Positions 1-64,000 of a stretch of DNA of 64,000 nt are shown here, piece by piece. Origin of the DNA: Clostridium sp. (lineage in GTDB: Bacteria > Bacillota > Clostridia > Lachnospirales > Lachnospiraceae); the NCBI GenBank assembly GCA_023664605.1, contig JAMPFF010000002.1, positions 124,001 through 188,000 on the forward strand, read 5' to 3'. Under the pieces are notes generated by a model. The model did no database searches. It was given only the letters and a program-made list of their open reading frames with translations, and was not told the DNA's origin. Made by a program: the position numbers and the translations under genes. How positions within the stretch are numbered: position 1 is the stretch's first letter; every line of letters starts with the position of its first letter.

Positions 1-624
1 CTGCAAAAAAGATATGGAACTGAAAAAGTTTACTCTTTTGTAGGAGATATCACCAAGGAGAACGTTATATTACAGTGCCAAGAATATATTGAATCACTAT
101 GGGGCAAGTTAGATATTCTAATACCGAATTTAGGCTCCGGCAAACCGGTTGGCGTAAATAGAATGGATATCGTGGAATGGGAAACCTTACTAAACGTCAA
201 CCTCATTTCCGCCGTAAATGTTGTAAGAGCTTTTGTCGATATGCTCACTTTAAATGATAACAGCAGCATTATCTTTATTTCTTCGATTGCTGCATGTGAA
301 AGAATAGCTGCTCCCTATGCTTATGCAGCATCAAAGAATGCAATCAGAACTTTAAGTAATTATTTGTCTGGGGATTTAGCAGAAAAATCAATCCGGGTTA
401 ATTGTGTTGTTCCCGGTAATATCATGTTTGCCGGGGGCAGATGGGAAGAATTATATAATAATGCCAAAGATGACATTGATGCTTATATCAATACAAGCGT
501 TCCACTAAAAAGATTCGGCAAACCGGAAGAAATTGCTGATGCAGTTGTATTTTTAGCATCGGAACGGGCAAGGTTCATAACAGGAGCTGAATTAGTAATT
601 GATGGAGGACAAAAAAGGAGCTAA
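1..624 (+). CDS. SDR-family oxidoreductase, 5' end outside window
   Basis: This is a short-chain dehydrogenase/reductase whose N-terminal NAD(P)-binding glycine motif lies before the window; the frame is open from base 1. Visible SDR landmarks are the serine region FISSIAA, the catalytic Y-x-x-x-K (YAASK) and the C-terminal FITGAELVIDGGQ segment. The family oxidises or reduces a sugar or acyl alcohol/ketone with NAD(P)H; the substrate cannot be read here. It ends 1 base before the next SDR, with AAAGGAG at 614-620, so the two are co-transcribed. PtmA-like SDRs occur in flagellin or capsule nonulosonate loci, which fits the island, but this assignment is inference. Confidence 0.88.
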   Translation: MQKRYGTEKVYSFVGDITKENVILQCQEYIESLWGKLDILIPNLGSGKPVGVNRMDIVEWETLLNVNLISAVNVVRAFVDMLTLNDNSSIIFISSIAACERIAAPYAYAASKNAIRTLSNYLSGDLAEKSIRVNCVVPGNIMFAGGRWEELYNNAKDDIDAYINTSVPLKRFGKPEEIADAVVFLASERARFITGAELVIDGGQKRS

Positions 625-625
625 T

Positions 626-1459
626 ATGAACACACTCGATAAATTCAAAATCAAAGAAAGAGTTATTATTATCACCGGCGGAGCAGGTTTCCTTGGAAAA
701 AAACATGCTGAAGCCGTTCTGGATGGAGGCGGCATTCCTATCCTCATCGATATTTCAGAAGAAAGGCTCATAAAAGTAAAGGAAGAATTATTGAAAGTGT
801 ATCCAAACAGCATAATCGATGTATATAAAGCAGATATTAAAGACCGTAATGCCATGGACTCTCTTGCTGCTCTAATCTATGAAAAATACTGCCATATTGA
901 CGGATTAATAAATAATGCTGCAAATAATCCAAAAGTCGAGAGCGATTCTAAAAATATGAAAAATATCCGATTTGAAGATTTTCCTATTGAAATGTGGCTG
1001 GATGATATTTCAGTAGGATTAACCGGTGCCTTAATATGCTCTCAGGTATTCGGAAACATTATGGCAAAACAAAATAAGGGCGTCATCCTGAATATCTCAT
1101 CTGATTTAGGAATCATTGCACCCGACCAGCGCATTTATCAAAAAAGCGGCCTTAAAGAGGATGAGCAGATGGTTAAGCCGGTTACCTACTCCGTAATCAA
1201 GCATGGCATTTTAGGATTGACAAAATATACTGCTACTTATTGGGCAAAAAAAGGCGTCAGAGCAAACAGCTTGTGTCCGGCAGGAGTTTTTAACAACCAG
1301 AATGAAGATTTTCTGGCAAAATTATCTAACCTGATTCCTATGGGGCGAATGGCAGATTCTGATGAATATAAAGGAACCATCCTGTATTTATTATCAGATG
1401 CAAGCTCCTATATGACAGGTGCAACGGTGATTGTTGATGGGGGGAGAACCTGTTGGTAA
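626..1459 (+). CDS. SDR-family oxidoreductase
   Basis: A full-length short-chain dehydrogenase/reductase of 277 residues. It shows the nucleotide-binding TGGAGFLG near residue 17, an NNAA motif, catalytic serines in NISSDLG and catalytic YSVIK. I chose ATG 626 because AAAGGAG (614-620) sits 5 bases upstream; the longer frame from 599 overlaps the previous gene and adds residues before the usual SDR start. It is the second of two tandem SDRs and probably acts on a nucleotide-sugar or nonulosonate intermediate in the cytoplasm. The C-terminal VDGGR is typical of the family. The exact substrate is unknown. Confidence 0.88.
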   Translation: MNTLDKFKIKERVIIITGGAGFLGKKHAEAVLDGGGIPILIDISEERLIKVKEELLKVYPNSIIDVYKADIKDRNAMDSLAALIYEKYCHIDGLINNAANNPKVESDSKNMKNIRFEDFPIEMWLDDISVGLTGALICSQVFGNIMAKQNKGVILNISSDLGIIAPDQRIYQKSGLKEDEQMVKPVTYSVIKHGILGLTKYTATYWAKKGVRANSLCPAGVFNNQNEDFLAKLSNLIPMGRMADSDEYKGTILYLLSDASSYMTGATVIVDGGRTCW

Positions 1460-1487
1460 AATCTTTAAAATTTAGGAGGGAAAATTT

Positions 1488-2759
1488 ATGAAATATGGGT
1501 ACTTTATTGGTCGATGTACTGACAAAGCCATGCAAGATATTCATCATTTTAAATCTAATATTGGCGATAATGTACAAGGATGGGCAATTCTTAATCTTTA
1601 CAAAAAGATGGGCATTAATAAATCACAAATTGTTGGAATAACGCCAACAGAAATGCATGATTATTCCGGTGACTATATTATTGTACCTTTTGCTGAAGCA
1701 TTTTCTAATTATAAAAGAATGAATATATTTCCTCCAAGTCCACGAATTATTCCTGTAATGATAAGTCTTGCTATGTGCGATGAGGAATGTGATGATATTG
1801 TACCTTACTTAAAATCGCACGAGCCAATCGGATGCCGTGATGAAGTTACAATGGACTTATTGCGCAGAAAAGGAATTGAATCATACTTAAGCGGTTGCCT
1901 GACAATTACATTGCCCAAAAGGAAACACTCTGTATCATTAAACGAGGGAAAAGTTTTTTTGGTTGACATACCAAATTCTTTAAAAGCATATATACCAGAC
2001 AATTTATTGCAAAATGCAGAATATATCACACATAGCGTTGAAGTAGAACATTATCCTATGAGTGAAGCTGATATTGAAAAAGTCGATATTACTGCAAAAA
2101 ATATATTTCGCCGTTATAATGAAGAGGCTGCACTAATTGTTACATCTAGACTACATGCGGCAGCCCCCTGCATTGCAATGGGCATTCCTGTAATTATAGC
2201 AACCAACAACATTGACTATAGGTTTAGCTGGATTGATAAGTTTGTTCCTATTTATACTCCAAATAATTTTATAAATATTAATTGGAATCCAGTATCCCTA
2301 GAAATAGAAGATATCAAGAAAAACATTTTTGATATTTTTCAATCGCTGATTAAAAGCGCTTATGAATCGTGCTGCAAATTATATGATTTAAGCACCTATT
2401 ATGAAACAAGAATTTCCTCTAACTACAATGATATTCTTTCTCAAAAAATTGAAAACATTAAGACATATAATGAAAATTTCAAATACATTATTTGTGGTGC
2501 AGGCGTTCATGGAAAACTTGCTTTACAAATGATGAGTCAAAAATATCCTAGGGCAGAATGTGTTTGTTTTGTAGATAAATATATTGAACAGAAAGAAATA
2601 TGTGGTCAAAAAATTATGCGTATCGAAAATTTAACAGCAGATATGTTTGATTTTGCACTCATTGCTTCTTATCCGGGGAAAGATGAGTATGTACAAAAAA
2701 TGCAGATATTGGGTGGAAAAAACTATATTCTATTTATGTCTAAGAACGAAGATGATTAA
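1488..2759 (+). CDS. Polysaccharide pyruvyl transferase-like protein
   Basis: A 423-residue protein related to the polysaccharide pyruvyl transferase (CsaB/WcaK-like) superfamily. The N-terminus carries GDNVQGWAI, the middle has PIGCRDEVT and LSGCLT, and the family-typical SRLHAAAPCIAMGIPVI lies near residue 220. Family members have a GT-B fold and move a ketal pyruvate or a related group onto a sugar. The C-terminal ~90 residues add a Rossmann-like segment with CGAGVHGK. Three paralogs occur in this window (10651-11895, 12952-14256, 35780-37078), all starting MK[YFW]G. AGGAGGG precedes the ATG. The donor and acceptor are not deducible. Confidence 0.82.
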   Translation: MKYGYFIGRCTDKAMQDIHHFKSNIGDNVQGWAILNLYKKMGINKSQIVGITPTEMHDYSGDYIIVPFAEAFSNYKRMNIFPPSPRIIPVMISLAMCDEECDDIVPYLKSHEPIGCRDEVTMDLLRRKGIESYLSGCLTITLPKRKHSVSLNEGKVFLVDIPNSLKAYIPDNLLQNAEYITHSVEVEHYPMSEADIEKVDITAKNIFRRYNEEAALIVTSRLHAAAPCIAMGIPVIIATNNIDYRFSWIDKFVPIYTPNNFININWNPVSLEIEDIKKNIFDIFQSLIKSAYESCCKLYDLSTYYETRISSNYNDILSQKIENIKTYNENFKYIICGAGVHGKLALQMMSQKYPRAECVCFVDKYIEQKEICGQKIMRIENLTADMFDFALIASYPGKDEYVQKMQILGGKNYILFMSKNEDD

Positions 2760-2787
2760 AATACTAGCAATATGAAGGAAACATAAA

Positions 2788-4272
2788 ATGTCGAAAGTAT
2801 TTGATTTAGAAATTGGCTCCTCTGTTCTCATATATGGTGCAGGAGAATTAGGACAAAGTATTTACAATAGAATAAAGCACATTTATTCAATCAAATGTTT
2901 TATTGATAGAACTATTTCTGCTTTACGCGATAATTCTATTGAGATTCGGAATTTAGACAATATTTCAGAATACACAAACAGTGTGGTTTTGATATGTGTT
3001 CATAATGCTAATTGGCATAACGAAATTGCAGAACAACTATATAAATTGGGATTCAATAAAATACTTTTTCTTGCCTTTTCAAATACATATCAAAAAGAGG
3101 CTTCATATACCATGAATCGACTATATAATTTATTTATGGAAGAAGAGTATAATCTTCTGACCGATATTCCAACATACTCCACTGTTATTCAAAAAACGTC
3201 CAAAGAAAAAATATTACGAGAAACTTCCTCCTATATAGTTGTATATTGTGCAAAAGAATTAATATATTCTTCGCTACCGGACAATAAAATATATTCTGAG
3301 AACCTTGATTTTGATGATATACCTATGATTGCAAATAAACTATATATAAACTTGTTTCGTTTTTTTATGTATGGACAAGGTGATGCTGACTTATATGTAA
3401 AAACTATGAAGAATATTAATAATAGTTTTGATATGAGTGACAAAGATTTCTCACAAAGCCAATATTCAATTTACCAGCTATTAGAAAATGAATATGCCAA
3501 AGGCATAGATTTCATTAATCTTATGCCGGTTGATGTCAAGTGGAATCCTAAAGGATATTTTAATATCCTAGATGGGCATCATCGCTGTGCCTTTTATATA
3601 TTAAAAGGCATGCAAACTATACCAGTCAGAATGACAAAAAAAGACTACAATTTATGGATGAATAATGCTTGTATAAAGCAGATTCAAACTATTCTTACAC
3701 ATCATCAATTACGACCTGCGATGTACATAAATCATCCTATTTTATCAGAATATCAATGTAAGTATATAGAATATGAGACTACTCTCCTTGATATTTTTCA
3801 GCAATGGTTATATTCCTTGAAAAAAAACTTTACATCAGCATTAGAGATAAGTCCATATCAGGCATACTTTTCACGCAACTTATATAGAACACAGAAAATA
3901 GACAAAATTTATTCCGTTGTTTTAAATGAAAATGAAAAATTATTATCATACGCATTATGCAATTTACAATATATTCCGGTAAACGCAATAAAAATTAATA
4001 CTTCTTTATATGAGAAAGAATATTGTCCATTTGAACTAGGTCTGGTATGTAATATATATGGTATAAAAGAACTTCAAGAAAAATTAGATTATATCAATAA
4101 CATTATTACCGACACTTTGTTCTGGCAATCAAAATCCGATATTAACAAAGAAAAAGAGTATATTCTACAAAATTCGGAGTTTCAATATTATGAGTGTCTT
4201 GAACATACATGTTTTGACGGTAAACTTTGTGAAATAGGAGTGTTTAAAAAGAATGAAAAAAAGGCGCAATAA
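2788..4272 (+). CDS. Unknown protein, Rossmann-like N-terminus plus ParB-like DGHHR motif
   Basis: A 494-residue protein I do not recognise by name. The N-terminus (YGAGELGQS at about residue 16) resembles the dinucleotide or sugar-nucleotide-binding folds found as tails on neighbouring glycan enzymes. Around residue 265 it has FNILDGHHRCAF followed by TIPVRMTKKDY, which matches the ParB/Srx-type nucleotide-binding motif (D/S-G-x-H-R). It is homologous over its length to the next gene (FNLLSGKHRCTF). The two overlap by 20 bp and are surely co-translated. Because ParB-fold domains can bind or hydrolyse nucleotides or act as kinases, a nucleotide-dependent role in glycan assembly is a guess. 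Confidence 0.7.
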   Translation: MSKVFDLEIGSSVLIYGAGELGQSIYNRIKHIYSIKCFIDRTISALRDNSIEIRNLDNISEYTNSVVLICVHNANWHNEIAEQLYKLGFNKILFLAFSNTYQKEASYTMNRLYNLFMEEEYNLLTDIPTYSTVIQKTSKEKILRETSSYIVVYCAKELIYSSLPDNKIYSENLDFDDIPMIANKLYINLFRFFMYGQGDADLYVKTMKNINNSFDMSDKDFSQSQYSIYQLLENEYAKGIDFINLMPVDVKWNPKGYFNILDGHHRCAFYILKGMQTIPVRMTKKDYNLWMNNACIKQIQTILTHHQLRPAMYINHPILSEYQCKYIEYETTLLDIFQQWLYSLKKNFTSALEISPYQAYFSRNLYRTQKIDKIYSVVLNENEKLLSYALCNLQYIPVNAIKINTSLYEKEYCPFELGLVCNIYGIKELQEKLDYINNIITDTLFWQSKSDINKEKEYILQNSEFQYYECLEHTCFDGKLCEIGVFKKNEKKAQ

Positions 4273-5722
4273 CTATATCTTATATGGAGCAGCATCTATT
4301 GGAGATATTGCTAAAACCTCTTTAGAAAAATGTGGATTAAACGTGATAGGATATATTGATAAACGTGCATATGAACTATCCGAATTTAATGGTCTTCCTG
4401 TATGGAAAGTCAATACTGTTCCAATAAAATATAAAAATCCTCAAACCAGAATATATATATCCGTAAAAAATGTGTTTGAACATGAACGAATTGCATTATT
4501 ATTACGCGAACACGGATTTTATAATATTATTTATAAACCGTATAATGTCCTACTAGGTCATGGAACAAAAGAAGAAAATTCACTAGCCGACTTTTATGAT
4601 AAATTATTTAACGGGAGTTATATAGAAAATTTTGATTTTCCTGACATATATACAAAGCGCTCCTTATATGATTATGGATTTATATGCGAGAAAAATGATA
4701 ATATAACAGCCTATATTCCAAAAGAATTTATTTTTACAAATAATTATCAGGATTCAAACATGATAAAATGGGGAAATATCAATATTTCATCTTTTTTTAC
4801 TCATATAGATTTTTTTCAATTTTTAAATAATGTAAAAGAAGCGGAACCCTATAATTATCTGCAAGAGTATTGTATCTATACTGCTACATTAGAAAATAAA
4901 ATAGAAATAACCAATGCGTGGAAAAATAATGTAATTGAAAATAGAAGCCAAATATATGAACAAATGAAAGTGGCATCAGATTTGGATCCGAATTTTTTTA
5001 TTAGAAATCCAGCAGAGGCAAAATGGAATGTTGATAAAAAGTATTTTAATTTGCTAAGCGGGAAACATAGGTGTACATTTCAAGCTGCAATTGGGAAAAA
5101 TTATATTCCCTTACAAATATCAAAAAATGACTATGCACAGTTTTGTCATTCTTCAGAAATTGAAAAAACTATGGAAATAATGGAGCAAACAAGAGAAGAA
5201 TTAACTATTCCACACCCTTTTTTCTATAGAGGAATCCTTATTCGTGATAAAGGAGAAAATCATCTTCTATCATGGTTTGCAAATTACTTTGGTCGAAAAC
5301 TCTTTTGGGAGACCGGAGAAATCCGGTTTGATAAACTTCTAATTATCGATTATACAAATGACTTTGGAAACTTTTCAAGATTTTGTAAACGTCTGGGATG
5401 CCATGTAGAAAGGCGGATTCAGGCATCAGCATTAGAACAGCAATTAAATCGGCTATTATATGCGGAAGACATCAATTATGTTTTGGAATCAAAAATAGTT
5501 GAAAACGCAATTATTATTTTTGAGGCTAATGATAACAAAGTAATGGAACTACTAAATGATATACATTTAATATCAAACAATAATAAATGGATAATCAAAT
5601 ATGCTAGTGACTCTTTTGTATCTGATTTTGCCATAAGCAAATCATTACAAATAGTTTCTGAAATTAATAGGAAATATTCAAATGGTTGTATTTTAAAAAG
5701 CTATTTTCTGGCTCAACAATAA
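4253..5722 (+). CDS. Unknown protein, paralog of the upstream ParB-like protein
   Basis: A 489-residue paralog of the preceding gene. It has an N-terminal Rossmann-like YGAASIGDIAK and VIGYIDKRAYELSEFNGLPV, which resembles the sugar-nucleotide-binding half of PglD-like and GT-tail domains. Near residue 263 it has FNLLSGKHRCTFQ, a ParB-like nucleotide motif, followed by YIPLQISKNDY. The start overlaps the upstream stop by 20 bp. The C-terminal third contains DYTNDFGNFSRFCKRLG, which could be part of a methyltransferase-like fold but is too weak to call. The function is unknown; tandem duplication suggests related but non-identical substrates. Confidence 0.7.
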   Translation: MKKRRNNYILYGAASIGDIAKTSLEKCGLNVIGYIDKRAYELSEFNGLPVWKVNTVPIKYKNPQTRIYISVKNVFEHERIALLLREHGFYNIIYKPYNVLLGHGTKEENSLADFYDKLFNGSYIENFDFPDIYTKRSLYDYGFICEKNDNITAYIPKEFIFTNNYQDSNMIKWGNINISSFFTHIDFFQFLNNVKEAEPYNYLQEYCIYTATLENKIEITNAWKNNVIENRSQIYEQMKVASDLDPNFFIRNPAEAKWNVDKKYFNLLSGKHRCTFQAAIGKNYIPLQISKNDYAQFCHSSEIEKTMEIMEQTREELTIPHPFFYRGILIRDKGENHLLSWFANYFGRKLFWETGEIRFDKLLIIDYTNDFGNFSRFCKRLGCHVERRIQASALEQQLNRLLYAEDINYVLESKIVENAIIIFEANDNKVMELLNDIHLISNNNKWIIKYASDSFVSDFAISKSLQIVSEINRKYSNGCILKSYFLAQQ

Positions 5723-5745
5723 ACTTACAAAGGTAGGATGTTTAT

Positions 5746-6648
5746 ATGCTGTTTGGAACAAATAAAATATGCAAAAAACTAATAACAGAAGTTAAAAAAT
5801 GTGAAGCAGAAAGAAATTTTAAAGTGATATATGGTGCAGTAGTTGGGAGTATTTCAAAAGGATTACAATTTGCAGATAGTGATTATGATACCCGGTTCCT
5901 TTATATTAACAAAGACTTTCCTGATAGAATATTATATCCCCAAAATTTATCAGAAAAAAATATTATTTATCGCAAACTCTATCCTGATACATGTTTTGAG
6001 AAGATTCCTTTTTGGGAATTATCCTCGTTTTTACAGTATTTAATTTGTCCAATTATTGACAATAAATTTTCTACCGGACTATACAATGTTGTTGGTTGGA
6101 CATTTTTATCACCTTATACATGGGATCCATATGGATTGCAAAGTAAAATTGTTCCTCTCATGCAAAAAATATTTTTCAAACAATATTTTATCCATTATCA
6201 TAAAAATATTTTAGATAAAAATGCTTCAAATGATGAAATAGTAAATGCCAAAGAATATTTAAATATTCTATATTCAGCTCTTGCAATTAGCTGGGCAGAT
6301 AAATACAATGAATTTCCACCAATATATATAGAATGTTTACTGACAAATTCGCCTGTGGAAATACAACAATTAGCATTTCAACTTATAAATAAAGTGAAAC
6401 AAAAAACACGAGTCCATTTATCTATGGATAATACCATAATATGCCATAATGCCAGTGATTTAATCAATATTAACAGAATCAATGAAATTGACCAATACAT
6501 AAATGATATTAGAAATACCATTCAAAATTTTCATTTAGATTATTTGTCACAAAAAGATACATTGCTATTTGAAAAGAAAATATGTGAAATATATGAAATT
6601 ATTAGAAAAAGTATTTATGAAGAAGAAGTTATTACAGAAAGAGGATAA
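5746..6648 (+). CDS. Predicted nucleotidyltransferase (pol-beta superfamily, YcgL/RlaP-like)
   Basis: A 300-residue protein with the pol-beta-type signature GSISKGLQFADSDYDTRF near residue 34. This is the G-S-x(8-10)-D-x-D pattern of minimal nucleotidyltransferases, with the two metal-binding aspartates in SDYD. Length and the following FLYI strand resemble the COG3541/RlaP group of predicted nucleotidyltransferases. It lies 23 bp after the ParB-like pair and may transfer a nucleotide to a sugar, protein or RNA; none of these is shown. GGTAGGA precedes the ATG. The region after the stop is decayed. Confidence 0.72.
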   Translation: MLFGTNKICKKLITEVKKCEAERNFKVIYGAVVGSISKGLQFADSDYDTRFLYINKDFPDRILYPQNLSEKNIIYRKLYPDTCFEKIPFWELSSFLQYLICPIIDNKFSTGLYNVVGWTFLSPYTWDPYGLQSKIVPLMQKIFFKQYFIHYHKNILDKNASNDEIVNAKEYLNILYSALAISWADKYNEFPPIYIECLLTNSPVEIQQLAFQLINKVKQKTRVHLSMDNTIICHNASDLININRINEIDQYINDIRNTIQNFHLDYLSQKDTLLFEKKICEIYEIIRKSIYEEEVITERG

Positions 6649-6965
6649 CAAGCAGACTACCCTAATTATCCCAGTAATCTGCTCCGGCTTCAGATATACT
6701 GCTGATTTTAAACAATAGCAGTGGAAACAGATGCCAAATATTATCATTTATGCCAGGCAGTCAACAATCTTCTTTATAATGATACGGAAAAAGTATATGC
6801 TGCTTAAAATTATGATATTGTGCCAATTCCATTTTGGGCAAATGAAATGCTAACATGGGCGTGTAACAATGCAAGTAGATATATTATATCATAGATACTA
6901 TAGACAAATCCGAAGCAAAGCGTCTCGAAACTTTAGATAACGAATTTAGAGGACAGCTTTTATGC
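6649..6965 (+). pseudogene. Decayed coding sequence joining into the FkbM gene
   Basis: No intact gene occupies this 317-bp stretch, but protein-like sequence persists in shifting frames. From about 6721 one frame reads a plausible peptide (HLCQAVNNLLYND, then after a TAA, PIPFWANEMLTWACNN). From 6879 the FkbM frame is already open and reads IIDTIDKSEAKRLETLDNEF up to the annotated ATG at 6966. I read this as the frameshifted and stop-interrupted N-terminal part of the FkbM protein that follows, which in relatives begins with a Rossmann-like domain. No promoter or RNA feature stands out. Confidence 0.5.
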
Positions 6966-7886
6966 ATGACATTTTTGGGAAAAGAAATTATGGATATTAG
7001 CAGCGTTAATAATAATACCGCGATTCTTATTGCTGCTAATCCCGTATATAATATTCATGAAAGACTCTTACGTGCAGGGATTGAAAAGTGGGAATACATA
7101 GATCCTGAATTTATGTATTTATTATGCGAAGGCAATAACCGCAAAAAAATAGAACACATATTAAAGACAAACGAAGAAAACATTTCTCAAGTATATAGTA
7201 TGCTGGGAGACGAAAAGTCCAAACAAGTTTATCGTTCAGTTCTACAGCATAGAATAGAACATAACCTTGCCCTCATTAATGATATATATGATGAAAACCA
7301 ATATTTTGGGAATGATATAATTAACACAGTCAGTGGAAATTTTGTAGATTGTGGTGCATTTAACGGAGATACATTAAAAAGGTTTCTAAAACAAATTGGT
7401 AATGAACAATATAATTACTATGCTTTTGAAGCAGAAAAAGCAAATTACAATGACTTGATTTCCTATTGTAAAAAGTATAATATTAAAAATGTAAATGCAT
7501 ATAATATGGCAATATATTCCTCAAAAACACAATTATCTTTCTCAACTGATGATAATCAGGAAAAAGTGTCCGGGAAAATTTCTGAGCTGGAGAGCAACAA
7601 TTATAATTATGTACAGGCAGATTCTATTGATAATATTCTGGCAAATCAAAAAATAGATACGTTGATAATGGACATTGAGGGAGCCGAACTACATGCCTTA
7701 AACGGAGCAAATAAAAGCATTAATAAATGGCATCCTAAATTAGCAATTTCAGCTTACCATATGATTGAACATTTATGGGAGGTTCCGTTATTAATACACA
7801 ATATAAATCCTAATTATCAAATTTTTTTCAGACATCACAGATGGAATATGGATGATACCGTTTGTTATGCACTTTATAAAGATTAG
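6966..7886 (+). CDS. FkbM-family methyltransferase, N-terminus probably lost
   Basis: A SAM-dependent methyltransferase of the FkbM family, which methylates sugar hydroxyls in polysaccharides and glycosides. SAM motif I is NFVDCGAFNGDT (about residue 122), and the family-typical DIEGAELHALNGA is near residue 220. The N-terminal ~100 residues (ILIAANPVYNIHERLLRAGIE) belong to the accessory domain often fused to FkbM enzymes. The frame stays open upstream to 6879 with no start codon or ribosome site at 6966, so the original start was probably further upstream and has been lost. The catalytic domain is complete, but expression is doubtful. Confidence 0.68.
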   Translation: MTFLGKEIMDISSVNNNTAILIAANPVYNIHERLLRAGIEKWEYIDPEFMYLLCEGNNRKKIEHILKTNEENISQVYSMLGDEKSKQVYRSVLQHRIEHNLALINDIYDENQYFGNDIINTVSGNFVDCGAFNGDTLKRFLKQIGNEQYNYYAFEAEKANYNDLISYCKKYNIKNVNAYNMAIYSSKTQLSFSTDDNQEKVSGKISELESNNYNYVQADSIDNILANQKIDTLIMDIEGAELHALNGANKSINKWHPKLAISAYHMIEHLWEVPLLIHNINPNYQIFFRHHRWNMDDTVCYALYKD

Positions 7887-7975
7887 AAAGCCGATTTAGT
7901 AATCTGCTATGGATGAAGAAGTTAGGGAACAAGCAGTTTGCAATCTATTAGAATATGATGGGAAGGAGGTTGTAT

Positions 7976-9043
7976 ATGCAGAGCTTAAAAGAAATATTTA
8001 AGAGAAATGCAATTCTTATAAAGATATATCAGACTGTCTTTAATAGGTTATATAAGTTAAAAATGAAGGCTATACAGACAATGAGAAGAATGAAAAATCG
8101 TCTAAAGGTACAAACACGTTTTTGTTATGGCGATAAAAATAAGGATAAGATATTTTTTGTTATTTCTTACAAAGAAAAAAATGTGGGGTTATATAGCACA
8201 ATTTTTTATATGTTAGATTATATTAACTATGCAGTTAAAAGAAAATACATTCCGGTTATAGATTTATCAAATTCATATCTGCCGATGATCCAGGATGCAA
8301 ATAAAGTGGGAAAAGAAAACCCGTGGGAATATTATTATGAGCAGCCGATTAAACAATATACACTGGAAGAGGTATATCAAAGTCAGAATGTAATTGTACT
8401 GGCTGATTATGTTTTTAATGTGAAAAAGGCGGATTGGAAGCATATGTTTCCTGCTGACAAAAAAGAATATCAGTATTACAGCCAATTAATTCGATCTTAT
8501 ATTAAGTTAAATCATGAATTGGAAAGTAGAGTGAAATTGGAGAAAAAGAGAATATTTACAGGAAATCAAAGAATATTAGGAGTTGGAGTAAGAGCAGGTC
8601 TTCGGGCCGGCGCTATGCGTAATGAAAAATTATACAATAATCATCCAAAACAACCGTCATGCGAGGAATTAATGGATATCATAGAGGAAAAGATGAAACA
8701 ATGGAATTGTGACGCGCTCTTTCTTTCCTGTGATGATAGAGAATACAGTAATAAATTCATTGCTCGATTTGGAAGCTGCTGTTATTACATAAATAGAAAA
8801 TTGAATCATTTTTTTGAAAATGATAAGCCAGTAGATATAGACAAAATTGGTATAGAATATGCTCAAACTACGGTACAGGAAAAAACAAAAGAATATGTTA
8901 CAGAAGTATATATTTTGGCTCAGTGTCATTGTTTATATAGTTGTAAAGGGGGGGGCAATACATTTGCATATTTCCAGAATGGAGGTAAATATGAGCATAT
9001 AGAAGTATATGATAAAGGTTATTATAGTGAATTGGAAAAATAA
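7976..9043 (+). CDS. Fucosyltransferase-like glycosyltransferase
   Basis: A 355-residue protein with hallmarks of bacterial alpha-fucosyltransferase/O-fucosyltransferase-like GT-B enzymes. These are a basic N-terminus, GVGVRAGLRAGAMRN in the donor-binding position, LFLSCDDREY in the middle and a C-terminal QCHCLYSCKGGGNTFAY loop. ATG 7976 is preferred over 7955 because GGAAGGAGG (7961-7969) lies 6 bases upstream. The glycine triplet is encoded by a run of 8 G (8948-8955), so a one-base slip would truncate the enzyme just before its end. The fucose donor is inferred from family resemblance only. Confidence 0.65.
   Translation: MQSLKEIFKRNAILIKIYQTVFNRLYKLKMKAIQTMRRMKNRLKVQTRFCYGDKNKDKIFFVISYKEKNVGLYSTIFYMLDYINYAVKRKYIPVIDLSNSYLPMIQDANKVGKENPWEYYYEQPIKQYTLEEVYQSQNVIVLADYVFNVKKADWKHMFPADKKEYQYYSQLIRSYIKLNHELESRVKLEKKRIFTGNQRILGVGVRAGLRAGAMRNEKLYNNHPKQPSCEELMDIIEEKMKQWNCDALFLSCDDREYSNKFIARFGSCCYYINRKLNHFFENDKPVDIDKIGIEYAQTTVQEKTKEYVTEVYILAQCHCLYSCKGGGNTFAYFQNGGKYEHIEVYDKGYYSELEK
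8948..8955 (+). repeat. Homopolymeric G8 tract in glycosyltransferase gene
   Basis: Eight consecutive G inside the CKGGGNTF codons of the fucosyltransferase-like gene. The reading frame is intact at this length. It is one of six G/C runs of at least 8 bp in the window, all within glycan genes. Confidence 0.9.
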
Positions 9044-9081
9044 GTATTTTAGTCAACGAAAGAGTCGCAGGAGAAATTTTT

Positions 9082-9957
9082 GTGAAAAAAATATTAATTA
9101 CTGGAGCAAATGGGTTTATAGGGAAGAATTTAGTTTCTAAATTACAAGAAAAATATTCTATTACTTTTCCGGGAAGAGAAGTATTAAATTTGCTGGATGA
9201 GGAGGCAGTTGCGTCATATCTTAAACAGAATGATTTTGACCTCATTATTCATGCAGCAAATACCAATGATACAAGAAATATTAATATAACGAACTATGAT
9301 GTCCTAGACGCTAATCTCCGTATGTTTTTTAATTTGGAGCGATGTAAAGATTATTATAAAAAAATGTATTATTTTGGTTCCGGTGCAGAATATGATATGA
9401 ATCATTCCATTCCTGATATGAAAGAAGATTATTTTGATACCTACGTTCCAAAAGACAGCTATGGATTTTCCAAATACATTATGTCAAAAACATGTGAGCA
9501 AAATAACAATATTTATGATTTGCGGCTTTTTGGAGTATATGGTAAATATGAAGAATGGGAACGAAGATTTATCTCTAATGCTATATGCCGAGCTTTAATG
9601 GGAAAGAATATTACTATTCAAAAAAACGTTTATTTTGACTATCTATGGGTCGATGACCTCTGTAACATTATGTTTTGGTTTATTGAGAATACACCAACCA
9701 AAAAACACTATAATGTATGTCGCGGAAGTAAAATGGATTTATATTCACTAGCTTGCCTAGTCAGAGAAATTTTAAATATAGATTGCGATATTATCATAAG
9801 CGAACCGGGCTGGAAGCCTGAATATACCGGCGATAATAAGCGGTTATTGGCCGAAATAGGCAACTATCCATTTACAGGATTTAAAGAATCCATTACTGCT
9901 CTGTGTGAATATTACAAAGAGCATATTGACTTAATTGATGTAAATAAATTGCAATAA
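9082..9957 (+). CDS. NAD-dependent epimerase/dehydratase (extended SDR)
   Basis: A 291-residue extended SDR acting on nucleotide-sugars. It has TGANGFIGKNL for NAD binding at the N-terminus, SGAEYD near the active site, and catalytic YGFSK around residue 132. The start is a GTG preceded by GCAGGAGAA. It is closely similar in layout to the protein at 23932-24819 (GSGAEYDKR, YGLMK, the same FDYLWIDD-type segment), so the two operons on either side carry paralogous epimerases or reductases. The product sugar cannot be deduced; GDP-fucose-synthase-like 3,5-epimerase/reductases are the nearest recognisable relatives. Confidence 0.82.
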   Translation: MKKILITGANGFIGKNLVSKLQEKYSITFPGREVLNLLDEEAVASYLKQNDFDLIIHAANTNDTRNINITNYDVLDANLRMFFNLERCKDYYKKMYYFGSGAEYDMNHSIPDMKEDYFDTYVPKDSYGFSKYIMSKTCEQNNNIYDLRLFGVYGKYEEWERRFISNAICRALMGKNITIQKNVYFDYLWVDDLCNIMFWFIENTPTKKHYNVCRGSKMDLYSLACLVREILNIDCDIIISEPGWKPEYTGDNKRLLAEIGNYPFTGFKESITALCEYYKEHIDLIDVNKLQ

Positions 9958-10021
9958 AAACTCGCTTTTATTGCTGTAAATTCACACGCATATTTACATC
10001 GCTATTTTTAAGGAGTTTGTA

Positions 10022-10042
10022 TATAATAGAGTTTAGAAGGAG
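10022..10042 (+). promoter_or_regulatory. Probable -10 element and ribosome site of the TA module
   Basis: TATAAT at 10022-10027 and AGAAGGAG at 10035-10042 precede the antitoxin. No convincing -35 lies 16-18 bp upstream, so the promoter is tentative. The 94-bp gap before the antitoxin otherwise holds only an imperfect 7-bp dyad (TGTAAAT...ATTTACA). Confidence 0.35.
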
Positions 10043-10051
10043 TTGATGACC

Positions 10052-10297
10052 ATGCCAAATATAAAACCAATATCAGATTTAAGAAATTATACAGAAGTAT
10101 TAAAAGAAGTAAGAACAAACCAGCCGGTGTATCTGACTCGTAATGGGCGGGGTGCATATGCTATTGTAGATATTGATGAGTTGGATCGATTAAAAGCGAC
10201 GGTTCAGCTTTTGACAAAACTGGAAGAAGGAGAACAGTCTGCTAGAGAAAAAGGCTGGTTGACAGCGGATGAAGTAGAGGCTGCGTTGGGATTGTGA
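10052..10297 (+). CDS. Type II antitoxin, Phd/YefM family
   Basis: An 81-residue Phd/YefM-like antitoxin. The N-terminal IKPISDLRNYTEVLKEV and PVYLTRNGRGAYAIVDIDE match the DNA-binding domain of this family, and the C-terminal acidic helix would wrap the toxin. ATG 10052 sits 9 bases after AGAAGGAG; earlier TTG/ATG codons at 10043 and 10046 are too close to the ribosome site. The toxin gene begins 1 base after the stop. Antitoxins of this type usually repress their own promoter. Confidence 0.9.
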   Translation: MPNIKPISDLRNYTEVLKEVRTNQPVYLTRNGRGAYAIVDIDELDRLKATVQLLTKLEEGEQSAREKGWLTADEVEAALGL

Positions 10298-10298
10298 T

Positions 10299-10646
10299 AT
10301 GCCAAAGCTGATTTATGCACCAAAAGCATTGGATGATCTGCAGGAAATAAAAACTTATGTTGTCAGGCAGTTTGGTGAAAGTCGGGCAAAAGCCTCTGTC
10401 AAAGAGATTACATCAACTGCCAAACAGTTAGAAGTGTTTCCGGAAGAAGGCCCCCGCTTAGAGGAACTAATAGAATACTCGACAGATTACCATTATTTGG
10501 TTGCAAAGCCTAATTATATTTTTTATAGGATTGAGGATGATACTGTGAGAATTATCCGTATTTTGAATGAAAAGCAGGATTTCTTACAGATATTGTTTGG
10601 AATCAGCAGTATATCTGAAGCAGGAGAAGATTACTGGGATGATTAG
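10299..10646 (+). CDS. Type II toxin, RelE/ParE family
   Basis: A 115-residue toxin with the RelE/ParE fold pattern: MPKLIYAPKALDDLQEIKTYV at the N-terminus, then EEGPRLEEL, DYHYLVAKPNYIFYRIEDDTVRIIRIL and a short C-terminal tail. It most likely inhibits translation or gyrase when unbound; the sequence does not decide which. It follows the Phd-type antitoxin by 1 bp and ends 4 bp from the end of the convergent pyruvyl-transferase-like gene, so the module sits exactly where two glycan operons meet. Confidence 0.88.
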   Translation: MPKLIYAPKALDDLQEIKTYVVRQFGESRAKASVKEITSTAKQLEVFPEEGPRLEELIEYSTDYHYLVAKPNYIFYRIEDDTVRIIRILNEKQDFLQILFGISSISEAGEDYWDD

Positions 10647-10650
10647 GGTG

Positions 10651-11895
10651 TCATACATAGCCACAATAAAAATCATGCTCCCATTGATGAAACCATTCAT
10701 TCGACTGTAATTCTTTGCTCGCCGCATCACCGGTAACTAAAATCTTTAATTTTGAGTATTTTTCCATAGCATCCAATTTCTCGGATGCTATCCCGTCATA
10801 TGTAAAATTTCTGTATTTATCAAAAATTGTAACCAATTTGGCATTAGGACGGTTTTCTTTAATCCATTCAATTAATGAAGGAGAAATTAAGCAAAATCCC
10901 CATATCGCATAATCTATATTATCTTGTATATCCCAATTTTCCTGTATTTGCTGAATAAGATTTTCATACACTCCATTTTTAATTTCCAATCTGCTTTTGG
11001 ATTCATAAATATCGCTGATTTCGCATGTTTTCTCATATGTCTTAAATGTATTTCGCATTATTTCTGCTGCATTTTTGAGTATCTTTTCTTTAATGGCGCA
11101 AATATCAACTGGGGGGGGGTACCAATCAATAGAGGCATAATTTTCTTTCACATATATTGGGGTAATACTGTCCAGCCATGTAAACGGTGTAGTAAATGTA
11201 TTCTTAACTATAACGACCGGAATGCCCGCCGCGATACAAGGTACTGCACAGTGCAGTCTGCTTGTTACTATCACTCTGGCTTCTTTTTTATACTTTTCAT
11301 ACAACATTAATACATCTTTTTCCACGTCCTCAGGTCCTATGCTCCAGATGTGTGTAATCTCTTCTATGTCCTCCTTGTTATAAGGAAGATATCTCCTAAC
11401 TTCTTCAGGTATATCAACTAAGAAAACTTTTTTCCTTTCATTAGACCTGTCTCTTTCATCAAATGTAATTGTCATACAACCATTTAACCACGCTTTGATT
11501 TCATGTTTTCGTAATATGTTCAGTGTAAATTCATCTCTACAGCCAATTGGTTCAAACTTTTTCAAATATGCAATATCCTTTGGGGATAAATAATCAGCTC
11601 CCACGGCAAAGCCAAGAAAAACAGGAATTATTTTAGGACTAAAATTAGTTAAATCCATACCTGTAGAAAATCCATTAAAAATACAGTTAATTGGAACGAC
11701 TAAATACTCACCGGAATAAGAGCATAGTTCATATCTATTAATATGCACTATTTCTTCTTTATGAATTCCCATTGCCTCATATAAATGCAGACAAGCCAAA
11801 TATTGAATAACATCTCCTATATTAATACTTTCTTGTGTTTTCTCCTGCTTTTTATATATACTGCCATATGGATAATACACAATTCCCCATTTCAT
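10651..11895 (-). CDS. Polysaccharide pyruvyl transferase-like protein
   Basis: A 414-residue paralog of the 1488-2759 protein and the last gene of the minus-strand operon. It has the GDVIQYLACLHLY N-terminal motif, PIGCRDEFT, LNGCMTITF and SRLHCAVPCIAAGIPVVI. I prefer the start at 11895 (MKWG) because every paralog starts MK[YF]G and an AAAGGGAA lies upstream. The 11916 ATG overlaps the previous stop (ATGA) but has no ribosome site. The WYPPPVD segment is encoded by a 9-C run (11111-11119 on the plus strand as G). The C-terminal domain is a Rossmann-like tail. Confidence 0.8.
   Translation of the reverse strand: MKWGIVYYPYGSIYKKQEKTQESINIGDVIQYLACLHLYEAMGIHKEEIVHINRYELCSYSGEYLVVPINCIFNGFSTGMDLTNFSPKIIPVFLGFAVGADYLSPKDIAYLKKFEPIGCRDEFTLNILRKHEIKAWLNGCMTITFDERDRSNERKKVFLVDIPEEVRRYLPYNKEDIEEITHIWSIGPEDVEKDVLMLYEKYKKEARVIVTSRLHCAVPCIAAGIPVVIVKNTFTTPFTWLDSITPIYVKENYASIDWYPPPVDICAIKEKILKNAAEIMRNTFKTYEKTCEISDIYESKSRLEIKNGVYENLIQQIQENWDIQDNIDYAIWGFCLISPSLIEWIKENRPNAKLVTIFDKYRNFTYDGIASEKLDAMEKYSKLKILVTGDAASKELQSNEWFHQWEHDFYCGYV
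11111..11119 (-). repeat. Homopolymeric G9/C9 tract in pyruvyl transferase-like gene
   Basis: Nine G on the plus strand, reading as C9 in the coding strand and encoding the proline triplet in WYPPPVD. The frame is intact. The paralog at 12952-14256 has an 8-bp tract at the equivalent place. Confidence 0.9.
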
Positions 11896-11912
11896 ATTAT
11901 TTATGTTCCCTT

Positions 11913-12950
11913 TCATAGAGTGTTTATATAATGAAATTTCAGTGTTTCTGCATCGGAATCTGTAATGATATCTTCAGGATACATAGTATATCTATACGCC
12001 CTGCAATTTTTACATATATCTCCACAACTTTCTACGCCTTTTAACATATTCAATCTAAAATTATTAAATACCTTGCCATTCCATATATCTACAATACTTT
12101 GTTGTTTGACATTTCCCATAACTGACGGGGCTTCTGTACTGCAGCAAGGGAAAATAGAACCGTCTGGATTTAATTGAAGCAAGTAGAACGGATGATTACA
12201 AATATGAATATTGGCAGGCAGTGTTTTTCCGCGCATACTGATATATTCGTTGTCTTCTTCTTTAAATCCGTATTTAGCATAATCGACTTTAGATGCACTG
12301 GGACTTATTTTTTCTATTGAAACGGAATCCGCAATATTGCCAAAGATATCGTAAAATTTTTTTAAATTTTCCTCTGTAGCGACAGCTATATCTGCAATTT
12401 TTAAATTTAAAATAATATCACCTTTGTGCGTGTAAAAATATTTGATATTATCTAAAAAAACATCAAAATCCATTTTTATATCTGCGACATTATGGTAATC
12501 TTCCGCATTTAATCCCTGCAACGAAATTCGCATTTGTGTTAATCCCGAAGAGATTAATTTATCGCTCATTTCATGTGTCAGTAAAGAGCCATTTGTTATG
12601 ATTTCTATTCGTTGGGACACATTCTTTTCAGATGCATATTGTACCATCTCAGCAATAGCAGGATGTAATAAGGGTTCTCCGATACCGACAAATCTAAGCA
12701 TTTTTATCTTTTGCTCAAAGAGTTGCGCATCATCCACCATTTTCTTAAACACTTTATAATCCAACACTTCCGTATCAAAAGCATATCCATGTTCCTTAAT
12801 AGGAAGTGAAAACAGACAATAATTGCACCTAAAATTACATGCATGTATTGGGAATACATCTATTGCCAAGGGGGTGTGAAGTGGAATGATGTCCGTAAGT
12901 TTCATTCTACCCCCCCCCGAACCCTGCCCGGTAGTCTCTATTGCTTTCAA
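11913..12950 (-). CDS. Radical SAM/SPASM protein
   Basis: A 345-residue radical SAM enzyme. The SAM-cluster motif CNFRCNYC (C-x3-C-x2-C) is near residue 38, followed by FVGIGEPLLHP and EIITNGS. The C-terminal SPASM-type cysteines lie in ICNHPFY, IFPCCS and CGDICKNC and would bind auxiliary iron-sulfur clusters. The start is a TTG at 12950 with AAGGAGGGG upstream. This choice is supported because residues 1-28 align end to end in length with the N-terminus of the 17063-18079 paralog. A G9 run sits at residues 11-14; slippage would shift the frame, though ATG 12905 just after it could rescue initiation. The substrate is unknown. Confidence 0.85.
   Translation of the reverse strand: MKAIETTGQGSGGGRMKLTDIIPLHTPLAIDVFPIHACNFRCNYCLFSLPIKEHGYAFDTEVLDYKVFKKMVDDAQLFEQKIKMLRFVGIGEPLLHPAIAEMVQYASEKNVSQRIEIITNGSLLTHEMSDKLISSGLTQMRISLQGLNAEDYHNVADIKMDFDVFLDNIKYFYTHKGDIILNLKIADIAVATEENLKKFYDIFGNIADSVSIEKISPSASKVDYAKYGFKEEDNEYISMRGKTLPANIHICNHPFYLLQLNPDGSIFPCCSTEAPSVMGNVKQQSIVDIWNGKVFNNFRLNMLKGVESCGDICKNCRAYRYTMYPEDIITDSDAETLKFHYINTL
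12910..12918 (-). repeat. Homopolymeric C9/G9 tract near radical SAM start
   Basis: Nine C on the plus strand (G9 in the coding strand) in the SGGGR codons of the radical SAM protein. It lies 5 bases before an in-frame ATG at 12905, so it could affect both frame and internal initiation. Confidence 0.9.
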
Positions 12951-12951
12951 T

Positions 12952-14256
12952 TCATTGCCCCTCCTTATGCAATATTTGGTTAATATCTTCTTGTGTCATG
13001 AATTGTCTCTCGCACATAAAGAATTCTGAATCCGGTTTATTCATACCGGTAAATTTGTCTCTTGCTGCTGCAATAGCCGTATTGCTGGTAACAAATATGA
13101 ATGCAGGCTCATCCGTTTCAATATTGTCGGGATGACGGGGAACTTTATCAAGAAACATATTAGTTACAAACATATCATAAACATAGCATAATTGCGCATT
13201 CGGATAATATTCCTCTATAAATTTTTGGATTCTTTTAGCCGTGTAAGTAGCACCCCAATAAGCATATCGAATGGTAGTATTTTTTTCCCAGTTTTTCTTA
13301 ATATACTCTATAGCGAAGTTTCCATAAAAGAGGTCATCAAATTCTTTTATCTCAATATTTTCACGAAGTTCACTCAAAGTGCAGATGTCATAATATTTAT
13401 CATATGCTGCTTTTATCTTGTCGCATGCGATTCTTATCATCAATTCTTTTTCTTCATCCGGAATAGTGACTGCGGGGGGGGACCAATTAATTTTATCAAA
13501 ATCTGCCGGTTCATATACAGGGATGTATTTACGGAGCCATGTATATTTGAAATTGAAATTCTCTATGGTTAGTATAACGGGAATGCCCAATGCTAAACAC
13601 ATAATAGCAGAATGAAATCTTGAGGTTATTACCAATTTGGCTTCCCGACTATATAAATCTTTCATCATTTCACCATAAGCAGAAAGATTGCCTCCTGCCA
13701 GTTCATCCGGTTTCATATATGTTTCATGGTATATAAATTTATATTTCTTTAATAAATCATGTGGAATATAGTCCATAATCGCTTTATTGGCATCCGCCAG
13801 AAAAACAGTGTCTTGTGTTGGCAGATTTTGTATTCTTTGAGGAAAAGTTGCAACCATGCAGCCATTCAAATATGCGTCGATTCCCTTGTCTAATAACATC
13901 CTCAATGTTCTTTCATCCCGGCATCCTACCGGAGAAAATCTTTGCAGAACTTTTTCCTCTTTATCATTTAATTCATGCTGTCCATTGAAAGACAGACCGA
14001 TAAAGACTGGTAAGATACGATTGGAATAATTAAGCGTATATGTATGCAGATTAATGGGAGTAACGATATATTCCCCCGCATAGTTTTCAACGCCGTAGTG
14101 AGGACATTCTATAATATCATTTTCCTTAATTCCTAATCGTTTCAAACAATTATCTAACGCCATGGTTTCCCATATATCACCCAAATTAATGAGCCTTTTA
14201 GTTGATGTATCGATGCCATCAATGGTCCCCAAGTGAATTATTCTGCCATATTTCAT
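12952..14256 (-). CDS. Polysaccharide pyruvyl transferase-like protein
   Basis: A 434-residue member of the same family as 1488-2759. It shows INLGDIWETMALDNCLKRLG, PVGCRDERT, LNGCMVATF and TSRFHSAIMCLALGIPVIL; SRFH replaces the SRLH of the paralogs. The C-terminal tail includes YAYWGATYTAKRIQKF, a Rossmann-like segment. The start has a good GGAGG. The NWSPPAVT segment carries a C8 run (G8 on the plus strand, 13474-13481). It abuts the radical SAM gene downstream (TGA at 12952-12954, TTG at 12950), indicating translational coupling. This is the second PPT-like/radical SAM pairing in this operon. Confidence 0.8.
   Translation of the reverse strand: MKYGRIIHLGTIDGIDTSTKRLINLGDIWETMALDNCLKRLGIKENDIIECPHYGVENYAGEYIVTPINLHTYTLNYSNRILPVFIGLSFNGQHELNDKEEKVLQRFSPVGCRDERTLRMLLDKGIDAYLNGCMVATFPQRIQNLPTQDTVFLADANKAIMDYIPHDLLKKYKFIYHETYMKPDELAGGNLSAYGEMMKDLYSREAKLVITSRFHSAIMCLALGIPVILTIENFNFKYTWLRKYIPVYEPADFDKINWSPPAVTIPDEEKELMIRIACDKIKAAYDKYYDICTLSELRENIEIKEFDDLFYGNFAIEYIKKNWEKNTTIRYAYWGATYTAKRIQKFIEEYYPNAQLCYVYDMFVTNMFLDKVPRHPDNIETDEPAFIFVTSNTAIAAARDKFTGMNKPDSEFFMCERQFMTQEDINQILHKEGQ
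13474..13481 (-). repeat. Homopolymeric G8/C8 tract in pyruvyl transferase-like gene
   Basis: Eight G on the plus strand, reading C8 in the coding strand, in the NWSPPAVT codons. It is at the position equivalent to the 11111-11119 tract of the paralog. Confidence 0.9.
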
Positions 14257-14287
14257 TACTAATCCTCCGTATTTTCTCTAAATTAAC

Positions 14288-16105
14288 TCAGTCATTTTTT
14301 AATAAATCACAAATATCGATAACCTTCTTGACTCTGGGATATTGATATCGTATCTGCAATTCGATTTGGTTATAATAAGCGGGTATTGCAATTACAACAC
14401 AAGATATTTTTTGTTGTTCAATAATTTCTGCGGCATTTACTTTTCTTCCGCCAACGACTAACTGCTGTTTAATCTCCGAAACATCTATAGGAAATATTTC
14501 GTCATGCTGCAATGCCTGTACTTTTTCAAATACTCTGGTGGTATGATAATTTATTCCCCAAACTCCGATAGCGCCGTATTCCTTATGTAGTTTCTGAAAA
14601 TTAGCATTTAAGTGATTTATTAACTTCTGTGGAATAGATATATTATATTTTTGTCCACAACATTTACAATCCAAAAAGTTTGTAGCAAATAATTTAATGT
14701 TTGTCCACTCATTTTTAGTGCCGCATTTTTTACACGTATCACGCACTGTTATTCTGGCATCTTTATAGTCAACAGATATTAGCTCAGAATTTTCTAAAAC
14801 CTCTGTCTTGGAAAACGGGTATTCTGCAATTTTTTTAATAACATCTGCATATTCTTTCATTGTCATTTTTGTATTATTAAATTGCGGGCATCCATCCTGC
14901 AGATATTTTACCGGATCTTTAATCAATCCTTTTTGCTTTGCATTGCGATATAAACGGCAGCCGGGAAAAACCGTGATAGTATTAAGATTTATCTTATAGT
15001 GTGCATTTTTTTCCCAATAATTCAAAGTATTCAACGCTGTCTCATAAGTCTCTGCCTCATCTCCAAATATAAAAGCGCCATCAAATGGGATTCCGGCTTT
15101 ATATACTGCTTGCAGTGTAGTATCAATCTGTTCAATCGTTATATTTTTTCCCATACTTTTTAATACGCTATTATCAGCGCTTTCGAGGCCAAATGACATC
15201 ATCCTGCATCCGGATTCACGGACCATATTCATTAATTCATTATCCATACTGTCAACGCGAAATTGCGCCCACCATTCAATATGATATGGTTTTATTCTCT
15301 TGCAAAACTCTATAACGCGCTCATTATTATAGGAGAACAGTTCGTCAGCTATACACACATATTGAATGCCATATTTTTTCACATTATAATCCAGCTCTTC
15401 AAAGAAATTATCCAAAGAGCGTTGACGATATTTTTTGCCAACCGTATGAAAACAGAAAGAACATTGGTATGGACAGGATCGACTGCCTAACATAAAGATA
15501 CTTCGTTCAGAGTTCATTCCGCTAACACCGGGATTACTGGAAAAACTTTTTTCTAATTCAAATCCGTCATAATCCGGCCATGGAATACTATCTATGTTCT
15601 CAATTTCTTTACGTGCAGGAGTAGTTGTCAATGTTCCATTTTCATTTCTAATAATAATTCCTTCAATTTCAGTAAATGGGATCCCTGATTCTAATGCTCG
15701 GCACAGTTCTACATCTGTTATTTCTCCCTCGCCTATAATGCCTGCATTTGCTGCCGGAAGTGCATTCATTGCCGCTTCAGGATCTCCGGTAATTACGCCT
15801 CCGCCCACAAAAATGGGCATATCGGGTTTATAATTTCTTACAGCTTCTGTTAATTGGCGTAATGGATAGTATTGAAAGGATAATCCTCCTGTCAATAAAA
15901 CATCTATATTATTTATATCAATCTGTTCTTTGATTAAATCATCAACACTTCCTTCATGATGATTTAAATTATAAGTAAATACATTAAATCCGGCCGCTTT
16001 CATTGCTGCGCTAATATATGGCAAACCTAACGGAAAGGAATAACCATCGCCCACTTTGTTTACAATTCGCGGCATAGCCAATAAATAATTTAATTTTGAA
16101 CTCAT
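14288..16105 (-). CDS. B12-binding-type radical SAM protein with zinc-ribbon and Rossmann-like tail
   Basis: A 605-residue class-B-like radical SAM protein. Residues 1-170 resemble a cobalamin-binding domain (FPLGLPYISAAMKAAGF, FVGGGVITGDPEAAM, IIGEGE). The SAM-cluster motif is CPYQCSFC near residue 213, followed by CIADELF and FGLESADNSVLKSMGKN. After about residue 425 come two cysteine pairs (CKKC and CKCC), which look like a zinc ribbon. A C-terminal Rossmann-like module (IGVWGINYHTTRVFEK) is shared in style with its neighbours. Enzymes of this class methylate or rearrange unactivated carbons. It follows the SDR gene in the operon; the substrate is probably a sugar or lipid-linked glycan, by inference. 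Confidence 0.8.
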   Translation of the reverse strand: MSSKLNYLLAMPRIVNKVGDGYSFPLGLPYISAAMKAAGFNVFTYNLNHHEGSVDDLIKEQIDINNIDVLLTGGLSFQYYPLRQLTEAVRNYKPDMPIFVGGGVITGDPEAAMNALPAANAGIIGEGEITDVELCRALESGIPFTEIEGIIIRNENGTLTTTPARKEIENIDSIPWPDYDGFELEKSFSSNPGVSGMNSERSIFMLGSRSCPYQCSFCFHTVGKKYRQRSLDNFFEELDYNVKKYGIQYVCIADELFSYNNERVIEFCKRIKPYHIEWWAQFRVDSMDNELMNMVRESGCRMMSFGLESADNSVLKSMGKNITIEQIDTTLQAVYKAGIPFDGAFIFGDEAETYETALNTLNYWEKNAHYKINLNTITVFPGCRLYRNAKQKGLIKDPVKYLQDGCPQFNNTKMTMKEYADVIKKIAEYPFSKTEVLENSELISVDYKDARITVRDTCKKCGTKNEWTNIKLFATNFLDCKCCGQKYNISIPQKLINHLNANFQKLHKEYGAIGVWGINYHTTRVFEKVQALQHDEIFPIDVSEIKQQLVVGGRKVNAAEIIEQQKISCVVIAIPAYYNQIELQIRYQYPRVKKVIDICDLLKND

Positions 16106-16132
16106 TTTAGTTGTCTCCCGTTTTGTATCTTT

Positions 16133-17032
16133 TTATTTAAGAATACTTTTTAATTCCTGTAAAATAGTGTCTTTTGAAGAATAGGTTGGATGCCATCCAA
16201 AACAATTTTCATAATTTTTCGTATAATAATTCAATTTTTTCCCGGATGGAATTTTTAGTTCTGCCTCATTATCATATAAAACTTTCATCTGAAATTCTTC
16301 TTGACACAGAGTTAGCAGCGCCGTCTTCGAGATCGGCTTTGTACTATATAAATCCATGGAAGTATTTGTTCCCTCTGCCATTATAATTTTTAAAACAGCA
16401 GCGGATAAGTCTTGCGGTGAAATATAGTCCCTTACTATCTCTTCTTTATGAGTAACAAATGGTCTTCCATTTTTTAATGCGTATACGATATCTGCCATTA
16501 AGTAATGTTCTGTTTCTTTCAAAAATCTGCTGAAAAATGCAAAGAGCCTTAAGTCAACAATAAATAAATCAGAAAATGCTCGATGTTTTAATTCTGAATT
16601 TAATTTGATAATTGTAGTATGATAATTTAAAGTCAATGCATTCGGTGGTATTTTAGTTTCTTTCTTTCCGGCTGCTTCTTGAAATTCATTGCCATAAACA
16701 GCGCCACTGCTAAAATTGATATATTTACAATTTGGATGTTCATGCAGATATTTTATAATTAAGTTATCATAGTATTCAGTCAACTCAAATAAATATTTCA
16801 CTTCGTTTGAACCGATTCCTATACAGTTGACAACAGCATCACAGTCAGATTGTAAAAAATAATCTATCTTATGAATTTGTACATTTCCCATGATATTATT
16901 TTTTTGCAGAAAGTATTTCATTTTATCCGTATTACGCACAAAGCACTCCAGTTTAATATGGTTTTCTTTGGCTAAAAAGAAGACTAGTGTACTGCCTATA
17001 TGTCCTGTAGCGCCCAAAATTGCAACCGTCAC
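16133..17032 (-). CDS. NAD-dependent epimerase/dehydratase-like protein (atypical SDR)
   Basis: A 299-residue extended-SDR-type protein with the NAD-binding GATGHIGSTL at its N-terminus, FSSGAVYG in the serine region and VRDYISPQDLSAAVL in the C-terminal part. The usual Y-x-x-x-K is not obvious: the nearest pattern, NYHTTIIK, has wider spacing, so catalysis may be altered. The start is a GTG with GGAGGTAA upstream. It lies between two radical SAM genes in the minus-strand operon and probably modifies a nucleotide-sugar. Its specificity cannot be inferred. Confidence 0.78.
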   Translation of the reverse strand: MTVAILGATGHIGSTLVFFLAKENHIKLECFVRNTDKMKYFLQKNNIMGNVQIHKIDYFLQSDCDAVVNCIGIGSNEVKYLFELTEYYDNLIIKYLHEHPNCKYINFSSGAVYGNEFQEAAGKKETKIPPNALTLNYHTTIIKLNSELKHRAFSDLFIVDLRLFAFFSRFLKETEHYLMADIVYALKNGRPFVTHKEEIVRDYISPQDLSAAVLKIIMAEGTNTSMDLYSTKPISKTALLTLCQEEFQMKVLYDNEAELKIPSGKKLNYYTKNYENCFGWHPTYSSKDTILQELKSILK

Positions 17033-17062
17033 TCTTTACCTCCACTGTTTTCTTGTAGAATA

Positions 17063-18079
17063 TTACATGGTATAATACTGCTTTAATCTTTGCGCAGAAT
17101 TGGATATATCATCTTCTGCAAATAGTCGATAATTCATAATATTGCAATTTTTACAGACCTCGCCCACTGTTTCTATTCCTTCCAACATCTGTCTTCTAAA
17201 TCCGGTAAACATCTTATTATTCCATATTTGCGGGAGAGAATTTGTATTACAATCCCCTAAAATAGCCGGATATGGAATAGAGTGACATCCTACAACTTTT
17301 CCATCCGGATTTATCTGTACAGTATAAAATGGCTGCGGACATATATGACTCTTCCCTACAGCAACGCCAAACTGTGTTAAATTTCCTTTTTCTTTTAACT
17401 CTTGATTGATATCGACTCCCGGAAAGATAGGAACGGCTGTTTCAATGCCAATAGTATCTGTAATGTCGCCAAATAAATGGAAATACTGTTGTTCATCATC
17501 TTTATCGCTTAATGCAATATCCACAATTTTTAAATACATTTGCGTGTGCTGTTTGTGCTCATAAAAATACTGAATATTAGACACAAACTCGTTAAAGTTT
17601 ATGTCTATTCCCGATACTTCTTTATAGCTTTGCGCCGTAATACCCTGTAAAGATATCACAAGACGATCCAAACCTGCGTCTATTATGTAATCCGATATTT
17701 CGGGCGTCAATAAAGAAGCATTCGTAATGATTTCTATTCGCTCTGCAATATTAGAATGTTTAGCGTATTTTATCATACGTGCAATATCCTTATGGAGAAG
17801 CGGCTCACCCATACCTACAAATCGAAAAGTTTTGATTTGTTCCGGAAATTCTTGCATACCGTCCACATATTTTTGAAATGATGTATACTCCATTACTGTT
17901 TTATCTGTCACAAAGCATCTATCGTTCAAAGGAATAGACATATGGCAATATTTGCATTTAAAATTACAGGCGTATATAGGAAATATCTGAACCACAAAGG
18001 GAGTGGATAATGGTAATTTATCTTCTAATCGCTGCCGCGTTCCACCCGGCGGTTCCTGCTTAATTAATTTTGCATTCAT
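17063..18079 (-). CDS. Radical SAM/SPASM protein
   Basis: A 338-residue radical SAM enzyme closely similar to 11913-12950. The 4Fe-4S motif CNFKCKYC lies near residue 38, then FVGMGEPLLHK and EIITNAS. C-terminal SPASM cysteines are in HICPQPFY, VVGCHS and CKNC. The N-terminus contains the shared KLPLSTPF element that recurs as IPL-T-P in the paralogs at 11913, 33703 and 34755. Such enzymes open SAM to a deoxyadenosyl radical; SPASM members modify peptides or sugars. It is followed closely by the SDR gene. No precursor-peptide gene is adjacent, which favours a sugar substrate. Confidence 0.84.
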   Translation of the reverse strand: MNAKLIKQEPPGGTRQRLEDKLPLSTPFVVQIFPIYACNFKCKYCHMSIPLNDRCFVTDKTVMEYTSFQKYVDGMQEFPEQIKTFRFVGMGEPLLHKDIARMIKYAKHSNIAERIEIITNASLLTPEISDYIIDAGLDRLVISLQGITAQSYKEVSGIDINFNEFVSNIQYFYEHKQHTQMYLKIVDIALSDKDDEQQYFHLFGDITDTIGIETAVPIFPGVDINQELKEKGNLTQFGVAVGKSHICPQPFYTVQINPDGKVVGCHSIPYPAILGDCNTNSLPQIWNNKMFTGFRRQMLEGIETVGEVCKNCNIMNYRLFAEDDISNSAQRLKQYYTM

Positions 18080-18086
18080 ATTTTTT

Positions 18087-19169
18087 CTACCTTGATAAAT
18101 GATTATAAAATGGGTCTACTGTTATGTCTTCTTTTGAAAATACCTCATTATATGGAACCGGAAGTGGTTTATCATAAACTTTCGCTTCAATATAATTTTT
18201 AATGAAATCCATATCTTCCGCAATTAAACAAGTATTACGTTTTTCTCCAAAGTGTTTAATGCCAAGACCTCTATCAATAATCTGCTGTAATGGCTCTTCA
18301 AAAATATTTCCTATAGAAACATGAATATATGGGCAGGGTAGAACATCACCATATTGTGTTACAGAGAACATACCTTTTACTGCAATACACCCCATATCTA
18401 ATCCATATCCCGGAGTTAAATGGGAGAAAACGTTATATTTTTTTTCAAGCTCATTAAAATATGCCAAGTCATTTTTGTCTATTAAACAATCATATTGTCT
18501 TTCCCAAGCCCCGACTGGTTTTGCAAAAGATACAAAGACACCAATACCTTTTTTGTTAAAAAATTCTATAAACTGGAGAAATTCTTCTGAATGCAGGCGT
18601 TGTTTCGTTACTACTGTCTGTACAAAAATATTCATGCCCAAATCAATACAATCATCAATTACCTCTAATGTTCTGGCATGAGAACCTTCTTTTCTCCGAA
18701 ACTCATCATGTTCTTTGGCGTTTAATCCATCAATGGATAATTGAATTCTATCTATGCCAATTTCCATCATATGTTTAATTTTTTCTCTCGTTAAAAGCCA
18801 ACCATTGGAATCGCAATTAATATAAAATTTTTGAGGATTTATCGCTTCAACAATTTGGTCCAAATCTTGAAATGTGGTAGGTTCTCCTCCTGTAATAACA
18901 AATCTTGCCAATCCCATCTTGTCAGCCTGTTCGGCTAAATTCCTTACATCCTCCACTGTCATTTTTCTATCCGGATTTTTACCTTGAAATCTTTTAATGG
19001 AACAATGTATACATTGGAAATTACACTGGTAATTATACTGCATCTGTATAATGCCAATAGATTCTCCGCGTCTTATTTTTTCATCCAATTTTAAAATTTT
19101 CTCATACACATAAGGTTTCTTTTCTTTTAAATAGTTTCGATTTGCATTTTCCTTTTCTGTTAATCCCAT
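18087..19169 (-). CDS. Radical SAM protein
   Basis: A 360-residue radical SAM protein with the cluster motif CNFQCIHC around residue 50, ITGGEPTTF for SAM binding, and a C-terminal set of cysteines (MGCIAVKG, LPCPYIHVSIGNIFEEPLQQII) resembling a reduced SPASM/twitch region. It is distinct from the IPL-T-P subgroup at 17063 and 11913. It lies 2 bp after the Nudix gene and 7 bp before the next radical SAM gene, so expression is coupled. Its role is probably an unusual sugar modification, by context only. Confidence 0.82.
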   Translation of the reverse strand: MGLTEKENANRNYLKEKKPYVYEKILKLDEKIRRGESIGIIQMQYNYQCNFQCIHCSIKRFQGKNPDRKMTVEDVRNLAEQADKMGLARFVITGGEPTTFQDLDQIVEAINPQKFYINCDSNGWLLTREKIKHMMEIGIDRIQLSIDGLNAKEHDEFRRKEGSHARTLEVIDDCIDLGMNIFVQTVVTKQRLHSEEFLQFIEFFNKKGIGVFVSFAKPVGAWERQYDCLIDKNDLAYFNELEKKYNVFSHLTPGYGLDMGCIAVKGMFSVTQYGDVLPCPYIHVSIGNIFEEPLQQIIDRGLGIKHFGEKRNTCLIAEDMDFIKNYIEAKVYDKPLPVPYNEVFSKEDITVDPFYNHLSR

Positions 19170-19171
19170 TT

Positions 19172-19684
19172 TTATCTCTCCTTGAAATAGTTTTTATATG
19201 CATAATGCACGTTAATCATATCTTCCGGGAAAAAATCATGCCATGCAAGATAACCGACTTCGCCCTTTTTGCATGTTTGATGTTCTAAAAAAAGTTCTCC
19301 GTCAATTTCGCATTCATATACTAATGTAATAAAATGTGATCTCGCAGTATTATCAGATATTAATTCCATGATTTCAATAGGTTTGTCACTGTGTTTTACA
19401 CGGCAGCCTAACTCCTTTAGTGCAACTTGCTCTATTCGATGGTTTGCGCTTTCCTTATATCGTATAATACCCCCCGGCACATGCCAGCCTGTTCCACAAT
19501 ATTCATCATTTCGCCATGATAACAGAATTCGCCCATCTTTATCCCGCACTAATAAATCTACATTTATCATTGGCGTAATCTGTGTTGCAAACAAAAATAT
19601 TTCCTCCGGAAGTCCTTTTGTTGGATCATCAATATATTCTGCAATTTTTGCTAACATATATTTCAAATTATTTTCTCTGTCCAT
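19172..19684 (-). CDS. Nudix hydrolase, GDP-mannose mannosyl hydrolase-like
   Basis: A 170-residue Nudix protein. The box reads GGIIRYKESANHRIEQ then VALKELG, which fits G-x5-E-x7 but lacks the usual R-E before the final E-x-G. This reduced box is characteristic of GDP-mannose mannosyl hydrolases (Gmm/NudD), which cleave GDP-sugars to GDP and sugar. WHVPGG precedes the box, also typical of that group. In this operon it could trim or regulate a GDP-hexose pool. GDP-mannose specificity is inferred from motif shape only. Confidence 0.8.
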   Translation of the reverse strand: MDRENNLKYMLAKIAEYIDDPTKGLPEEIFLFATQITPMINVDLLVRDKDGRILLSWRNDEYCGTGWHVPGGIIRYKESANHRIEQVALKELGCRVKHSDKPIEIMELISDNTARSHFITLVYECEIDGELFLEHQTCKKGEVGYLAWHDFFPEDMINVHYAYKNYFKER

Positions 19685-19713
19685 TTTTTATCCCTTATAT
19701 TTTTGCTTGTATT

Positions 19714-21243
19714 TTACTCGCTTCCATTAATCGCCATCATCATTTCTTTTGTAAATTTTACTTTTGTCTTTCTTGGCTTCACAAATTCGTTTTCTTCTTC
19801 ATAATAAGAATCATTCAAATAATGCGTTGATGAAATTTCTTCAAAAATACATCCGGTTTCTGTAGAAAAACTATGACTATCCCGACGTTCTATAGTCACA
19901 ATATCTCCTTTATGCAGCATTTTCGCATTTCCATTTATAATGATTGATAATGTTCCATGCAATATGACAAAAGTCTCTTCTTTTTGTATATGATAATGTG
20001 TTGGATGCTTTTGCCCCGGAAGCAGCACTAATATCTTTTTACAATATTCACGATTCACACAATCTATCATGGCAACACCTGTCTCATAAAATTTTTCAAT
20101 TCCATAATGATGAGATATCTCGCAACTGCTTCCAACGGGTACTACGACCTTGCTTTCCCTTAGCAGCTCTATTAATTTCTTAATAATGTTCAAAACATCA
20201 TTGGATATATCATGCATTAATACATCTTTCTTCATAATAGGCATGTCAGCTTTAAGCGTATTACTTATAATTTGAATCTTATTATATTTTGATAAATCAC
20301 TTGCCACCAACTGTCCTTGTTGACATGGAAATGCCAAATAAATATCCTCTTTATGTAAAATTTGATTTTCAGATAATGTATTCTTAACAAAAACCCCTCT
20401 TTTTAACGCAGCTAAATCCATCTTTTCTTTTTCTGTTGGATTGTACCTGGTTCCCGTAATTCCACATATTTCATAAGCTTCTCTAGCTGCCAAAAGCCAT
20501 TTGCGCACCTGTTTGGGATTGGCTGAATATTCATTTAGAACTATTTCATCCGTAGGTACGCCGACATGTTTTTCAAAAATCTCCGCACCTTTCGCGACTG
20601 CTATTTTGATTGGCAGCATATTATCCGGGTCCTCGTGTGTAGAAAATCCAATTCTGATATATGGAAATTCTGCTTGATAATAGTCAATTTGATTCATCTG
20701 CAGATTTTCATTTTTTGTTGGATATTCTGCAATACAATGCATAAGAGAAAAATCGATATTTCTATTATTAAAAAATCGAACTACATTACATACTGTATTG
20801 ATATCGCTTCCGGCTCCGGACGCAATCACCGGCATTTCCTTTTCAGCTATTTTTTCAAGAAGCGGCCAATCATTAAAAGAACAACTGGCTATTTTAATAT
20901 AATCGTATTTTTGTTCTGCTATCAAATCCACGGACGCCTCATCAAATGGTGTACAAATCGCCCCAAAACGATTGTTTTTTACCTCTGCCAACAATTCCTC
21001 GAATTGATATCTTTGAAGCTTGGTATCTTGAAATCTTTTTACATTTTTGATATCAAAACGATTTTTATAATTCGGATGTATAAAGGTATCTAAATCACGG
21101 TATTGAAACTTAAAAGCAAAATCAAATTCGTCAAACTCATCGCATATTTTACGAATCTCTTTAATGATAAGTCTGCCATGTTCTACTTTACCCTGATGGT
21201 TATTTGCCATTTCAAATATAAATAAAGGTTTTCTTGCTTTCAT
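19714..21243 (-). CDS. NeuB-family synthase fused to a C-terminal cupin domain
   Basis: A 509-residue fusion. Residues 1-260 are a NeuB-type (nonulosonate/sialic acid synthase) TIM barrel: IFEMANNHQGKVEHG, FAFKFQ, ICTPFDEAS, IKIASCS, ASGAG and FEKHVGV. A SAF-like segment follows (KRGVFVKNTLSENQILHKEDIYLAFPC). From about residue 410 a cupin follows: HPTHYHIQKEETFVILHGT, then GDIVTIERRDSHSF, with His and Glu metal ligands visible. NeuB enzymes condense phosphoenolpyruvate with an N-acyl hexosamine to make 9-carbon sugars. The cupin may isomerise or sense the sugar. It is distinct from the conventional NeuB at 29224-30222. Confidence 0.88.
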   Translation of the reverse strand: MKARKPLFIFEMANNHQGKVEHGRLIIKEIRKICDEFDEFDFAFKFQYRDLDTFIHPNYKNRFDIKNVKRFQDTKLQRYQFEELLAEVKNNRFGAICTPFDEASVDLIAEQKYDYIKIASCSFNDWPLLEKIAEKEMPVIASGAGSDINTVCNVVRFFNNRNIDFSLMHCIAEYPTKNENLQMNQIDYYQAEFPYIRIGFSTHEDPDNMLPIKIAVAKGAEIFEKHVGVPTDEIVLNEYSANPKQVRKWLLAAREAYEICGITGTRYNPTEKEKMDLAALKRGVFVKNTLSENQILHKEDIYLAFPCQQGQLVASDLSKYNKIQIISNTLKADMPIMKKDVLMHDISNDVLNIIKKLIELLRESKVVVPVGSSCEISHHYGIEKFYETGVAMIDCVNREYCKKILVLLPGQKHPTHYHIQKEETFVILHGTLSIIINGNAKMLHKGDIVTIERRDSHSFSTETGCIFEEISSTHYLNDSYYEEENEFVKPRKTKVKFTKEMMMAINGSE

Positions 21244-21255
21244 TAACTTGTTCTC

Positions 21256-23064
21256 CTATAGCCTCGCATATATTTGTTCCATTGTCTGCTCTGATAAAAA
21301 AGGAAAAGGATTTTCTAACAATGCTGATACTCTTTTCCCTGATTCATCTAAATAGGATATACATTTAGGAATTTCATCATAAGTTATGGAACCAATAAAT
21401 TCACAAATAACCGGTCCATCATGTTTCAAGGCACGTTCTATTTTACTTTCTATTTCATCATCATCGATAATACAATAATACGGAATTCCATATGCAGCAG
21501 ATATTTTCTCTAAATCAGGCATTGTAACACCGCTTTCTGCGTCGCTTCCTACATGAAAACCGTTAAAATTGCGATTCTGCATCGTTGCGATTGCCGCATA
21601 TCCTGCATTGTGGAAAATGAACATTTTAGCATTTATTTTATAATGAACAACAGTTTGCAATTCCTGAATATTTAACTGTAAACTGCCATCACCCTCCAGC
21701 ATAATAATCCTTTGTCCTTTACCAGAAAACCAACTTCCAACTACGGATGGTAAAGCAAAGCCCATAGAACCAAAGCCCATGGATGATATAACCCGTTGTC
21801 CTTTTTTATGTTTGAATGCCATATGTCCTGCTGTATTACATCTGCTTGTGGATGACACGACGATTATGTCTTTTTCATCACAATAATCAGATAATTTCAT
21901 AGACATCCGATATAAATCCACCATTTCAGTTAAAACTTCCTGCTTCTCGTTTAATAAAGGATATTCTCTTTTTATGTCCTGACAAAATTTAATCCAGTTT
22001 GAATAATCAGGTATAGGCTTTTGGATAATCTGCAATTTCAAATTCTCTAAAAAGAATTTCACATCACATACCGCGGCTAAGATATCAGTCATTGCAAGTT
22101 TTTTAATTTCATTATCATCTATGTCAACTACTATTTTTTTCGCCTGATATGCAAAATGTTCTTCATTAAAAGCCGTAATCATATTATCCATTCGACTTCC
22201 TAACACTATCAACAAATCTGCTCCTTGAAGAATGATGTTTGAATAGCGGTTAGCCTGTAATCCCGGACTTCCGAAAAAATATGGATCATCATAATCCATA
22301 ATCTCCAATGCTCTCCATGTTGACAGCACAGGTATTTTCAATATGCTCTGGACTTCTTCAAATAAGTTCTGTGAGTCAGATGCAATCACCCCATGTCCAA
22401 CAAGAAACAGCGGCCTCTTTGACTTCTGCATGAAATCATAAGTTGTATTAATTACTTTCCTTATTTCTGGTTTATCAGGATGCAGTGCAGCTAAAACATC
22501 TGTTTCCTGTAATTCGTTTGTATCAAATGATAATAAAATATCCGGATTAATTTGTGCATTTTGAATATCAAGTGGAATATCTATCCATACCGGTCCTTTT
22601 CTTCCGTGTGTAGCAAGGTATATTGCTTTTTCCATATGATATTTTATCTCTTCTGCTTTCAATACGGTTACAGCATATTTTGTTATCGGTTTTGCCATGG
22701 AAATGATGTCATTTTCCTGCGCTCCAAATTGACGCACATTTCTTAAGGAAGCAAAGTCCGTCATTTTAACTTGTCCGGATATAAACAGCATGGGCGTAGA
22801 GTCAACATACGCTGCGCCTGCCGCCGTTAATGCATTAGTGCCGCCGGGACCGGTAGTCACCATACATACTCCTAATTCATTTTTCTCCATGGCATATGCC
22901 TGGGCTGCGATTCCCGCTGCCTGCTCATGATGACAGCAGACATAATGAATATCACTATGTCCCAGTGCATCAACCAAGTACATAATTCCACCGCCGCTTA
23001 ACATAAAAACGGATTGGACTCTATTTTTTTCAAGAATGCTCATTACATAATCCGCTAATCGCAT
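21256..23064 (-). CDS. Thiamine-diphosphate-dependent enzyme, acetolactate synthase-like
   Basis: A ~602-residue TPP enzyme of the acetolactate synthase/benzoylformate decarboxylase superfamily and first gene of the minus-strand operon. It has the catalytic glutamate in CCHHEQAAG, TTGPGGTNA, and the TPP site EGDGSLQLN ending HNAG. The frame extends to a TTG at 23181 inside the inverted repeat, but that is implausible. I chose ATG 23064 because AGGA lies 8 bases upstream and the protein then aligns with the paralog at 25876 (MR-x-ADY/I). ATG 23073 and 23094 are alternatives. Transcription probably comes from the promoter at 23202-23230. It may make or cleave an alpha-keto sugar precursor. Confidence 0.86.
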   Translation of the reverse strand: MRLADYVMSILEKNRVQSVFMLSGGGIMYLVDALGHSDIHYVCCHHEQAAGIAAQAYAMEKNELGVCMVTTGPGGTNALTAAGAAYVDSTPMLFISGQVKMTDFASLRNVRQFGAQENDIISMAKPITKYAVTVLKAEEIKYHMEKAIYLATHGRKGPVWIDIPLDIQNAQINPDILLSFDTNELQETDVLAALHPDKPEIRKVINTTYDFMQKSKRPLFLVGHGVIASDSQNLFEEVQSILKIPVLSTWRALEIMDYDDPYFFGSPGLQANRYSNIILQGADLLIVLGSRMDNMITAFNEEHFAYQAKKIVVDIDDNEIKKLAMTDILAAVCDVKFFLENLKLQIIQKPIPDYSNWIKFCQDIKREYPLLNEKQEVLTEMVDLYRMSMKLSDYCDEKDIIVVSSTSRCNTAGHMAFKHKKGQRVISSMGFGSMGFALPSVVGSWFSGKGQRIIMLEGDGSLQLNIQELQTVVHYKINAKMFIFHNAGYAAIATMQNRNFNGFHVGSDAESGVTMPDLEKISAAYGIPYYCIIDDDEIESKIERALKHDGPVICEFIGSITYDEIPKCISYLDESGKRVSALLENPFPFLSEQTMEQIYARL

Positions 23065-23155
23065 TTTTGTCATCCTAACTATGTTATTTGTCATGTTTTT
23101 CTTTCTCATTGGTATCATGGATTGATACAATAGAATACAGATAAAATGAACAATA

Positions 23156-23181
23156 CTTTTTCTAACAAATGTTATCTTCAA
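23156..23181 (-). repeat. Left inverted repeat of invertible element (26 bp)
   Basis: A perfect 26-bp match, in inverted orientation, to 23870-23895. Its core contains the dyad TAACATTTGTTA when read on the minus strand, the kind of site a tyrosine recombinase binds. It lies in the leader of the minus-strand operon, between promoter and first gene. Confidence 0.92.
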
Positions 23182-23201
23182 ATTTATAAACTATATTCTT
23201 T

Positions 23202-23230
23202 AGTATATTACACTTTTTTCAATATTACAA
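23202..23230 (-). promoter_or_regulatory. Promoter inside the invertible segment, facing left operon
   Basis: On the minus strand, TTGTAA (23230-23225) and TATACT (23207-23202) are separated by exactly 17 bp, matching a sigma-A promoter with 4/6 and 5/6 consensus bases. It lies after the recombinase stop codon and before the left repeat, so it transcribes outward into the minus-strand operon. No terminator lies between the recombinase and this promoter, so recombinase transcripts may also read through. Confidence 0.65.
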
Positions 23231-23272
23231 GAAAACATTTTTATATCTGGTAATTCATGTATTTAGAGATTG

Positions 23273-23854
23273 TTATAATACGATATTCTTGTATACCTCG
23301 TCTTTATCATCCTGCTCTATAGATAGATATCTTTTCGTAACTTCCATAGAGGAATGATTATAAATAGACATAATAATAGCCGGAGAAACGCCTTGTTTCC
23401 ACGCATGATAGCCGAATGTTTTTCGTAGGGAATGACAGCTTAAGTTGCCCTCATAGCCTAATTCATGGCATGCGTCTTTAATAATGACATAAGCGCGGTT
23501 TCTGCCGATATGGCTGTTTTGCCCAACTCTGCTTTTAAAAATATATTCCGTCGGCTGCATTCTGCCTTCTAAAAACTTTTTGAGTTCATTTAGGGATTCC
23601 AGGCACTGTTGGTTTAAGTATATATTGGCAATTTTGCCGGTTTTTTGTTCAGGAATGATAATATGTTCCTTAAAACGCTGCAATTCAAAATTCCATATAT
23701 CCTGCCACTGTAGTTGTAATAAATCACTGATACGCAAAGCTGTATTGATGCCAAGCGTCACTAATACATAATTTCTGATTTCCCCCTTATCGTAAAAGAA
23801 TTGCCTTAATTTATGGATTTCATCAATTTTTTTAATCGGTTGTGTTGTACTCAT
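23273..23854 (-). CDS. Tyrosine recombinase (DNA invertase, FimB/FimE-size)
   Basis: A 193-residue tyrosine recombinase consisting only of the catalytic domain, the size of FimB/FimE-type invertases. Visible catalytic residues are Arg in ALRISDLL, Lys in EQKTGK, His and Arg in CHSLRK, His in IYNHSSM and the nucleophile in KRYLSIEQ. It is enclosed by perfect 26-bp inverted repeats. Its ribosome site (AGGAAAGG) is inside the segment, but only 15 bp separate its start codon from the right repeat, so its promoter must be outside. A TATAGT on the minus strand just beyond the right repeat is a candidate. It most likely inverts its own segment. Confidence 0.92.
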   Translation of the reverse strand: MSTTQPIKKIDEIHKLRQFFYDKGEIRNYVLVTLGINTALRISDLLQLQWQDIWNFELQRFKEHIIIPEQKTGKIANIYLNQQCLESLNELKKFLEGRMQPTEYIFKSRVGQNSHIGRNRAYVIIKDACHELGYEGNLSCHSLRKTFGYHAWKQGVSPAIIMSIYNHSSMEVTKRYLSIEQDDKDEVYKNIVL

Positions 23855-23869
23855 ATTCCTGTCCTTTCC

Positions 23870-23895
23870 TTGAAGATAACATTTGTTAGAAAAAG
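23870..23895 (+). repeat. Right inverted repeat of invertible element (26 bp)
   Basis: Perfect inverted copy of 23156-23181; the plus-strand sequence begins TTGAAGATAACATTTG. The match ends abruptly on both sides (23869 and 23896 differ from their partners), as expected for a recombination site rather than a decayed duplication. Confidence 0.92.
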
Positions 23896-23931
23896 CACTA
23901 TACAGTAATGCCCCAAGAGGTTAAATAGAGC

Positions 23932-24819
23932 ATGAAAATTTTAGTAACAGGCGGTTCCGGATTTGTCGGCAGGAATGTAAAGGAATATTTGACACAAAGG
24001 GGATACGATATCTATGCGCCTGCCAGTACGGAATTGGACTGTATAAATGAAAATAAGGTAAAAGAGCATCTGCAGACACATTATTATGACGTTGTCCTCC
24101 ATTTTGCCGTTTGTGGCGATAAAAGTGACTGTTCTAAGGATGGCAGTAAAATACTGGAATACAATTTGCGAATATTCAGTAATTTTGCAAAATATTCTGA
24201 TTTATATGGCAGGATGATTTATACCGGTTCAGGAGCCGAGTATGACAAAAGATACCCCATACAGATGGTAACGGAGCCGGAATTACAGACCCGTACACTG
24301 CCGGTAGACCAGTATGGTTTGATGAAATATATTGCTACTCAACAAATAGAATCCAGTAATAATATATATAATTTACGCCTCTTTGGTATATTTGGGAAGT
24401 ATGAAGATTGGAAAATAAAGTATATTTCCAATTTATGTTGTAAGTCATTAAAGGGATTGCCATTATCATTAAGACAAAACTGTTATTTTGATTATTTGTG
24501 GATAGATGATTTTTGCCATATGCTGGAGAAATTTCTCAGGTTGGATAAGCCGCAATATCATGTATATAATGCCGTGCGGGGAGAAAAAATTGATTTGCTT
24601 AGTCTGGCTCATATCGTCAATGAAGTTGCAGATGATAAACGGGAGATTTTCATATGCCGTGAAGGTTATGCTAACGAGTATACGGCAAATAATGCAAGAA
24701 TTATGAAAGAGATACCGGATATTGTATATACGGATATAAAAGATTCTGTCAGCCAATTATATGAATGGTACAAAGCGCATCAGAATGAGATAGACACATA
24801 TTCGTTGATTTATGGGTGA
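23932..24819 (+). CDS. NAD-dependent epimerase/dehydratase (extended SDR)
   Basis: A 295-residue nucleotide-sugar epimerase or reductase and first gene of the plus-strand operon. It has VTGGSGFVGRNVKEYL at the N-terminus, YTGSGAEYDKR and the catalytic YGLMK. It is paralogous to 9082-9957, including the NIYNLRLFGIFGKYEDW and FDYLWIDDFCH segments. It is too short and lacks the extra helices of LegB-type 4,6-dehydratases, so it is not the missing first step of legionaminate synthesis. It starts 36 bp after the right inverted repeat, so it would receive the switch promoter after inversion. Confidence 0.83.
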   Translation: MKILVTGGSGFVGRNVKEYLTQRGYDIYAPASTELDCINENKVKEHLQTHYYDVVLHFAVCGDKSDCSKDGSKILEYNLRIFSNFAKYSDLYGRMIYTGSGAEYDKRYPIQMVTEPELQTRTLPVDQYGLMKYIATQQIESSNNIYNLRLFGIFGKYEDWKIKYISNLCCKSLKGLPLSLRQNCYFDYLWIDDFCHMLEKFLRLDKPQYHVYNAVRGEKIDLLSLAHIVNEVADDKREIFICREGYANEYTANNARIMKEIPDIVYTDIKDSVSQLYEWYKAHQNEIDTYSLIYG

Positions 24820-24823
24820 GGGT

Positions 24824-25864
24824 ATGCAGTTAGAAGATATATTAATTGAGGAAAAGTCGAATATCAGGACTGCGATAGAACGGCTTGAGAAAGTCCGGTG
24901 TAAAGTTATCTATGTCATGAATAATGGTAAACTGGTAGCTTCCATATCTGACGGAGATGTCAGAAGATATGCGTTGCAGGATGGAAATGTTAATCTGCCT
25001 GTTAAGTATATTTCCAATTATAATCCTACATTTTTGATACGTTATGAAAAAGAAAAACTGGATGAGATGTTTGGCGCATCGGAAGTATATTCCATTCCGA
25101 TTGTTAATTACAATCATGAAGTAGTGGAGGTTATATTCAGGAACGGGAGACGGATTAGGCGTAAACAGGCATTGGATTGCCCTGTGGTAATGATGGCAGG
25201 GGGGAAAGGAACCAGATTATATCCATATACGCAGATTCTTCCGAAAGCATTAATACCCGTAGGGGAATTGCCGATTTCAGAGCGTATTATTAATAGTTTT
25301 CTTGATTTTGGCTGTGAACAGTTCTATTTGATAGTAAATCATAAGAAAAATATGATACATGCATATTTTGATAATCTCCCAAAGGCATATGACTTGCATT
25401 ATATCGAGGAGGACAGGCCATTAGGAACGGGCGGCGGGTTATATTTACTGGATGGAGAAATCCAAAGAGAATTTTTCCTGGTCAACTGCGATATTATTAT
25501 CGATGCTGATTATAGTGAAATTTATAATTATCATAGAAAAGAAAATAATTTTATTACCATAGTAGCCGCAAAATATCGGCATGTAGTGCCTTACGGCGTA
25601 GTGTCGTGCGATGAGAGAAATGACTATACGGAAATCCATGAAAAACCCCAGTTAGATTATTTGATTAATACGGGAATGTATATTGTAAGTGAAAAATTAT
25701 TAAAAATAATGCCGCACAATACGGAAATAGCGTTTCCTGATTTGATAGATTCCTTTAAACAGGATGGAAAAAAGATAGGGGTCTATGTTGTAGAAGAATC
25801 TGCATACATGGACATGGGGCAGTTAGAAGAACTGGAAAAAATGAAAAAGAAACTAAATCTTTAA
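24824..25864 (+). CDS. CBS-domain sugar nucleotidyltransferase, LegF/PtmE-like
   Basis: A ~346-residue protein with an N-terminal CBS pair (residues 1-110: KVIYVMNNGKLVASISDGDVRRYA) followed by a nucleotidyltransferase domain. The latter shows VVMMAGGKGTRLYPYTQILPKALIPVGELPI, EEDRPLGTGGGLYLL and FFLVNCDIIIDADY. This architecture matches LegF/PtmE, which makes GDP-glucosamine, the first activated sugar of the GDP-route to legionaminic acid in Campylobacter. ATG 24824 is preferred (a GGGTGAGGG lies upstream); ATG 24812 would overlap the preceding gene and adds 4 residues. It is followed by the TPP enzyme 11 bp downstream. Confidence 0.85.
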   Translation: MQLEDILIEEKSNIRTAIERLEKVRCKVIYVMNNGKLVASISDGDVRRYALQDGNVNLPVKYISNYNPTFLIRYEKEKLDEMFGASEVYSIPIVNYNHEVVEVIFRNGRRIRRKQALDCPVVMMAGGKGTRLYPYTQILPKALIPVGELPISERIINSFLDFGCEQFYLIVNHKKNMIHAYFDNLPKAYDLHYIEEDRPLGTGGGLYLLDGEIQREFFLVNCDIIIDADYSEIYNYHRKENNFITIVAAKYRHVVPYGVVSCDERNDYTEIHEKPQLDYLINTGMYIVSEKLLKIMPHNTEIAFPDLIDSFKQDGKKIGVYVVEESAYMDMGQLEELEKMKKKLNL

Positions 25865-25875
25865 GGAAAATAGAA

Positions 25876-27663
25876 ATGAGAAAAAGAGTAGCGGACATTA
25901 TCATGGATACGTTGATAGAATATGGTATTACCGATTGTTTTGCCGTTGTAGGCGGCGGAGCGATGCACTTGGATAATGCCTTATTGGTCTGTGAAAAAAT
26001 GAATAAATATTTCAATCATCATGAACAGGCATGTGCTATGGCGGCGGAAGCATACGCCAGATACAGCGGCAATATGGCGGCGGTCTGTGTAACATCCGGA
26101 CCGGGTGCAACGAATACTTTAACGGGAGTAATGGGGGCTTGGCAGGACAGTCTTCCAATGATAGTGCTTTCCGGACAAGTGCGTTATGAAATATCTGTTC
26201 CGCAATCAGGATTAAAACTTCGATATCGCGGTATCCAGGAGTTTGAAATTATTCCTGTTGTAAAAAATATGACCAAATATGCAGTTATGCTTACAGACCC
26301 GTTGGCAGTAAAAATGGAAATCAGTAAGGCAATTAAAATTGCCATATCGGGAAGACGGGGACCGGTCTGGATAGACGTGCCGCAGGATATTCAGAATGCT
26401 ATGGTAGAAGAAAGTGAATTGTACAGTGAGGAAGAAAATGTATATGCGCCTCCTGTGATGAAAAGGGATGATATATTAGCGATAATCGAGGTGTTACGGG
26501 AAGCAAAAAGACCATGTATTCTGGCTGGTTCAGGGATAATCAGCAGTAATGTAAGGGAACTCTTTGAAGAACTGGTAAATAAAATGGGGATACCCGTAAT
26601 AGGCGGTTCCTGGGTAGCGGATAATTTCTATACGGAGCATCCTTTATATTATGGTAATTCGGGGAATGTAGGACCGAGAACAGGAAATTTCATATTACAG
26701 AATGCAGATGTTATCTTGACATTGGGTAATAGCCTGGGATTTCGTCAGACCGGGTTTAACCTGGATGGATTTGCGCCTGACGCCAGAATTATTATGGTGG
26801 ATGTGGATAGGGAAGAGAGTAAAAAGCCGGGTCTTCATATTTATAAATTCATTCATGCTGATTTAAAAGATATGATAGCAGGAATTTTGCAGGAGGACTG
26901 CGCAGTACAGACACCACAGGACTGGCTTGCTTATTGCAATATGTTAAAAACAAGATTTACTCCTTTTGAAGCGATTCAAAATATTGATATGAATGAAAGG
27001 GTATGCGCCTATTATTTTTGGAAAGTATTTCAAAAATATGAAGAAAAAGACAGCATACTGGCATTGGGGAATAATACGGCAAATACAGCAAAATTGCAGG
27101 TAGGCGTTCAATATGCCGGGCAGAGGGCTTTGACTAACTATACATGCGGTTCCATGGGCTATGATGTGCCTGCTGCGATTGGTGCGGCGGTTGCATCGGG
27201 CAGAAAAGTATACTGTATTACCGGAGACGGAAGCGTTATGATGAATCTTCAGGAATTACAGACTATTGTACAAAATGATTTGCCGATTCATCTGGTGATT
27301 TTTTCAAATGATGGGTATGGAGCAATCAGGCAGACCAGTAAGAATTTTTTTAATGGAGCTTATATAGGCTGTACGCCTGATACCGGAGTAAGCTTTCCGG
27401 ATTTTAGAAAAGTGGCTGATACTTTTGGATTTGAGTATGATAAATGCAGCACGAATGAACAGTTGGAAGAGGCGGTGAAAAGACTGGTTCACAGCAGTAA
27501 GAGGGTTTTGCTTGAGATTGAGCAAAAATTGGATGACCCGGTAACGCCCAAAGTAATGTCAAGATTGGATGAGAACGGGAAGATGCTAACGCCGGCGCTG
27601 CAGGATATGTATCCATTTCTAGCGGAAACAGAGTATAAAGAGTTAATGATTAAGGATAAGTAA
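25876..27663 (+). CDS. Thiamine-diphosphate-dependent enzyme, acetolactate synthase-like
   Basis: A 595-residue TPP enzyme, paralog of 21256-23064. The active-site Glu is in NHHEQACAM, with TSGPGATNTL, and the TPP-binding motif is GDGSVMMN ending SNDGYG. The order LegF, TPP enzyme, NeuD-like acyltransferase, formyltransferase, NeuB, NeuC, LegC suggests it builds or modifies a carbon skeleton or N-acyl group of an unusual nonulosonate. An ordinary amino-acid-pathway acetolactate synthase would normally be beside ilv genes, which are absent. The reaction is not known. Confidence 0.88.
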   Translation: MRKRVADIIMDTLIEYGITDCFAVVGGGAMHLDNALLVCEKMNKYFNHHEQACAMAAEAYARYSGNMAAVCVTSGPGATNTLTGVMGAWQDSLPMIVLSGQVRYEISVPQSGLKLRYRGIQEFEIIPVVKNMTKYAVMLTDPLAVKMEISKAIKIAISGRRGPVWIDVPQDIQNAMVEESELYSEEENVYAPPVMKRDDILAIIEVLREAKRPCILAGSGIISSNVRELFEELVNKMGIPVIGGSWVADNFYTEHPLYYGNSGNVGPRTGNFILQNADVILTLGNSLGFRQTGFNLDGFAPDARIIMVDVDREESKKPGLHIYKFIHADLKDMIAGILQEDCAVQTPQDWLAYCNMLKTRFTPFEAIQNIDMNERVCAYYFWKVFQKYEEKDSILALGNNTANTAKLQVGVQYAGQRALTNYTCGSMGYDVPAAIGAAVASGRKVYCITGDGSVMMNLQELQTIVQNDLPIHLVIFSNDGYGAIRQTSKNFFNGAYIGCTPDTGVSFPDFRKVADTFGFEYDKCSTNEQLEEAVKRLVHSSKRVLLEIEQKLDDPVTPKVMSRLDENGKMLTPALQDMYPFLAETEYKELMIKDK

Positions 27664-28341
27664 ATGGAAAAAATAGTCATTTTAGGAAAAGGCGGACATA
27701 CCGCAAGCATTGTTGATGCTCTGGAAAGTAAAAAAGAATATGAGATAGCGGGATATGTTGTTAATGATGAACCGGGGACATCGGATGAAAATTATCCTGT
27801 GCTTGGAGATGATGAGGAACTTGAGAGGATATTTCAAAGCGGAATTAGAAATGCGGCAATGGGCGTAGGCTATTTAGGAAAGTCGGATATAAGGGAAAGA
27901 TTATGGATAAAACTAAAGAAAATAGGGTATAACTTTCCGGTTATCTATGATTCTACAGCAATTATAGCACATGACACTTTCATAGGAGAAGGCAGTTTTA
28001 TTGGCAAAGGCGCTATTATTAATACAAATACCCAAATAGGGAAAATGTGTATTATTAATACAGGAGCAATTATTGAACATGATTGTTATATAGAAGATTT
28101 CTCGCATATATCGGTTGGAAGCGTTTTATGTGGCAATGTATATGTTGGACAGGCTTCCTTTATCGGGGCGAATGCAACAATTATTCAGGGAAAAAAGGTT
28201 GGCAATAGATGTATTGTAGCTGCCGGCGCCACAATTAGAAAAAATATGGAGGATGCCCATATGGCGTGGAGTAATGAAAAAGTAAGGAGTATTTCCGGGG
28301 GGGGGTATAAGCTGATATCCGAGGAGGTGTATGCTGCATGA
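27664..28341 (+). CDS. NeuD/PglD-like sugar O- or N-acyltransferase
   Basis: A 225-residue protein with an N-terminal sugar-nucleotide-binding half (VILGKGGHTASIVDAL, EIAGYVVNDE) and a C-terminal left-handed beta-helix of hexapeptide repeats (FIGEGSFIGKGAIINTNTQIG, CIINTGAIIEHDCYIEDF). This is the PglD/NeuD/WbbJ pattern: acetyl or other acyl transfer from acyl-CoA to an amino sugar or sialic-type sugar. The start directly abuts the TPP-enzyme stop. The SISGGGYK segment near the C-terminus is encoded by a G9 run (28297-28305), so slippage would alter the last dozen residues and remove the ATGA overlap with the next gene. Confidence 0.85.
   Translation: MEKIVILGKGGHTASIVDALESKKEYEIAGYVVNDEPGTSDENYPVLGDDEELERIFQSGIRNAAMGVGYLGKSDIRERLWIKLKKIGYNFPVIYDSTAIIAHDTFIGEGSFIGKGAIINTNTQIGKMCIINTGAIIEHDCYIEDFSHISVGSVLCGNVYVGQASFIGANATIIQGKKVGNRCIVAAGATIRKNMEDAHMAWSNEKVRSISGGGYKLISEEVYAA
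28297..28305 (+). repeat. Homopolymeric G9 tract in acyltransferase gene
   Basis: Nine G encoding the glycine triplet of SISGGGYK close to the 3' end of the NeuD/PglD-like gene. The frame is intact. Confidence 0.9.
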
Positions 28342-29231
28342 AAATCGGATACTTTGCAGATGGTCCCTGGGCGCATAGAGCTTTTGATAAAATTATTTTG
28401 GATGATTCCATAGAAGTTCAGTTTATAACACTCAGATATCATTCACAGGACGAAGAATTAGTTGGGAGGGCAAAAGAAAATAACATACCTTTGGAATTAA
28501 GCGAAAATGTAAATTCCAAAGAGTTTATAGATCGAATCAAACGTTATAATGCGGACTTGTTTGTTTCTATGTCATTTAATCAAATATTGAAACTGGAAAT
28601 AATAAATTTGCCCAAATATAAAACGATTAACTGTCATGCCGGGAAATTGCCTTTTTACAGAGGAAGAAATATATTGAACTGGGCATTGATTAATGATGAA
28701 AAAGAGTTTGGAGTGACTGTTCATTATGTGGATGAGGGAATTGATACGGGAGATATTCTTTTACAGGAAGTTTATCCCATAACGGATGAAGATGATTATG
28801 GTACATTACTTGAGCGGGCTTATGATGGCTGTGCGGATGTGTTGTATAGGGCGATTAAGATAATTCAGAATGATGCGGTGCAGCGTATCAGACAATGTGA
28901 TATCGACCCTGTAGGAATGTACTGTGGCGGGCGCGGGTGTGGGGATGAAATTATTGACTGGAATAAAACCAGCAGAGAAATTTTCAATTTTATCAGAGCA
29001 TTAAGCATACCGGGACCGATGGCGACGTCGTGGATTAATGGTAAAAAGATTGGTATTAACAAATCCAGAATGGTGAATGGGGCGCATAAGTATATTAATA
29101 ATGTCGGACAGGTTATTGGAAAATCGGAGGATGGTTTTTTTATTAAGACGGGAGATACGATATTGGAGATTATAGAGTATACATATGATGGCAAAATCAG
29201 AATAGGAGACAGACTGAAAAATTATGAATAA
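28338..29231 (+). CDS. Sugar N-formyltransferase (methionyl-tRNA formyltransferase-like)
   Basis: A 297-residue formyl-tetrahydrofolate-dependent transferase. The catalytic Asn and His are in INCHAGKLPFYRG, and the third active-site residue in VDEGIDTGDIL. A C-terminal beta-rich domain follows (GGRGCGDEIIDWNKTS), as in ArnA- and VioF-type sugar formyltransferases. Its start overlaps the acyltransferase stop (ATGA). It probably formylates an amino group of a nucleotide-sugar or nonulosonate, giving an N-formyl decoration. It is unlikely to be the housekeeping Fmt because it is embedded in the glycan operon. It overlaps the NeuB gene by 8 bp. Confidence 0.86.
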   Translation: MKIGYFADGPWAHRAFDKIILDDSIEVQFITLRYHSQDEELVGRAKENNIPLELSENVNSKEFIDRIKRYNADLFVSMSFNQILKLEIINLPKYKTINCHAGKLPFYRGRNILNWALINDEKEFGVTVHYVDEGIDTGDILLQEVYPITDEDDYGTLLERAYDGCADVLYRAIKIIQNDAVQRIRQCDIDPVGMYCGGRGCGDEIIDWNKTSREIFNFIRALSIPGPMATSWINGKKIGINKSRMVNGAHKYINNVGQVIGKSEDGFFIKTGDTILEIIEYTYDGKIRIGDRLKNYE

Positions 29232-30222
29232 AGTATTTGTTATTGCGGAAGCCGGAGTGAATCATAATGGAGATATTGATATAGCTAAAAAATTAGTGGA
29301 CGAGGCAGCTTCGGCGGGGGCGGATGCAGTAAAGTTCCAGACATTTAAAGCGGAGAATCTTGTGTGCCGGAATGCGGCAAAAGCGGCGTATCAAATGGAG
29401 ACGACAGATATGAAAGAATCTCAACTTGAGATGTTGAAAAGACTGGAATTAACACCGGATATGCACGAACAGTTAATGAAGTATTGTTTGCAGAAAAAAA
29501 TCACATTCCTCTCCACGCCCTTTGATATAGACAGCCTGCATTATTTGATGGAATGCGGACTTGATATGATAAAAATACCGTCCGGGGAAATAACGAATTA
29601 TCCTTTTTTGAGAGAAGCCGGAAAAACAGGAAAGAAAATAATCCTTTCCAGCGGCATGAGCAATTTAAACGAAGTAAAAGCGGCTGTCAAAGTGTTGACG
29701 GATAATGGAAGTGGAGAAATAACGGTATTACATTGTAATACAGAATATCCAACGCCTTATAAGGATGTTAATTTAAACGCTATGTTGACATTAAAAAATG
29801 AATTAGGCGTCAAAGTGGGATATTCAGACCATACGCTGGGCATTGAAATTCCTATTGCAGCGGCGGCATTAGGCGCAACGGTCATAGAAAAACATTTTAC
29901 GTTGGATAAAAATATGGACGGACCCGACCATAAAGCGAGTCTTGAACCGAATGAACTGCATGTAATGGTGAAAGCAGTTAGAAATATTGAATTGGCATTG
30001 GGAAGCGGAGAGAAAAAACCGTCAGAATCAGAACAAAGAAATATGGACATTGCCCGGAAAAGTATTGTTGCGAGATGTGATATAAAAGCCGGTGAAACAT
30101 TTACCGAAAATAACCTGACAACAAAACGTCCGGGAAGTGGTATCTCACCGATGCAGTGGAATGAAGTGATGAACCGGAAAGCCAAAAGAGATTTTAAGAT
30201 GGATGAGTTGATAGAAATATGA
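29224..30222 (+). CDS. neuB: N-acetylneuraminate/legionaminate synthase (NeuB family)
   Basis: A 332-residue synthase of conventional NeuB/LegI length. The barrel shows VIAEAGVNHNGDIDIAKKLVDEA, AVKFQTFKAE, FLSTPFD, IKIPSGEI, LSSGM, HCNTEYPTPYKDVNLNAM, GYSDHTLGIE and EKHFTLD. A C-terminal SAF antifreeze-like domain follows (SIVARCDIKAGETFTENNLTTKRPGSGISP). It condenses phosphoenolpyruvate with an N-acetylated hexosamine to give a 9-carbon sugar. Beside NeuC/LegG and LegC it most likely makes legionaminic acid or a derivative, but Neu5Ac is not excluded. It overlaps both neighbours by a few bases. Confidence 0.93.
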   Translation: MNKVFVIAEAGVNHNGDIDIAKKLVDEAASAGADAVKFQTFKAENLVCRNAAKAAYQMETTDMKESQLEMLKRLELTPDMHEQLMKYCLQKKITFLSTPFDIDSLHYLMECGLDMIKIPSGEITNYPFLREAGKTGKKIILSSGMSNLNEVKAAVKVLTDNGSGEITVLHCNTEYPTPYKDVNLNAMLTLKNELGVKVGYSDHTLGIEIPIAAAALGATVIEKHFTLDKNMDGPDHKASLEPNELHVMVKAVRNIELALGSGEKKPSESEQRNMDIARKSIVARCDIKAGETFTENNLTTKRPGSGISPMQWNEVMNRKAKRDFKMDELIEI

Positions 30223-31385
30223 AAAAGATTTGCATTGTAACAGGAACACGGGCTGAATATGGTTTGTTAAAGCCTGTTATTGATAAAGTGAATAGTTCTG
30301 AAACTATGGAGCTGCAGTTAGTTGTAACAGGAATGCATCTATCTACGGAATTTGGCTTGACTTATAAGGAAATTGAGGAAGATGGATATCCGATTATCGC
30401 CAAAATTGAAATGCTGTTATCTTCTGATACAACCGTTGGCGTAACAAAATCTATGGGTGTGGCTCTGTTGGGATTTGCCGATTATTATGAGACATACAAA
30501 CCGGATATTGTCGTTATTTTGGGAGATAGATATGAAGCATTGATGGCAGCAACGGCAGCGATGGTTGCCAGAGTGCCGATTGCGCATATTCATGGCGGGG
30601 AGTTGACGGAAGGCGCTATGGATGATGCTATCAGGCATTCCATAACCAAAATGAGTCATCTGCATTTTACCAGTACGGAGGAATACAGGAATAGAGTCAT
30701 ACAGATGGGTGAACAGCCGCAGATGGTATATAATGTTGGCGCTTTAGGCGTGGAAAATATCAAGAAGGCAGCATTGATGGAAAAAGCGGCTCTGGAAAAA
30801 TCAATTCATTTTGTATTTGACACGCCTGTTATTATGGTAACTTATCATCCGGTTACCTTGGAAAATATGTCGTCAGCGGAATCAGAAGAACAATTTGCAA
30901 ATATATTGAAAGTCATTGATAACCATAAGGAATTGAAAGTAATTTTTACAAAAGCCAATTCCGATTTGTATGGCAGAATTATTAATCAGATGATAGATGA
31001 TTTTGTTGATAAAAATGATGATAGATGTATAGCATATACGTCATTAGGACAGCTCCGTTATTTGAGTGCATTGCAGTTTTGTGATGTTGTTATGGGAAAT
31101 TCATCAAGTGGAATTATTGAAGTCCCTTCTTTTGGGATACCTACTGTTAATATAGGAAATCGGCAAAAGAGTAGAGTATGTGCGGATTCGGTAATTCATT
31201 GTGGTAATGAAGCAGGGGATATAGAAATGGCATTAGATAAAGCGATGTCAATCAATTTTAGGGTGTTTATTCAAAATCAGAAGAATCCGTATGAGGGTTC
31301 ACATACTTCAGAAGTAATTTTGAAAGTGATTGATACAGCTTTGGACAAAGGTATTGATGTGAGGAAAAAATTTTATGCAAGATGA
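30219..31385 (+). CDS. neuC: UDP-N-acetylglucosamine 2-epimerase, hydrolysing (NeuC/LegG family)
   Basis: A 388-residue GT-B-fold enzyme with TGTRAEYGLLKPVI at the N-terminus, GDRYEALMAATAAMVARVPIAHIHGGE in the active site and MGNSSSGIIEVPSFGIPTVNIGNRQ at the C-terminus, all typical of NeuC. It inverts C2 and releases the nucleotide from a UDP-HexNAc (UDP-GlcNAc for NeuC; UDP-2,4-diacetamido sugar for LegG). Start and upstream stop overlap as ATGA, and it overlaps the aminotransferase by 11 bp. The presence of LegC next door favours the LegG role. Confidence 0.93.
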   Translation: MKKICIVTGTRAEYGLLKPVIDKVNSSETMELQLVVTGMHLSTEFGLTYKEIEEDGYPIIAKIEMLLSSDTTVGVTKSMGVALLGFADYYETYKPDIVVILGDRYEALMAATAAMVARVPIAHIHGGELTEGAMDDAIRHSITKMSHLHFTSTEEYRNRVIQMGEQPQMVYNVGALGVENIKKAALMEKAALEKSIHFVFDTPVIMVTYHPVTLENMSSAESEEQFANILKVIDNHKELKVIFTKANSDLYGRIINQMIDDFVDKNDDRCIAYTSLGQLRYLSALQFCDVVMGNSSSGIIEVPSFGIPTVNIGNRQKSRVCADSVIHCGNEAGDIEMALDKAMSINFRVFIQNQKNPYEGSHTSEVILKVIDTALDKGIDVRKKFYAR

Positions 31386-32550
31386 ATTAATTTGTCTTTC
31401 TATACCCAATTTTTGTGGGAATGAGAAAAAATATGTGAATGAAGCTATTGATACTGAGTGGGTGTCTACGGCGGGACCATTTATCAGTCGTTTTGAAGAA
31501 AAGATAGTAGAAAAATTAAAGGTAGATCAGGCGGCGGCATGTCAATCCGGTACAGCAGGGCTTCATTTATGCCTGCGTCATTTTGGAATCACAGAAGGCG
31601 ATATTGTACTGGTTCCTACACTTACCTTTATAGCAACGATAAATGCGGTTATGTATCAACATGCGGAACCTGTATTTTTTGATTGTGATGACTATATGTG
31701 TATTAATGTAAAGCAGATAGAGGAATATCTAATGCAGGAATGTCGCATGGAGGATGGTAAAACGATAGAAATATATTCCGGCAAGACTGTTAAAGCGGTT
31801 ATTCCGGTACATGTATTTGGCGATCACTGTGATATGGAATATTTAATGCAGCTTGCTGATAGATATCATCTTTTTGTAATAGAAGATGCGACAGAATCTT
31901 TAGGGGGAACATTTTACCAGGGAAAATATAAAGGGCGGTATACGGGAACAGTTGGACATGCGGGGGTATTTTCTTTTAATGGAAACAAAATTATTACTAC
32001 CGGTGGCGGCGGGATGGTAGTTTCAAACGATAAAGAAACCATAGAGCATATTCGTTATCTGTCACAGCAAGCCAAAGACGATATAGTATATTTTGTACAT
32101 AATGAATATGGCTATAATTATCGAATGACCAATTTGCAGGCGGCATTAGGATTAGCGCAATTGGAAAAGCTGGATGAATTTATAGAGATAAAACATAGAA
32201 ATTATTTACAATATTGCAAAAAACTGGAGGAATGTGATTACGCAGAAATTTTACCTTTTAGAAGTATAGACACAGCCAACTGCTGGTTTTATTCTTTTGC
32301 ACTTAATGAGCCGGATGAGCTTAAAAGAGATGCTTTGATACGGCATATGAATAAGCAGCATATTCAGGTGCGGCCTATATGGAAGTTAAATCATCTTCAA
32401 AAACCTTTTAAGGAATATAGGGCAATGGATTGCAGCCATGCACTCCGGTTTTATAACAGAGTAATTAATATTCCATGTAGTACGAATTTATCAGCAGAAC
32501 AGCAGGAACGTGTATGCAGGGCATTGCTGGATTTCAATAAAGGAGTTTGA
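31375..32550 (+). CDS. PLP-dependent aminotransferase, LegC-like (DegT/DnrJ/EryC1)
   Basis: A 391-residue sugar aminotransferase. The N-terminal LSIPNFCGNEKKYVNEAIDTEWVS matches the LegC group (transaminase of 4-keto-6-deoxy-UDP-sugars in legionaminate synthesis). Other landmarks are QSGTAGLHL, VPTLTFIATINA, VIEDATESLGG and the PLP lysine in FSFNGNKIITTGGGGMV. The C-terminal YNYRMTNLQAALGLAQLEKL is also standard. It would need a 4,6-dehydratase product; no LegB-like dehydratase occurs here. Translation is coupled to NeuC by an 11-bp overlap. Confidence 0.9.
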   Translation: MQDELICLSIPNFCGNEKKYVNEAIDTEWVSTAGPFISRFEEKIVEKLKVDQAAACQSGTAGLHLCLRHFGITEGDIVLVPTLTFIATINAVMYQHAEPVFFDCDDYMCINVKQIEEYLMQECRMEDGKTIEIYSGKTVKAVIPVHVFGDHCDMEYLMQLADRYHLFVIEDATESLGGTFYQGKYKGRYTGTVGHAGVFSFNGNKIITTGGGGMVVSNDKETIEHIRYLSQQAKDDIVYFVHNEYGYNYRMTNLQAALGLAQLEKLDEFIEIKHRNYLQYCKKLEECDYAEILPFRSIDTANCWFYSFALNEPDELKRDALIRHMNKQHIQVRPIWKLNHLQKPFKEYRAMDCSHALRFYNRVINIPCSTNLSAEQQERVCRALLDFNKGV

Positions 32551-32553
32551 AAT

Positions 32554-33624
32554 ATGAAAGAAATAGCATTATCGCGGGATTTTTTGAATTCCAATAAAAT
32601 ATTGTTTCATTATGGGCAAATGCTTGAGGATATTGCAAAAGGAAAGGAACAGTTTAATCCAATTGCAATAGAGATACATCCAACGGCTATGTGCAATCAT
32701 AGATGCGTTCATTGTTCTTATAAAGAGCGAAATGAGAGCAGGGCGACTATCGCTAAAGATATTATGGATGCCTTAATTGATTCAGTCATTACTATGCAAG
32801 TGCGTGCGGTATATTTTTCCGGTGGAGGCGAGCCGACGCTGTATCCCGGATTAGCGGATTATATACATAAATTATATGATAATGGAGTGGAATGTTCGAT
32901 TATTACCAATGGTTCATGTTTTGAACAAATGGGATTAATACCGATAGCGAATAAATTAAATTATATTGCAGTTTCCGTGCCGGGGATTGACGAAGAGACA
33001 TTTAAGACAATAACAGGAACGGATAACTTATCAAAAGTATTGGATTTACCGGGGAAAATAAAAGAGACTCATGGTGACAAAAGCCCTGTTATTGGTTCCA
33101 GGGTTGTGTTGACCAATAAAAATTATAAGCAGGTTGAGAAATTTTTAAGCATTATTAAAGAGAAGAAATTTGATTATGCGTTATTTAAAATTGTTAGAGA
33201 TTATGAAGATAATGGACAGGGACTTAGTAAAAGTGAAGAAGAATATTTAAAGAGTGAAATAAGTAAGTACGAAGATTTGGATGACAATTTCACAAATATC
33301 AACAGTATTTTCAATTATAAAACGCTTCCGGATTTTAAAAACCGATGCTGGATTAATCACTATGGACTGTTAGCAAATGTGAGTACGGATGGCGGAGTCT
33401 ATCCGAATATTGTAGAAATTGATAAAAAAGACTACTGTATCGGCAATTTATATGAAGAAAAACTGGAAGATATGTGGAATGGAAGGCAGCATGAGAAAGT
33501 AAAAAGCTTATCAGACACAAAATGGCAGAGCGGAGAATGTAGAAATTGCAGAGCGATGGCCTATAATGCAATTATAAATGAGTGGATGGAAAAGTTACCA
33601 GCGTATTTTGATTCATTTATATAA
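32554..33624 (+). CDS. Radical SAM/SPASM protein
   Basis: A 356-residue radical SAM enzyme. The cluster motif CNHRCVHC lies near residue 49, then FSGGGEPTLYPG and SIITNGS. The C-terminal half has RCWINHYG, GVYPN, DMWNGRQ and CRNC, a partial SPASM set. It lacks the IPL-T-P N-terminal element shared by the next two genes. It starts 4 bp after LegC, so it belongs to the nonulosonate operon and could modify the sugar or its carrier. Its substrate is unknown. Confidence 0.83.
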   Translation: MKEIALSRDFLNSNKILFHYGQMLEDIAKGKEQFNPIAIEIHPTAMCNHRCVHCSYKERNESRATIAKDIMDALIDSVITMQVRAVYFSGGGEPTLYPGLADYIHKLYDNGVECSIITNGSCFEQMGLIPIANKLNYIAVSVPGIDEETFKTITGTDNLSKVLDLPGKIKETHGDKSPVIGSRVVLTNKNYKQVEKFLSIIKEKKFDYALFKIVRDYEDNGQGLSKSEEEYLKSEISKYEDLDDNFTNINSIFNYKTLPDFKNRCWINHYGLLANVSTDGGVYPNIVEIDKKDYCIGNLYEEKLEDMWNGRQHEKVKSLSDTKWQSGECRNCRAMAYNAIINEWMEKLPAYFDSFI

Positions 33625-33702
33625 AACTGCAGTGAACTATATCGTGATTATGATGTGATTTAGATGAATTGCTATAAAAAACAATAAAGTGGAGAAGAAA
33701 AA

Positions 33703-34716
33703 ATGAATGCAAAAAACAAAAATATTATTTCACAAAAACGGAATAAATTAGAAGAAGTAATACCTTTAAGCACACCATATTCTTTGGTGCTTGACCCTTC
33801 TAATGTGTGTAATTTTAAATGTAAATTTTGTGCAGTACAAAGCCGGAATGAAGCTTCTTATTTTCAACGACAATTCATGCAATTAAATATATTTTATAAG
33901 ATTATTGATGATTTATCCTGTTTTCCGGAGAAACTTAAGGTTTTGAGAATTTCCGGACATGGAGAGCCGCTGTTGGCACCTAATTATGTTGAAATGGTTC
34001 AATATGCAAAAAAAAACAATATAGCAGAATTTATTGAAACTATAACAAATGGCAGTAAATTAGAGCCGGATTTGAATCAAAAAATTATTGATTCAGGTTT
34101 GGATAGAATAAGGATATCAGTTGAGGCTATTGATTCTGAAGGATATTATAATATGGCAGGGGTAAAAATCGATTTTGATAAATTTGTTGATAATATCAAA
34201 GATTTATATATACGTAGCAGAGATAAGAGGTTTGAGATATATATTAAAACAGTAGATGCGGCTGTAGATACAAAAGAAAAGTTGGATAAATTTTTTAATA
34301 TCTTTGGAGATATCTGCGATACGATTTTTGTTGATAAAGTGATTCCTCTTTGGTCAGATTTTGAAGAAATAGAAAAGGATTTTGATATTAAAAAGGAAGG
34401 AATGCATGGACAAGATTTTCAAGATGTAAAGATTTGCCCATATCCTTTTTATAGTTTAATAATAAATCCAGATGGTCAGGTTACAATGTGTAGCGCAGAT
34501 TGGAAACGAAAATATGTTATAGGCGATGTAAGAGAAGAAACTTTACAAGACATATGGAATGGCATTAAGCTAAGAACTTTTTGGAAAGATATGTTGAAAG
34601 GACGTAAATGTAATTATGAGATGTGTCAAAAGTGTGTGCTGCCAATGTATGATTGTAATGATAATATTGATAATTATGCAGAGGAGATTTTAAAAAATAT
34701 AGAAACGCAAAAATAG
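33703..34716 (+). CDS. Radical SAM/SPASM protein
   Basis: A 337-residue member of the IPL-T-P radical SAM subgroup. It has KLEEVIPLSTPYS, cluster motif CNFKCKFC near residue 36, SGHGEPLLAP, ETITNGS, C-terminal ICPYPFYSLIINPDGQVTMC and CQKC. A GGAG lies before the ATG. The 78-bp gap upstream contains a possible extended -10 (TGCTATAAA at 33670-33678), so an internal promoter is conceivable. It is followed by a near-paralog 38 bp downstream and then a pyruvyl-transferase-like gene, repeating the pairing seen in the minus-strand operon. Confidence 0.84.
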   Translation: MNAKNKNIISQKRNKLEEVIPLSTPYSLVLDPSNVCNFKCKFCAVQSRNEASYFQRQFMQLNIFYKIIDDLSCFPEKLKVLRISGHGEPLLAPNYVEMVQYAKKNNIAEFIETITNGSKLEPDLNQKIIDSGLDRIRISVEAIDSEGYYNMAGVKIDFDKFVDNIKDLYIRSRDKRFEIYIKTVDAAVDTKEKLDKFFNIFGDICDTIFVDKVIPLWSDFEEIEKDFDIKKEGMHGQDFQDVKICPYPFYSLIINPDGQVTMCSADWKRKYVIGDVREETLQDIWNGIKLRTFWKDMLKGRKCNYEMCQKCVLPMYDCNDNIDNYAEEILKNIETQK

Positions 34717-34754
34717 AAGTGGTGAAAATGAATATGAAATGGAAAGGAGAAGTT

Positions 34755-35738
34755 ATGATAAGAGATAAAGTAAATAGAACTAAACTAGAAGAAGCAATTC
34801 CAATTAATACACCTTTTGTATGTCATGTCGAGGTAACTAATGTATGTAATTTTAGATGTGAATTTTGTGCATCAGTTGATAATCCGGCAATTAAAAATGT
34901 AAAAAAAGGATTTATGGAATATAGCCTATTTTGTAAAATAGTAGATGATTTATGTGAGTTTGACGGGAGGTTGAAACAAATGGTTTTTCATCTTCTGGGA
35001 GAACCGCTTATGCACCCCCAAATTGTTGATATGATTGTATATGCAAAAAAGAAAAATGTAAGCCAAAAGTTGATCATGTATACGAATGGGGATAGATTAA
35101 CTCCTGAAGTGAGCCGTATGATATGTGATGCCGGGATTGATTATATTCAATTTAGTATAGAACATATTAATAGTGAAGGATATGAGAAAATCACTCGAAC
35201 AAAAGTTGATTATGATAAGTTATTAGCCAATATTGGATATTTATGTGCCTATAAATCAAGTGAGTGTTTCGTAAGTGCTAAAATACTTGATTGTGGGTTG
35301 ACGGAAGCGGATAAAACAAAGTTTTATAGTGACTTTGAAAAGATTACTGATGAATGTCATATAGAGGTTCCTATGCAAGTATTACCTGAGAGCGTAAGAG
35401 ATACGACATTTGGGAATGGGCAGCATACAACCAATGACGGATATGCGCTTAACTATAAGGATGTTTGCACGCCACCGTTTTACCTTCTTGGAATTGCTTG
35501 TGATGGCCTTGTATCTCCGTGTGAATGTGATTGGAGTAAGAGTATTTGTATCGGTGATGTAAATAAGCAGTCGCTAAAACAAATATGGAATGGAGAGAAT
35601 AGAAAGAATTTTTTAAAGATGCAGTTGGCAAAACAGAGAAGTGTATCACCTATCTGTGGAAAGTGTAAGATAATGTATAATCAGTTAGATAATATAGATG
35701 AGTATGCAGAAAAATTATATGAGAAGCTAAACAATTGA
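34755..35738 (+). CDS. Radical SAM/SPASM protein
   Basis: A 327-residue paralog of the preceding gene: KLEEAIPINTPF, cluster motif CNFRCEFC, LLGEPLMHP, MYTNGDR, CTPPFYLLGIACDGLVSPCECDW and CGKCK. ATG 34755 was chosen because AAAGGAGAA sits just upstream (34743-34751); the earlier ATG at 34719 has no ribosome site. Tandem duplication of two SPASM enzymes with differing substrate-binding middles suggests two related substrates. It stops 41 bp before the pyruvyl-transferase-like gene. Confidence 0.84.
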   Translation: MIRDKVNRTKLEEAIPINTPFVCHVEVTNVCNFRCEFCASVDNPAIKNVKKGFMEYSLFCKIVDDLCEFDGRLKQMVFHLLGEPLMHPQIVDMIVYAKKKNVSQKLIMYTNGDRLTPEVSRMICDAGIDYIQFSIEHINSEGYEKITRTKVDYDKLLANIGYLCAYKSSECFVSAKILDCGLTEADKTKFYSDFEKITDECHIEVPMQVLPESVRDTTFGNGQHTTNDGYALNYKDVCTPPFYLLGIACDGLVSPCECDWSKSICIGDVNKQSLKQIWNGENRKNFLKMQLAKQRSVSPICGKCKIMYNQLDNIDEYAEKLYEKLNN

Positions 35739-35779
35739 TAGATGTAATAGATTGAATAGGAAAGGCAGAAGTATAGAGT

Positions 35780-37078
35780 ATGAAGTTTGGAAGATTGATA
35801 TATCAATATACAGGAACTTTATTTTCAAATAGCGATGCAATGTATAATATAGGCGATAATATACAAACATATGCAATTGATAATATATATAAAAGAATGG
35901 GAATACCACCAGAGGATATTATTGATATAAATTTTACTGAAATGGCATATTATTCGGGGGATTATGTAATTGTTCCCATAGTAAATGGTGGAACTCATTA
36001 TAAGAGATTTCATGAACTGCCTACTTCTGATAGAATTATTCCTTTATTGATTAGTTTTTCCATGTTAGAAGAAGATTGTGATGAACTAATACCGTATTTC
36101 CGTAAGTATATGCCTATAGGATGCCGTGACGAGGCAACACTGAATATGTTTAGAAGAAAAGGCGTGGAGGCCTATCTTAGCGGATGTTTAACTCTTACTT
36201 TACCAAAGAGAAAAGAGAAGCCGGATAAAGAAAAAGTGTTTTTGGTTGATATACCAACTGCATTAGAAAAGTATATGCCGGAAGCTATTAAAGAAAATTG
36301 TGAATATGTAACACATGAAGGAAAAATCGGAGTAGTTCCTATGTCAGAAGCCACTTGTTACGAAGTGGACGCTTTAGCAAAAACGATATATACAAAATAT
36401 GAAAAAGAGGCGACTTTAGTGATTACTTCCCGTCTACATGCAGCGGTTCCTTGTATCGCAATGGGAATACCAGTGATACTGGCAATTGACAATATAGATG
36501 AAAGATTTGGCTGGTTGGATAAGTTAATCCCGATTTATGATGCAGAACATTTTGGAGAAATCGACTGGAATCCTCATACGGTTGATGTTGAAGAATTAAA
36601 GGAATCCATAATAAAAGTAGTTTCTAAGAGATTAAAATATCTAAAAGAAAGCAGAGAAGACATTTATGAATTAAGCGATTTTTGGGAAAAACGTAACAAG
36701 GTACAGTATAATTATAAATTGTATGTTCGGTTACAGTATATGCGGGAAAGATTTTCGCAAGAACAAAATTTTGGATATATTATTTGGGGGGCAGGAGTGC
36801 ATGGCAAACAGGCTTATAAAATGATTAGAGAATATTTTCCAAATGCAGAATTGATGGCGGTAGTGGATAATTATATGGAAGGTACTATATTTGGATTGGA
36901 TATTATAAAACCTAAGGAAATATCTCTGAAAAAATTTGATTATGCTTTAATAACAACACATCCGGGAAGATTTGAAGCCGTAGAGTTATTGACTGCAATG
37001 GGAAAAAAGCAAGGTTTAGATTGGTGTTATTTTATGTCGAAAGATGTTCCGGAGGAACATAATAATTTAATGGAATAA
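35780..37078 (+). CDS. Polysaccharide pyruvyl transferase-like protein
   Basis: A 432-residue member of the MK[YFW]G family. It has YNIGDNIQTYAIDNIYKRMG, PIGCRDEAT, LSGCLTLTLPKRK and TSRLHAAVPCIAMGIPVILAI, with a C-terminal Rossmann-like tail (WGAGVHGKQAYKMIREYFPNA). It is most similar to 1488-2759 (same LTLPKRK and KVFLVDIPT landmarks) and lacks the poly-C tract of the minus-strand paralogs. It is the last gene of the plus-strand operon and is followed by a strong stem-loop. Its donor group and acceptor sugar are unknown. Confidence 0.82.
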   Translation: MKFGRLIYQYTGTLFSNSDAMYNIGDNIQTYAIDNIYKRMGIPPEDIIDINFTEMAYYSGDYVIVPIVNGGTHYKRFHELPTSDRIIPLLISFSMLEEDCDELIPYFRKYMPIGCRDEATLNMFRRKGVEAYLSGCLTLTLPKRKEKPDKEKVFLVDIPTALEKYMPEAIKENCEYVTHEGKIGVVPMSEATCYEVDALAKTIYTKYEKEATLVITSRLHAAVPCIAMGIPVILAIDNIDERFGWLDKLIPIYDAEHFGEIDWNPHTVDVEELKESIIKVVSKRLKYLKESREDIYELSDFWEKRNKVQYNYKLYVRLQYMRERFSQEQNFGYIIWGAGVHGKQAYKMIREYFPNAELMAVVDNYMEGTIFGLDIIKPKEISLKKFDYALITTHPGRFEAVELLTAMGKKQGLDWCYFMSKDVPEEHNNLME

Positions 37079-37093
37079 TATATTATAAGTCGG

Positions 37094-37137
37094 GGCATTG
37101 TCTTGGATTGGAGGTTCGACCAGTCCAAGACAATGCC
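37094..37137 (+). terminator. Long stem-loop after the plus-strand glycan operon
   Basis: Two 18-nt arms (37094-37111 and 37120-37137) pair with one G-T mismatch around an 8-nt loop. It lies 16 bp after the last operon gene. No T-run follows on the plus strand, so it may be a processing or stability structure rather than a classic intrinsic terminator. Confidence 0.55.
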
Positions 37138-37254
37138 AATGTAATCAATAACTTGTGCTGGATTATATAAATATCTGTTCAGTGTTTGAAAAAGAATTAC
37201 TATTGGCATGCGCATAAAAAAGGCGTATAATACATGACATAAGGAGAAAACACA

Positions 37255-37398
37255 ATGACAGTTCGGGAAATACTAAAGGTGTTTCATAAAGATGGATGGT
37301 ATATTACTAATCAAGAAAGTTCTCACATAAGTCTAAAGCACCCAGTAAAACCCGGAAAGGGTTCTTATAGAAAAGAGTGCAATTTATGCAGAATTTAA
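37255..37398 (+). pseudogene. hicA: HicA toxin remnant
   Basis: A 47-codon HicA-like frame preceded by AAGGAGAA. It reads VREILKVFHKDGWY and SSHISLKHPVKPGKG, keeping the catalytic-type histidine of the HicA double-stranded-RNA-binding fold. HicA normally continues with a V-P-H/N-x-G-K-D-L segment and a C-terminal helix, both absent; the frame instead runs into the HicB start. It is therefore 3'-truncated and probably inactive. It forms one dead module with the following HicB remnant. Confidence 0.72.
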
Positions 37399-37798
37399 CC
37401 TATCTTGCAGTTTTTGAACCATCAACGGACGGTGCATATAGCATTTACTTTCCCAATTTACCCGGATGTATCAGCTTTGGAAACAATCTGAAAGAAGCTT
37501 CAAGCATGGCAGCAGAAGCCGCAAGTCTTCATGTTTACAGTATGGAATGTGACAATGAAAAAATTCCAACCCATCCGTAAATCTATCCAAAGAAGATACA
37601 GAGGGAAATGTTATAATGCCCGTTACAATCTACCCTGGTTTATTTCGCATGAAAAAGGATAATGAACGCATAAAAACAAATATCACTCTCCCGGCATAAC
37701 TAAAAAGGATTGCAGAGGAACAAAAGGTAAATTATTCCTGGCTTTTGGAAACTGCCTTGATTGATTATCTGCAAATACCTATGTCCGGCAAACAATAA
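37386..37798 (+). pseudogene. hicB: HicB antitoxin remnant, frameshifted and stop-interrupted
   Basis: The first 64 codons (QNLTYLAVFEPSTDGAYSIYF, NLPGCISFGNNLKEA) are HicB-like and end at TAA 37578-37580. The remainder continues in another frame (LSKEDTEGNVIMPVTIYPGLF), then meets TAA 37697-37699 within TNITLPA. It resumes as LKRIAEEQKVNYSWLLETAL and ends near 37798. A frameshift plus an internal stop make it a clear pseudogene. Confidence 0.75.
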
Positions 37799-37869
37799 GC
37801 TTTTGCCCTGCTGTCGTGTGCAATATAACGATACAGGGTAGCTGGCACACACTTTTAAACATGACAAAA

Positions 37870-37913
37870 ACACCGCCCCGACACTCGTCAAAGTGCAAAG
37901 GGCGGTGTTCTTT
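37870..37913 (-). terminator. GC-rich hairpin downstream of HicAB relic
   Basis: ACACCGCCC (37870-37878) pairs perfectly with GGGCGGTGT (37900-37908), followed by TCTTT on the plus strand and preceded by a run of A (so T on the minus strand). It can terminate in either direction. The 243-bp gap 37799-38042 holds no gene that I can support. Confidence 0.6.
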
Positions 37914-38042
37914 GGCCTTTCCATGTTTTAAATACCTGTTTGCTTGTTCATAGATACAAAGCAAACACAGGAGGTTATGATGGTAAAGCGTACTACAAAA
38001 ACCAGCCAAAACTATTACTAAAGTAGGAAAGGACCTTCTCGC

Positions 38043-39650
38043 TTACAGCAATTCAAAATTGAATATATTAGCATTTACTTCTACATAAATCTGTTTTTCT
38101 ATCTGCTTCCACTTACTATTCAATTGTCCATTGCTTTTAAATGTTTCTTTCATTTTTTCTTTATCTACATAACTATACTTTTCAAGCGTATTTTGCACAT
38201 TAGTTTTTATAAAAATAACTAATTTTCTAGTCTCATCTTCTTGTAACCATTCAGCGATATAGTTCCACCACCTTTTATCTGTTTTACCGATTGACATGCC
38301 AAATATACATATAATGTTACTGTTATTAATAATTGTACATGCATTCATATAATTTTTATTCTTATTAGCTTCATGTATTTCCTTTTTAATTAATCTTTTC
38401 CTGTCCAAAGCGTTAATTTTAAAATTCGGATTCATAATTTGAGATTCATCATTAACTCCCAAGACTGCACTATGAGGTATCGTTCCGTGAATATGTAATA
38501 TACCTGGATCATTTGAAGGAAAAAATATTAAGAGGTTTTCCCTTGCGCTTTTTACACACCGGTCTAATATGTCTGTATAATTAAAATTTATAAAAGAGTA
38601 TCTGATTTGACTAATATCATCCGGCGAAATTTCCATGATGTGTTCTTCACAGAATATCTTGCAACATTCTAACAATGACCTTTGCATTTCTATTCCTGTT
38701 TTTCTTTCTTTTTGATCTTCATCAAAATTGATTTTTTTAACTTGTTCTTCCAGGTAATTCATTAATGCATTTTCTAAATTTCTTTCACTACGCCAGAATT
38801 TTTCCTTGTCTTCAGGCAATACTTTCGCCGTGCATTGTCCTATTGCCAATTCTAAATCTGCCCAAGAAGCAATATCACTTTGTATTTCATTCGCCAACAT
38901 ATCATCTTCATATCTATTGATGTAATACTCATAAAAATCTTTATAACTTGTTCTCAATCCAACATTTAAATCAAACCCATTTCCAATCAAAAAAGTTATT
39001 ATTTTTTCCTGTTTCTGTAATTCATTTGTATTTGCTGTCGTAGCCTTACGCATTTTTTCCCAAGCTTCCAAAAATTCCTGATCTATTTCTTTCCGAACCT
39101 TTCCATAATAGGCATCACCTTCTATACAAGTTTTTTCCGCAATATTGGAAAACTTGCTGTGAAATGTTGTTAGAGTATCTTTTGGCAATCCGTCTTCATT
39201 TAATTGTAATACTGTATTTGTCAGCGTACAAACCTTATGTATTACCATAGTTATGAATTGATTATCTTTTTTTATATAGACCTCATGAGGAGAACAATTG
39301 AAAAGAGAAGCAGTTATGCAGCCTTTATAATTTGGATCAATTGTTGTTGATGTCACCACAATTCCTTTCAATGCATAAGAACCACGCGAATGCAATGTTG
39401 CCATATACTGCCCCGATAAATATACAAATTCCTTGCTGATTACCAAATATCTGTGTCCGGGTAATAATGTATATCTATTGCTATCATCTAGACATGTTTC
39501 GGGTACTTCTCCGGTATCCGCGTCTCGAATAAATCCTATCGTGAGGTCATAACCTGCCGCTGTGATATTTTTTTCACACCTCTTTAAAAGTATGATTCCC
39601 TCATATTCTCTAATTATCCTTGTAAGATCAATATCACTTAATACAGCCAT
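38043..39650 (-). CDS. dCTP deaminase/dUTPase-like domain fused to AbiH-family domain
   Basis: A 535-residue fusion. Residues 1-190 resemble dCTP deaminase: VLSDIDL at the N-terminus, AGYDLTIGF, GHRYLVISKE, HSRGSYALKGI and TIDPNYKGCITASLFN. Aligned to E. coli Dcd, the Arg of the RSSLAR motif is Leu and the catalytic Glu of VLEF is Ser, so deaminase activity is doubtful. From about residue 218 it is AbiH-like: FLIGNGFDLNVGLRTSYKDFYEYY, FINFNYTDILD, LHIHGTIP and FGMSIGKTDKRWW. AbiH proteins block phage infection. ATG 39650 overlaps the upstream nucleotidyltransferase stop by 13 bp; the frame from 39719 lies within that gene. Confidence 0.8.
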   Translation of the reverse strand: MAVLSDIDLTRIIREYEGIILLKRCEKNITAAGYDLTIGFIRDADTGEVPETCLDDSNRYTLLPGHRYLVISKEFVYLSGQYMATLHSRGSYALKGIVVTSTTIDPNYKGCITASLFNCSPHEVYIKKDNQFITMVIHKVCTLTNTVLQLNEDGLPKDTLTTFHSKFSNIAEKTCIEGDAYYGKVRKEIDQEFLEAWEKMRKATTANTNELQKQEKIITFLIGNGFDLNVGLRTSYKDFYEYYINRYEDDMLANEIQSDIASWADLELAIGQCTAKVLPEDKEKFWRSERNLENALMNYLEEQVKKINFDEDQKERKTGIEMQRSLLECCKIFCEEHIMEISPDDISQIRYSFINFNYTDILDRCVKSARENLLIFFPSNDPGILHIHGTIPHSAVLGVNDESQIMNPNFKINALDRKRLIKKEIHEANKNKNYMNACTIINNSNIICIFGMSIGKTDKRWWNYIAEWLQEDETRKLVIFIKTNVQNTLEKYSYVDKEKMKETFKSNGQLNSKWKQIEKQIYVEVNANIFNFELL

Positions 39651-40405
39651 CGCTCTGAACCCCGTTTCTTTAATATTTCTTCTGTTAATAATACTGAGTC
39701 TGAAGTATCTATATCCCACATATCACTGATGGGCATTTCATATACAGTATGACTTAAAATATAATTCTCTAAAAAAGCAGAAAATTTGTAATTTTGATTT
39801 GCTAAATATCCATCGATTATGCTAAACGGACTACTTAACCAAAGATACACCATTCCGCCATATTTTTGTTTTTGTCCACATCCTATTTCACCAATAATAC
39901 CATTTTTTTGGTATCTGACAATTCTTCCATTTTCCGTAAGGAAAGCTTTTTCAGAAAGAAGGGAGGGAGTGCTTACTGTTTGAATAATCAAATCCGCATC
40001 ACTTGCAATATAGCTTTTTCCCACATTTAACATATTAATAAAATCAACCTTATTAGCCATAATATCTTCAAAAACCATTAAAAAAGGTGGTGAAAGAATT
40101 TTTTTGATTCGTGAAAATGTCAGCAAAGTGCCTTTTTGTACATCTTCTTCAATAAACTCCAGATACCTCATATAGCGGTCAGAATAAGCAAGGAGTTTTA
40201 AAACATCTGCAGTTACGGAATGATAAACAATATATATCTTTTCTATTTCTGCAGCTATTAACATATCTATTATATATGAAATTAACGGTTTTTGATTAAC
40301 CAATGTCATTGGCTTTGAGGGGAAATGGTTATTCTGCCGCATTCGCTTTCCGTAACCGCTTGCAAGAATAACTGCGTTCTTAACTTGTATATTATCACTC
40401 ACCAT
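39638..40405 (-). CDS. Sugar or choline-phosphate nucleotidyltransferase (LicC-like)
   Basis: A 255-residue nucleotidyltransferase. The N-terminal signature AVILASGYGKRMRQNNHFPSKPM fits the G-x-G-x-R and KPM elements. FEDIMANKVDF supplies a D/E metal site and MWDIDT a late one. Length and form resemble LicC/phosphocholine cytidylyltransferases and short glucose-1-phosphate nucleotidyltransferases. It directly overlaps the dCTP-deaminase-like/AbiH gene, so the two are co-translated. Whether it belongs to the glycan locus or to a defence module cannot be told from sequence. Confidence 0.72.
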   Translation of the reverse strand: MVSDNIQVKNAVILASGYGKRMRQNNHFPSKPMTLVNQKPLISYIIDMLIAAEIEKIYIVYHSVTADVLKLLAYSDRYMRYLEFIEEDVQKGTLLTFSRIKKILSPPFLMVFEDIMANKVDFINMLNVGKSYIASDADLIIQTVSTPSLLSEKAFLTENGRIVRYQKNGIIGEIGCGQKQKYGGMVYLWLSSPFSIIDGYLANQNYKFSAFLENYILSHTVYEMPISDMWDIDTSDSVLLTEEILKKRGSERWLY

Positions 40406-40408
40406 CTA

Positions 40409-40666
40409 TTATCCTTTCTTTGTCTTTTTCGGCCAGACGGTCTCTACATATTTTTGTACAAATACAGGACAATCCTGTTGTCCGACAACCTCTCTTTTTG
40501 ATGACAGTAGTTTAAAAAGTGAGGGTCTGATTTTGGAAATATCGTACTTTTTAGCCATAGCACCTGTTATACGATATGCATTAAAAGTATAACTGATGCC
40601 ATTCATAACCCATATATTACCCTGGCATTCGTTTGCGTTAGAGAAAGTCAAGCGACCAATAGACAT
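40409..40666 (-). CDS. Small protein of unknown function
   Basis: A 85-residue protein upstream of and co-directional with the nucleotidyltransferase (3-bp gap). I recognise no family. It contains GNIWVMNGISYTFNAYRITGAMAKKYD and a basic C-terminus. The open frame extends to a TTG at 40738, but a TATAAT on the minus strand (40735-40730) and AAAAGGAG (40700-40693) lie inside that extension. The real start is therefore downstream of these; ATG 40666 is the only in-frame ATG in range. An ATT start nearer the ribosome site cannot be excluded. Confidence 0.5.
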   Translation of the reverse strand: MSIGRLTFSNANECQGNIWVMNGISYTFNAYRITGAMAKKYDISKIRPSLFKLLSSKREVVGQQDCPVFVQKYVETVWPKKTKKG

Positions 40667-40840
40667 TTCGCTTTGATTAATATTAGAATCAGCTCCTTTT
40701 TTCGAGTGATTATTACATATTTCTATTTTATTATACAATATTTACTGATATCCTTACGTGCTAATATCGCCTGTTTTCCGTCGAATTTTTCCCTTGCATA
40801 ATTTCTTAAAACTCCTCCTATACTTTTCCAACCCATGTAT

Positions 40841-40864
40841 GCTATAATATGTTAAAAGAAAGGC
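40841..40864 (+). promoter_or_regulatory. Extended -10 promoter of the CDP-sugar operon
   Basis: TATGCTATAAT ends at 40848 and includes the extended -10 form TG-C-TATAAT (TATAAT 40843-40848). A GAAAGG follows at 40859-40864. No strong -35 is needed with an extended -10. It lies between the divergent small gene and the nucleotidyltransferase at 40877. Confidence 0.5.
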
Positions 40865-40876
40865 ACGGTTCTCAAA

Positions 40877-41647
40877 ATGAAAGCTGTTATTTTAGCAGGC
40901 GGACTGCAAAGTACTATTAATAACGAAAATGAAGGCATCCCCAAACCGATGGTAGATATAGGCGGGAAGCCTTTATTATGGCATATTATGAAACATTTTT
41001 CGGAATACGGATTGAATGAATTTATTGTATGCGGCGGTTACCGTGTCGATATGATAAAAGAATATTTTATGGACTATTATATCTATGCTTCGGATATTAC
41101 CGTTGATTTGCAGACCAATACGATAAAAGTGCATAATAAAAAAACAGAGGACTGGAAAGTAACAGTGGTTGATACGGGAGTTTTTTCCGGAACAGGACGG
41201 CGTGTCAGCCTGATTCAAAAATATATTGATGAGGAGGATTTTATCGTCACATATGGCGACTGTCTTTCGGATATTAATATACCGGCGATGATTGAGATGC
41301 ATCATCAAAAACAGAAAATTGCCACAGTTGCTATGGCAAAGCCGACAGGAAGAAACCGTTTGCTGCCGATTGATGAGGAGGGAACGTTGGTATACAATCA
41401 ATCTGAAAAAATATCCAATGAATCGGCATGGGTAAATGCGGATTGCTTTGTTTTTAATAAGCGTGTTTTTGATTACTTAACGGGAAATTATGATTTGGAA
41501 AAGCAGCTCTTTATGAAATTGTCGGAAAAACAGCAGTTGGCAACATATAAGCATACAGGATACTGGACGACAATAGAAACAAGGAGAGACCTTGTAGAAG
41601 CTGAGAATCTGTGGAATGCGGAAATTGCGCCATGGATGAAAAAATAG
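40877..41647 (+). CDS. Glucose-1-phosphate cytidylyltransferase-like protein, degenerate motif
   Basis: A 256-residue RfbF-family protein, tandem paralog of the next gene. It keeps PKPMVDIGGKPLLWHIMKHFS, EFIVCGGYRVDMIKEYF, VTYGDCLSD and the C-terminal GYWTTIETRRDL. However, the nucleotide-binding GGKGTR is replaced by GGLQSTINN, and the later GDG is GDC. These are key residues for CTP binding and metal coordination in RfbF, so it may have a changed substrate or be a regulatory subunit. It is the first gene of the CDP-sugar operon. Confidence 0.78.
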   Translation: MKAVILAGGLQSTINNENEGIPKPMVDIGGKPLLWHIMKHFSEYGLNEFIVCGGYRVDMIKEYFMDYYIYASDITVDLQTNTIKVHNKKTEDWKVTVVDTGVFSGTGRRVSLIQKYIDEEDFIVTYGDCLSDINIPAMIEMHHQKQKIATVAMAKPTGRNRLLPIDEEGTLVYNQSEKISNESAWVNADCFVFNKRVFDYLTGNYDLEKQLFMKLSEKQQLATYKHTGYWTTIETRRDLVEAENLWNAEIAPWMKK

Positions 41648-41666
41648 GAAAATGCAGGAACAGGGA

Positions 41667-42440
41667 ATGAAAGTAGTTATTTTGGCCGGTGGTAAAGGCA
41701 CCCGTATCAGTGAGGAATCCAGAATAAAACCCAAGCCAATGATTGAGATTGGCGGGATGCCGATTATCTGGCATATTATGAAGCTGTATTCTTTTTATGG
41801 GTTTCATGAATTTATTATTTGCTGCGGGTATAAGGGGCAGATGATAAAGGAATATTTTGTACATTACTATACCTATCAGTCGGACAGCACTTTTTCTCTT
41901 TTAAATAGAGAGGTAACCGTGCATGAAAATCACGTGGAACCATGGAAAGTGACATTGGTTAATACCGGGCGGGATACTTTGACGGCAGGACGTGTTTTGA
42001 AAGTAAGGGATTACATAGAAGAGGAAGAGTTTATGCTGACATATGGAGACGGCGTGTCAGATGTTAATATTCGGGATGTGCTTTCCTTTCATCATCAACA
42101 TGGGAAAATAGCGACAATCACAACGACGCAGCCTCCCGGGCGGTTTGGAGCGTTAAAAATAGACGCTGACACCAATCAGGTCGGAGGATTTAAAGAAAAA
42201 GCAAGAGCGGATTCTGCATGGGTAAATGCCGGTTTTATGGTATTGAACCGGAAAATATTCGATTATCTGGGAGACGGCAGCGAGATGCTGGAGTCGGGGC
42301 CGCTGGAAGCAGTTGCAAAAGATGGAGAAATGACGGCATATAAACACGACGGGTTCTGGTCTCCGATGGATAATGTAAGGGATAAAGAATATCTGGAAAG
42401 ACTGTGGGCGGACGGTAAAGCGCCATGGAAAGTGTGGTAA
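41667..42440 (+). CDS. rfbF: Glucose-1-phosphate cytidylyltransferase
   Basis: A 257-residue RfbF. It has VVILAGGKGTRISEESRIKPKPMIEIGGMPIIWHIMKLYS, EFIICCGYKGQMIKEYF, LTYGDGVSDVNI and GFWSPMDNVRDKEYLE. It makes CDP-glucose from CTP and glucose-1-phosphate, the first step of CDP-3,6-dideoxyhexoses. ATG 41667 (MKVV) follows AGGAACAGGGA and matches the usual family start; ATG 41652 adds five residues. It is followed by RfbH and RfbG, the standard cassette. Confidence 0.93.
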   Translation: MKVVILAGGKGTRISEESRIKPKPMIEIGGMPIIWHIMKLYSFYGFHEFIICCGYKGQMIKEYFVHYYTYQSDSTFSLLNREVTVHENHVEPWKVTLVNTGRDTLTAGRVLKVRDYIEEEEFMLTYGDGVSDVNIRDVLSFHHQHGKIATITTTQPPGRFGALKIDADTNQVGGFKEKARADSAWVNAGFMVLNRKIFDYLGDGSEMLESGPLEAVAKDGEMTAYKHDGFWSPMDNVRDKEYLERLWADGKAPWKVW

Positions 42441-42442
42441 AT

Positions 42443-43777
42443 ATGGATAACATGACAGAGCAGGAAGCCAGAGAGGCGATTTTAGAGCAGGTAAAGGAAT
42501 ACTGTAATCGTTATCATAATATAAAAAAAGAATATCATGAAGGAGAACGGATTCCTTATGCTTCCCGCGTTTATGACAGTGCGGAGATGGTAAATCTGGT
42601 GGACAGCGCATTGGAGTTTTGGCTGACTTCAGGACGGTATACGGAAGCGTTTGAAACGAATCTGGCTAAATATCTGGGAATAAAATATTGTTCGCTGGTA
42701 AATTCCGGCTCCTCGGCCAATCTGCTGGCATTTATGACATTAACGTCACCTTTGCTGGAGGAAAGAGCCGTAAAGAGGGGCGATGAAGTTATTACGGTAG
42801 CTGCGGGATTTCCGACAACTGTGTCACCAATCATCCAGTACGGTGCGGTTCCCGTGTTTGTGGATGTGACGATTCCACAATATAATATCGATGTGGATAT
42901 GTTGGAAGAAGCGCTATCAGATAAGACGAAAGCGGTAATGATTGCGCATACGCTGGGAAATCCATTTGATTTAAAGCATGTAAAAGAGTTTTGTGATAAA
43001 CATGAACTCTGGCTGGTAGAGGATAACTGTGATGCGCTGGGTTCGCGGTATCAACTGAACGGGGAATGGTATTTGACAGGAACCGTGGGGGATATCGGAA
43101 CTTCCAGTTTTTATCCGCCGCATCATATGACAATGGGAGAGGGGGGGGCGGTTTATACCAATAATCCGCTGCTTCATAAGATTATACGTTCTTTCAGAGA
43201 TTGGGGAAGAGACTGCGTATGTCCGTCCGGCAGGGATAATTTATGCGGACATAGATTTGATAAGCAGTATGGGGAATTGCCGTTAGGATATGACCATAAA
43301 TATGTGTATTCGCATTTTGGTTATAACCTTAAGGCTACCGATATGCAGGCGGCGGTCGGCTGTGCGCAGCTTGAGAAGTTTCCGGGTTTTGTGGAACGCC
43401 GGAAATATAATTTTAGGCGTCTTTATGATGGTTTGCAGGATTTAGGGGATAAATTCATTTTGCCTGAGGCTGGTGAGGGAACGGAGCCAAGCTGGTTCGG
43501 ATTTGCGATGACCTGTAAAGAGGGCGTGGAAAGAAATCGGATTGTACCGTATATTGAGAATAAAGGCATACAAACAAGGATGTTATTTGCCGGTAATCTG
43601 ACCAAACATCCCTGTTTTGACCAGATGCGCGCTGACGGAAACGGATACCGGATTGCAGGCGAACTGGCAAATACGGACAGGATTATGAAAGATACTTTCT
43701 GGATAGGCGTTTATCCGGGTATGACGGATGAAATGCTGGATTATATGATAAAAACAATAAAAAGCAGTACCGACTGA
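42443..43777 (+). CDS. rfbH: CDP-4-dehydro-6-deoxyglucose 3-dehydrase (E1)
   Basis: A ~444-residue RfbH-type enzyme. It removes the C3 hydroxyl of CDP-4-keto-6-deoxyglucose using PMP and a [2Fe-2S] cluster. Landmarks are SGRYTEAFE, NSGSSANLLAF, the His-containing PPHHMTMGEGGAV in place of the PLP lysine, and cluster cysteines in CVCPSGRDNLCG. The C-terminal FGYNLKATDMQAAVGCAQL is typical. ATG 42443 is chosen; an in-frame ATG at 42425 lies within rfbF. A G8 run (43141-43148) encodes EGGA of the conserved loop. The partner reductase (E3) is not in the window. Confidence 0.93.
   Translation: MDNMTEQEAREAILEQVKEYCNRYHNIKKEYHEGERIPYASRVYDSAEMVNLVDSALEFWLTSGRYTEAFETNLAKYLGIKYCSLVNSGSSANLLAFMTLTSPLLEERAVKRGDEVITVAAGFPTTVSPIIQYGAVPVFVDVTIPQYNIDVDMLEEALSDKTKAVMIAHTLGNPFDLKHVKEFCDKHELWLVEDNCDALGSRYQLNGEWYLTGTVGDIGTSSFYPPHHMTMGEGGAVYTNNPLLHKIIRSFRDWGRDCVCPSGRDNLCGHRFDKQYGELPLGYDHKYVYSHFGYNLKATDMQAAVGCAQLEKFPGFVERRKYNFRRLYDGLQDLGDKFILPEAGEGTEPSWFGFAMTCKEGVERNRIVPYIENKGIQTRMLFAGNLTKHPCFDQMRADGNGYRIAGELANTDRIMKDTFWIGVYPGMTDEMLDYMIKTIKSSTD
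43141..43148 (+). repeat. Homopolymeric G8 tract in rfbH
   Basis: Eight G within the GEGGAV codons of the conserved active-site loop of rfbH. The frame is intact; a slip would truncate the enzyme near its middle. Confidence 0.9.
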
Positions 43778-43824
43778 TGGGAAAAAGACAATAGCCAATA
43801 ACGGGAAAGGCGTACGGTAAGAAA

Positions 43825-44901
43825 ATGCTTGATTTTTATAAAGGAAAAAAGGTATTGGTTACAGGGCATACCGGTTTTAAAGGAGCGTGGATGTGCAGGG
43901 CATTGACGCTGGCAGGCGCGGAGGTGACAGGATATGCGCTGAATCCGCCAACCATGCCGAATCTGTTTGATATGCTTTCGCTTCAGGAGTGTATGGATAC
44001 GGTAACGGGGGATATCCGTGACCTGGATAAACTGCGCCAAGTCTTTACGGAAGCCGAACCGGAAATTGTCATTCATATGGCAGCGCAGCCGATAGTAAGG
44101 GAGTCTTATAAAAATCCGGTCTATACTTATGATGTGAATGTTATGGGTACGGTTAATGTCCTGGAATGCGTTCGTTTGACAAAGTCCGTGAAATCTTTTG
44201 TCAATGTGACAACCGATAAGGTATATAAAAACAGGGAATGGGAATGGGGGTATCGTGAAAATGAGGAACTGAACGGATATGACCCCTACTCTAATTCCAA
44301 ATCCTGTTCAGAATTGGTGACAGATAGTTATAAAAATTCTTTTTTTCAGGATAGAGATATTGCAATTTCTACCATGCGGGCCGGAAATGTCATAGGGGGC
44401 GGGGATTTTGCTGCGGACAGAATCATACCGGACTGCATCAGAGCGGCTGTTTCGGAGAAGGATATTATAATCAGAAATCCGTATTCCATCAGGCCGTTTC
44501 AACATGTATTGGAGCCGGTCATGGCATATCTTATACTGGCAAAGGCGCAGTATGGGAAGCGGGAACTTGCGGGCTGTTATAATATTGGTCCGGATGAGGC
44601 CGATTGTGTGACAACAGGAGAACTGGCGGAAATGTTTTGCAATATCTGGCAAAGAAGAACCGGAAAAAGCATCCGCTGGATTGATAAGTATGACGGCGGC
44701 CCACATGAGGCAAACTATTTGAAATTGGATTGCTCTAAATTCAAAAATTGTCTGGGGTGGCGTCCTTTATGGTCCATTGAAACGGCATTGGACAAGGCAA
44801 TAGAGTTGTACCGGGCGTATTATTCTGATGGAGATGTAGGGGCATGTATAGATGAGCAGATAGAGGAGTATTGTACGCAGTTTTCCATAGCTGCAAAATG
44901 A
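43825..44901 (+). CDS. rfbG: CDP-glucose 4,6-dehydratase
   Basis: A 358-residue extended SDR of the RfbG type. It has KKVLVTGHTGFKGAWMCRAL, VTTDKVYKNREW, catalytic YSNSKSCSE, RAGNVIGGGDFAADRIIPD and RPFQHVLEPV. It converts CDP-glucose to CDP-4-keto-6-deoxyglucose. In the cassette RfbF-RfbG-RfbH it supplies the substrate of the 3-dehydrase. It is preceded by an ATG with a weak GGAAAGG ribosome site 48 bp after rfbH, and no later CDP-sugar gene follows, so the final sugar is not determined here. Confidence 0.93.
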   Translation: MLDFYKGKKVLVTGHTGFKGAWMCRALTLAGAEVTGYALNPPTMPNLFDMLSLQECMDTVTGDIRDLDKLRQVFTEAEPEIVIHMAAQPIVRESYKNPVYTYDVNVMGTVNVLECVRLTKSVKSFVNVTTDKVYKNREWEWGYRENEELNGYDPYSNSKSCSELVTDSYKNSFFQDRDIAISTMRAGNVIGGGDFAADRIIPDCIRAAVSEKDIIIRNPYSIRPFQHVLEPVMAYLILAKAQYGKRELAGCYNIGPDEADCVTTGELAEMFCNIWQRRTGKSIRWIDKYDGGPHEANYLKLDCSKFKNCLGWRPLWSIETALDKAIELYRAYYSDGDVGACIDEQIEEYCTQFSIAAK

Positions 44902-44920
44902 GTTTTATAAGCAAAAATGG

Positions 44921-44948
44921 TTGCATTTTGCGGCGGTGATAGTATAAT
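44921..44948 (+). promoter_or_regulatory. Sigma-A-like promoter antisense to the XRE gene
   Basis: TTGCAT (44921-44926) and TATAAT (44943-44948) are 16 bp apart on the plus strand, 20 bp after rfbG. The next plus-strand gene starts at 45983, so any transcript would run antisense to the two XRE genes or be a small RNA. No open reading frame with a ribosome site follows. Confidence 0.5.
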
Positions 44949-44998
44949 GAGGCATAGGAGAGTTCCGGTATACAACCATAATGTCCGTACAGATTATC

Positions 44999-45343
44999 TT
45001 ATTCCTGGCTGTTTAAAAATTGTATAAATTGGACGAGGCTTTTTCTCTTTTCCATATCCAGTTTCTGCATATCATAAACGATATCGTGAAGAGAAACGCC
45101 GTCAAGATATTCCTGAGACAGATTGGTTGTACCGGTATAGGGAGAGTCAATACTGAGCAAATAATCGGCGCTTACCTGATAGAGATGAGACAGTTTGACA
45201 ATGTGGTGCAGAGGAATCTCACGGAGGCCCAATTCATAGTTAGAATAAGTCTGTTGTGTGGTTCCGAGATACATTGCAATATATTCCTGGCGATAATTGT
45301 ATTTGTTTCGTAATTCGTGTAAAATTTCGTGTGTTGGTTTCAT
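44999..45343 (-). CDS. XRE-family transcriptional regulator
   Basis: A 114-residue helix-turn-helix protein. The HTH is at residues 8-60 (LRNKYNYRQEYIAMYLGTTQQTYSNYELGLREIP) with a C-terminal helical tail (LHDIVYDMQKLDMEKRKSLVQFIQFL) likely for dimerisation. It is a tandem paralog of 45452-45799. The upstream region has ACACAACATGTGT (45378-45390), similar to the motif near the neighbour's start, suggesting autoregulation or cross-regulation. It probably controls the glycan or quorum genes around it, but no target is proven. Confidence 0.88.
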   Translation of the reverse strand: MKPTHEILHELRNKYNYRQEYIAMYLGTTQQTYSNYELGLREIPLHHIVKLSHLYQVSADYLLSIDSPYTGTTNLSQEYLDGVSLHDIVYDMQKLDMEKRKSLVQFIQFLNSQE

Positions 45344-45377
45344 GTTATACCTCTGTTTGTTGTATTATTACGATAGC

Positions 45378-45390
45378 ACACAACATGTGT
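45378..45390. promoter_or_regulatory. Possible XRE operator half-site
   Basis: ACACAACATGTGT, an imperfect dyad 35 bp upstream of the first XRE gene. It shares ACACAACA with the perfect palindrome at 45836-45850 upstream of the paralogous regulator. Confidence 0.4.
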
Positions 45391-45451
45391 AAAAAGCGGC
45401 TTTACGGCATATTGGTGTTGATGGCTCAAAATTACAACAAAAGCATTATCC

Positions 45452-45799
45452 TTAGTTGTCATCCTGATGTAGAAAACGGATATATTTTACCAAATCCTTA
45501 CGGGCGGTACTGTCCAAAGACTGCAGGTTATAGAGTACTTCATGCAGCGTAATATCATCAATATAGGTTGCGTTCATATCTACGTTACCAAGATAGCTTG
45601 TATCCGAGTTTAGCAGATAATCCGTACTGACTTTATAGTATTTGGCTAGTTCCGTTACTACCGCAATGGGAATTTCACGGTATCCGTTTTCATAATTGGA
45701 GTAAGTTTGTTGAGTTACGCCCAGATATTTTGCAATGGTTTCCTGCTTAATATCATGGTCTTCCCTTAAATCTCTTAACATTGTATTCAGTGTTTTCAT
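45452..45799 (-). CDS. XRE-family transcriptional regulator
   Basis: A 115-residue HTH protein, paralog of 44999-45343: LREDHDIKQETIAKYLGVTQQTYSNYENGYREIP then LHEVLYNLQSLDSTARKDLVKYIRFL. The open frame extends upstream to 46003, but ATG 45799 matches the paralog start and has a GGAG upstream; the extension is hydrophobic noise. It is divergent from the LytTR regulator at 45983, with the palindrome at 45836-45850 between them, so it may control both. Confidence 0.88.
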   Translation of the reverse strand: MKTLNTMLRDLREDHDIKQETIAKYLGVTQQTYSNYENGYREIPIAVVTELAKYYKVSTDYLLNSDTSYLGNVDMNATYIDDITLHEVLYNLQSLDSTARKDLVKYIRFLHQDDN

Positions 45800-45835
45800 T
45801 ACTTTTATTATCTCCGTTGTTACAGATATTAACAC

Positions 45836-45850
45836 ACAACATTTTGTTGT
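45836..45850. promoter_or_regulatory. Perfect palindrome, candidate XRE operator
   Basis: ACAACA-TTT-TGTTGT, a perfect 6-bp dyad with 3-bp spacer, in the 183-bp divergent gap between an XRE gene and a LytTR gene. Further TGTTGT-like words occur at about 45902 and 45931. Confidence 0.45.
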
Positions 45851-45982
45851 CTGCCGAAATACTATAAATCGTAATAAAATAGAAATAACTACAATACTCT
45901 GTTGTAAATGGAAAATTGTGGTAGTGAATGTTGTAGAATATAAAAATAGAATTAATAGTTTATGCCACATTATGAGTAAAGG

Positions 45983-46726
45983 ATGGAAAAAATGATATAT
46001 CAAGGCGATGAATTATATTGGATAGCAATATGTGATGATGAGAAAGACAGTGCCAGGGAAATCAAGAGTATTCTGCTGGAAGGTGAAGTAGAACCGGGAG
46101 ATTTTCATATAAAATCCTTTGAATCAGGTGAGGAACTGTTGAATGCGAATCTCGCCAGATATGATTTGCTGGTACTTGATATTATGTTCCCGAAAGGAAA
46201 TGGGAGAGATATAGCGAAAGAGTACAGGAGCCAAAATGAGAATGGTCTGTTTGTTTTCTGTACCGGTAAGGCTTCGCCGATGCCGGAGGATTTTGTATAT
46301 CAGCCCTATCGGTTTATGCGAAAAGAGAAAAGAAAACAGATGCGGGATTATCTGTTAGAAGCGGTGGATGAAATGTACAGACGAAGATATTCGCCGCAGT
46401 TGCCGCTGACAGAAGGAAAAAGGAATGTTATGCTCAATATAAGGGATATCCTTTATATAGAAATTGCGAAAAATGGCAGCAATGTCTACTATTTTGACAA
46501 AGAAAAAGAAATGCAGGTCATGAAAGTAAGAGAAAAAGTCAAGGAATTGTATTCGTGTCTCCATATGCATGGATTGGAATATGCCCATAACAGTTATATG
46601 GTTAATTGTAATCAAGTGAAACAATGGGATAGCCATGAATTGGAACTTGTCAACGGAGTACGTCTGAGCGTCAGCAGGTCCAAAGAGAAAACATTTAAAG
46701 ATGCCTGTATGAAATATATCGTATAA
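45983..46726 (+). CDS. LytTR-family response regulator (AgrA-like)
   Basis: A 247-residue two-domain regulator. The receiver domain has WIAICDDEKDSAREI with acidic DD, the phosphoacceptor in LLVLDIMFP and the switch Thr in FCTGKA. The LytTR DNA-binding domain begins near residue 150 (RDILYIEIAKNGSNVYYF) and ends RLSVSRSKEKTFKDA. AgrA-type proteins answer a GHKL sensor kinase. Here it stands 2 kb before the kinase at 48315 and 5 kb before AgrB/AgrD, with a glycosyltransferase between. AAAGG lies upstream. Confidence 0.9.
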   Translation: MEKMIYQGDELYWIAICDDEKDSAREIKSILLEGEVEPGDFHIKSFESGEELLNANLARYDLLVLDIMFPKGNGRDIAKEYRSQNENGLFVFCTGKASPMPEDFVYQPYRFMRKEKRKQMRDYLLEAVDEMYRRRYSPQLPLTEGKRNVMLNIRDILYIEIAKNGSNVYYFDKEKEMQVMKVREKVKELYSCLHMHGLEYAHNSYMVNCNQVKQWDSHELELVNGVRLSVSRSKEKTFKDACMKYIV

Positions 46727-46767
46727 ACGGCACAGACTTTCGGTAAAATGACGGCGAGAGGATTACG

Positions 46768-47502
46768 ATGAAAAAAGTTTCTTTATTACTTACGACATAT
46801 AATTCGGCGCAGAATTTACCGATTACTTTAGGCAGCATACGAAACCAGACTTATGAAAATATAGAAGTCATTATTGTAGACGGTGTTTCAACGGACGCGA
46901 CCATTTCGTTGATTGAACAGTTTGCACAGGATTCGGCGCTGGAAGTAAAGTGGATTTCCGAGCCGGATAAAGGCTTATATGATGCCATGAATAAGGCATA
47001 CCGCATGTGTACGGGAGATATCATTGCGGTATGTAATGATAGATTATGTGAAAAAAATGCGGTTTCCCTGCTGGTAGATGCAATCGATGAGGCGGGAGAA
47101 GGCTGCATCGGCGCGCATTCCGACCTGATATATGTGGATGGCGATAAAGTAATCCGTACCTGGCATATGGGTCAGGGCAATATCAGACAGGGATGGATGC
47201 CGGGGCATCCAACGCTTTTTTTAAAACGTGAAATATATGAAAAATATGGTGAGTATGATATTACTTACCGTTGTGCGGCGGACTATGAGTTTATGGTGCG
47301 CTTTTTAAAGGATGAGCAAAATAAACTTGTTTATGTGCCGAAAGTATTGATTTCCATGTTCTATGGCGGAACAAGCAATGCAGGATTACGAAATTATCTT
47401 GTCTCTTTCAAAGAAGGATATATAGCGCTGCGTACTAATGGCGTAAAGTATCCGCTTCTCATTACATTAAAGAGGACATGGAGGGTTTTGCGGCAGTTTT
47501 AG
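46768..47502 (+). CDS. Family 2 glycosyltransferase
   Basis: A 244-residue GT-A glycosyltransferase. It has SLLLTTYNSAQNLPITLGSIRNQTYENIEVIIVDGVSTDAT at the N-terminus, SEPDKGLYDAMNKAYRMCTGDII and a CAADYEFMVRFL segment. The pattern resembles WcaA/colanic-acid-type enzymes that add a hexose or hexosamine to a lipid-linked oligosaccharide. The usual D-x-D is CNDRL, an atypical form. It sits between two LytTR regulators, so it is likely under quorum-type control. Confidence 0.88.
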   Translation: MKKVSLLLTTYNSAQNLPITLGSIRNQTYENIEVIIVDGVSTDATISLIEQFAQDSALEVKWISEPDKGLYDAMNKAYRMCTGDIIAVCNDRLCEKNAVSLLVDAIDEAGEGCIGAHSDLIYVDGDKVIRTWHMGQGNIRQGWMPGHPTLFLKREIYEKYGEYDITYRCAADYEFMVRFLKDEQNKLVYVPKVLISMFYGGTSNAGLRNYLVSFKEGYIALRTNGVKYPLLITLKRTWRVLRQF

Positions 47503-47539
47503 ATAGATAAAGAAAAAGTTACGGAAAGAGAAAGGCAGA

Positions 47540-48262
47540 ATGAAAACAATCCTTGTAGTAGAAGACAATGCCAGAAACAGGGACATGCTGGTTAAAATCA
47601 TTGAAAATCTTGAAGAGGATGTCATCATCAAAACTGCTTCCAATCAAGAGGAAGCGATTGTTCAGACCATGAAAAGCCATGTGGATCTTTTCATACTGGA
47701 TATCATGTTAAACACGTCTAATCCCAGCGATGTGTCAGGGATGAAATTCGCAGAGCATATTCGTTCTTATCCGAGTTATAAATATACGCCGATTATTTTC
47801 ATTACGGCATTAGAAGACCCGCAATTATACGCATATAGCGGACTGCACTGTTATTATTATGTGGAGAAGCCCTATGATGCGGCCAAAGTTGCCGAAGTGA
47901 TTTCTGAAGCATTGAAAGTTCCTAAAGCACCCGAAGAACCGAAGACCGTGTTCTTTCGTAAGGATGGAGTTTTGTATAAAAAGTTGGTTGCGGAGATTAT
48001 TTATATTGAAAATAGCAGAGCCGGACAGACCGTTTATTGCACAAACGGTAACTTGAAGCTGCCCTATAAACCAATCAAAATGATTTTAGAGGAACTGAAT
48101 TCGGATAAGTTTATACAATGCAGCAGATACCATATTATCAACAAAGATTATGTTGAGGAGATTGATACGGTCAACAGATATATTCGTTTGAGAAAGGTAA
48201 AAGAACAGATTGAAATCGGTAACGCATATAAGAAGAGGTTTTTGCGGGATGTGATGGAGTAG
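47540..48262 (+). CDS. LytTR-family response regulator
   Basis: A 240-residue response regulator. The receiver domain reads MKTILVVEDNARNRDML with the phosphoacceptor in DLFILDIMLN and VEKPYDAAK. From about residue 135 a LytTR domain follows: VFFRKDGVLYKKLVAEIIYIENSRAGQTVYC, KLPYKPIKMILEEL, FIQCSRYHIINKDYVEEID. It is followed 52 bp later by the membrane GHKL kinase, its probable partner. The first LytTR regulator is only distantly similar, so two outputs may exist. Confidence 0.9.
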   Translation: MKTILVVEDNARNRDMLVKIIENLEEDVIIKTASNQEEAIVQTMKSHVDLFILDIMLNTSNPSDVSGMKFAEHIRSYPSYKYTPIIFITALEDPQLYAYSGLHCYYYVEKPYDAAKVAEVISEALKVPKAPEEPKTVFFRKDGVLYKKLVAEIIYIENSRAGQTVYCTNGNLKLPYKPIKMILEELNSDKFIQCSRYHIINKDYVEEIDTVNRYIRLRKVKEQIEIGNAYKKRFLRDVME

Positions 48263-48314
48263 GGGATGCAGGAGCTTAGGATATAGAAAATGTGTGTAGT
48301 AAAGGATACGGTGG

Positions 48315-49610
48315 ATGGTTAGAGATATTAAGAATTTACTAGAGTTATTGACATATTTATATTGTTTGTCGGAATTGTTTGGTAAAAGGCTAAAAATTAG
48401 TATTCATTTGGTGGTGTATGTTATATTAGATATGTTTTTGGTAACAGGGATTAGCCGATATGGATTCCCGGAATATTTGGTTTCATTAAGTTATATAGGT
48501 ATGTTCGTGTATGGACTGTTATATTATGAAGAGAGTATTAAAGTAACTTTGGTAAATTGCTTTTTGTCGGCGGCATTTGTAGCTATTATGCAATTGCTCG
48601 TGTTATTTCCATTATATTACTTGTTTTTTATAAGATATGGAGAAACAGATATAAACGAGTTATTAATTAATATAGGTTGTTTTATTTTAATTGTGTTATG
48701 TAGTTATAAGATTAGATTAAAGCGTATATCAGATTTTTTTATAAAGAGGAATAAGCTAATTGTAGTAGTTATGATTCTTATTTTTTCTGGTTTTGTAGTT
48801 AAGTCTTATCAGATAAAAAATGAGGGAAATATATGGGGTGAAGCGTATATTCAGATATTGTACTTTTTCTTTATCTTTTTATTTATTATTTATGAATGGC
48901 AAAAGACAAAAACAGATGCCGAGCGGAAGAAAGCACAATTAGAAATGAACCGTTTGTATTATGATGCATATGACCAGTTAATTATGCTTGTCAGGGAAAG
49001 ACAGCATGATATGAAAAATCATATAGGAGCCATCCTGGGCATGGTTTATGCAACGGATAATTATGAAGAACTGGCCGAAAAACAAAAGGAATACTGTAAT
49101 TATGTGATGGAGCAGAATGAGAAGACAAAACTCGTATTATCTACGGGAAATCCTCTGATTTCAGGATTTTTATACAGCAAGATGCAGGAGGCGGAAAGCA
49201 AAGGCATCCAAATTGAGTATCATATTGGCGTAACGAAAATCGAAGCAATATTGCCGGAATATGAATTGATAGAAATGATGGGGATTTTAACCGATAACGC
49301 GATAGAGGCGCTTAGTAAAACAGATGAGGAGAAGAAGGAAACATTTAAAGAAATCCGTATTTTGTTAAAAGCGATAGAAGATGAAAACTGTGTGGAATTA
49401 ACAGTGGCTAATACCAGTAAACATTATGATGATGACATGACGCAGCATTTCTTTGAAAGTGGATACAGCAGTAAAGGAAAAGGGCGTGGCATCGGTTTAT
49501 CAAAACTTAAGCGGCTTGTACAGGAGAAGAAAGGCGATATTATCGTGAGTAATGAATTATATCATATGAGAAACTATCTGACATTTACGGTAAGACTGCC
49601 TAAAAATTAA
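48315..49610 (+). CDS. Membrane sensor histidine kinase, GHKL (AgrC-like)
   Basis: A 431-residue sensor kinase. The first ~190 residues are strongly hydrophobic with about six membrane segments and no large extracellular loop, the AgrC plan. Then come a coiled-coil-like linker, the phosphoacceptor in RERQHDMKNHIGAILG (N-terminal to an N box GILTDNAIEAL), and the G box GRGIGLSKLKRLVQ. It would detect a cyclic peptide such as the AgrD product encoded at 50764-50892 and phosphorylate a LytTR regulator. AgrC-like kinases usually sit beside AgrD; here two genes intervene. Confidence 0.9.
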   Translation: MVRDIKNLLELLTYLYCLSELFGKRLKISIHLVVYVILDMFLVTGISRYGFPEYLVSLSYIGMFVYGLLYYEESIKVTLVNCFLSAAFVAIMQLLVLFPLYYLFFIRYGETDINELLINIGCFILIVLCSYKIRLKRISDFFIKRNKLIVVVMILIFSGFVVKSYQIKNEGNIWGEAYIQILYFFFIFLFIIYEWQKTKTDAERKKAQLEMNRLYYDAYDQLIMLVRERQHDMKNHIGAILGMVYATDNYEELAEKQKEYCNYVMEQNEKTKLVLSTGNPLISGFLYSKMQEAESKGIQIEYHIGVTKIEAILPEYELIEMMGILTDNAIEALSKTDEEKKETFKEIRILLKAIEDENCVELTVANTSKHYDDDMTQHFFESGYSSKGKGRGIGLSKLKRLVQEKKGDIIVSNELYHMRNYLTFTVRLPKN

Positions 49611-49694
49611 TAATATTGTTTTTTGCTATTTTAGTTATAGTAATGCCGCCGCACTTGTGCTATTCTGAATATAACAGAAAGGGAGGCAATAAAA

Positions 49695-50747
49695 TTGGAC
49701 GATTTGGCATATACTGATTCTATGATAAATGAAATTCGAGAATTATTGGTAAGCGCCCGTCAACGTGTGGCGATACAGGTAAATACGGAATTGCTGTCTA
49801 CTTATTGGAATATAGGCAGGATTATTGTTGAATATGAGCAGAAAAATAAAGAACGGGCGGCTTATGGAAAACAGACGTTAAAACAGCTTTCCAAAGAATT
49901 GACGCAAGAGTTTGGAAAGGGTTTTTCACGTTCTAATTTGCAAAATATGAGGGCTTTTTTTCTTGCTTATCCAATTTGCCAGACACTGTCTGGCAAATTG
50001 AGTTGGTCGCATTACTGTGAACTTTTGACGATTTCTGATGATGATAAACGCAGTTTTTATGAAAAAGAGGCGGTTAATGCCGGATGGTCGATACGGGAAC
50101 TGAAACGACAGATTTCCACGTCGCTCTATGAACGGTTACTGTTATCGGAAGGAAAGACCAATAAAGAAACGGTGCTTTCCTTGGCAGAAAAAGGAATAGA
50201 AATGACTGTTCCGCTCGATATGATAAAAGACCCGTATGTATTTGAGTTTTTAGGTGTGCCGGAAAACAAACCATTATTGGAAGGAGACCTTGAAAAGTCA
50301 CTTGTGATACAGATAGAGAAATTTCTATTGGAGTTAGGACGGGGCTTTATGTTTGTAGGCACGCAACAGCGTATCACACTCAATAATACTCATTATTATG
50401 TGGATATGGTTTTTTACAATAAAATTCTGCGGGCGTATGTGCTGATTGAATTAAAAACGTCAAAATTGACACCGGAGGCCGTCGGACAGCTTAATATGTA
50501 TTTAAATTATTATGCTTCAGAAGTAAACGATGAGCATGACAATCCCCCAATAGGAATTATCCTTTGTACCGATAAGGACAGCGTAGCCGCAGAGTACGCT
50601 CTTGGCGGTTTGGAAAATAATATTTTTGCCTCCCGTTATGTTTCCTATATTCCGGATAAAGAACAGTTGGTTGCACAAGTGAAGTCGGTTTTGAATGAAT
50701 GGAACAATGGAAAAAATGATAAAAAAGACAGAAATTCCGAAACCTGA
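49695..50747 (+). CDS. YhcG-type PDDEXK nuclease-domain protein (DUF1016)
   Basis: A 350-residue protein of the DUF1016/YhcG family. The N-terminal half has LLSTYWNIGRIIVEYEQ and FGKGFSRSNLQNMRAFFLAYP, and LSWSHYCELL is diagnostic. The C-terminal PDDEXK nuclease domain has the DMVFYNKILRAYVLIELKT segment with D...E-x-K. YhcG proteins are linked to mobile elements and restriction-type functions. The start is a TTG at 49695 with GGGAGG 8 bp upstream. A perfect 27-bp palindrome lies inside at 49973-49999. The 3' end overlaps a strong terminator. Confidence 0.88.
   Translation: MDDLAYTDSMINEIRELLVSARQRVAIQVNTELLSTYWNIGRIIVEYEQKNKERAAYGKQTLKQLSKELTQEFGKGFSRSNLQNMRAFFLAYPICQTLSGKLSWSHYCELLTISDDDKRSFYEKEAVNAGWSIRELKRQISTSLYERLLLSEGKTNKETVLSLAEKGIEMTVPLDMIKDPYVFEFLGVPENKPLLEGDLEKSLVIQIEKFLLELGRGFMFVGTQQRITLNNTHYYVDMVFYNKILRAYVLIELKTSKLTPEAVGQLNMYLNYYASEVNDEHDNPPIGIILCTDKDSVAAEYALGGLENNIFASRYVSYIPDKEQLVAQVKSVLNEWNNGKNDKKDRNSET
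49973..49999. repeat. Perfect 27-bp palindrome inside the YhcG-type gene
   Basis: Arms of 13 bp (49973-49985 and 49987-49999) around a single central C, in the codons for ICQTLSGKL. It is longer than expected by chance and falls in a conserved part of the protein. Confidence 0.85.
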
Positions 50748-50761
50748 ATTTCTGTCTTTTT
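50722..50761. terminator. Bidirectional intrinsic terminator
   Basis: A perfect 16-bp stem (50722-50737 with 50746-50761) and 8-nt loop, ending in T5 on the plus strand and T5 on the minus strand. It separates the YhcG-type gene from the convergent AgrD gene. Confidence 0.85.
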
Positions 50762-50763
50762 GA

Positions 50764-50892
50764 CTAGTCTTCCATCGGAAGTTCCGGTTCACCGAAAAAA
50801 AAGCGGCTGAATGAACCAATATGATAAACATAGAAATATGCCAAAGAAGCGCTGCAAAGCGCAAACATATTTTTTCTAAGCCAGTTTTTCAT
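50764..50892 (-). CDS. agrD: AgrD-like cyclic autoinducer precursor peptide
   Basis: A 42-residue peptide too short for many gene finders. It has an N-terminal amphipathic segment (MKNWLRKNMFALCSASLAYF), a core ending GSFSRFFF, and the charged recognition tail GEPELPMED that matches AgrD (E-P-E-L-P is close to the D-E-V-E-V-P of staphylococci). The residue five before the expected cleavage point is Ser, so the predicted ring is a lactone (S-R-F-F-F) rather than a thiolactone. A perfect AAAGGAGGTG precedes the ATG. It overlaps the end of AgrB by 17 bp and is followed by a terminator. Confidence 0.85.
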   Translation of the reverse strand: MKNWLRKNMFALCSASLAYFYVYHIGSFSRFFFGEPELPMED

Positions 50893-51472
50893 GATGTTTC
50901 ACCTCCTTTAATGTTTTGGTTATAGATAATTGGAGTGTATGAAGTACCACAGTCCAAAAACTAACGATGATATAGCGGCTGTCCGGGATGATATAAAACA
51001 GGACAGCAATGATGAAAACAACTTGAAAAGATTGTATTTTAGCTTTTTTCATGAATTTGTTTTTCTGGCTTATCACAAATTCATCCTGCAGGACAGGACT
51101 TTTCTTTAAGGATGCGGCGCCAATCATATAATCCAAAACCGCACATAAAAGCAGGATTAGATAAACCGCTAAAGGGTGTATGGCTATCATATTCGGAAGA
51201 ATATAGATGACCGCGCATAAATAAAAGAAAGAGGCCAGAAAACATGTCCAGTATTTGCGAAAATGAATGCCGCCGCCCCTGGTACGCAACAGGATAAGCG
51301 GAATGACCGCAAATAAGAATTCCGGCAGTTTACCTACTGCAAGGAAATAAACAAAAAATATCAATGTTTTACTCACATCATATAAAATGCCGGTGAATGA
51401 AAACCGCAGCAGTTTAATCTGATAATCTGAAAATCCATATTCTGATTGTACTTTATTCATAAGATAATCCAT
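50876..51472 (-). CDS. agrB: Accessory gene regulator protein B (AgrB), peptide-processing protease
   Basis: A 198-residue membrane cysteine protease that cuts and cyclises AgrD. The catalytic pair is visible in RGGGIHFRKYWTCFLA, His and Cys spaced seven apart as in S. aureus AgrB (His77, Cys84). At least five hydrophobic segments follow. ATG 51472 (MDYLMNKVQSEYGF) lies 9 bases after AGGAGA and gives the usual AgrB length; the frame from 51691 is far too long. It is transcribed away from the soluble GHKL kinase across a shared 254-bp region. Confidence 0.9.
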   Translation of the reverse strand: MDYLMNKVQSEYGFSDYQIKLLRFSFTGILYDVSKTLIFFVYFLAVGKLPEFLFAVIPLILLRTRGGGIHFRKYWTCFLASFFYLCAVIYILPNMIAIHPLAVYLILLLCAVLDYMIGAASLKKSPVLQDEFVISQKNKFMKKAKIQSFQVVFIIAVLFYIIPDSRYIIVSFWTVVLHTLQLSITKTLKEVKHHEKLA

Positions 51473-51552
51473 AAGCATTTCTCCTGTCTTTGTTATCATC
51501 CATTTTAGGACAAAATGAACGAAAGGCTGAATTTCATGCTTAAAATAGTGTG

Positions 51553-51594
51553 ATTCGACATTTAATCGCCAAAAAGTGACGAATTTTGACATTT
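51553..51594. promoter_or_regulatory. Direct repeats in the agrB/kinase divergent region
   Basis: GACATTT occurs at 51557-51563 and 51588-51594, 31 bp (about three helical turns) apart, in the gap between agrB and the soluble kinase. The spacing suits tandem binding by a LytTR regulator, but the words differ from the best-known AgrA consensus. Confidence 0.35.
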
Positions 51595-51726
51595 TTACCT
51601 CCAAATATGCAATTCGATAGAGAAAATAATCGGTTCGGGCAAATAGAATCAATACTGCCGGATTTTGCGCCAAGATGAAATAAAATGGCACAGGGTATGC
51701 CTGTTTCGGTGGGAGGAATACAAAAG

Positions 51727-52440
51727 ATGAAAAATCTCTGTCAAAAAATACGCAAAAAAGCTCTTCATATTATAATGAGAGAGAAGTATTATCGGGATTT
51801 GGAAAAGATGCAGGAGCAGTACGATACTTTTCTGCATGATATAAGGCATATGATGAGAACGATTGCATCACTGGCGCAAGAGGGTGACTGTGAGAAGATA
51901 GGAAGTTTGATAAAAGATACAAGAGCATCCCTTGAAAATATTGAGTGGAAAATAATATGTTCGCACAAGGTATTGAATGCTTTGCTGGTGGAAAGGAAAG
52001 AATATGCGGATAAATGCGGCGTTGCATTGGAACTTGCCATTAAAGAACCGTTGTACTTTTATCAAATAGAGGACATGGATATTGTTGCCTTGGTAGGAAA
52101 CCTGCTGGATAATGCAATAGAGGCGGCCAAAGCAGTGGGAAATAACGGCAGCGTCTGGTGCAATATACAGATGGCAAGAAATGAACAGCATGTCCTGATA
52201 CAGATAGAAAACAGCTATGCGGGAAAAAGGAGAAATAAAGAAAAGAATCAGGAGAAAATGGAATGTATCGGTGCAAAGCATGGACTCGGATGTAAGAGCG
52301 TGCAGGATATCGTGAAAAAGTATGGCGGTATGACAGATGACAGGCAGGAGAACGGACGTTACCGGGTAAAGGTTATACTTCCTCTGTCCGTTAATATGCA
52401 AGAAAGCGCGTCAGAGGGCGTTTTACAGCAGGAGTGGTAA
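51727..52440 (+). CDS. Soluble GHKL histidine kinase-like protein
   Basis: A 237-residue kinase-like protein with no membrane segments. A helical N-terminus leads to the H box (YDTFLHDIRHMMRTIASL), the N box (LVGNLLDNAIEAAKAVG) and the G box (HGLGCKSVQDIVKKYGG). It resembles the catalytic half of AgrC-like kinases without the sensor. GGGAGG sits 9 bases before ATG 51727; the earlier ATG at 51685 lacks one. Standing back to back with agrB, it may receive its signal through a partner protein or be a truncated AgrC. A strong terminator follows. Confidence 0.82.
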   Translation: MKNLCQKIRKKALHIIMREKYYRDLEKMQEQYDTFLHDIRHMMRTIASLAQEGDCEKIGSLIKDTRASLENIEWKIICSHKVLNALLVERKEYADKCGVALELAIKEPLYFYQIEDMDIVALVGNLLDNAIEAAKAVGNNGSVWCNIQMARNEQHVLIQIENSYAGKRRNKEKNQEKMECIGAKHGLGCKSVQDIVKKYGGMTDDRQENGRYRVKVILPLSVNMQESASEGVLQQEW

Positions 52441-52470
52441 TGAATCCGCTATTGCATAATAATAGTAAAT

Positions 52471-52508
52471 AAGGTAAAATTCCTATTAGGGATTTTACCT
52501 TATTTTTT
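52471..52508 (+). terminator. Intrinsic terminator
   Basis: A 13-bp stem (52471-52483 with 52489-52501, one G-T pair) followed by a run of seven T on the plus strand, 30 bp after the soluble kinase gene. Confidence 0.88.
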
Positions 52509-52584
52509 TATGTAATAGAAAATTGCCGTAATCGTGGCAGGGCTTAGAAAAGCCGCCGGGATTGTGCTTTTGTCAGGGAGAAAA

Positions 52585-54768
52585 ATGAAACGACAGGAAT
52601 GTATCTATAAGATTGCAAATCGTGTAATTCGTATTCTGCTTATATTGATTGTATCGGGAATATGCCTGCAAAGTATGCTTAGTACAAGCTTTCTTGGCTA
52701 TATCATAAAAGAGGATGGCTCCAGACAGCAGAGAACGTTAAATATTCCGGATTCTCTCCTGCGCCATTTACTGGTTTTTATTTTATGTATGGCGGCATTT
52801 GTGCTGGTGAAAAGACTTTGGCAGCATATGCGGATGGGAAAATTTTGGACTGCGGTAAGAGAAAAATGCAGCGTTTCTACGGCAATAAAACTATTATGCG
52901 TTTTAACGGGAATAGCCGGATGCGTCTGGGTTTTGATGACGCAGCTTCGGCCGGCGTCCGACCCGGCGAAAGTCTATGACTGTGCCATACAGTGGCGGGA
53001 AAAGAATTTTTCCTCTTTTGCGGAAGGCGGTTATCTTTTCCGCTATCCTTTTCAGTCCGGCATGGTTTTATTTTATTACCTTATGTCTTTTCTGATAGGA
53101 ACGGATAATTATTTAGGGCTGCAATTTATTAATGTAGCGGCGCTTATTGTCATTTATTATCTTTTGGCGAAGTTAGCAGGGCTGTATTGGAAAGAGGATG
53201 AGAAAATACAGGTATTTGCTTATATTGCGCTGGCTTTATGGGTTCCGTTCTTTTTTTATGTTACGTATTTATACGGCATTATGCCGGGTATGGCCTGTGC
53301 GCTGGCTGCGGTTTATATGATGTTCCGGTATCTGGATAAAAGGCAGTACCGGTATATGCTGCTGGCCGCCGTTTTTATCGGAATTGCAACCGTATTTAAA
53401 ATGAACTGTTTGATTTATCTGATTGCGATTGCCTGTTTTCTTGTTTATGACATTATTGTCACATCTGAAAGGCGCAATAAGCTGCGTTCCCTGCTTTTTA
53501 TTATTTTAATGATTATCAGCGTGAAAGGACTCAATCAGGCTGTGTATAGCTGTGTGGAACATATATCGGGATATGAGATGCCGGACGGGGAAGTTATGGT
53601 ATCGTGGATTGTGATGGGGCTGTCAGAGACACCGGTGGGGCCGGGGCATTACAGCGGATATATTGGGGATGTGTTTATCAAATATCATTATGACACGGAG
53701 AAGATAACGGAAGCTTCCATTGCGGATATTCAGAAAATTTTGACAAGAATGATAAAGCATCCGCATGGTGACGGAATCCCTTTCTTTGCAAAGAAAAATG
53801 CTTTTCAATGGAATGACCCTACTTTTATCGGCATGGTTTTAACGGATGGAAGAACGTCGGCCATTACGCTGTCGGACGGCGTACAGAGCGTGATTAACGG
53901 CCGGGCAAGCGTATGGCTTTCCGTATTGCTGAATGTCGTGCAGACGCAGATTTTGCTGGGAGCATTGTTTTGTCTGATAATGCGGTTTAAAAGCAAAAAC
54001 CTGTATGAGTTGTTTGGGGGCGTTATGTTTTTAGGCGGTTACCTGTTCCATTTTTTCTGGGAGTCGAGCAGTTCTTATACGATACCGTATTTTGTCATTC
54101 TGATTCCCTATGCGGTAAAGGGCTGGCTGGATATGGTGCGAAAAGCAGACGGTATGCTGGCGCAGTATCAGGCGGGGCAGCTTGTGATACAAAAAACGGA
54201 AAAAACAGGCAGGCATGTGGTTACTGTCGTCGTATGCCTCGGATTGTTTGCTGCTTTTAGCAGAACAAATCTGTATGCCAATACATTCGGGCTGGATGAT
54301 GGAGAAGATGCAAAAAATCAGTTTTATCATTATAATCAGGAAGAAGAGCAGGAATTTGCAAACGGTTATTATCTGATTTCGCCCTGTCTTGATAAAAAGC
54401 TTGTTTTGACAGAGCGGGATGGCATGATAGAGACCGTGTCTGCGTCGGAAAAAGAGGAGCAAAGGATTGCGGTCAGCGCAGAGGGGGCGTATGCTGTTTT
54501 CCGGTTTCGCGGTTCGGAAGAGGTTCTGGCTGTTTTAGAGGGGGAAACTGACAAACCGGCAAGTTACATGGATGACAGCAGAAATATGTATTATGACTTT
54601 ACGCTGGACGCGGAATATCGGTGGATGTTTATGCAGGCAGGCGAAAATGAGTATTATATCATAATGAACGGACTGACGTTAGCTTATGATGAGAAAGAAA
54701 ACAGCGTCTTTTTGGAGGCATTTGACGGAAACGACGGGCAGCGCTGGATAGTGTCGGCATGTAAATAG
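52585..54768 (+). CDS. Membrane glycosyltransferase (PMT/ArnT-like) with C-terminal beta-trefoil-like tail
   Basis: A 727-residue integral-membrane protein. About ten hydrophobic segments span residues 15-550, with a periplasm-facing type loop after the first (PASDPAKVYDCAIQWREKNFSSFAEGGYLFRYPFQSGMVLFYYL) resembling polyprenyl-phosphate-dependent GT-C enzymes. After the last membrane segment a soluble tail (residues ~600-727) ends NDGQRWIVSACK, matching the Q-x-W motif of ricin-type beta-trefoils. It probably transfers a lipid-linked sugar outside the membrane, and the tail may bind glycan. ATG 52585 follows GGGAGAA. Confidence 0.78.
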   Translation: MKRQECIYKIANRVIRILLILIVSGICLQSMLSTSFLGYIIKEDGSRQQRTLNIPDSLLRHLLVFILCMAAFVLVKRLWQHMRMGKFWTAVREKCSVSTAIKLLCVLTGIAGCVWVLMTQLRPASDPAKVYDCAIQWREKNFSSFAEGGYLFRYPFQSGMVLFYYLMSFLIGTDNYLGLQFINVAALIVIYYLLAKLAGLYWKEDEKIQVFAYIALALWVPFFFYVTYLYGIMPGMACALAAVYMMFRYLDKRQYRYMLLAAVFIGIATVFKMNCLIYLIAIACFLVYDIIVTSERRNKLRSLLFIILMIISVKGLNQAVYSCVEHISGYEMPDGEVMVSWIVMGLSETPVGPGHYSGYIGDVFIKYHYDTEKITEASIADIQKILTRMIKHPHGDGIPFFAKKNAFQWNDPTFIGMVLTDGRTSAITLSDGVQSVINGRASVWLSVLLNVVQTQILLGALFCLIMRFKSKNLYELFGGVMFLGGYLFHFFWESSSSYTIPYFVILIPYAVKGWLDMVRKADGMLAQYQAGQLVIQKTEKTGRHVVTVVVCLGLFAAFSRTNLYANTFGLDDGEDAKNQFYHYNQEEEQEFANGYYLISPCLDKKLVLTERDGMIETVSASEKEEQRIAVSAEGAYAVFRFRGSEEVLAVLEGETDKPASYMDDSRNMYYDFTLDAEYRWMFMQAGENEYYIIMNGLTLAYDEKENSVFLEAFDGNDGQRWIVSACK

Positions 54769-54773
54769 CAGAA

Positions 54774-55868
54774 ATGGCGATGACGAAAAGATTGGAAAAC
54801 GGTATGGAAAAAATTGTATTTGTGATTCCGGATATGGCGGGCGGCGGTACAGAGCGTGTCGTGGCATTATTAGCAAATGAATATTGCCAACGAGGAAGAG
54901 AAGTGGCGATTTTATTATTTGCAGGACATGAGACGGCTTATCGGCTGGATGATAAGATAGAAGTGGTCAGCATGGGCGGCCCGACGGGCGGGAAGTTTTG
55001 GGCCAGAGTAGAGCGGGTCCGGAAAATGCGGAAATATTATCAGGAGAATCGAAACTGCCAGATTTGGTCATTTAGTTCCATGGGAGCCATTTTTTCCGTG
55101 CTGGCAACATGGGGGCAGAAACATGCTTTTTTGATATCGGAGCGCAGCGACCCGAATAAGATTTCTTATAAAAGAGGGCGCAATTTTGCATATCGGTTTG
55201 CAGATGTCATTGTCTGCCAGACCAAAGAGGCAATAGAGAGTTTTCCGAAAGGCATTGCGAAAAAATCGGTTGTCCTGCCCAATCCTATTGACATTGGCGA
55301 TTTAGAGCCGTATGACGGGGAACGGGAAAAGAAAGTGGTGGCGGTAGGAAGGCTGCAATATCCCAAAAATCACCAACTGCTGCTTTGTGCGTTTGCGGAT
55401 TTTATAAAAGAATATCCGGATTATACGTTGGCATTGTACGGAAAAGGAACGCAGGAGCAGGAATTAAGGCAGTTAGCGAAAGACCTTGGCATTGCGCAGA
55501 AAGTTGTTTTTCATGGATTTACGGATAAAGTGTTGGAAGAGATTAATTCGGCGGCCATGTATGTGTTGTCTTCGGATTATGAGGGGGTCTCTAATTCCCT
55601 GTTGGAAGCGATTGCGCTTGGGATTCCGGCCATTGCCACGGACTGTCCGATTGGCGGATGCAGAATGTATATCGAAGACGGCGTAAACGGTTTATTGGTT
55701 CCGGTAGGCGATAAAGAGGCGTTAGCGGCCGCGATGAAGAGGATTGCTGGTGACGGGGCGTTTGCAAAACGTCTTAGTATGGAAGGCAGAAAAATGCGGG
55801 AAAGAAACCGCGTCGGACAGGTTGCGGATTATTTTGCAGATACGATAAACGAATGGAGAAAAGCATAA
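54774..55868 (+). CDS. Family 4 glycosyltransferase
   Basis: A 364-residue GT-B retaining glycosyltransferase. It has FVIPDMAGGGTERVVALLANEY at the acceptor end, VVAVGRLQYPKNH, LYGKGTQEQELR, VVFHGFTDKV and SSDYEGVSNSLLEAIALGIPAIATDCPIGG in the donor site. It extends a lipid-linked oligosaccharide in the cytoplasm; the sugar is unknown, and GalNAc or GlcNAc would be typical. No clear ribosome site precedes 54774; an in-frame ATG at 54804 (MEKIVFVIP) is a reasonable alternative. It follows the membrane glycosyltransferase by 5 bp. Confidence 0.87.
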   Translation: MAMTKRLENGMEKIVFVIPDMAGGGTERVVALLANEYCQRGREVAILLFAGHETAYRLDDKIEVVSMGGPTGGKFWARVERVRKMRKYYQENRNCQIWSFSSMGAIFSVLATWGQKHAFLISERSDPNKISYKRGRNFAYRFADVIVCQTKEAIESFPKGIAKKSVVLPNPIDIGDLEPYDGEREKKVVAVGRLQYPKNHQLLLCAFADFIKEYPDYTLALYGKGTQEQELRQLAKDLGIAQKVVFHGFTDKVLEEINSAAMYVLSSDYEGVSNSLLEAIALGIPAIATDCPIGGCRMYIEDGVNGLLVPVGDKEALAAAMKRIAGDGAFAKRLSMEGRKMRERNRVGQVADYFADTINEWRKA

Positions 55869-55871
55869 TAT

Positions 55872-56990
55872 ATGAGTCAGGTATTGATTATTAACCCAAT
55901 TTTATATACACCTGAGACGAATCGGATTCCGCAGGTGGAATCTATTAAAGATACCATGATTTATACATTATGCCTTGGGTTTATAAAAGCAGGGCATCAG
56001 GTGACGCTGCTTGCGGCGCAGGATTATAAGCCGGTCGTGGAGGAGATTTATGACTTTCCTGTCATTTTTATGAAAACAATAGGGCATAAGGTATTTCAAC
56101 CCAGGTGTTTTCCTTATATGCCAAAACTGCGTGGATTTTTAAAGCAGCACAGGGAATATGATCTGATTATCTCCAGTGAAGTTTTTGGTACATGGTCTTA
56201 TACAGCGTCCAGGCTTTATCCGGAAAAAACGATTATCTGGCACGAACTGGCGAAACATAACAATATTCTGCACAAAATTCCCTCCAAAGTATGGTATAAT
56301 ATCATTGCGAGATTTATGATGCGTAAAAGCCTGGTGGTTCCAAGGTCAGAGGCGGCAGCTTGTTTCATTTCGCAATTTGTTCCCCATGTATGGGAGCATT
56401 TTGTTGACCATGGCGTCAATATAGATAGGATTCCCCTGCCGGAACAGATAGAAAAGCAAAACCGCTTTGTTGTTGTCTCGCAGTTTATTGAAAGAAAGCA
56501 GATAGATAAAACCATTTTACGGTTTCAGGAATTTTGGGAAAGAGGACATAAAGATTACAAGCTGTATGTAATCGGCAGAGGAGAACTGGAAGAGCCGTTG
56601 AAACAGTTAGTTAAAAAACAGCGTTTGGAAGAGGCGGTTTCTTTTTGCGGATGGATGAAACATGAAAAACTGCTTCCCTTTGTGGCAGAGTCAAAGGCAA
56701 TGCTTGTGTCTACCATCAAAGACGACAATATGGTGTCTATTGTGGAAAGCATCGCCGCAGGCACACCGGTTATTACAACGTCCGTACCCTATACGGCGGC
56801 CTATATCAAAAGGGATAACCTTGGCATCGTAGCGGATGACTGGGGTGCGGACGAGATAGAAGAGATTTGCGATAAAAACGGAATGTATACGCAAAACTGC
56901 ATTGCTTACAGAGAAAAGCTTTCCAACACCTATATTGCAAAGCAACTGCTTGCATGTCAGGGATGGCAGAAGAAAAACGATACAAAATAA
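55872..56990 (+). CDS. Family 4 glycosyltransferase
   Basis: A 372-residue GT-B glycosyltransferase. Landmarks are FVVVSQFIERKQIDKTI, LYVIGRGELEEPLKQLVKKQ, VSFCGWMKHEKLLPF and VSTIKDDNMVSIVESIAAGTPVITTSV. It begins 3 bp after the preceding glycosyltransferase and shares its donor-site plan, so the two probably add successive sugars. The N-terminal acceptor-binding half is divergent. The gene is followed by Ugd and an epimerase, which would supply UDP-glucuronate or galacturonate as donor. Confidence 0.86.
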   Translation: MSQVLIINPILYTPETNRIPQVESIKDTMIYTLCLGFIKAGHQVTLLAAQDYKPVVEEIYDFPVIFMKTIGHKVFQPRCFPYMPKLRGFLKQHREYDLIISSEVFGTWSYTASRLYPEKTIIWHELAKHNNILHKIPSKVWYNIIARFMMRKSLVVPRSEAAACFISQFVPHVWEHFVDHGVNIDRIPLPEQIEKQNRFVVVSQFIERKQIDKTILRFQEFWERGHKDYKLYVIGRGELEEPLKQLVKKQRLEEAVSFCGWMKHEKLLPFVAESKAMLVSTIKDDNMVSIVESIAAGTPVITTSVPYTAAYIKRDNLGIVADDWGADEIEEICDKNGMYTQNCIAYREKLSNTYIAKQLLACQGWQKKNDTK

Positions 56991-57017
56991 AACAGATACG
57001 ATAGAGAGGGAAAAGGC

Positions 57018-58340
57018 ATGAGAATTGCGGTTGCGGGAACGGGATATGTAGGATTGGTGGCGGGCGTGTGTTTTGCCGAAAAAGGGCATGACGTGACCTG
57101 CGTTGATGTGGACGAAAAAAAAGTAAAAATGATGGAGGCCGGCATTACGCCGATTTATGAAGAGGGTCTGGAAGAGCTGATGAAAAAAAACAATGCGGCG
57201 GGCAGGCTTCATTATACGACGGATTATAAAAACGCCTACCGGGATAAAGAAGCTATTTTTATTGGTGTGGGAACGCCGGAACAGCCGGACGGTTCCGCCA
57301 ATTTGGATTATATTGCGACGGTTTCCAGGCAGATTGCGGAATCGGTGGAGTCGGACTGTCTGGTTGTTGTAAAGTCTACGGTTCCGGTCGGAACGAATGA
57401 TAAGGTAGAACAGTTTATTCATGATTTTCTGGTGAGAGACGTCAAGGTGGAAGTCGCCTCCAATCCGGAGTTTCTAGCGCAGGGGTCGGCGGTTCGTGAT
57501 ACGCTGCATGCGGCCAGAATCATTATCGGAACGGAAAGCGCCGGGGCGGAAGCCATATTAAAAAAGATTTATGAACCGTTCGGGCTGCCGATTGTATCGG
57601 TCAACAGACGTTCCGCAGAGATGATTAAATATGCGTGCAATGATTTTCTTGCCCTGAAAATTTCCTATATGAACGATATCGCTAATCTGTGCGAACTGGT
57701 AGGGGCGGACATCGACGCGGTAGCGGAGGGCATGAGTTACGACGCCAGAATCGGCGCCCGGTTTTTAAACGCAGGCATTGGATATGGCGGAAGCTGTTTC
57801 CCGAAAGACACGAAAGCGTTAAAATATCTTGCGCATCAGCACGGATATACGCTGCGGACGGTGGAAGCCGCGGTGGACGTCAACGCGGAACAAAAAACAA
57901 GGCTGTACCGGAAAGCAAGCAACCGCATGATTACGTTCCGCAATCTTAAGGTAGCGGTTTTAGGGCTTGCCTTTAAACCCGGTACGGATGATTTGCGCGA
58001 GGCGCCTTCTTTAGACAATATACAGTTATTATTGGAAGAGGGAGCGGACATTTACGCCTATGACCCGATTGCCGCCGATAATTTTAAGAAGCGGTATCCG
58101 GAGGGAACGTGTGAAAATGGCTCGATTCACTATGTAGAGACGGTAAAAGAGGCGTTGCAGGATGCCAATATCTGTTTTGTTTTTACGGAGTGGGATGAAA
58201 TTAAAGCCGTACCGGCGTCGGAATTTAAGGAACGGATGAGAATTCCGCTTGTATACGACGGACGCAATGTATTTAAAGTACAGGAAATGAAAGAGGCCGG
58301 CGTCGAATATTATAGTATCGGACGTCCTTGTGAGAGGTAG
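57018..58340 (+). CDS. ugd: UDP-glucose 6-dehydrogenase
   Basis: A 440-residue UDP-glucose dehydrogenase. NAD binding is at GTGYVGLVAGVCFAEKGH, then STVPVGTNDKV, NPEFLAQGSAV, the catalytic Cys in GYGGSCFPKDTKAL and FKPGTDDLREAPS. It oxidises UDP-glucose twice to UDP-glucuronate, the precursor of acidic surface sugars. The gene is GC-rich relative to the left half of the window. GAGAGGG precedes the ATG. The following gene is a UDP-glucuronate 4-epimerase, giving the UDP-galacturonate branch. Confidence 0.95.
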   Translation: MRIAVAGTGYVGLVAGVCFAEKGHDVTCVDVDEKKVKMMEAGITPIYEEGLEELMKKNNAAGRLHYTTDYKNAYRDKEAIFIGVGTPEQPDGSANLDYIATVSRQIAESVESDCLVVVKSTVPVGTNDKVEQFIHDFLVRDVKVEVASNPEFLAQGSAVRDTLHAARIIIGTESAGAEAILKKIYEPFGLPIVSVNRRSAEMIKYACNDFLALKISYMNDIANLCELVGADIDAVAEGMSYDARIGARFLNAGIGYGGSCFPKDTKALKYLAHQHGYTLRTVEAAVDVNAEQKTRLYRKASNRMITFRNLKVAVLGLAFKPGTDDLREAPSLDNIQLLLEEGADIYAYDPIAADNFKKRYPEGTCENGSIHYVETVKEALQDANICFVFTEWDEIKAVPASEFKERMRIPLVYDGRNVFKVQEMKEAGVEYYSIGRPCER

Positions 58341-58345
58341 AGTAT

Positions 58346-59341
58346 ATGAATCAGTTGGATATCGGAAAAACATATGTTATTACGGGCGGTGCAGGTTTTA
58401 TCGGTTTTCATTTGTCGAAAAGCCTTTTAGAAAAAGGGGCGGAAGTAATTGGTTTTGATAATTTAAACGACTACTATGAAGTCTCTTTAAAGAAAGACAG
58501 ATTGAAAGTGTTAGAGCGGTATGAGCATTATACGTTTGTAAAAGGAGACTTATCGGAGAAAAGCGATGTTCTTCAGCTTTTTGAGGAATATCATCCACAG
58601 ATTGTGATTAACATGGGGGCGCAGGCGGGAGTGCGTTACAGCATAGACAATCCGGATGCCTATATGCAGTCCAATGTCATGGGATTTTTCCATATTCTGG
58701 AGGGATGCCGTTATTTCCCGGTAGAACATCTGGTATATGCTTCTTCCAGTTCTGTTTATGGCAGCAATGAAAAAATACCGTTTTCCACGAAAGACAAGGT
58801 AGATGAACCGGTCAGTCTGTATGCGGCAACCAAAAAATCCAATGAATTGATGGCATATGCGTATAGCAAGCTGTATCGGATTCCGGTGACGGGGCTTCGT
58901 TTTTTCACCGTATATGGACCGTTTGGCAGGCCGGACATGGCATATTATAAATTTACGAAAAAGATTCTGGCGGGCGAGCCGATTCAGATTTATAATAAGG
59001 GCGATATGTATCGGGATTTTACCTATATAGATGATATTGTGCAGGGGGTAGAGAACATTTTATGCAATCCGCCGGAAGCGGATGCGGGCGGCGTACACGC
59101 TAAATTATATAACATCGGCAATAACAGGCCGGAGAGGCTGATGCATTTTATTGAGATACTGGAAAAGTGCATTGGGAAGACGGCTGTAAAAGAATATCTA
59201 CCCATGCAGGCGGGCGACGTTTATCAAACATATGCGGATATTACCGATTTAATACAGGATTATGATTTTAGGCCGAATACTACATTAAAAGACGGACTTA
59301 GCAGATTTGTTCATTGGTATCGGGAATATTATGGGGAATAA
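58346..59341 (+). CDS. UDP-glucuronate 4-epimerase-like protein
   Basis: A 331-residue extended SDR. It has VITGGAGFIGFHLSKSLLEKG, GFDNLNDYYEVSLKKDRL, YASSSSVYGSNEKIPFS, catalytic YAATKKSNE, RFFTVYGPFGRPDMAYYKFTKKI and MQAGDVYQTYADI. The NDYYEVSLK-type and RPDMA segments are typical of UDP-glucuronate 4-epimerases (Cap1J/LspL-like). It should convert UDP-GlcA from Ugd to UDP-GalA. It starts 5 bp after ugd. Confidence 0.9.
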   Translation: MNQLDIGKTYVITGGAGFIGFHLSKSLLEKGAEVIGFDNLNDYYEVSLKKDRLKVLERYEHYTFVKGDLSEKSDVLQLFEEYHPQIVINMGAQAGVRYSIDNPDAYMQSNVMGFFHILEGCRYFPVEHLVYASSSSVYGSNEKIPFSTKDKVDEPVSLYAATKKSNELMAYAYSKLYRIPVTGLRFFTVYGPFGRPDMAYYKFTKKILAGEPIQIYNKGDMYRDFTYIDDIVQGVENILCNPPEADAGGVHAKLYNIGNNRPERLMHFIEILEKCIGKTAVKEYLPMQAGDVYQTYADITDLIQDYDFRPNTTLKDGLSRFVHWYREYYGE

Positions 59342-59379
59342 AAAGTTCCGCAGGCTACGGAAGGAGTATGGTTAGTAAG

Positions 59380-60390
59380 ATGAAAAGAGAGATACCGGTT
59401 TTGTATCTGGTTGTTCCATGCTATAACGAGGAAGAAGTTGTGGAAAAATCCGCACGCGTTATGCGGGATAAAGTCTGCCGATTGATACAGGAGAAAAAAA
59501 TTAAATCCGGAAGTAAGATTATGTTTATCAATGACGGCAGTAAGGACAATACGCTGCGGCTGCTGCATCAGACAGCAGAGCGGGATACGATGTTTTCCGT
59601 CGTCAGCCTGGCGGGAAATTACGGGCATCAGAGCGCGATTCTGGCAGGAATGATGACGGCCAGAAAGTATGCGGATGTTGTTGTGACAATCGATGCGGAT
59701 TTGCAGCAGGATATAGAGGCGTTGGATAAATTCCTGGCAAGCTATATGGCGGGCTGTGAAGTGGTGTATGGCGTGCGTAACGACAGACATTCCGACGGCA
59801 CGTTTAAAAAAAGCACGGCAACGCTTTATTATAAACTGATGCACCTGCTTGGCAGTAAAGTGATTGCCAATCATGCGGATTATCGGCTGATGTCTAAAAA
59901 GGCGCTGGATGCGCTTTCGGAATATCAGGAGACTAATTTATTCCTCCGCGGGCTGATTCCGACGATGGGATTTGCTTCCGACGTCGTTTACTTTGATGTA
60001 AAAAAGAGGGAGGCCGGACATTCCAAATATACGCTTGGAAAAATGATGACACTTGCGTTAGACGGTATTACCTCCATGAGCGTCAGGCCGCTTCGGATGA
60101 TAGCGGTGATGGGATTCGGAGTCTGCCTGTTTAGCGTGATAATGTCCATTATCAGTCTGGTGGACTGGATAAGGGGCAATAATGTACCCGGCTATACAAC
60201 CAGTCTTTTAATATCGCTTATTATGGGCGGTATTACATTGTTGTCTTTGGGAATTATCGGGGAGTATATCGGGAAGATTTATATGGAGACGAAGAAGAGA
60301 CCGCGCTATATCATAGATACTTTTGTATGGAAACCGGATGCTTTAAACGAGACGGATGGTATTTCACAAATGGAGGAAGAAAATGCCTGA
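59380..60390 (+). CDS. Family 2 glycosyltransferase with C-terminal membrane anchor
   Basis: A ~336-residue polyprenyl-phosphate sugar synthase-like GT2. It has LYLVVPCYNEEEVVEKSARVM, MFINDGSKDNTLRLL, GNYGHQSAILAGM, TIDADLQQD and DYRLMSKKALDAL. Two C-terminal hydrophobic segments (MIAVMGFGVCLFSVIMSIISL and LLISLIMGGITLLSLGIIGEYIG) match the DPM1/GtrB class. It makes a polyprenyl-phosphate-sugar, possibly used by the GT-C enzyme upstream. GGAAGGAG (59359-59366) precedes both ATG 59368 and 59380; I prefer 59380 for spacing. Confidence 0.9.
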   Translation: MKREIPVLYLVVPCYNEEEVVEKSARVMRDKVCRLIQEKKIKSGSKIMFINDGSKDNTLRLLHQTAERDTMFSVVSLAGNYGHQSAILAGMMTARKYADVVVTIDADLQQDIEALDKFLASYMAGCEVVYGVRNDRHSDGTFKKSTATLYYKLMHLLGSKVIANHADYRLMSKKALDALSEYQETNLFLRGLIPTMGFASDVVYFDVKKREAGHSKYTLGKMMTLALDGITSMSVRPLRMIAVMGFGVCLFSVIMSIISLVDWIRGNNVPGYTTSLLISLIMGGITLLSLGIIGEYIGKIYMETKKRPRYIIDTFVWKPDALNETDGISQMEEENA

Positions 60391-61312
60391 AATAGACGTT
60401 CATGCGGATGATTATGCGCTTACCGTGCATACGTCGGCGGATATTTTGGATTGTATGAAAAAAGGAAAACTAAACAGCATCAGTATTGTGCCGAATATGT
60501 CCTGTTTTGAGGAATGTATGGAAATGCTGTACGAGGCGGTTAAAACGCTTCCTTTTCTGCCGGCAATGTCGGTGCATTTGGATTTCGTTGAGGGAAGATG
60601 CCTTGCAGGGGCAAAGGAAGTTCCGCTTTTGGCCTCTCCGGGCAGTGATCTGACAGGTCTCTCCTGGGGGAAACTGTTTCTTTTTTCCTATCATCCGATG
60701 AAGCGAAAAGCGGTCAAAATGCAGTTGGAAAAAGAAATGAAAGCGCAGATAGAAACAGGATGGAAAGCGATTAGCCGTTGCCTGGAAATCGCAGGAAAAA
60801 ATCATATCGCCTGTAAACAGAAAGGCCTGCGGATAGACGCCCATCAGCATGCCCACATGATTCCCGTAGTATGGGAGGCATTAACGGAAGTCATTGACAG
60901 AGAGGGATATCCGGTGGAGTATATCCGTAACTCCAAAGAAGTGTTGGGCGCATTTTTATCAGAAGTTTCCCTATGGAAAACATATCGGCCGATAAATTTT
61001 GTGAAAAACAGAATATTATCGTTCTATTCCCATAAAGTGGACCGCTACGGTGCAAAGCATTCTATGGAAAAAATGTATTTGTGGGGGCTTGTGATGAGCG
61101 GACATATGGATTATGACAGAATTGTCAGATTATATCCGAAGATAGCCGCCAAAGCGCAGAAAGAAAACAGGACACTGGAGTTTTGTATGCATCCGGGTCT
61201 TGCCCTGCCGGAAGAGATTACAGCCGAAATTGGAGAGGATGCGGCTAAAGATTTTTATCTGCGAACCGACAGGCAGGTGGAAAAAGACGCCGTTATGCGG
61301 CTAACTTATTAA
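60383..61312 (+). CDS. YdjC/ChbG-family carbohydrate deacetylase
   Basis: A 309-residue deacetylase-type protein. The metal Asp pair is in DVHADDYALT, with SISIVPNMSC, MSVHLDFVEG and the His cluster RIDAHQHAHMIPVVW, the YdjC/ChbG layout that removes acetyl groups from N-acetylated sugars. ATG 60383 follows GGAGGAAG and overlaps the glycosyltransferase stop by 8 bp. A lipid-linked GlcNAc or HexNAc is a likely substrate. It is convergent with the SGNH gene, overlapping by 12 bp. Confidence 0.86.
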   Translation: MPEIDVHADDYALTVHTSADILDCMKKGKLNSISIVPNMSCFEECMEMLYEAVKTLPFLPAMSVHLDFVEGRCLAGAKEVPLLASPGSDLTGLSWGKLFLFSYHPMKRKAVKMQLEKEMKAQIETGWKAISRCLEIAGKNHIACKQKGLRIDAHQHAHMIPVVWEALTEVIDREGYPVEYIRNSKEVLGAFLSEVSLWKTYRPINFVKNRILSFYSHKVDRYGAKHSMEKMYLWGLVMSGHMDYDRIVRLYPKIAAKAQKENRTLEFCMHPGLALPEEITAEIGEDAAKDFYLRTDRQVEKDAVMRLTY

Positions 61313-62266
61313 CCAATGCAGCTTCGGTATTTCATCAAGCAGGATATCCATGAAATAGAGGGCGCCGTCTTCACTCAGATGATCGGCATCCATAAAATAT
61401 TCAACATTGCCGCGGAATCTGTCATCATAGGAATAATCATAATATTCGACACCCGTGTCAGAAACAATCGTGTTTATGGTTTCTTGAAATTCCTGTAAGA
61501 AAGTTTCCGGAACCAAATCCCGGTAATATTTGGAAAAGGGCGGCGTAATCAGAATCGGCGTAATATTATGCTCCTTGCAGTAATTGATAATGTCATACAG
61601 ATTCTGAATCCTTTCTGGCAGAAAATATTCTTCTTTATTGTCAAAATGCCGGCTGTAACGCTCAGCGGCTCTTCTTGTAAACTCCTCCATATCAATTCCG
61701 TTATCTTTGGCAGCCAGTGCGACAATAGACAGTTTCAGGCTGGGGAACAGTTTTACAATATCTTTTCCGGCGGTCAGAATCGGCAGTTTATTTGTCGTAA
61801 TATCAATATACGGGTCATAATCCGGAATATTTTCCGGAGAAAGAAAATGATAGTAGCGCAGGCTCATGGCCTCGGCTTCCGTTTCGTTGACGACTTCATT
61901 ATTAAAAGAAAAATAAGAAACCGGAATGAGCATAATGCTGTCATCCACCATATATTGCACGTATTCTTTTAAGACCGCATAGTCATAGTCATAGGACTGG
62001 CTTGTATTGGCGAAATTGAAGCATTCATAGCCGCGGTCGGTCAGCGGTTTGTAGTTAAAGTCGTAGAGACCGTGGGAACTGCCGAGATTGCCGACGGTTA
62101 TATAGGAGTAATTATGCCCTAAAGCTGAAAATTTGATAATATCCTGATAGTTTGCTTCATCAATTTTCCGGTATGGTTTATTGAGACAATAGATAATCAA
62201 TACGGCCGCGGCCGGAATCAGCAGACATTTTAAGGCGAAACGCAATACGTCGTATTTTCTTTTCAT
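61301..62266 (-). CDS. Membrane-anchored SGNH/DltD-like protein
   Basis: A 321-residue protein with one N-terminal membrane segment (LRFALKCLLIPAAAVLIIYCL). It then has a GDSL/SGNH-like pattern: TVGNLGSSHGLYDFN with the nucleophile-like Ser, and a C-terminal MDADHLSEDGA carrying the Asp-x-x-His-like pair. This arrangement resembles DltD/AlgX-type extracellular partners of MBOAT acyltransferases. ATG 62266 follows GGAGGAATTACT; the frame from 62335 overlaps the MBOAT gene. With the MBOAT gene it probably O-acetylates an exported glycan. Confidence 0.8.
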   Translation of the reverse strand: MKRKYDVLRFALKCLLIPAAAVLIIYCLNKPYRKIDEANYQDIIKFSALGHNYSYITVGNLGSSHGLYDFNYKPLTDRGYECFNFANTSQSYDYDYAVLKEYVQYMVDDSIMLIPVSYFSFNNEVVNETEAEAMSLRYYHFLSPENIPDYDPYIDITTNKLPILTAGKDIVKLFPSLKLSIVALAAKDNGIDMEEFTRRAAERYSRHFDNKEEYFLPERIQNLYDIINYCKEHNITPILITPPFSKYYRDLVPETFLQEFQETINTIVSDTGVEYYDYSYDDRFRGNVEYFMDADHLSEDGALYFMDILLDEIPKLHWLIS

Positions 62267-62279
62267 AGTAATTCCTCCG

Positions 62280-63710
62280 TTAAAACTGGAAATAGATAAA
62301 TTCCGTAGCAATGCCTTTCGGCGCAAACAGTGCAATGATAACTAACAGCAGAATATACACGGGCCATCTGACGAGGCATATCTGCTTGGAAAATTCCTTG
62401 ATTACGTCATACTTAAGAGAAAGAATATCGTAAATGGCAAGAATCAGTACGGATAAGCCCATGCCTATCATCTGGATAAACGATAAATCCAGGCAGATTA
62501 CAGCGGTTTTTAAATAGTTGAGCGGACGGGAGGCATCCCAGAACAGACGGGAAATAACCCACACGGCGTCCTCCATATTGTTTGCACGGAAAAAAATCCA
62601 GGTAAAACATAATAGGATAAAAGTAACAGGAAGCTGCCAGAAATGCCTTTTATGTTTTTTGCCTTTGGGCCATATGATGGTTTCTGCAATTTGTAACAGG
62701 CCGTGAAGACCGCCCCATACAATATAGGTAAGCGTACTGCCATGCCAGAAACCGCTGATTAAAAATGTAATCAGCAGATTGAAAAAGTGGCGCAGCTTCG
62801 GCACTCTGTTACCGCCTAAAGGAATATAAACATAATCTCTAAACCATGAGGAAAGAGAAATATGCCAGCGGCTCCAGAATTCCTTGATGGAAAAAGAAAA
62901 GTACGGACTTTTGAAATTGGTCATTAAATCGACGCCGAATAATTTGGCACAGCCGATGGCGATATCGGAATAACCGGAGAAGTCGCAGTAAATTTCAATA
63001 GCGAACATCACGGTGACGACAATGAAAGCAAGTCCTACATAAGCATGTACATTATCATATAATTGATTGACAGTGATGGCAAAGACGTCGGCAATGACTA
63101 ATTTTTTATAATACCCCCACGCCATTAATTTTAAGCCGTAAGTGACGTTTTCATAGCAGAAAGGACGTTCCTTTTTAAACTGTGGCAAAAGAGCATCCGC
63201 TCTGCCGATAGGTCCGGCCAGAAGCTGTGGAAAAAAGGAGACAAAGAGTGCGTAATAGCCAAAATGTTTTTCCGCATGTATTTTGCCATGGTAAACATCA
63301 ATCAGATAGCCCATGGACTGGAAAAAGTAAAAGGAAACGCCGGCAGGAAGAAGTATGGTCATGGTAAAAGGCTGCATTGACAGTCTTCCGGCCGAAATCA
63401 TGTCATTTATCCGGGCAATGACGGGATTTGCTGTTTTAAAAAAGATAAGAATACCGACAAGCGGTACAATGCCAAGTAAAAGATTGCGCTTTTTTTGCCT
63501 GTCAGAACGTGCTTTTTCAAACGACAGGGCGAGTAAATAGGTTAAAAGCGTTGTTAAAAAGAGTAAAATCCCATACCACAGATGCAGATTTATATAGAAA
63601 ACATAGCCGGAAAGCAATAAAAACCCCCATCTGTATTTATGCGGAACCATATAATATAAAAGAAATACTGCAATGATAAAAATACCGAAAGCTATCGAAT
63701 TAAAAAGCAT
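62280..63710 (-). CDS. MBOAT-family O-acyltransferase
   Basis: A 476-residue membrane-bound O-acyltransferase with about ten membrane segments. It has LLAGPIGRADALLPQF, the conserved EFWSRWHISLSSWFRDYVYIPLGGNR and the catalytic His in ISGFWHGSTLTYIVWGGLHG. Family members (AlgI/DltB-like) move acyl groups across the membrane to extracellular polymers. It is paired with the SGNH protein 13 bp downstream. The promoter must lie in the 63711-63902 gap shared with a divergent MBOAT-like start. Confidence 0.93.
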   Translation of the reverse strand: MLFNSIAFGIFIIAVFLLYYMVPHKYRWGFLLLSGYVFYINLHLWYGILLFLTTLLTYLLALSFEKARSDRQKKRNLLLGIVPLVGILIFFKTANPVIARINDMISAGRLSMQPFTMTILLPAGVSFYFFQSMGYLIDVYHGKIHAEKHFGYYALFVSFFPQLLAGPIGRADALLPQFKKERPFCYENVTYGLKLMAWGYYKKLVIADVFAITVNQLYDNVHAYVGLAFIVVTVMFAIEIYCDFSGYSDIAIGCAKLFGVDLMTNFKSPYFSFSIKEFWSRWHISLSSWFRDYVYIPLGGNRVPKLRHFFNLLITFLISGFWHGSTLTYIVWGGLHGLLQIAETIIWPKGKKHKRHFWQLPVTFILLCFTWIFFRANNMEDAVWVISRLFWDASRPLNYLKTAVICLDLSFIQMIGMGLSVLILAIYDILSLKYDVIKEFSKQICLVRWPVYILLLVIIALFAPKGIATEFIYFQF

Positions 63711-63902
63711 AGCAAGCCTCTTTCTTTATTATGTATTATAGCCTGTACCATTAAAAGTTTACCACAAATTGGAAAGGATAGAACATAAAATATCTGCTAT
63801 TAAGAAATAATTAATAAATATACCTCTTTCATAGCCGCTTTGTGGACACGCAGGGGATAAATGTGATAAGATAATAGAAAATTATCAAGGGAACAGGCGA
63901 AA

Positions 63903-64000
63903 ATGGGTATTACCTCTTTTTATTTTTTATGTTTTTTTGCAGGTATTTTAATCATATATTACAGTATTCCAAAACGCTGGCAATGGGCTTTTTTACTGTT
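63903..64000 (+). CDS. Start of a second MBOAT-like gene, cut by window end
   Basis: ATG 63903 preceded by GGGAACAGG opens a frame that runs off the window. The visible N-terminus (MGITSFYFLCFFAGILIIYY then SIPKRWQWAFLL) closely mirrors that of the 62280-63710 MBOAT protein (YYMVPHKYRWGFLLL). Only about 33 residues are visible, so the call is provisional. It is divergent from the first MBOAT gene across 192 bp. Confidence 0.6.
   Translation, partial: MGITSFYFLCFFAGILIIYYSIPKRWQWAFLL

What the first reader, a model, noticed from the sequence alone, without database searches (positions are those of the whole stretch)
23156..23895. Self-contained invertible promoter switch between two divergent glycan operons
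A perfect 26-bp inverted repeat (23156-23181 and 23870-23895) encloses a 193-residue tyrosine recombinase and a 17-bp-spaced sigma-A promoter facing left (-35 23230-23225, -10 23207-23202). The left repeat lies in the leader of the minus-strand operon and the right repeat 36 bp before the first gene of the plus-strand operon. Inverting the 688-bp interior would place the same promoter at 23821-23849 facing right. It would thus alternate the two operons rather than turn one on or off. Fim/Tsr-type switches are known; a recombinase inside its own invertible unit toggling two nonulosonate operons I do not know as described.
Basis: partly seen in the sequence, partly recalled or inferred. Interest (0 to 1): 0.95.

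Follow-up and report, generated by a model that had tools for sequence, protein, structure and literature searches.

The report
Self-flipping promoter cassette between sugar operons
A gut bacterium carries a small DNA cassette that encodes its own flipping enzyme and one outward promoter and sits between two back-to-back sugar-making operons, so each flip should switch which surface sugar is made; a third matching site suggests a third sugar operon might be swapped in.

Summary
A perfect 26-bp inverted repeat encloses a 193-aa tyrosine recombinase with all six catalytic residues and an outward promoter. It belongs to a Lachnospiraceae family of self-contained cassettes: of 77 recombinase loci with enough flank, 55 have such repeats, against 0 of 77 shuffled pairs. 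60 of 79 lie near csrA or flagellin; two such cassettes are in this genome. The window's clade (6 recombinases, support 100/98) sits at sugar operons in all six. All six share a promoter of one strand and spacing; 5 of 6 lie between divergent operons. Both relative orientations occur between species: among 51 flagellin cassettes 47 promoters point away and 4 toward, and a homologous NeuB operon is on the promoter side in two relatives, on the silent side in a third. Inversion itself was not observed. New: a third site, 29 kb away and inverted to the left repeat, lies before another NeuB operon, just after a terminator. A 29-kb inversion there would dock operon A instead of B. Verdict: invertible promoter toggle, new variant of a known kind; the three-operon version is unproven.

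The parts
23156..23181 (-). Recombination site B (left repeat): promoter-side half AAGATAACATT, 8-nt spacer TGTTAGAA, gene-side half running into the operon B leader
   Evidence: its 19-nt core, up to 1 mismatch, occurs in 2 of 77 genus genomes, both with the cassette. The split into half-sites and spacer is inferred from comparing cassettes.
23870..23895 (+). Recombination site C (right repeat), same core and spacer, 36 bp before the first ATG of operon C
23273..23854 (-). 193-aa tyrosine recombinase (PF00589), catalytic RKHRHY complete; putative invertase of the cassette
23202..23230 (-). Sigma-A-like promoter TTGTAA-N17-TATACT, pointing out through site B
   Evidence: same place, strand and spacing in 6 of 6 glycan-clade cassettes; combined shuffle p 1.2e-5 over 8 cassettes, this one alone 0.17
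23095..23155 (-). Leader of operon B (61 bp), no promoter match in the operon's direction inside it
   Evidence: two weak plus-strand matches (23103-23131, 23109-23136) point inward, into the cassette
23896..23931 (+). Leader of operon C (36 bp, with ribosome-binding-like AAGAGG), no promoter match in the operon's direction inside it
   Evidence: one weak minus-strand match (23924-23897) points inward, toward the recombinase
10651..23094 (-). Operon B (on the promoter side in the assembled state): TPP enzyme, NeuB-cupin, NUDIX, radical SAM/SPASM, epimerase, B12-radical SAM, pyruvyl-transferase-like genes
   Evidence: operon limits inferred from strand and spacing
23932..37078 (+). Operon C (silent side in the assembled state): epimerase, NTP transferase, TPP enzyme, NeuD, formyltransferase, NeuB, NeuC, LegC, three radical SAM/SPASM, pyruvyl-transferase-like
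   Evidence: operon limits inferred
1..9957 (+). Part of operon A that lies in the window; it begins outside at G000:C22:118213 (window coordinate -5787), after solitary site A (C22:118164-118182)
   Evidence: gene-by-gene match to G045 runs to window 1459, further extent inferred from strand

Best explanation
It is a self-contained, self-inverting promoter cassette. The recombinase inside it recombines the two inverted sites and flips the 688-bp interior with its single outward promoter. In the assembled orientation the promoter reads through site B into operon B; after a flip it would read through site C into operon C. Both operons begin 36-61 bp outside the repeats without a recognisable promoter of their own there, so cells should make one nonulosonate-type sugar pathway or the other. 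Shown here: repeats, intact recombinase, conserved outward promoter-like sequence, divergent operons, the family, and both relative orientations among species. Inferred: that inversion takes place, that the cassette's own recombinase does it, that the promoter is active, and that the sugars go to flagellin or another surface polymer.
For: Exact anatomy. Catalytic residues complete and conserved. The two arms of each glycan-clade cassette match at 26/26, 30/30, 31/32, 29/30, 39/40 and 29/32 while arms differ between genomes. The repeat motif tracks the recombinase group: glycan clade 6/6, F2 10/10, F1 38/41, motifs chosen after seeing the arms. Promoter-like sequence in 6/6. Divergent first genes on both sides in 5 of 6. 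Homologous NeuB-SIS operon on the promoter side in L036 and L040 but on the silent side in L037 (NeuB 66-67%, SIS 46-47%). Sister group: of 51 csrA/flagellin cassettes with usable repeats, SigD-like promoter away from the operon in 47 and toward it in 4, in two internal layouts.
Against: No read-level proof; each genome shows one orientation. The window's promoter alone is not significant. The recombinase starts 15 bp after a site, so no promoter for it fits between site and gene. In the window weak inward matches lie in both leaders but they are not conserved, since the flanks differ between species; how it is expressed in both orientations is open. Other weak promoter-like matches exist: a second minus-strand one at 23222-23195, and plus-strand ones inside the recombinase gene upstream of C. 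L036 has no divergent operon on one side. Opposite orientations are between species, so exchange of flanks is not formally excluded.
Confidence: 0.8

Rival explanations
1. One-sided ON/OFF switch: only operon B is controlled, as the csrA-flagellin relatives seem to be, and operon C has its own promoter.
For: Most relatives lie at csrA-flagellin operons (60 of 79 loci) and look one-sided; G045/L036 has a gene reading toward the cassette on its other side; weak plus-strand promoter-like matches lie inside the recombinase gene upstream of C.
Against: Operon C starts 36 bp after site C, too short for an independent promoter outside the cassette. In G070 the homologue of operon C again starts at a cassette, divergent from another sugar operon. 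5 of 6 glycan-clade cassettes have divergent genes on both sides.
Confidence: 0.15
2. A locked relic: the cassette once inverted but is now fixed, and the repeats are inherited.
For: Only one orientation is seen in this assembly; no reads were available.
Against: Catalytic residues intact; the two arms are 26/26 identical although they differ from those of the nearest relative, which points to continuing exchange or selection.
Confidence: 0.06
3. An integrase remnant of a mobile element or phage with no regulatory role.
Against: No phage structural or replication family among the neighbours scanned with Pfam (not every gene was scanned; one AbiH defence domain at 38043); relatives sit at surface-structure operons with an outward promoter in a set place; an exact 24-nt stretch of the site occurs in no viral contig.
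Confidence: 0.03

Closest known systems
Salmonella Hin/H segment (flagellar phase variation)
   Same: Recombinase gene lies inside its own invertible segment (in print: passage of PMC5903667), with an outward promoter (recalled).
   Different: Hin is a serine recombinase and the H segment drives one operon (recalled); here a tyrosine recombinase and two divergent operons.
E. coli fim switch with FimB/FimE
   Same: Small tyrosine recombinase flipping a promoter between short repeats (FimB, FimE and invertible promoter: listed in a passage of PMC11868660; sizes recalled). Sub-cutoff matches to two NCBIfam 'tyrosine-type DNA invertase' models.
   Different: FimB/FimE lie outside the switch and it controls one operon (recalled); sequence relation is remote (45 bits against a cut-off of 222).
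C. difficile RecV flagellar and cwpV switches; Clostridia inverton group 139 with invertase group 35 (PMC11892184)
   Same: Clostridial invertible elements with tyrosine recombinases (passages). The group 139/35 link counts recombinases that intersect or lie within 5 kb, so some could be of this kind.
   Different: C. difficile sites are 154-230 bp, intergenic except Cdi7; no passage I saw describes the recombinase inside the unit or a two-operon toggle.
Campylobacter fetus sap inversion (recalled; one search listed only one loosely related paper, not opened)
   Same: One promoter on an invertible segment between oppositely oriented surface-protein genes.
   Different: Recalled as a larger, RecA-linked system for S-layer proteins without such a self-contained cassette.

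Membership tests
Tyrosine recombinase superfamily (PF00589) | Pfam match above cut-off and catalytic R-K-H-R-H/W-Y | tested here: met
   86.3 bits against 27.1; R41 K71 H141 R144 H167 Y176. Fold prediction did not run.
NCBIfam tyrosine-type DNA invertase models PRK09870/PRK09871 (FimB/FimE by recall) | Score above the curated cut-off | tested here: not met
   25.7 bits against 221 and 45.4 against 222: works like one, not a member of those models
Invertible promoter (inverton) | Inverted repeats enclosing a promoter | tested here: met
   promoter by conservation only
Invertible promoter (inverton) | Both orientations found in one population | not testable with these tools
   No reads. Between species both relative orientations were found.
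Lachnospiraceae self-contained cassette family (described here) | Recombinase of this family inside its own repeats with an outward promoter | tested here: met
   55 of 77 loci with enough flank have repeats (2 of 79 dropped); tree of 89
Two-sided toggle | Divergent operons beginning close outside both repeats | tested here: met
   36 and 61 bp here; 5 of 6 glycan-clade cassettes
Three-site switch | Third intact site, inverted to one of the two, before an operon with no clear promoter | tested here: met
   C22:118164-118182, 1 mismatch in 19, 33 of 34 to the site B junction, terminator just upstream; one 9/12 promoter-like match overlaps the terminator
Three-site switch | The A-B inversion occurs | tested here: inconclusive
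   G070 has the A-cassette-C order that an A-B inversion would give, but it is another species

The most novel reading that the evidence does not exclude
A three-operon sugar selector. The cassette's promoter is offered on two sides: the right side serves operon C, and the left side serves operon A or B depending on a second, 29-kb inversion between solitary site A (G000:C22:118164) and site B, catalysed by the same 193-aa recombinase. The undocked operon is parked convergently behind a strong terminator and stays silent. The genome pairs this with two sister cassettes at flagellin operons, so flagellin type and sugar coat would vary independently.
Probability: 0.33. Interest if true: 0.87.

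Novelty: new variant of a known kind. Interest (0 to 1): 0.74.

Why it matters
It would give gut Lachnospiraceae, whose flagellins are prominent immune antigens (recalled), a compact, portable device for alternating surface sugar pathways, and would put flagellin switching and sugar switching under sister recombinases with their own matching sites. The co-variation of recombinase group, site motif and promoter type (SigD-like for flagellin, sigma-A-like for sugars) makes target sites predictable from the recombinase, and the cassette (740 bp with both repeats) is a simple natural two-output switch that can be tested in a laboratory host.

Tried and rejected
MptE-like flagellin glycosyltransferase in the own genome: PF01973 gave 0 matches (other such families not tested), so a flagellar target for the sugars is not shown. 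Rfam on 22000-25000 at gathering thresholds: no match. SigD promoter in the window's cassette: best 8 of 11, below the cut of 9 used. A promoter for the recombinase inside flagellin cassettes: in 25 F1 units with at least 50 bp of upstream interior, matches were no better than shuffles (lowest fraction 0.18). Phage origin: remote relatives only, 24-nt site stretch absent from viral contigs. Further sites: with a degenerate 18-nt pattern and 1 mismatch, each of five glycan-clade genomes gave one weak extra match, but reversed-pattern controls gave 0-3 per genome, so I take these as chance; the full matches were three in G000 and two in each of the other four. In one search (3 mismatches) the control gave one match. 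Operon A's upstream in five relatives without this cassette (G022, G023, G038, G056, G058) shows no site.

Rows dropped: 2 of 79 loci for short flank. 11 loci near csrA/flagellin without usable repeats were left out of the orientation counts (L043, L045, L047, L064, L065, L066, L074, L080, L082, L084, L101). L101 counts among the 55 only because two flagellin copies form a long repeat. The 79 loci are the best 80 of 143 confirmed stretches. Literature: (listings) showed no paper on this cassette family or on a two-operon toggle with an internal tyrosine recombinase; Jiang 2019 is not held and most subscription papers are not, so absence in print is not shown.

Full report
OBSERVATION. The two 26-bp arms match 26 of 26 and enclose 688 bp. 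The recombinase (193 aa, 23273-23854, minus strand) is a PF00589 protein with R41, K71, H141, R144, H167 and Y176; over 89 recombinases five of these columns are invariant and the tyrosine is present in 88. The promoter is a 9/12 match and not significant alone.

SURROUNDINGS. The window is C22:124001-188000 of G000, a 3.59-Mb genome in 78 contigs. The minus-strand operon (B, 10651-23094) starts with a TPP enzyme and a NeuB-cupin protein and goes on with NUDIX, radical SAM/SPASM, epimerase, B12-radical SAM and pyruvyl-transferase-like genes. The plus-strand operon (C, 23932-37078) has an epimerase, NTP transferase, TPP enzyme, NeuD-type acetyltransferase, formyltransferase, NeuB, NeuC and LegC, then three radical SAM/SPASM genes and a pyruvyl-transferase-like gene; NeuD, NeuB, NeuC and LegC score above NCBIfam cut-offs. 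Both look like nonulosonate-type pathways; C resembles the legionaminic acid route (route recalled).

A FAMILY OF CASSETTES. The own genome has two further recombinases of this type, 50% and 45% identical. Both lie inside their own repeats (24 and 31 nt at 96% and 94%, 729 and 747 nt apart) next to a csrA-flagellin operon, with a SigD-like TAAA-N16-CCGATAT beyond the recombinase's 3' end. In the genus 40 of 77 genomes have at least one relative at E <= 1e-30. A scan of named genomes gave 79 loci (best 80 of 143 confirmed stretches kept); 60 of 79 have csrA or flagellin within 1500 bp. Of 77 with enough flank, 55 have flanking inverted repeats of score 15 or more; 0 of 77 shuffled pairs do. The tree of 89 recombinases puts the window and L036-L040 in one clade, support 100/98.

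PROMOTER AND SITES. In all six glycan-clade cassettes TTG[CT]AATA ... TATA[AC]T, spacing 17, lies on the recombinase's strand 9-22 bp before the downstream repeat. By mononucleotide shuffles the combined p over eight glycan-side cassettes is 1.2e-5, but four single values are not significant (window 0.17, L036 0.12, L115 0.15, L118 0.53). The repeat motif follows the recombinase group: AAGA[AT]AACATT in 6 of 6 of the glycan clade, AACACAAT in 10 of 10 of F2, [GA]CAACA[TCA]T in 38 of 41 of F1 (motifs chosen after inspection). This is expected if each recombinase acts on the sites around it.

BOTH ORIENTATIONS. Among 51 csrA/flagellin cassettes with usable repeats the SigD-like promoter (9 or more of 11; chance about 6% per segment) points away from the operon in 47 (39 F1, 8 F2) and toward it in 4 (L049, L075, L048, L069). 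F1 and F2 carry the promoter on opposite sides of the recombinase, yet both are mostly OFF, so promoter direction, not gene direction, is what is shared. For the sugar cassettes, the operon beginning NeuB-SIS is on the promoter side in L036 and L040 and on the silent side in L037 (66-67% and 46-47% identity for the first two genes). L037's other neighbour, an NTP transferase, is only 39-40% identical to that of operon C, so I do not lean on it.

TWO-SIDED USE. Five of six glycan-clade cassettes (window, L037-L040) have divergent sugar-type genes on both sides; L036 has a gene reading toward the cassette on one side. In G070 (L040) the cassette lies between a homologue of operon C (several genes 68-74%, others 39-60%) and a homologue of operon A's first genes (NeuB 82%, SIS 62%).

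THE THIRD SITE. The 19-nt site core with up to 3 mismatches occurs at three places in the own genome: sites B and C and one more at C22:118164-118182 with one mismatch (reversed-pattern control: one match). With up to 1 mismatch, of 77 genus genomes only G000 (three) and G045 (two) have it, and the controls none. The third site (A) matches the site B junction at 33 of 34 positions, including 10 nt of gene-side leader. Its core starts about 49 bp before the ATG of a NeuB gene, the first of a plus-strand operon (A: NeuB, SIS/HAD, TPP enzyme, class IV aminotransferase, sugar-isomerase-like, SDR genes) that runs into the window. A terminator with a 15-pair stem ends 36 bp before the site (-20.7 kcal/mol, z -5.5). 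No promoter match lies between terminator and site, but one 9/12 match overlaps the terminator itself (L130 12085-12112; 3 found in the region, 2.1 expected), so silence of A is likely, not shown. In G045, the nearest relative, the cassette sits directly before operon A (NeuB 87%; seven genes 69-88%, one gene between them without a match). Sites A and B are inverted to each other and operons A and B face one another between them. An A-B inversion would dock A at the promoter and park B behind the terminator, giving the A-cassette-C order of G070. I could not show that this happens; site A could also be what remains after a cassette was deleted there.

MECHANISM AND DOUBTS. Best reading: inversion by the internal recombinase alternates operons B and C. 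The recombinase begins 14-54 bp after a repeat in the six sugar cassettes, leaving little or no room for its own promoter. In the window weak inward-pointing matches lie in both leaders (23924-23897 minus; 23103-23131 and 23109-23136 plus) and could express it in either orientation, but they are not conserved because the flanks differ. Whether the sugars decorate flagellin is unknown: the genome has nine flagellin-domain matches but no MptE-like match.

KNOWN SYSTEMS. A recombinase inside an invertible segment is known for Hin, and Mpi acts on many sites (passage of PMC5903667). Clostridial invertons linked to tyrosine recombinases are in PMC11892184 (passages). Of PMC11868660 and PMC12355684 I also saw passages only. 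Ten library searches showed no description of this cassette family or of a two- or three-operon toggle; the library lacks most subscription papers.

Noticed in passing
G000:C44:45854-49429 (L002) and G000:C77:1-2684 (L003): Two sister cassettes in the same genome, each with its own recombinase and repeats, upstream of csrA-flagellin operons; in both the SigD-like promoter points away from the flagellin.
   Followed up: yes
L101:1-11436: A relative lies between two divergent flagellin genes, possibly a two-sided flagellin toggle; the repeat found there includes the flagellin 5' regions themselves.
   Followed up: partly
L057:1563-6600: Two recombinases, each beside a csrA-flagellin operon, facing opposite ways relative to their operons.
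   Followed up: partly
window 38043-39719 (-): One ORF joins a dCTP deaminase-like domain and an AbiH (phage abortive infection) domain.
   Followed up: no
window 10299-10646 (+): ParE-family toxin gene (PF05016) at the meeting point of convergent operons A and B; a small ORF before it looks like an antitoxin by eye (no search run).
   Followed up: no
window 1488-2759, 10651-14256, 32554-37078: Radical SAM/SPASM genes and pyruvyl-transferase-like (PF04230) genes recur together in operons B and C, and PF04230 also in A; what they make is unclear.
   Followed up: no
   Followed up: no
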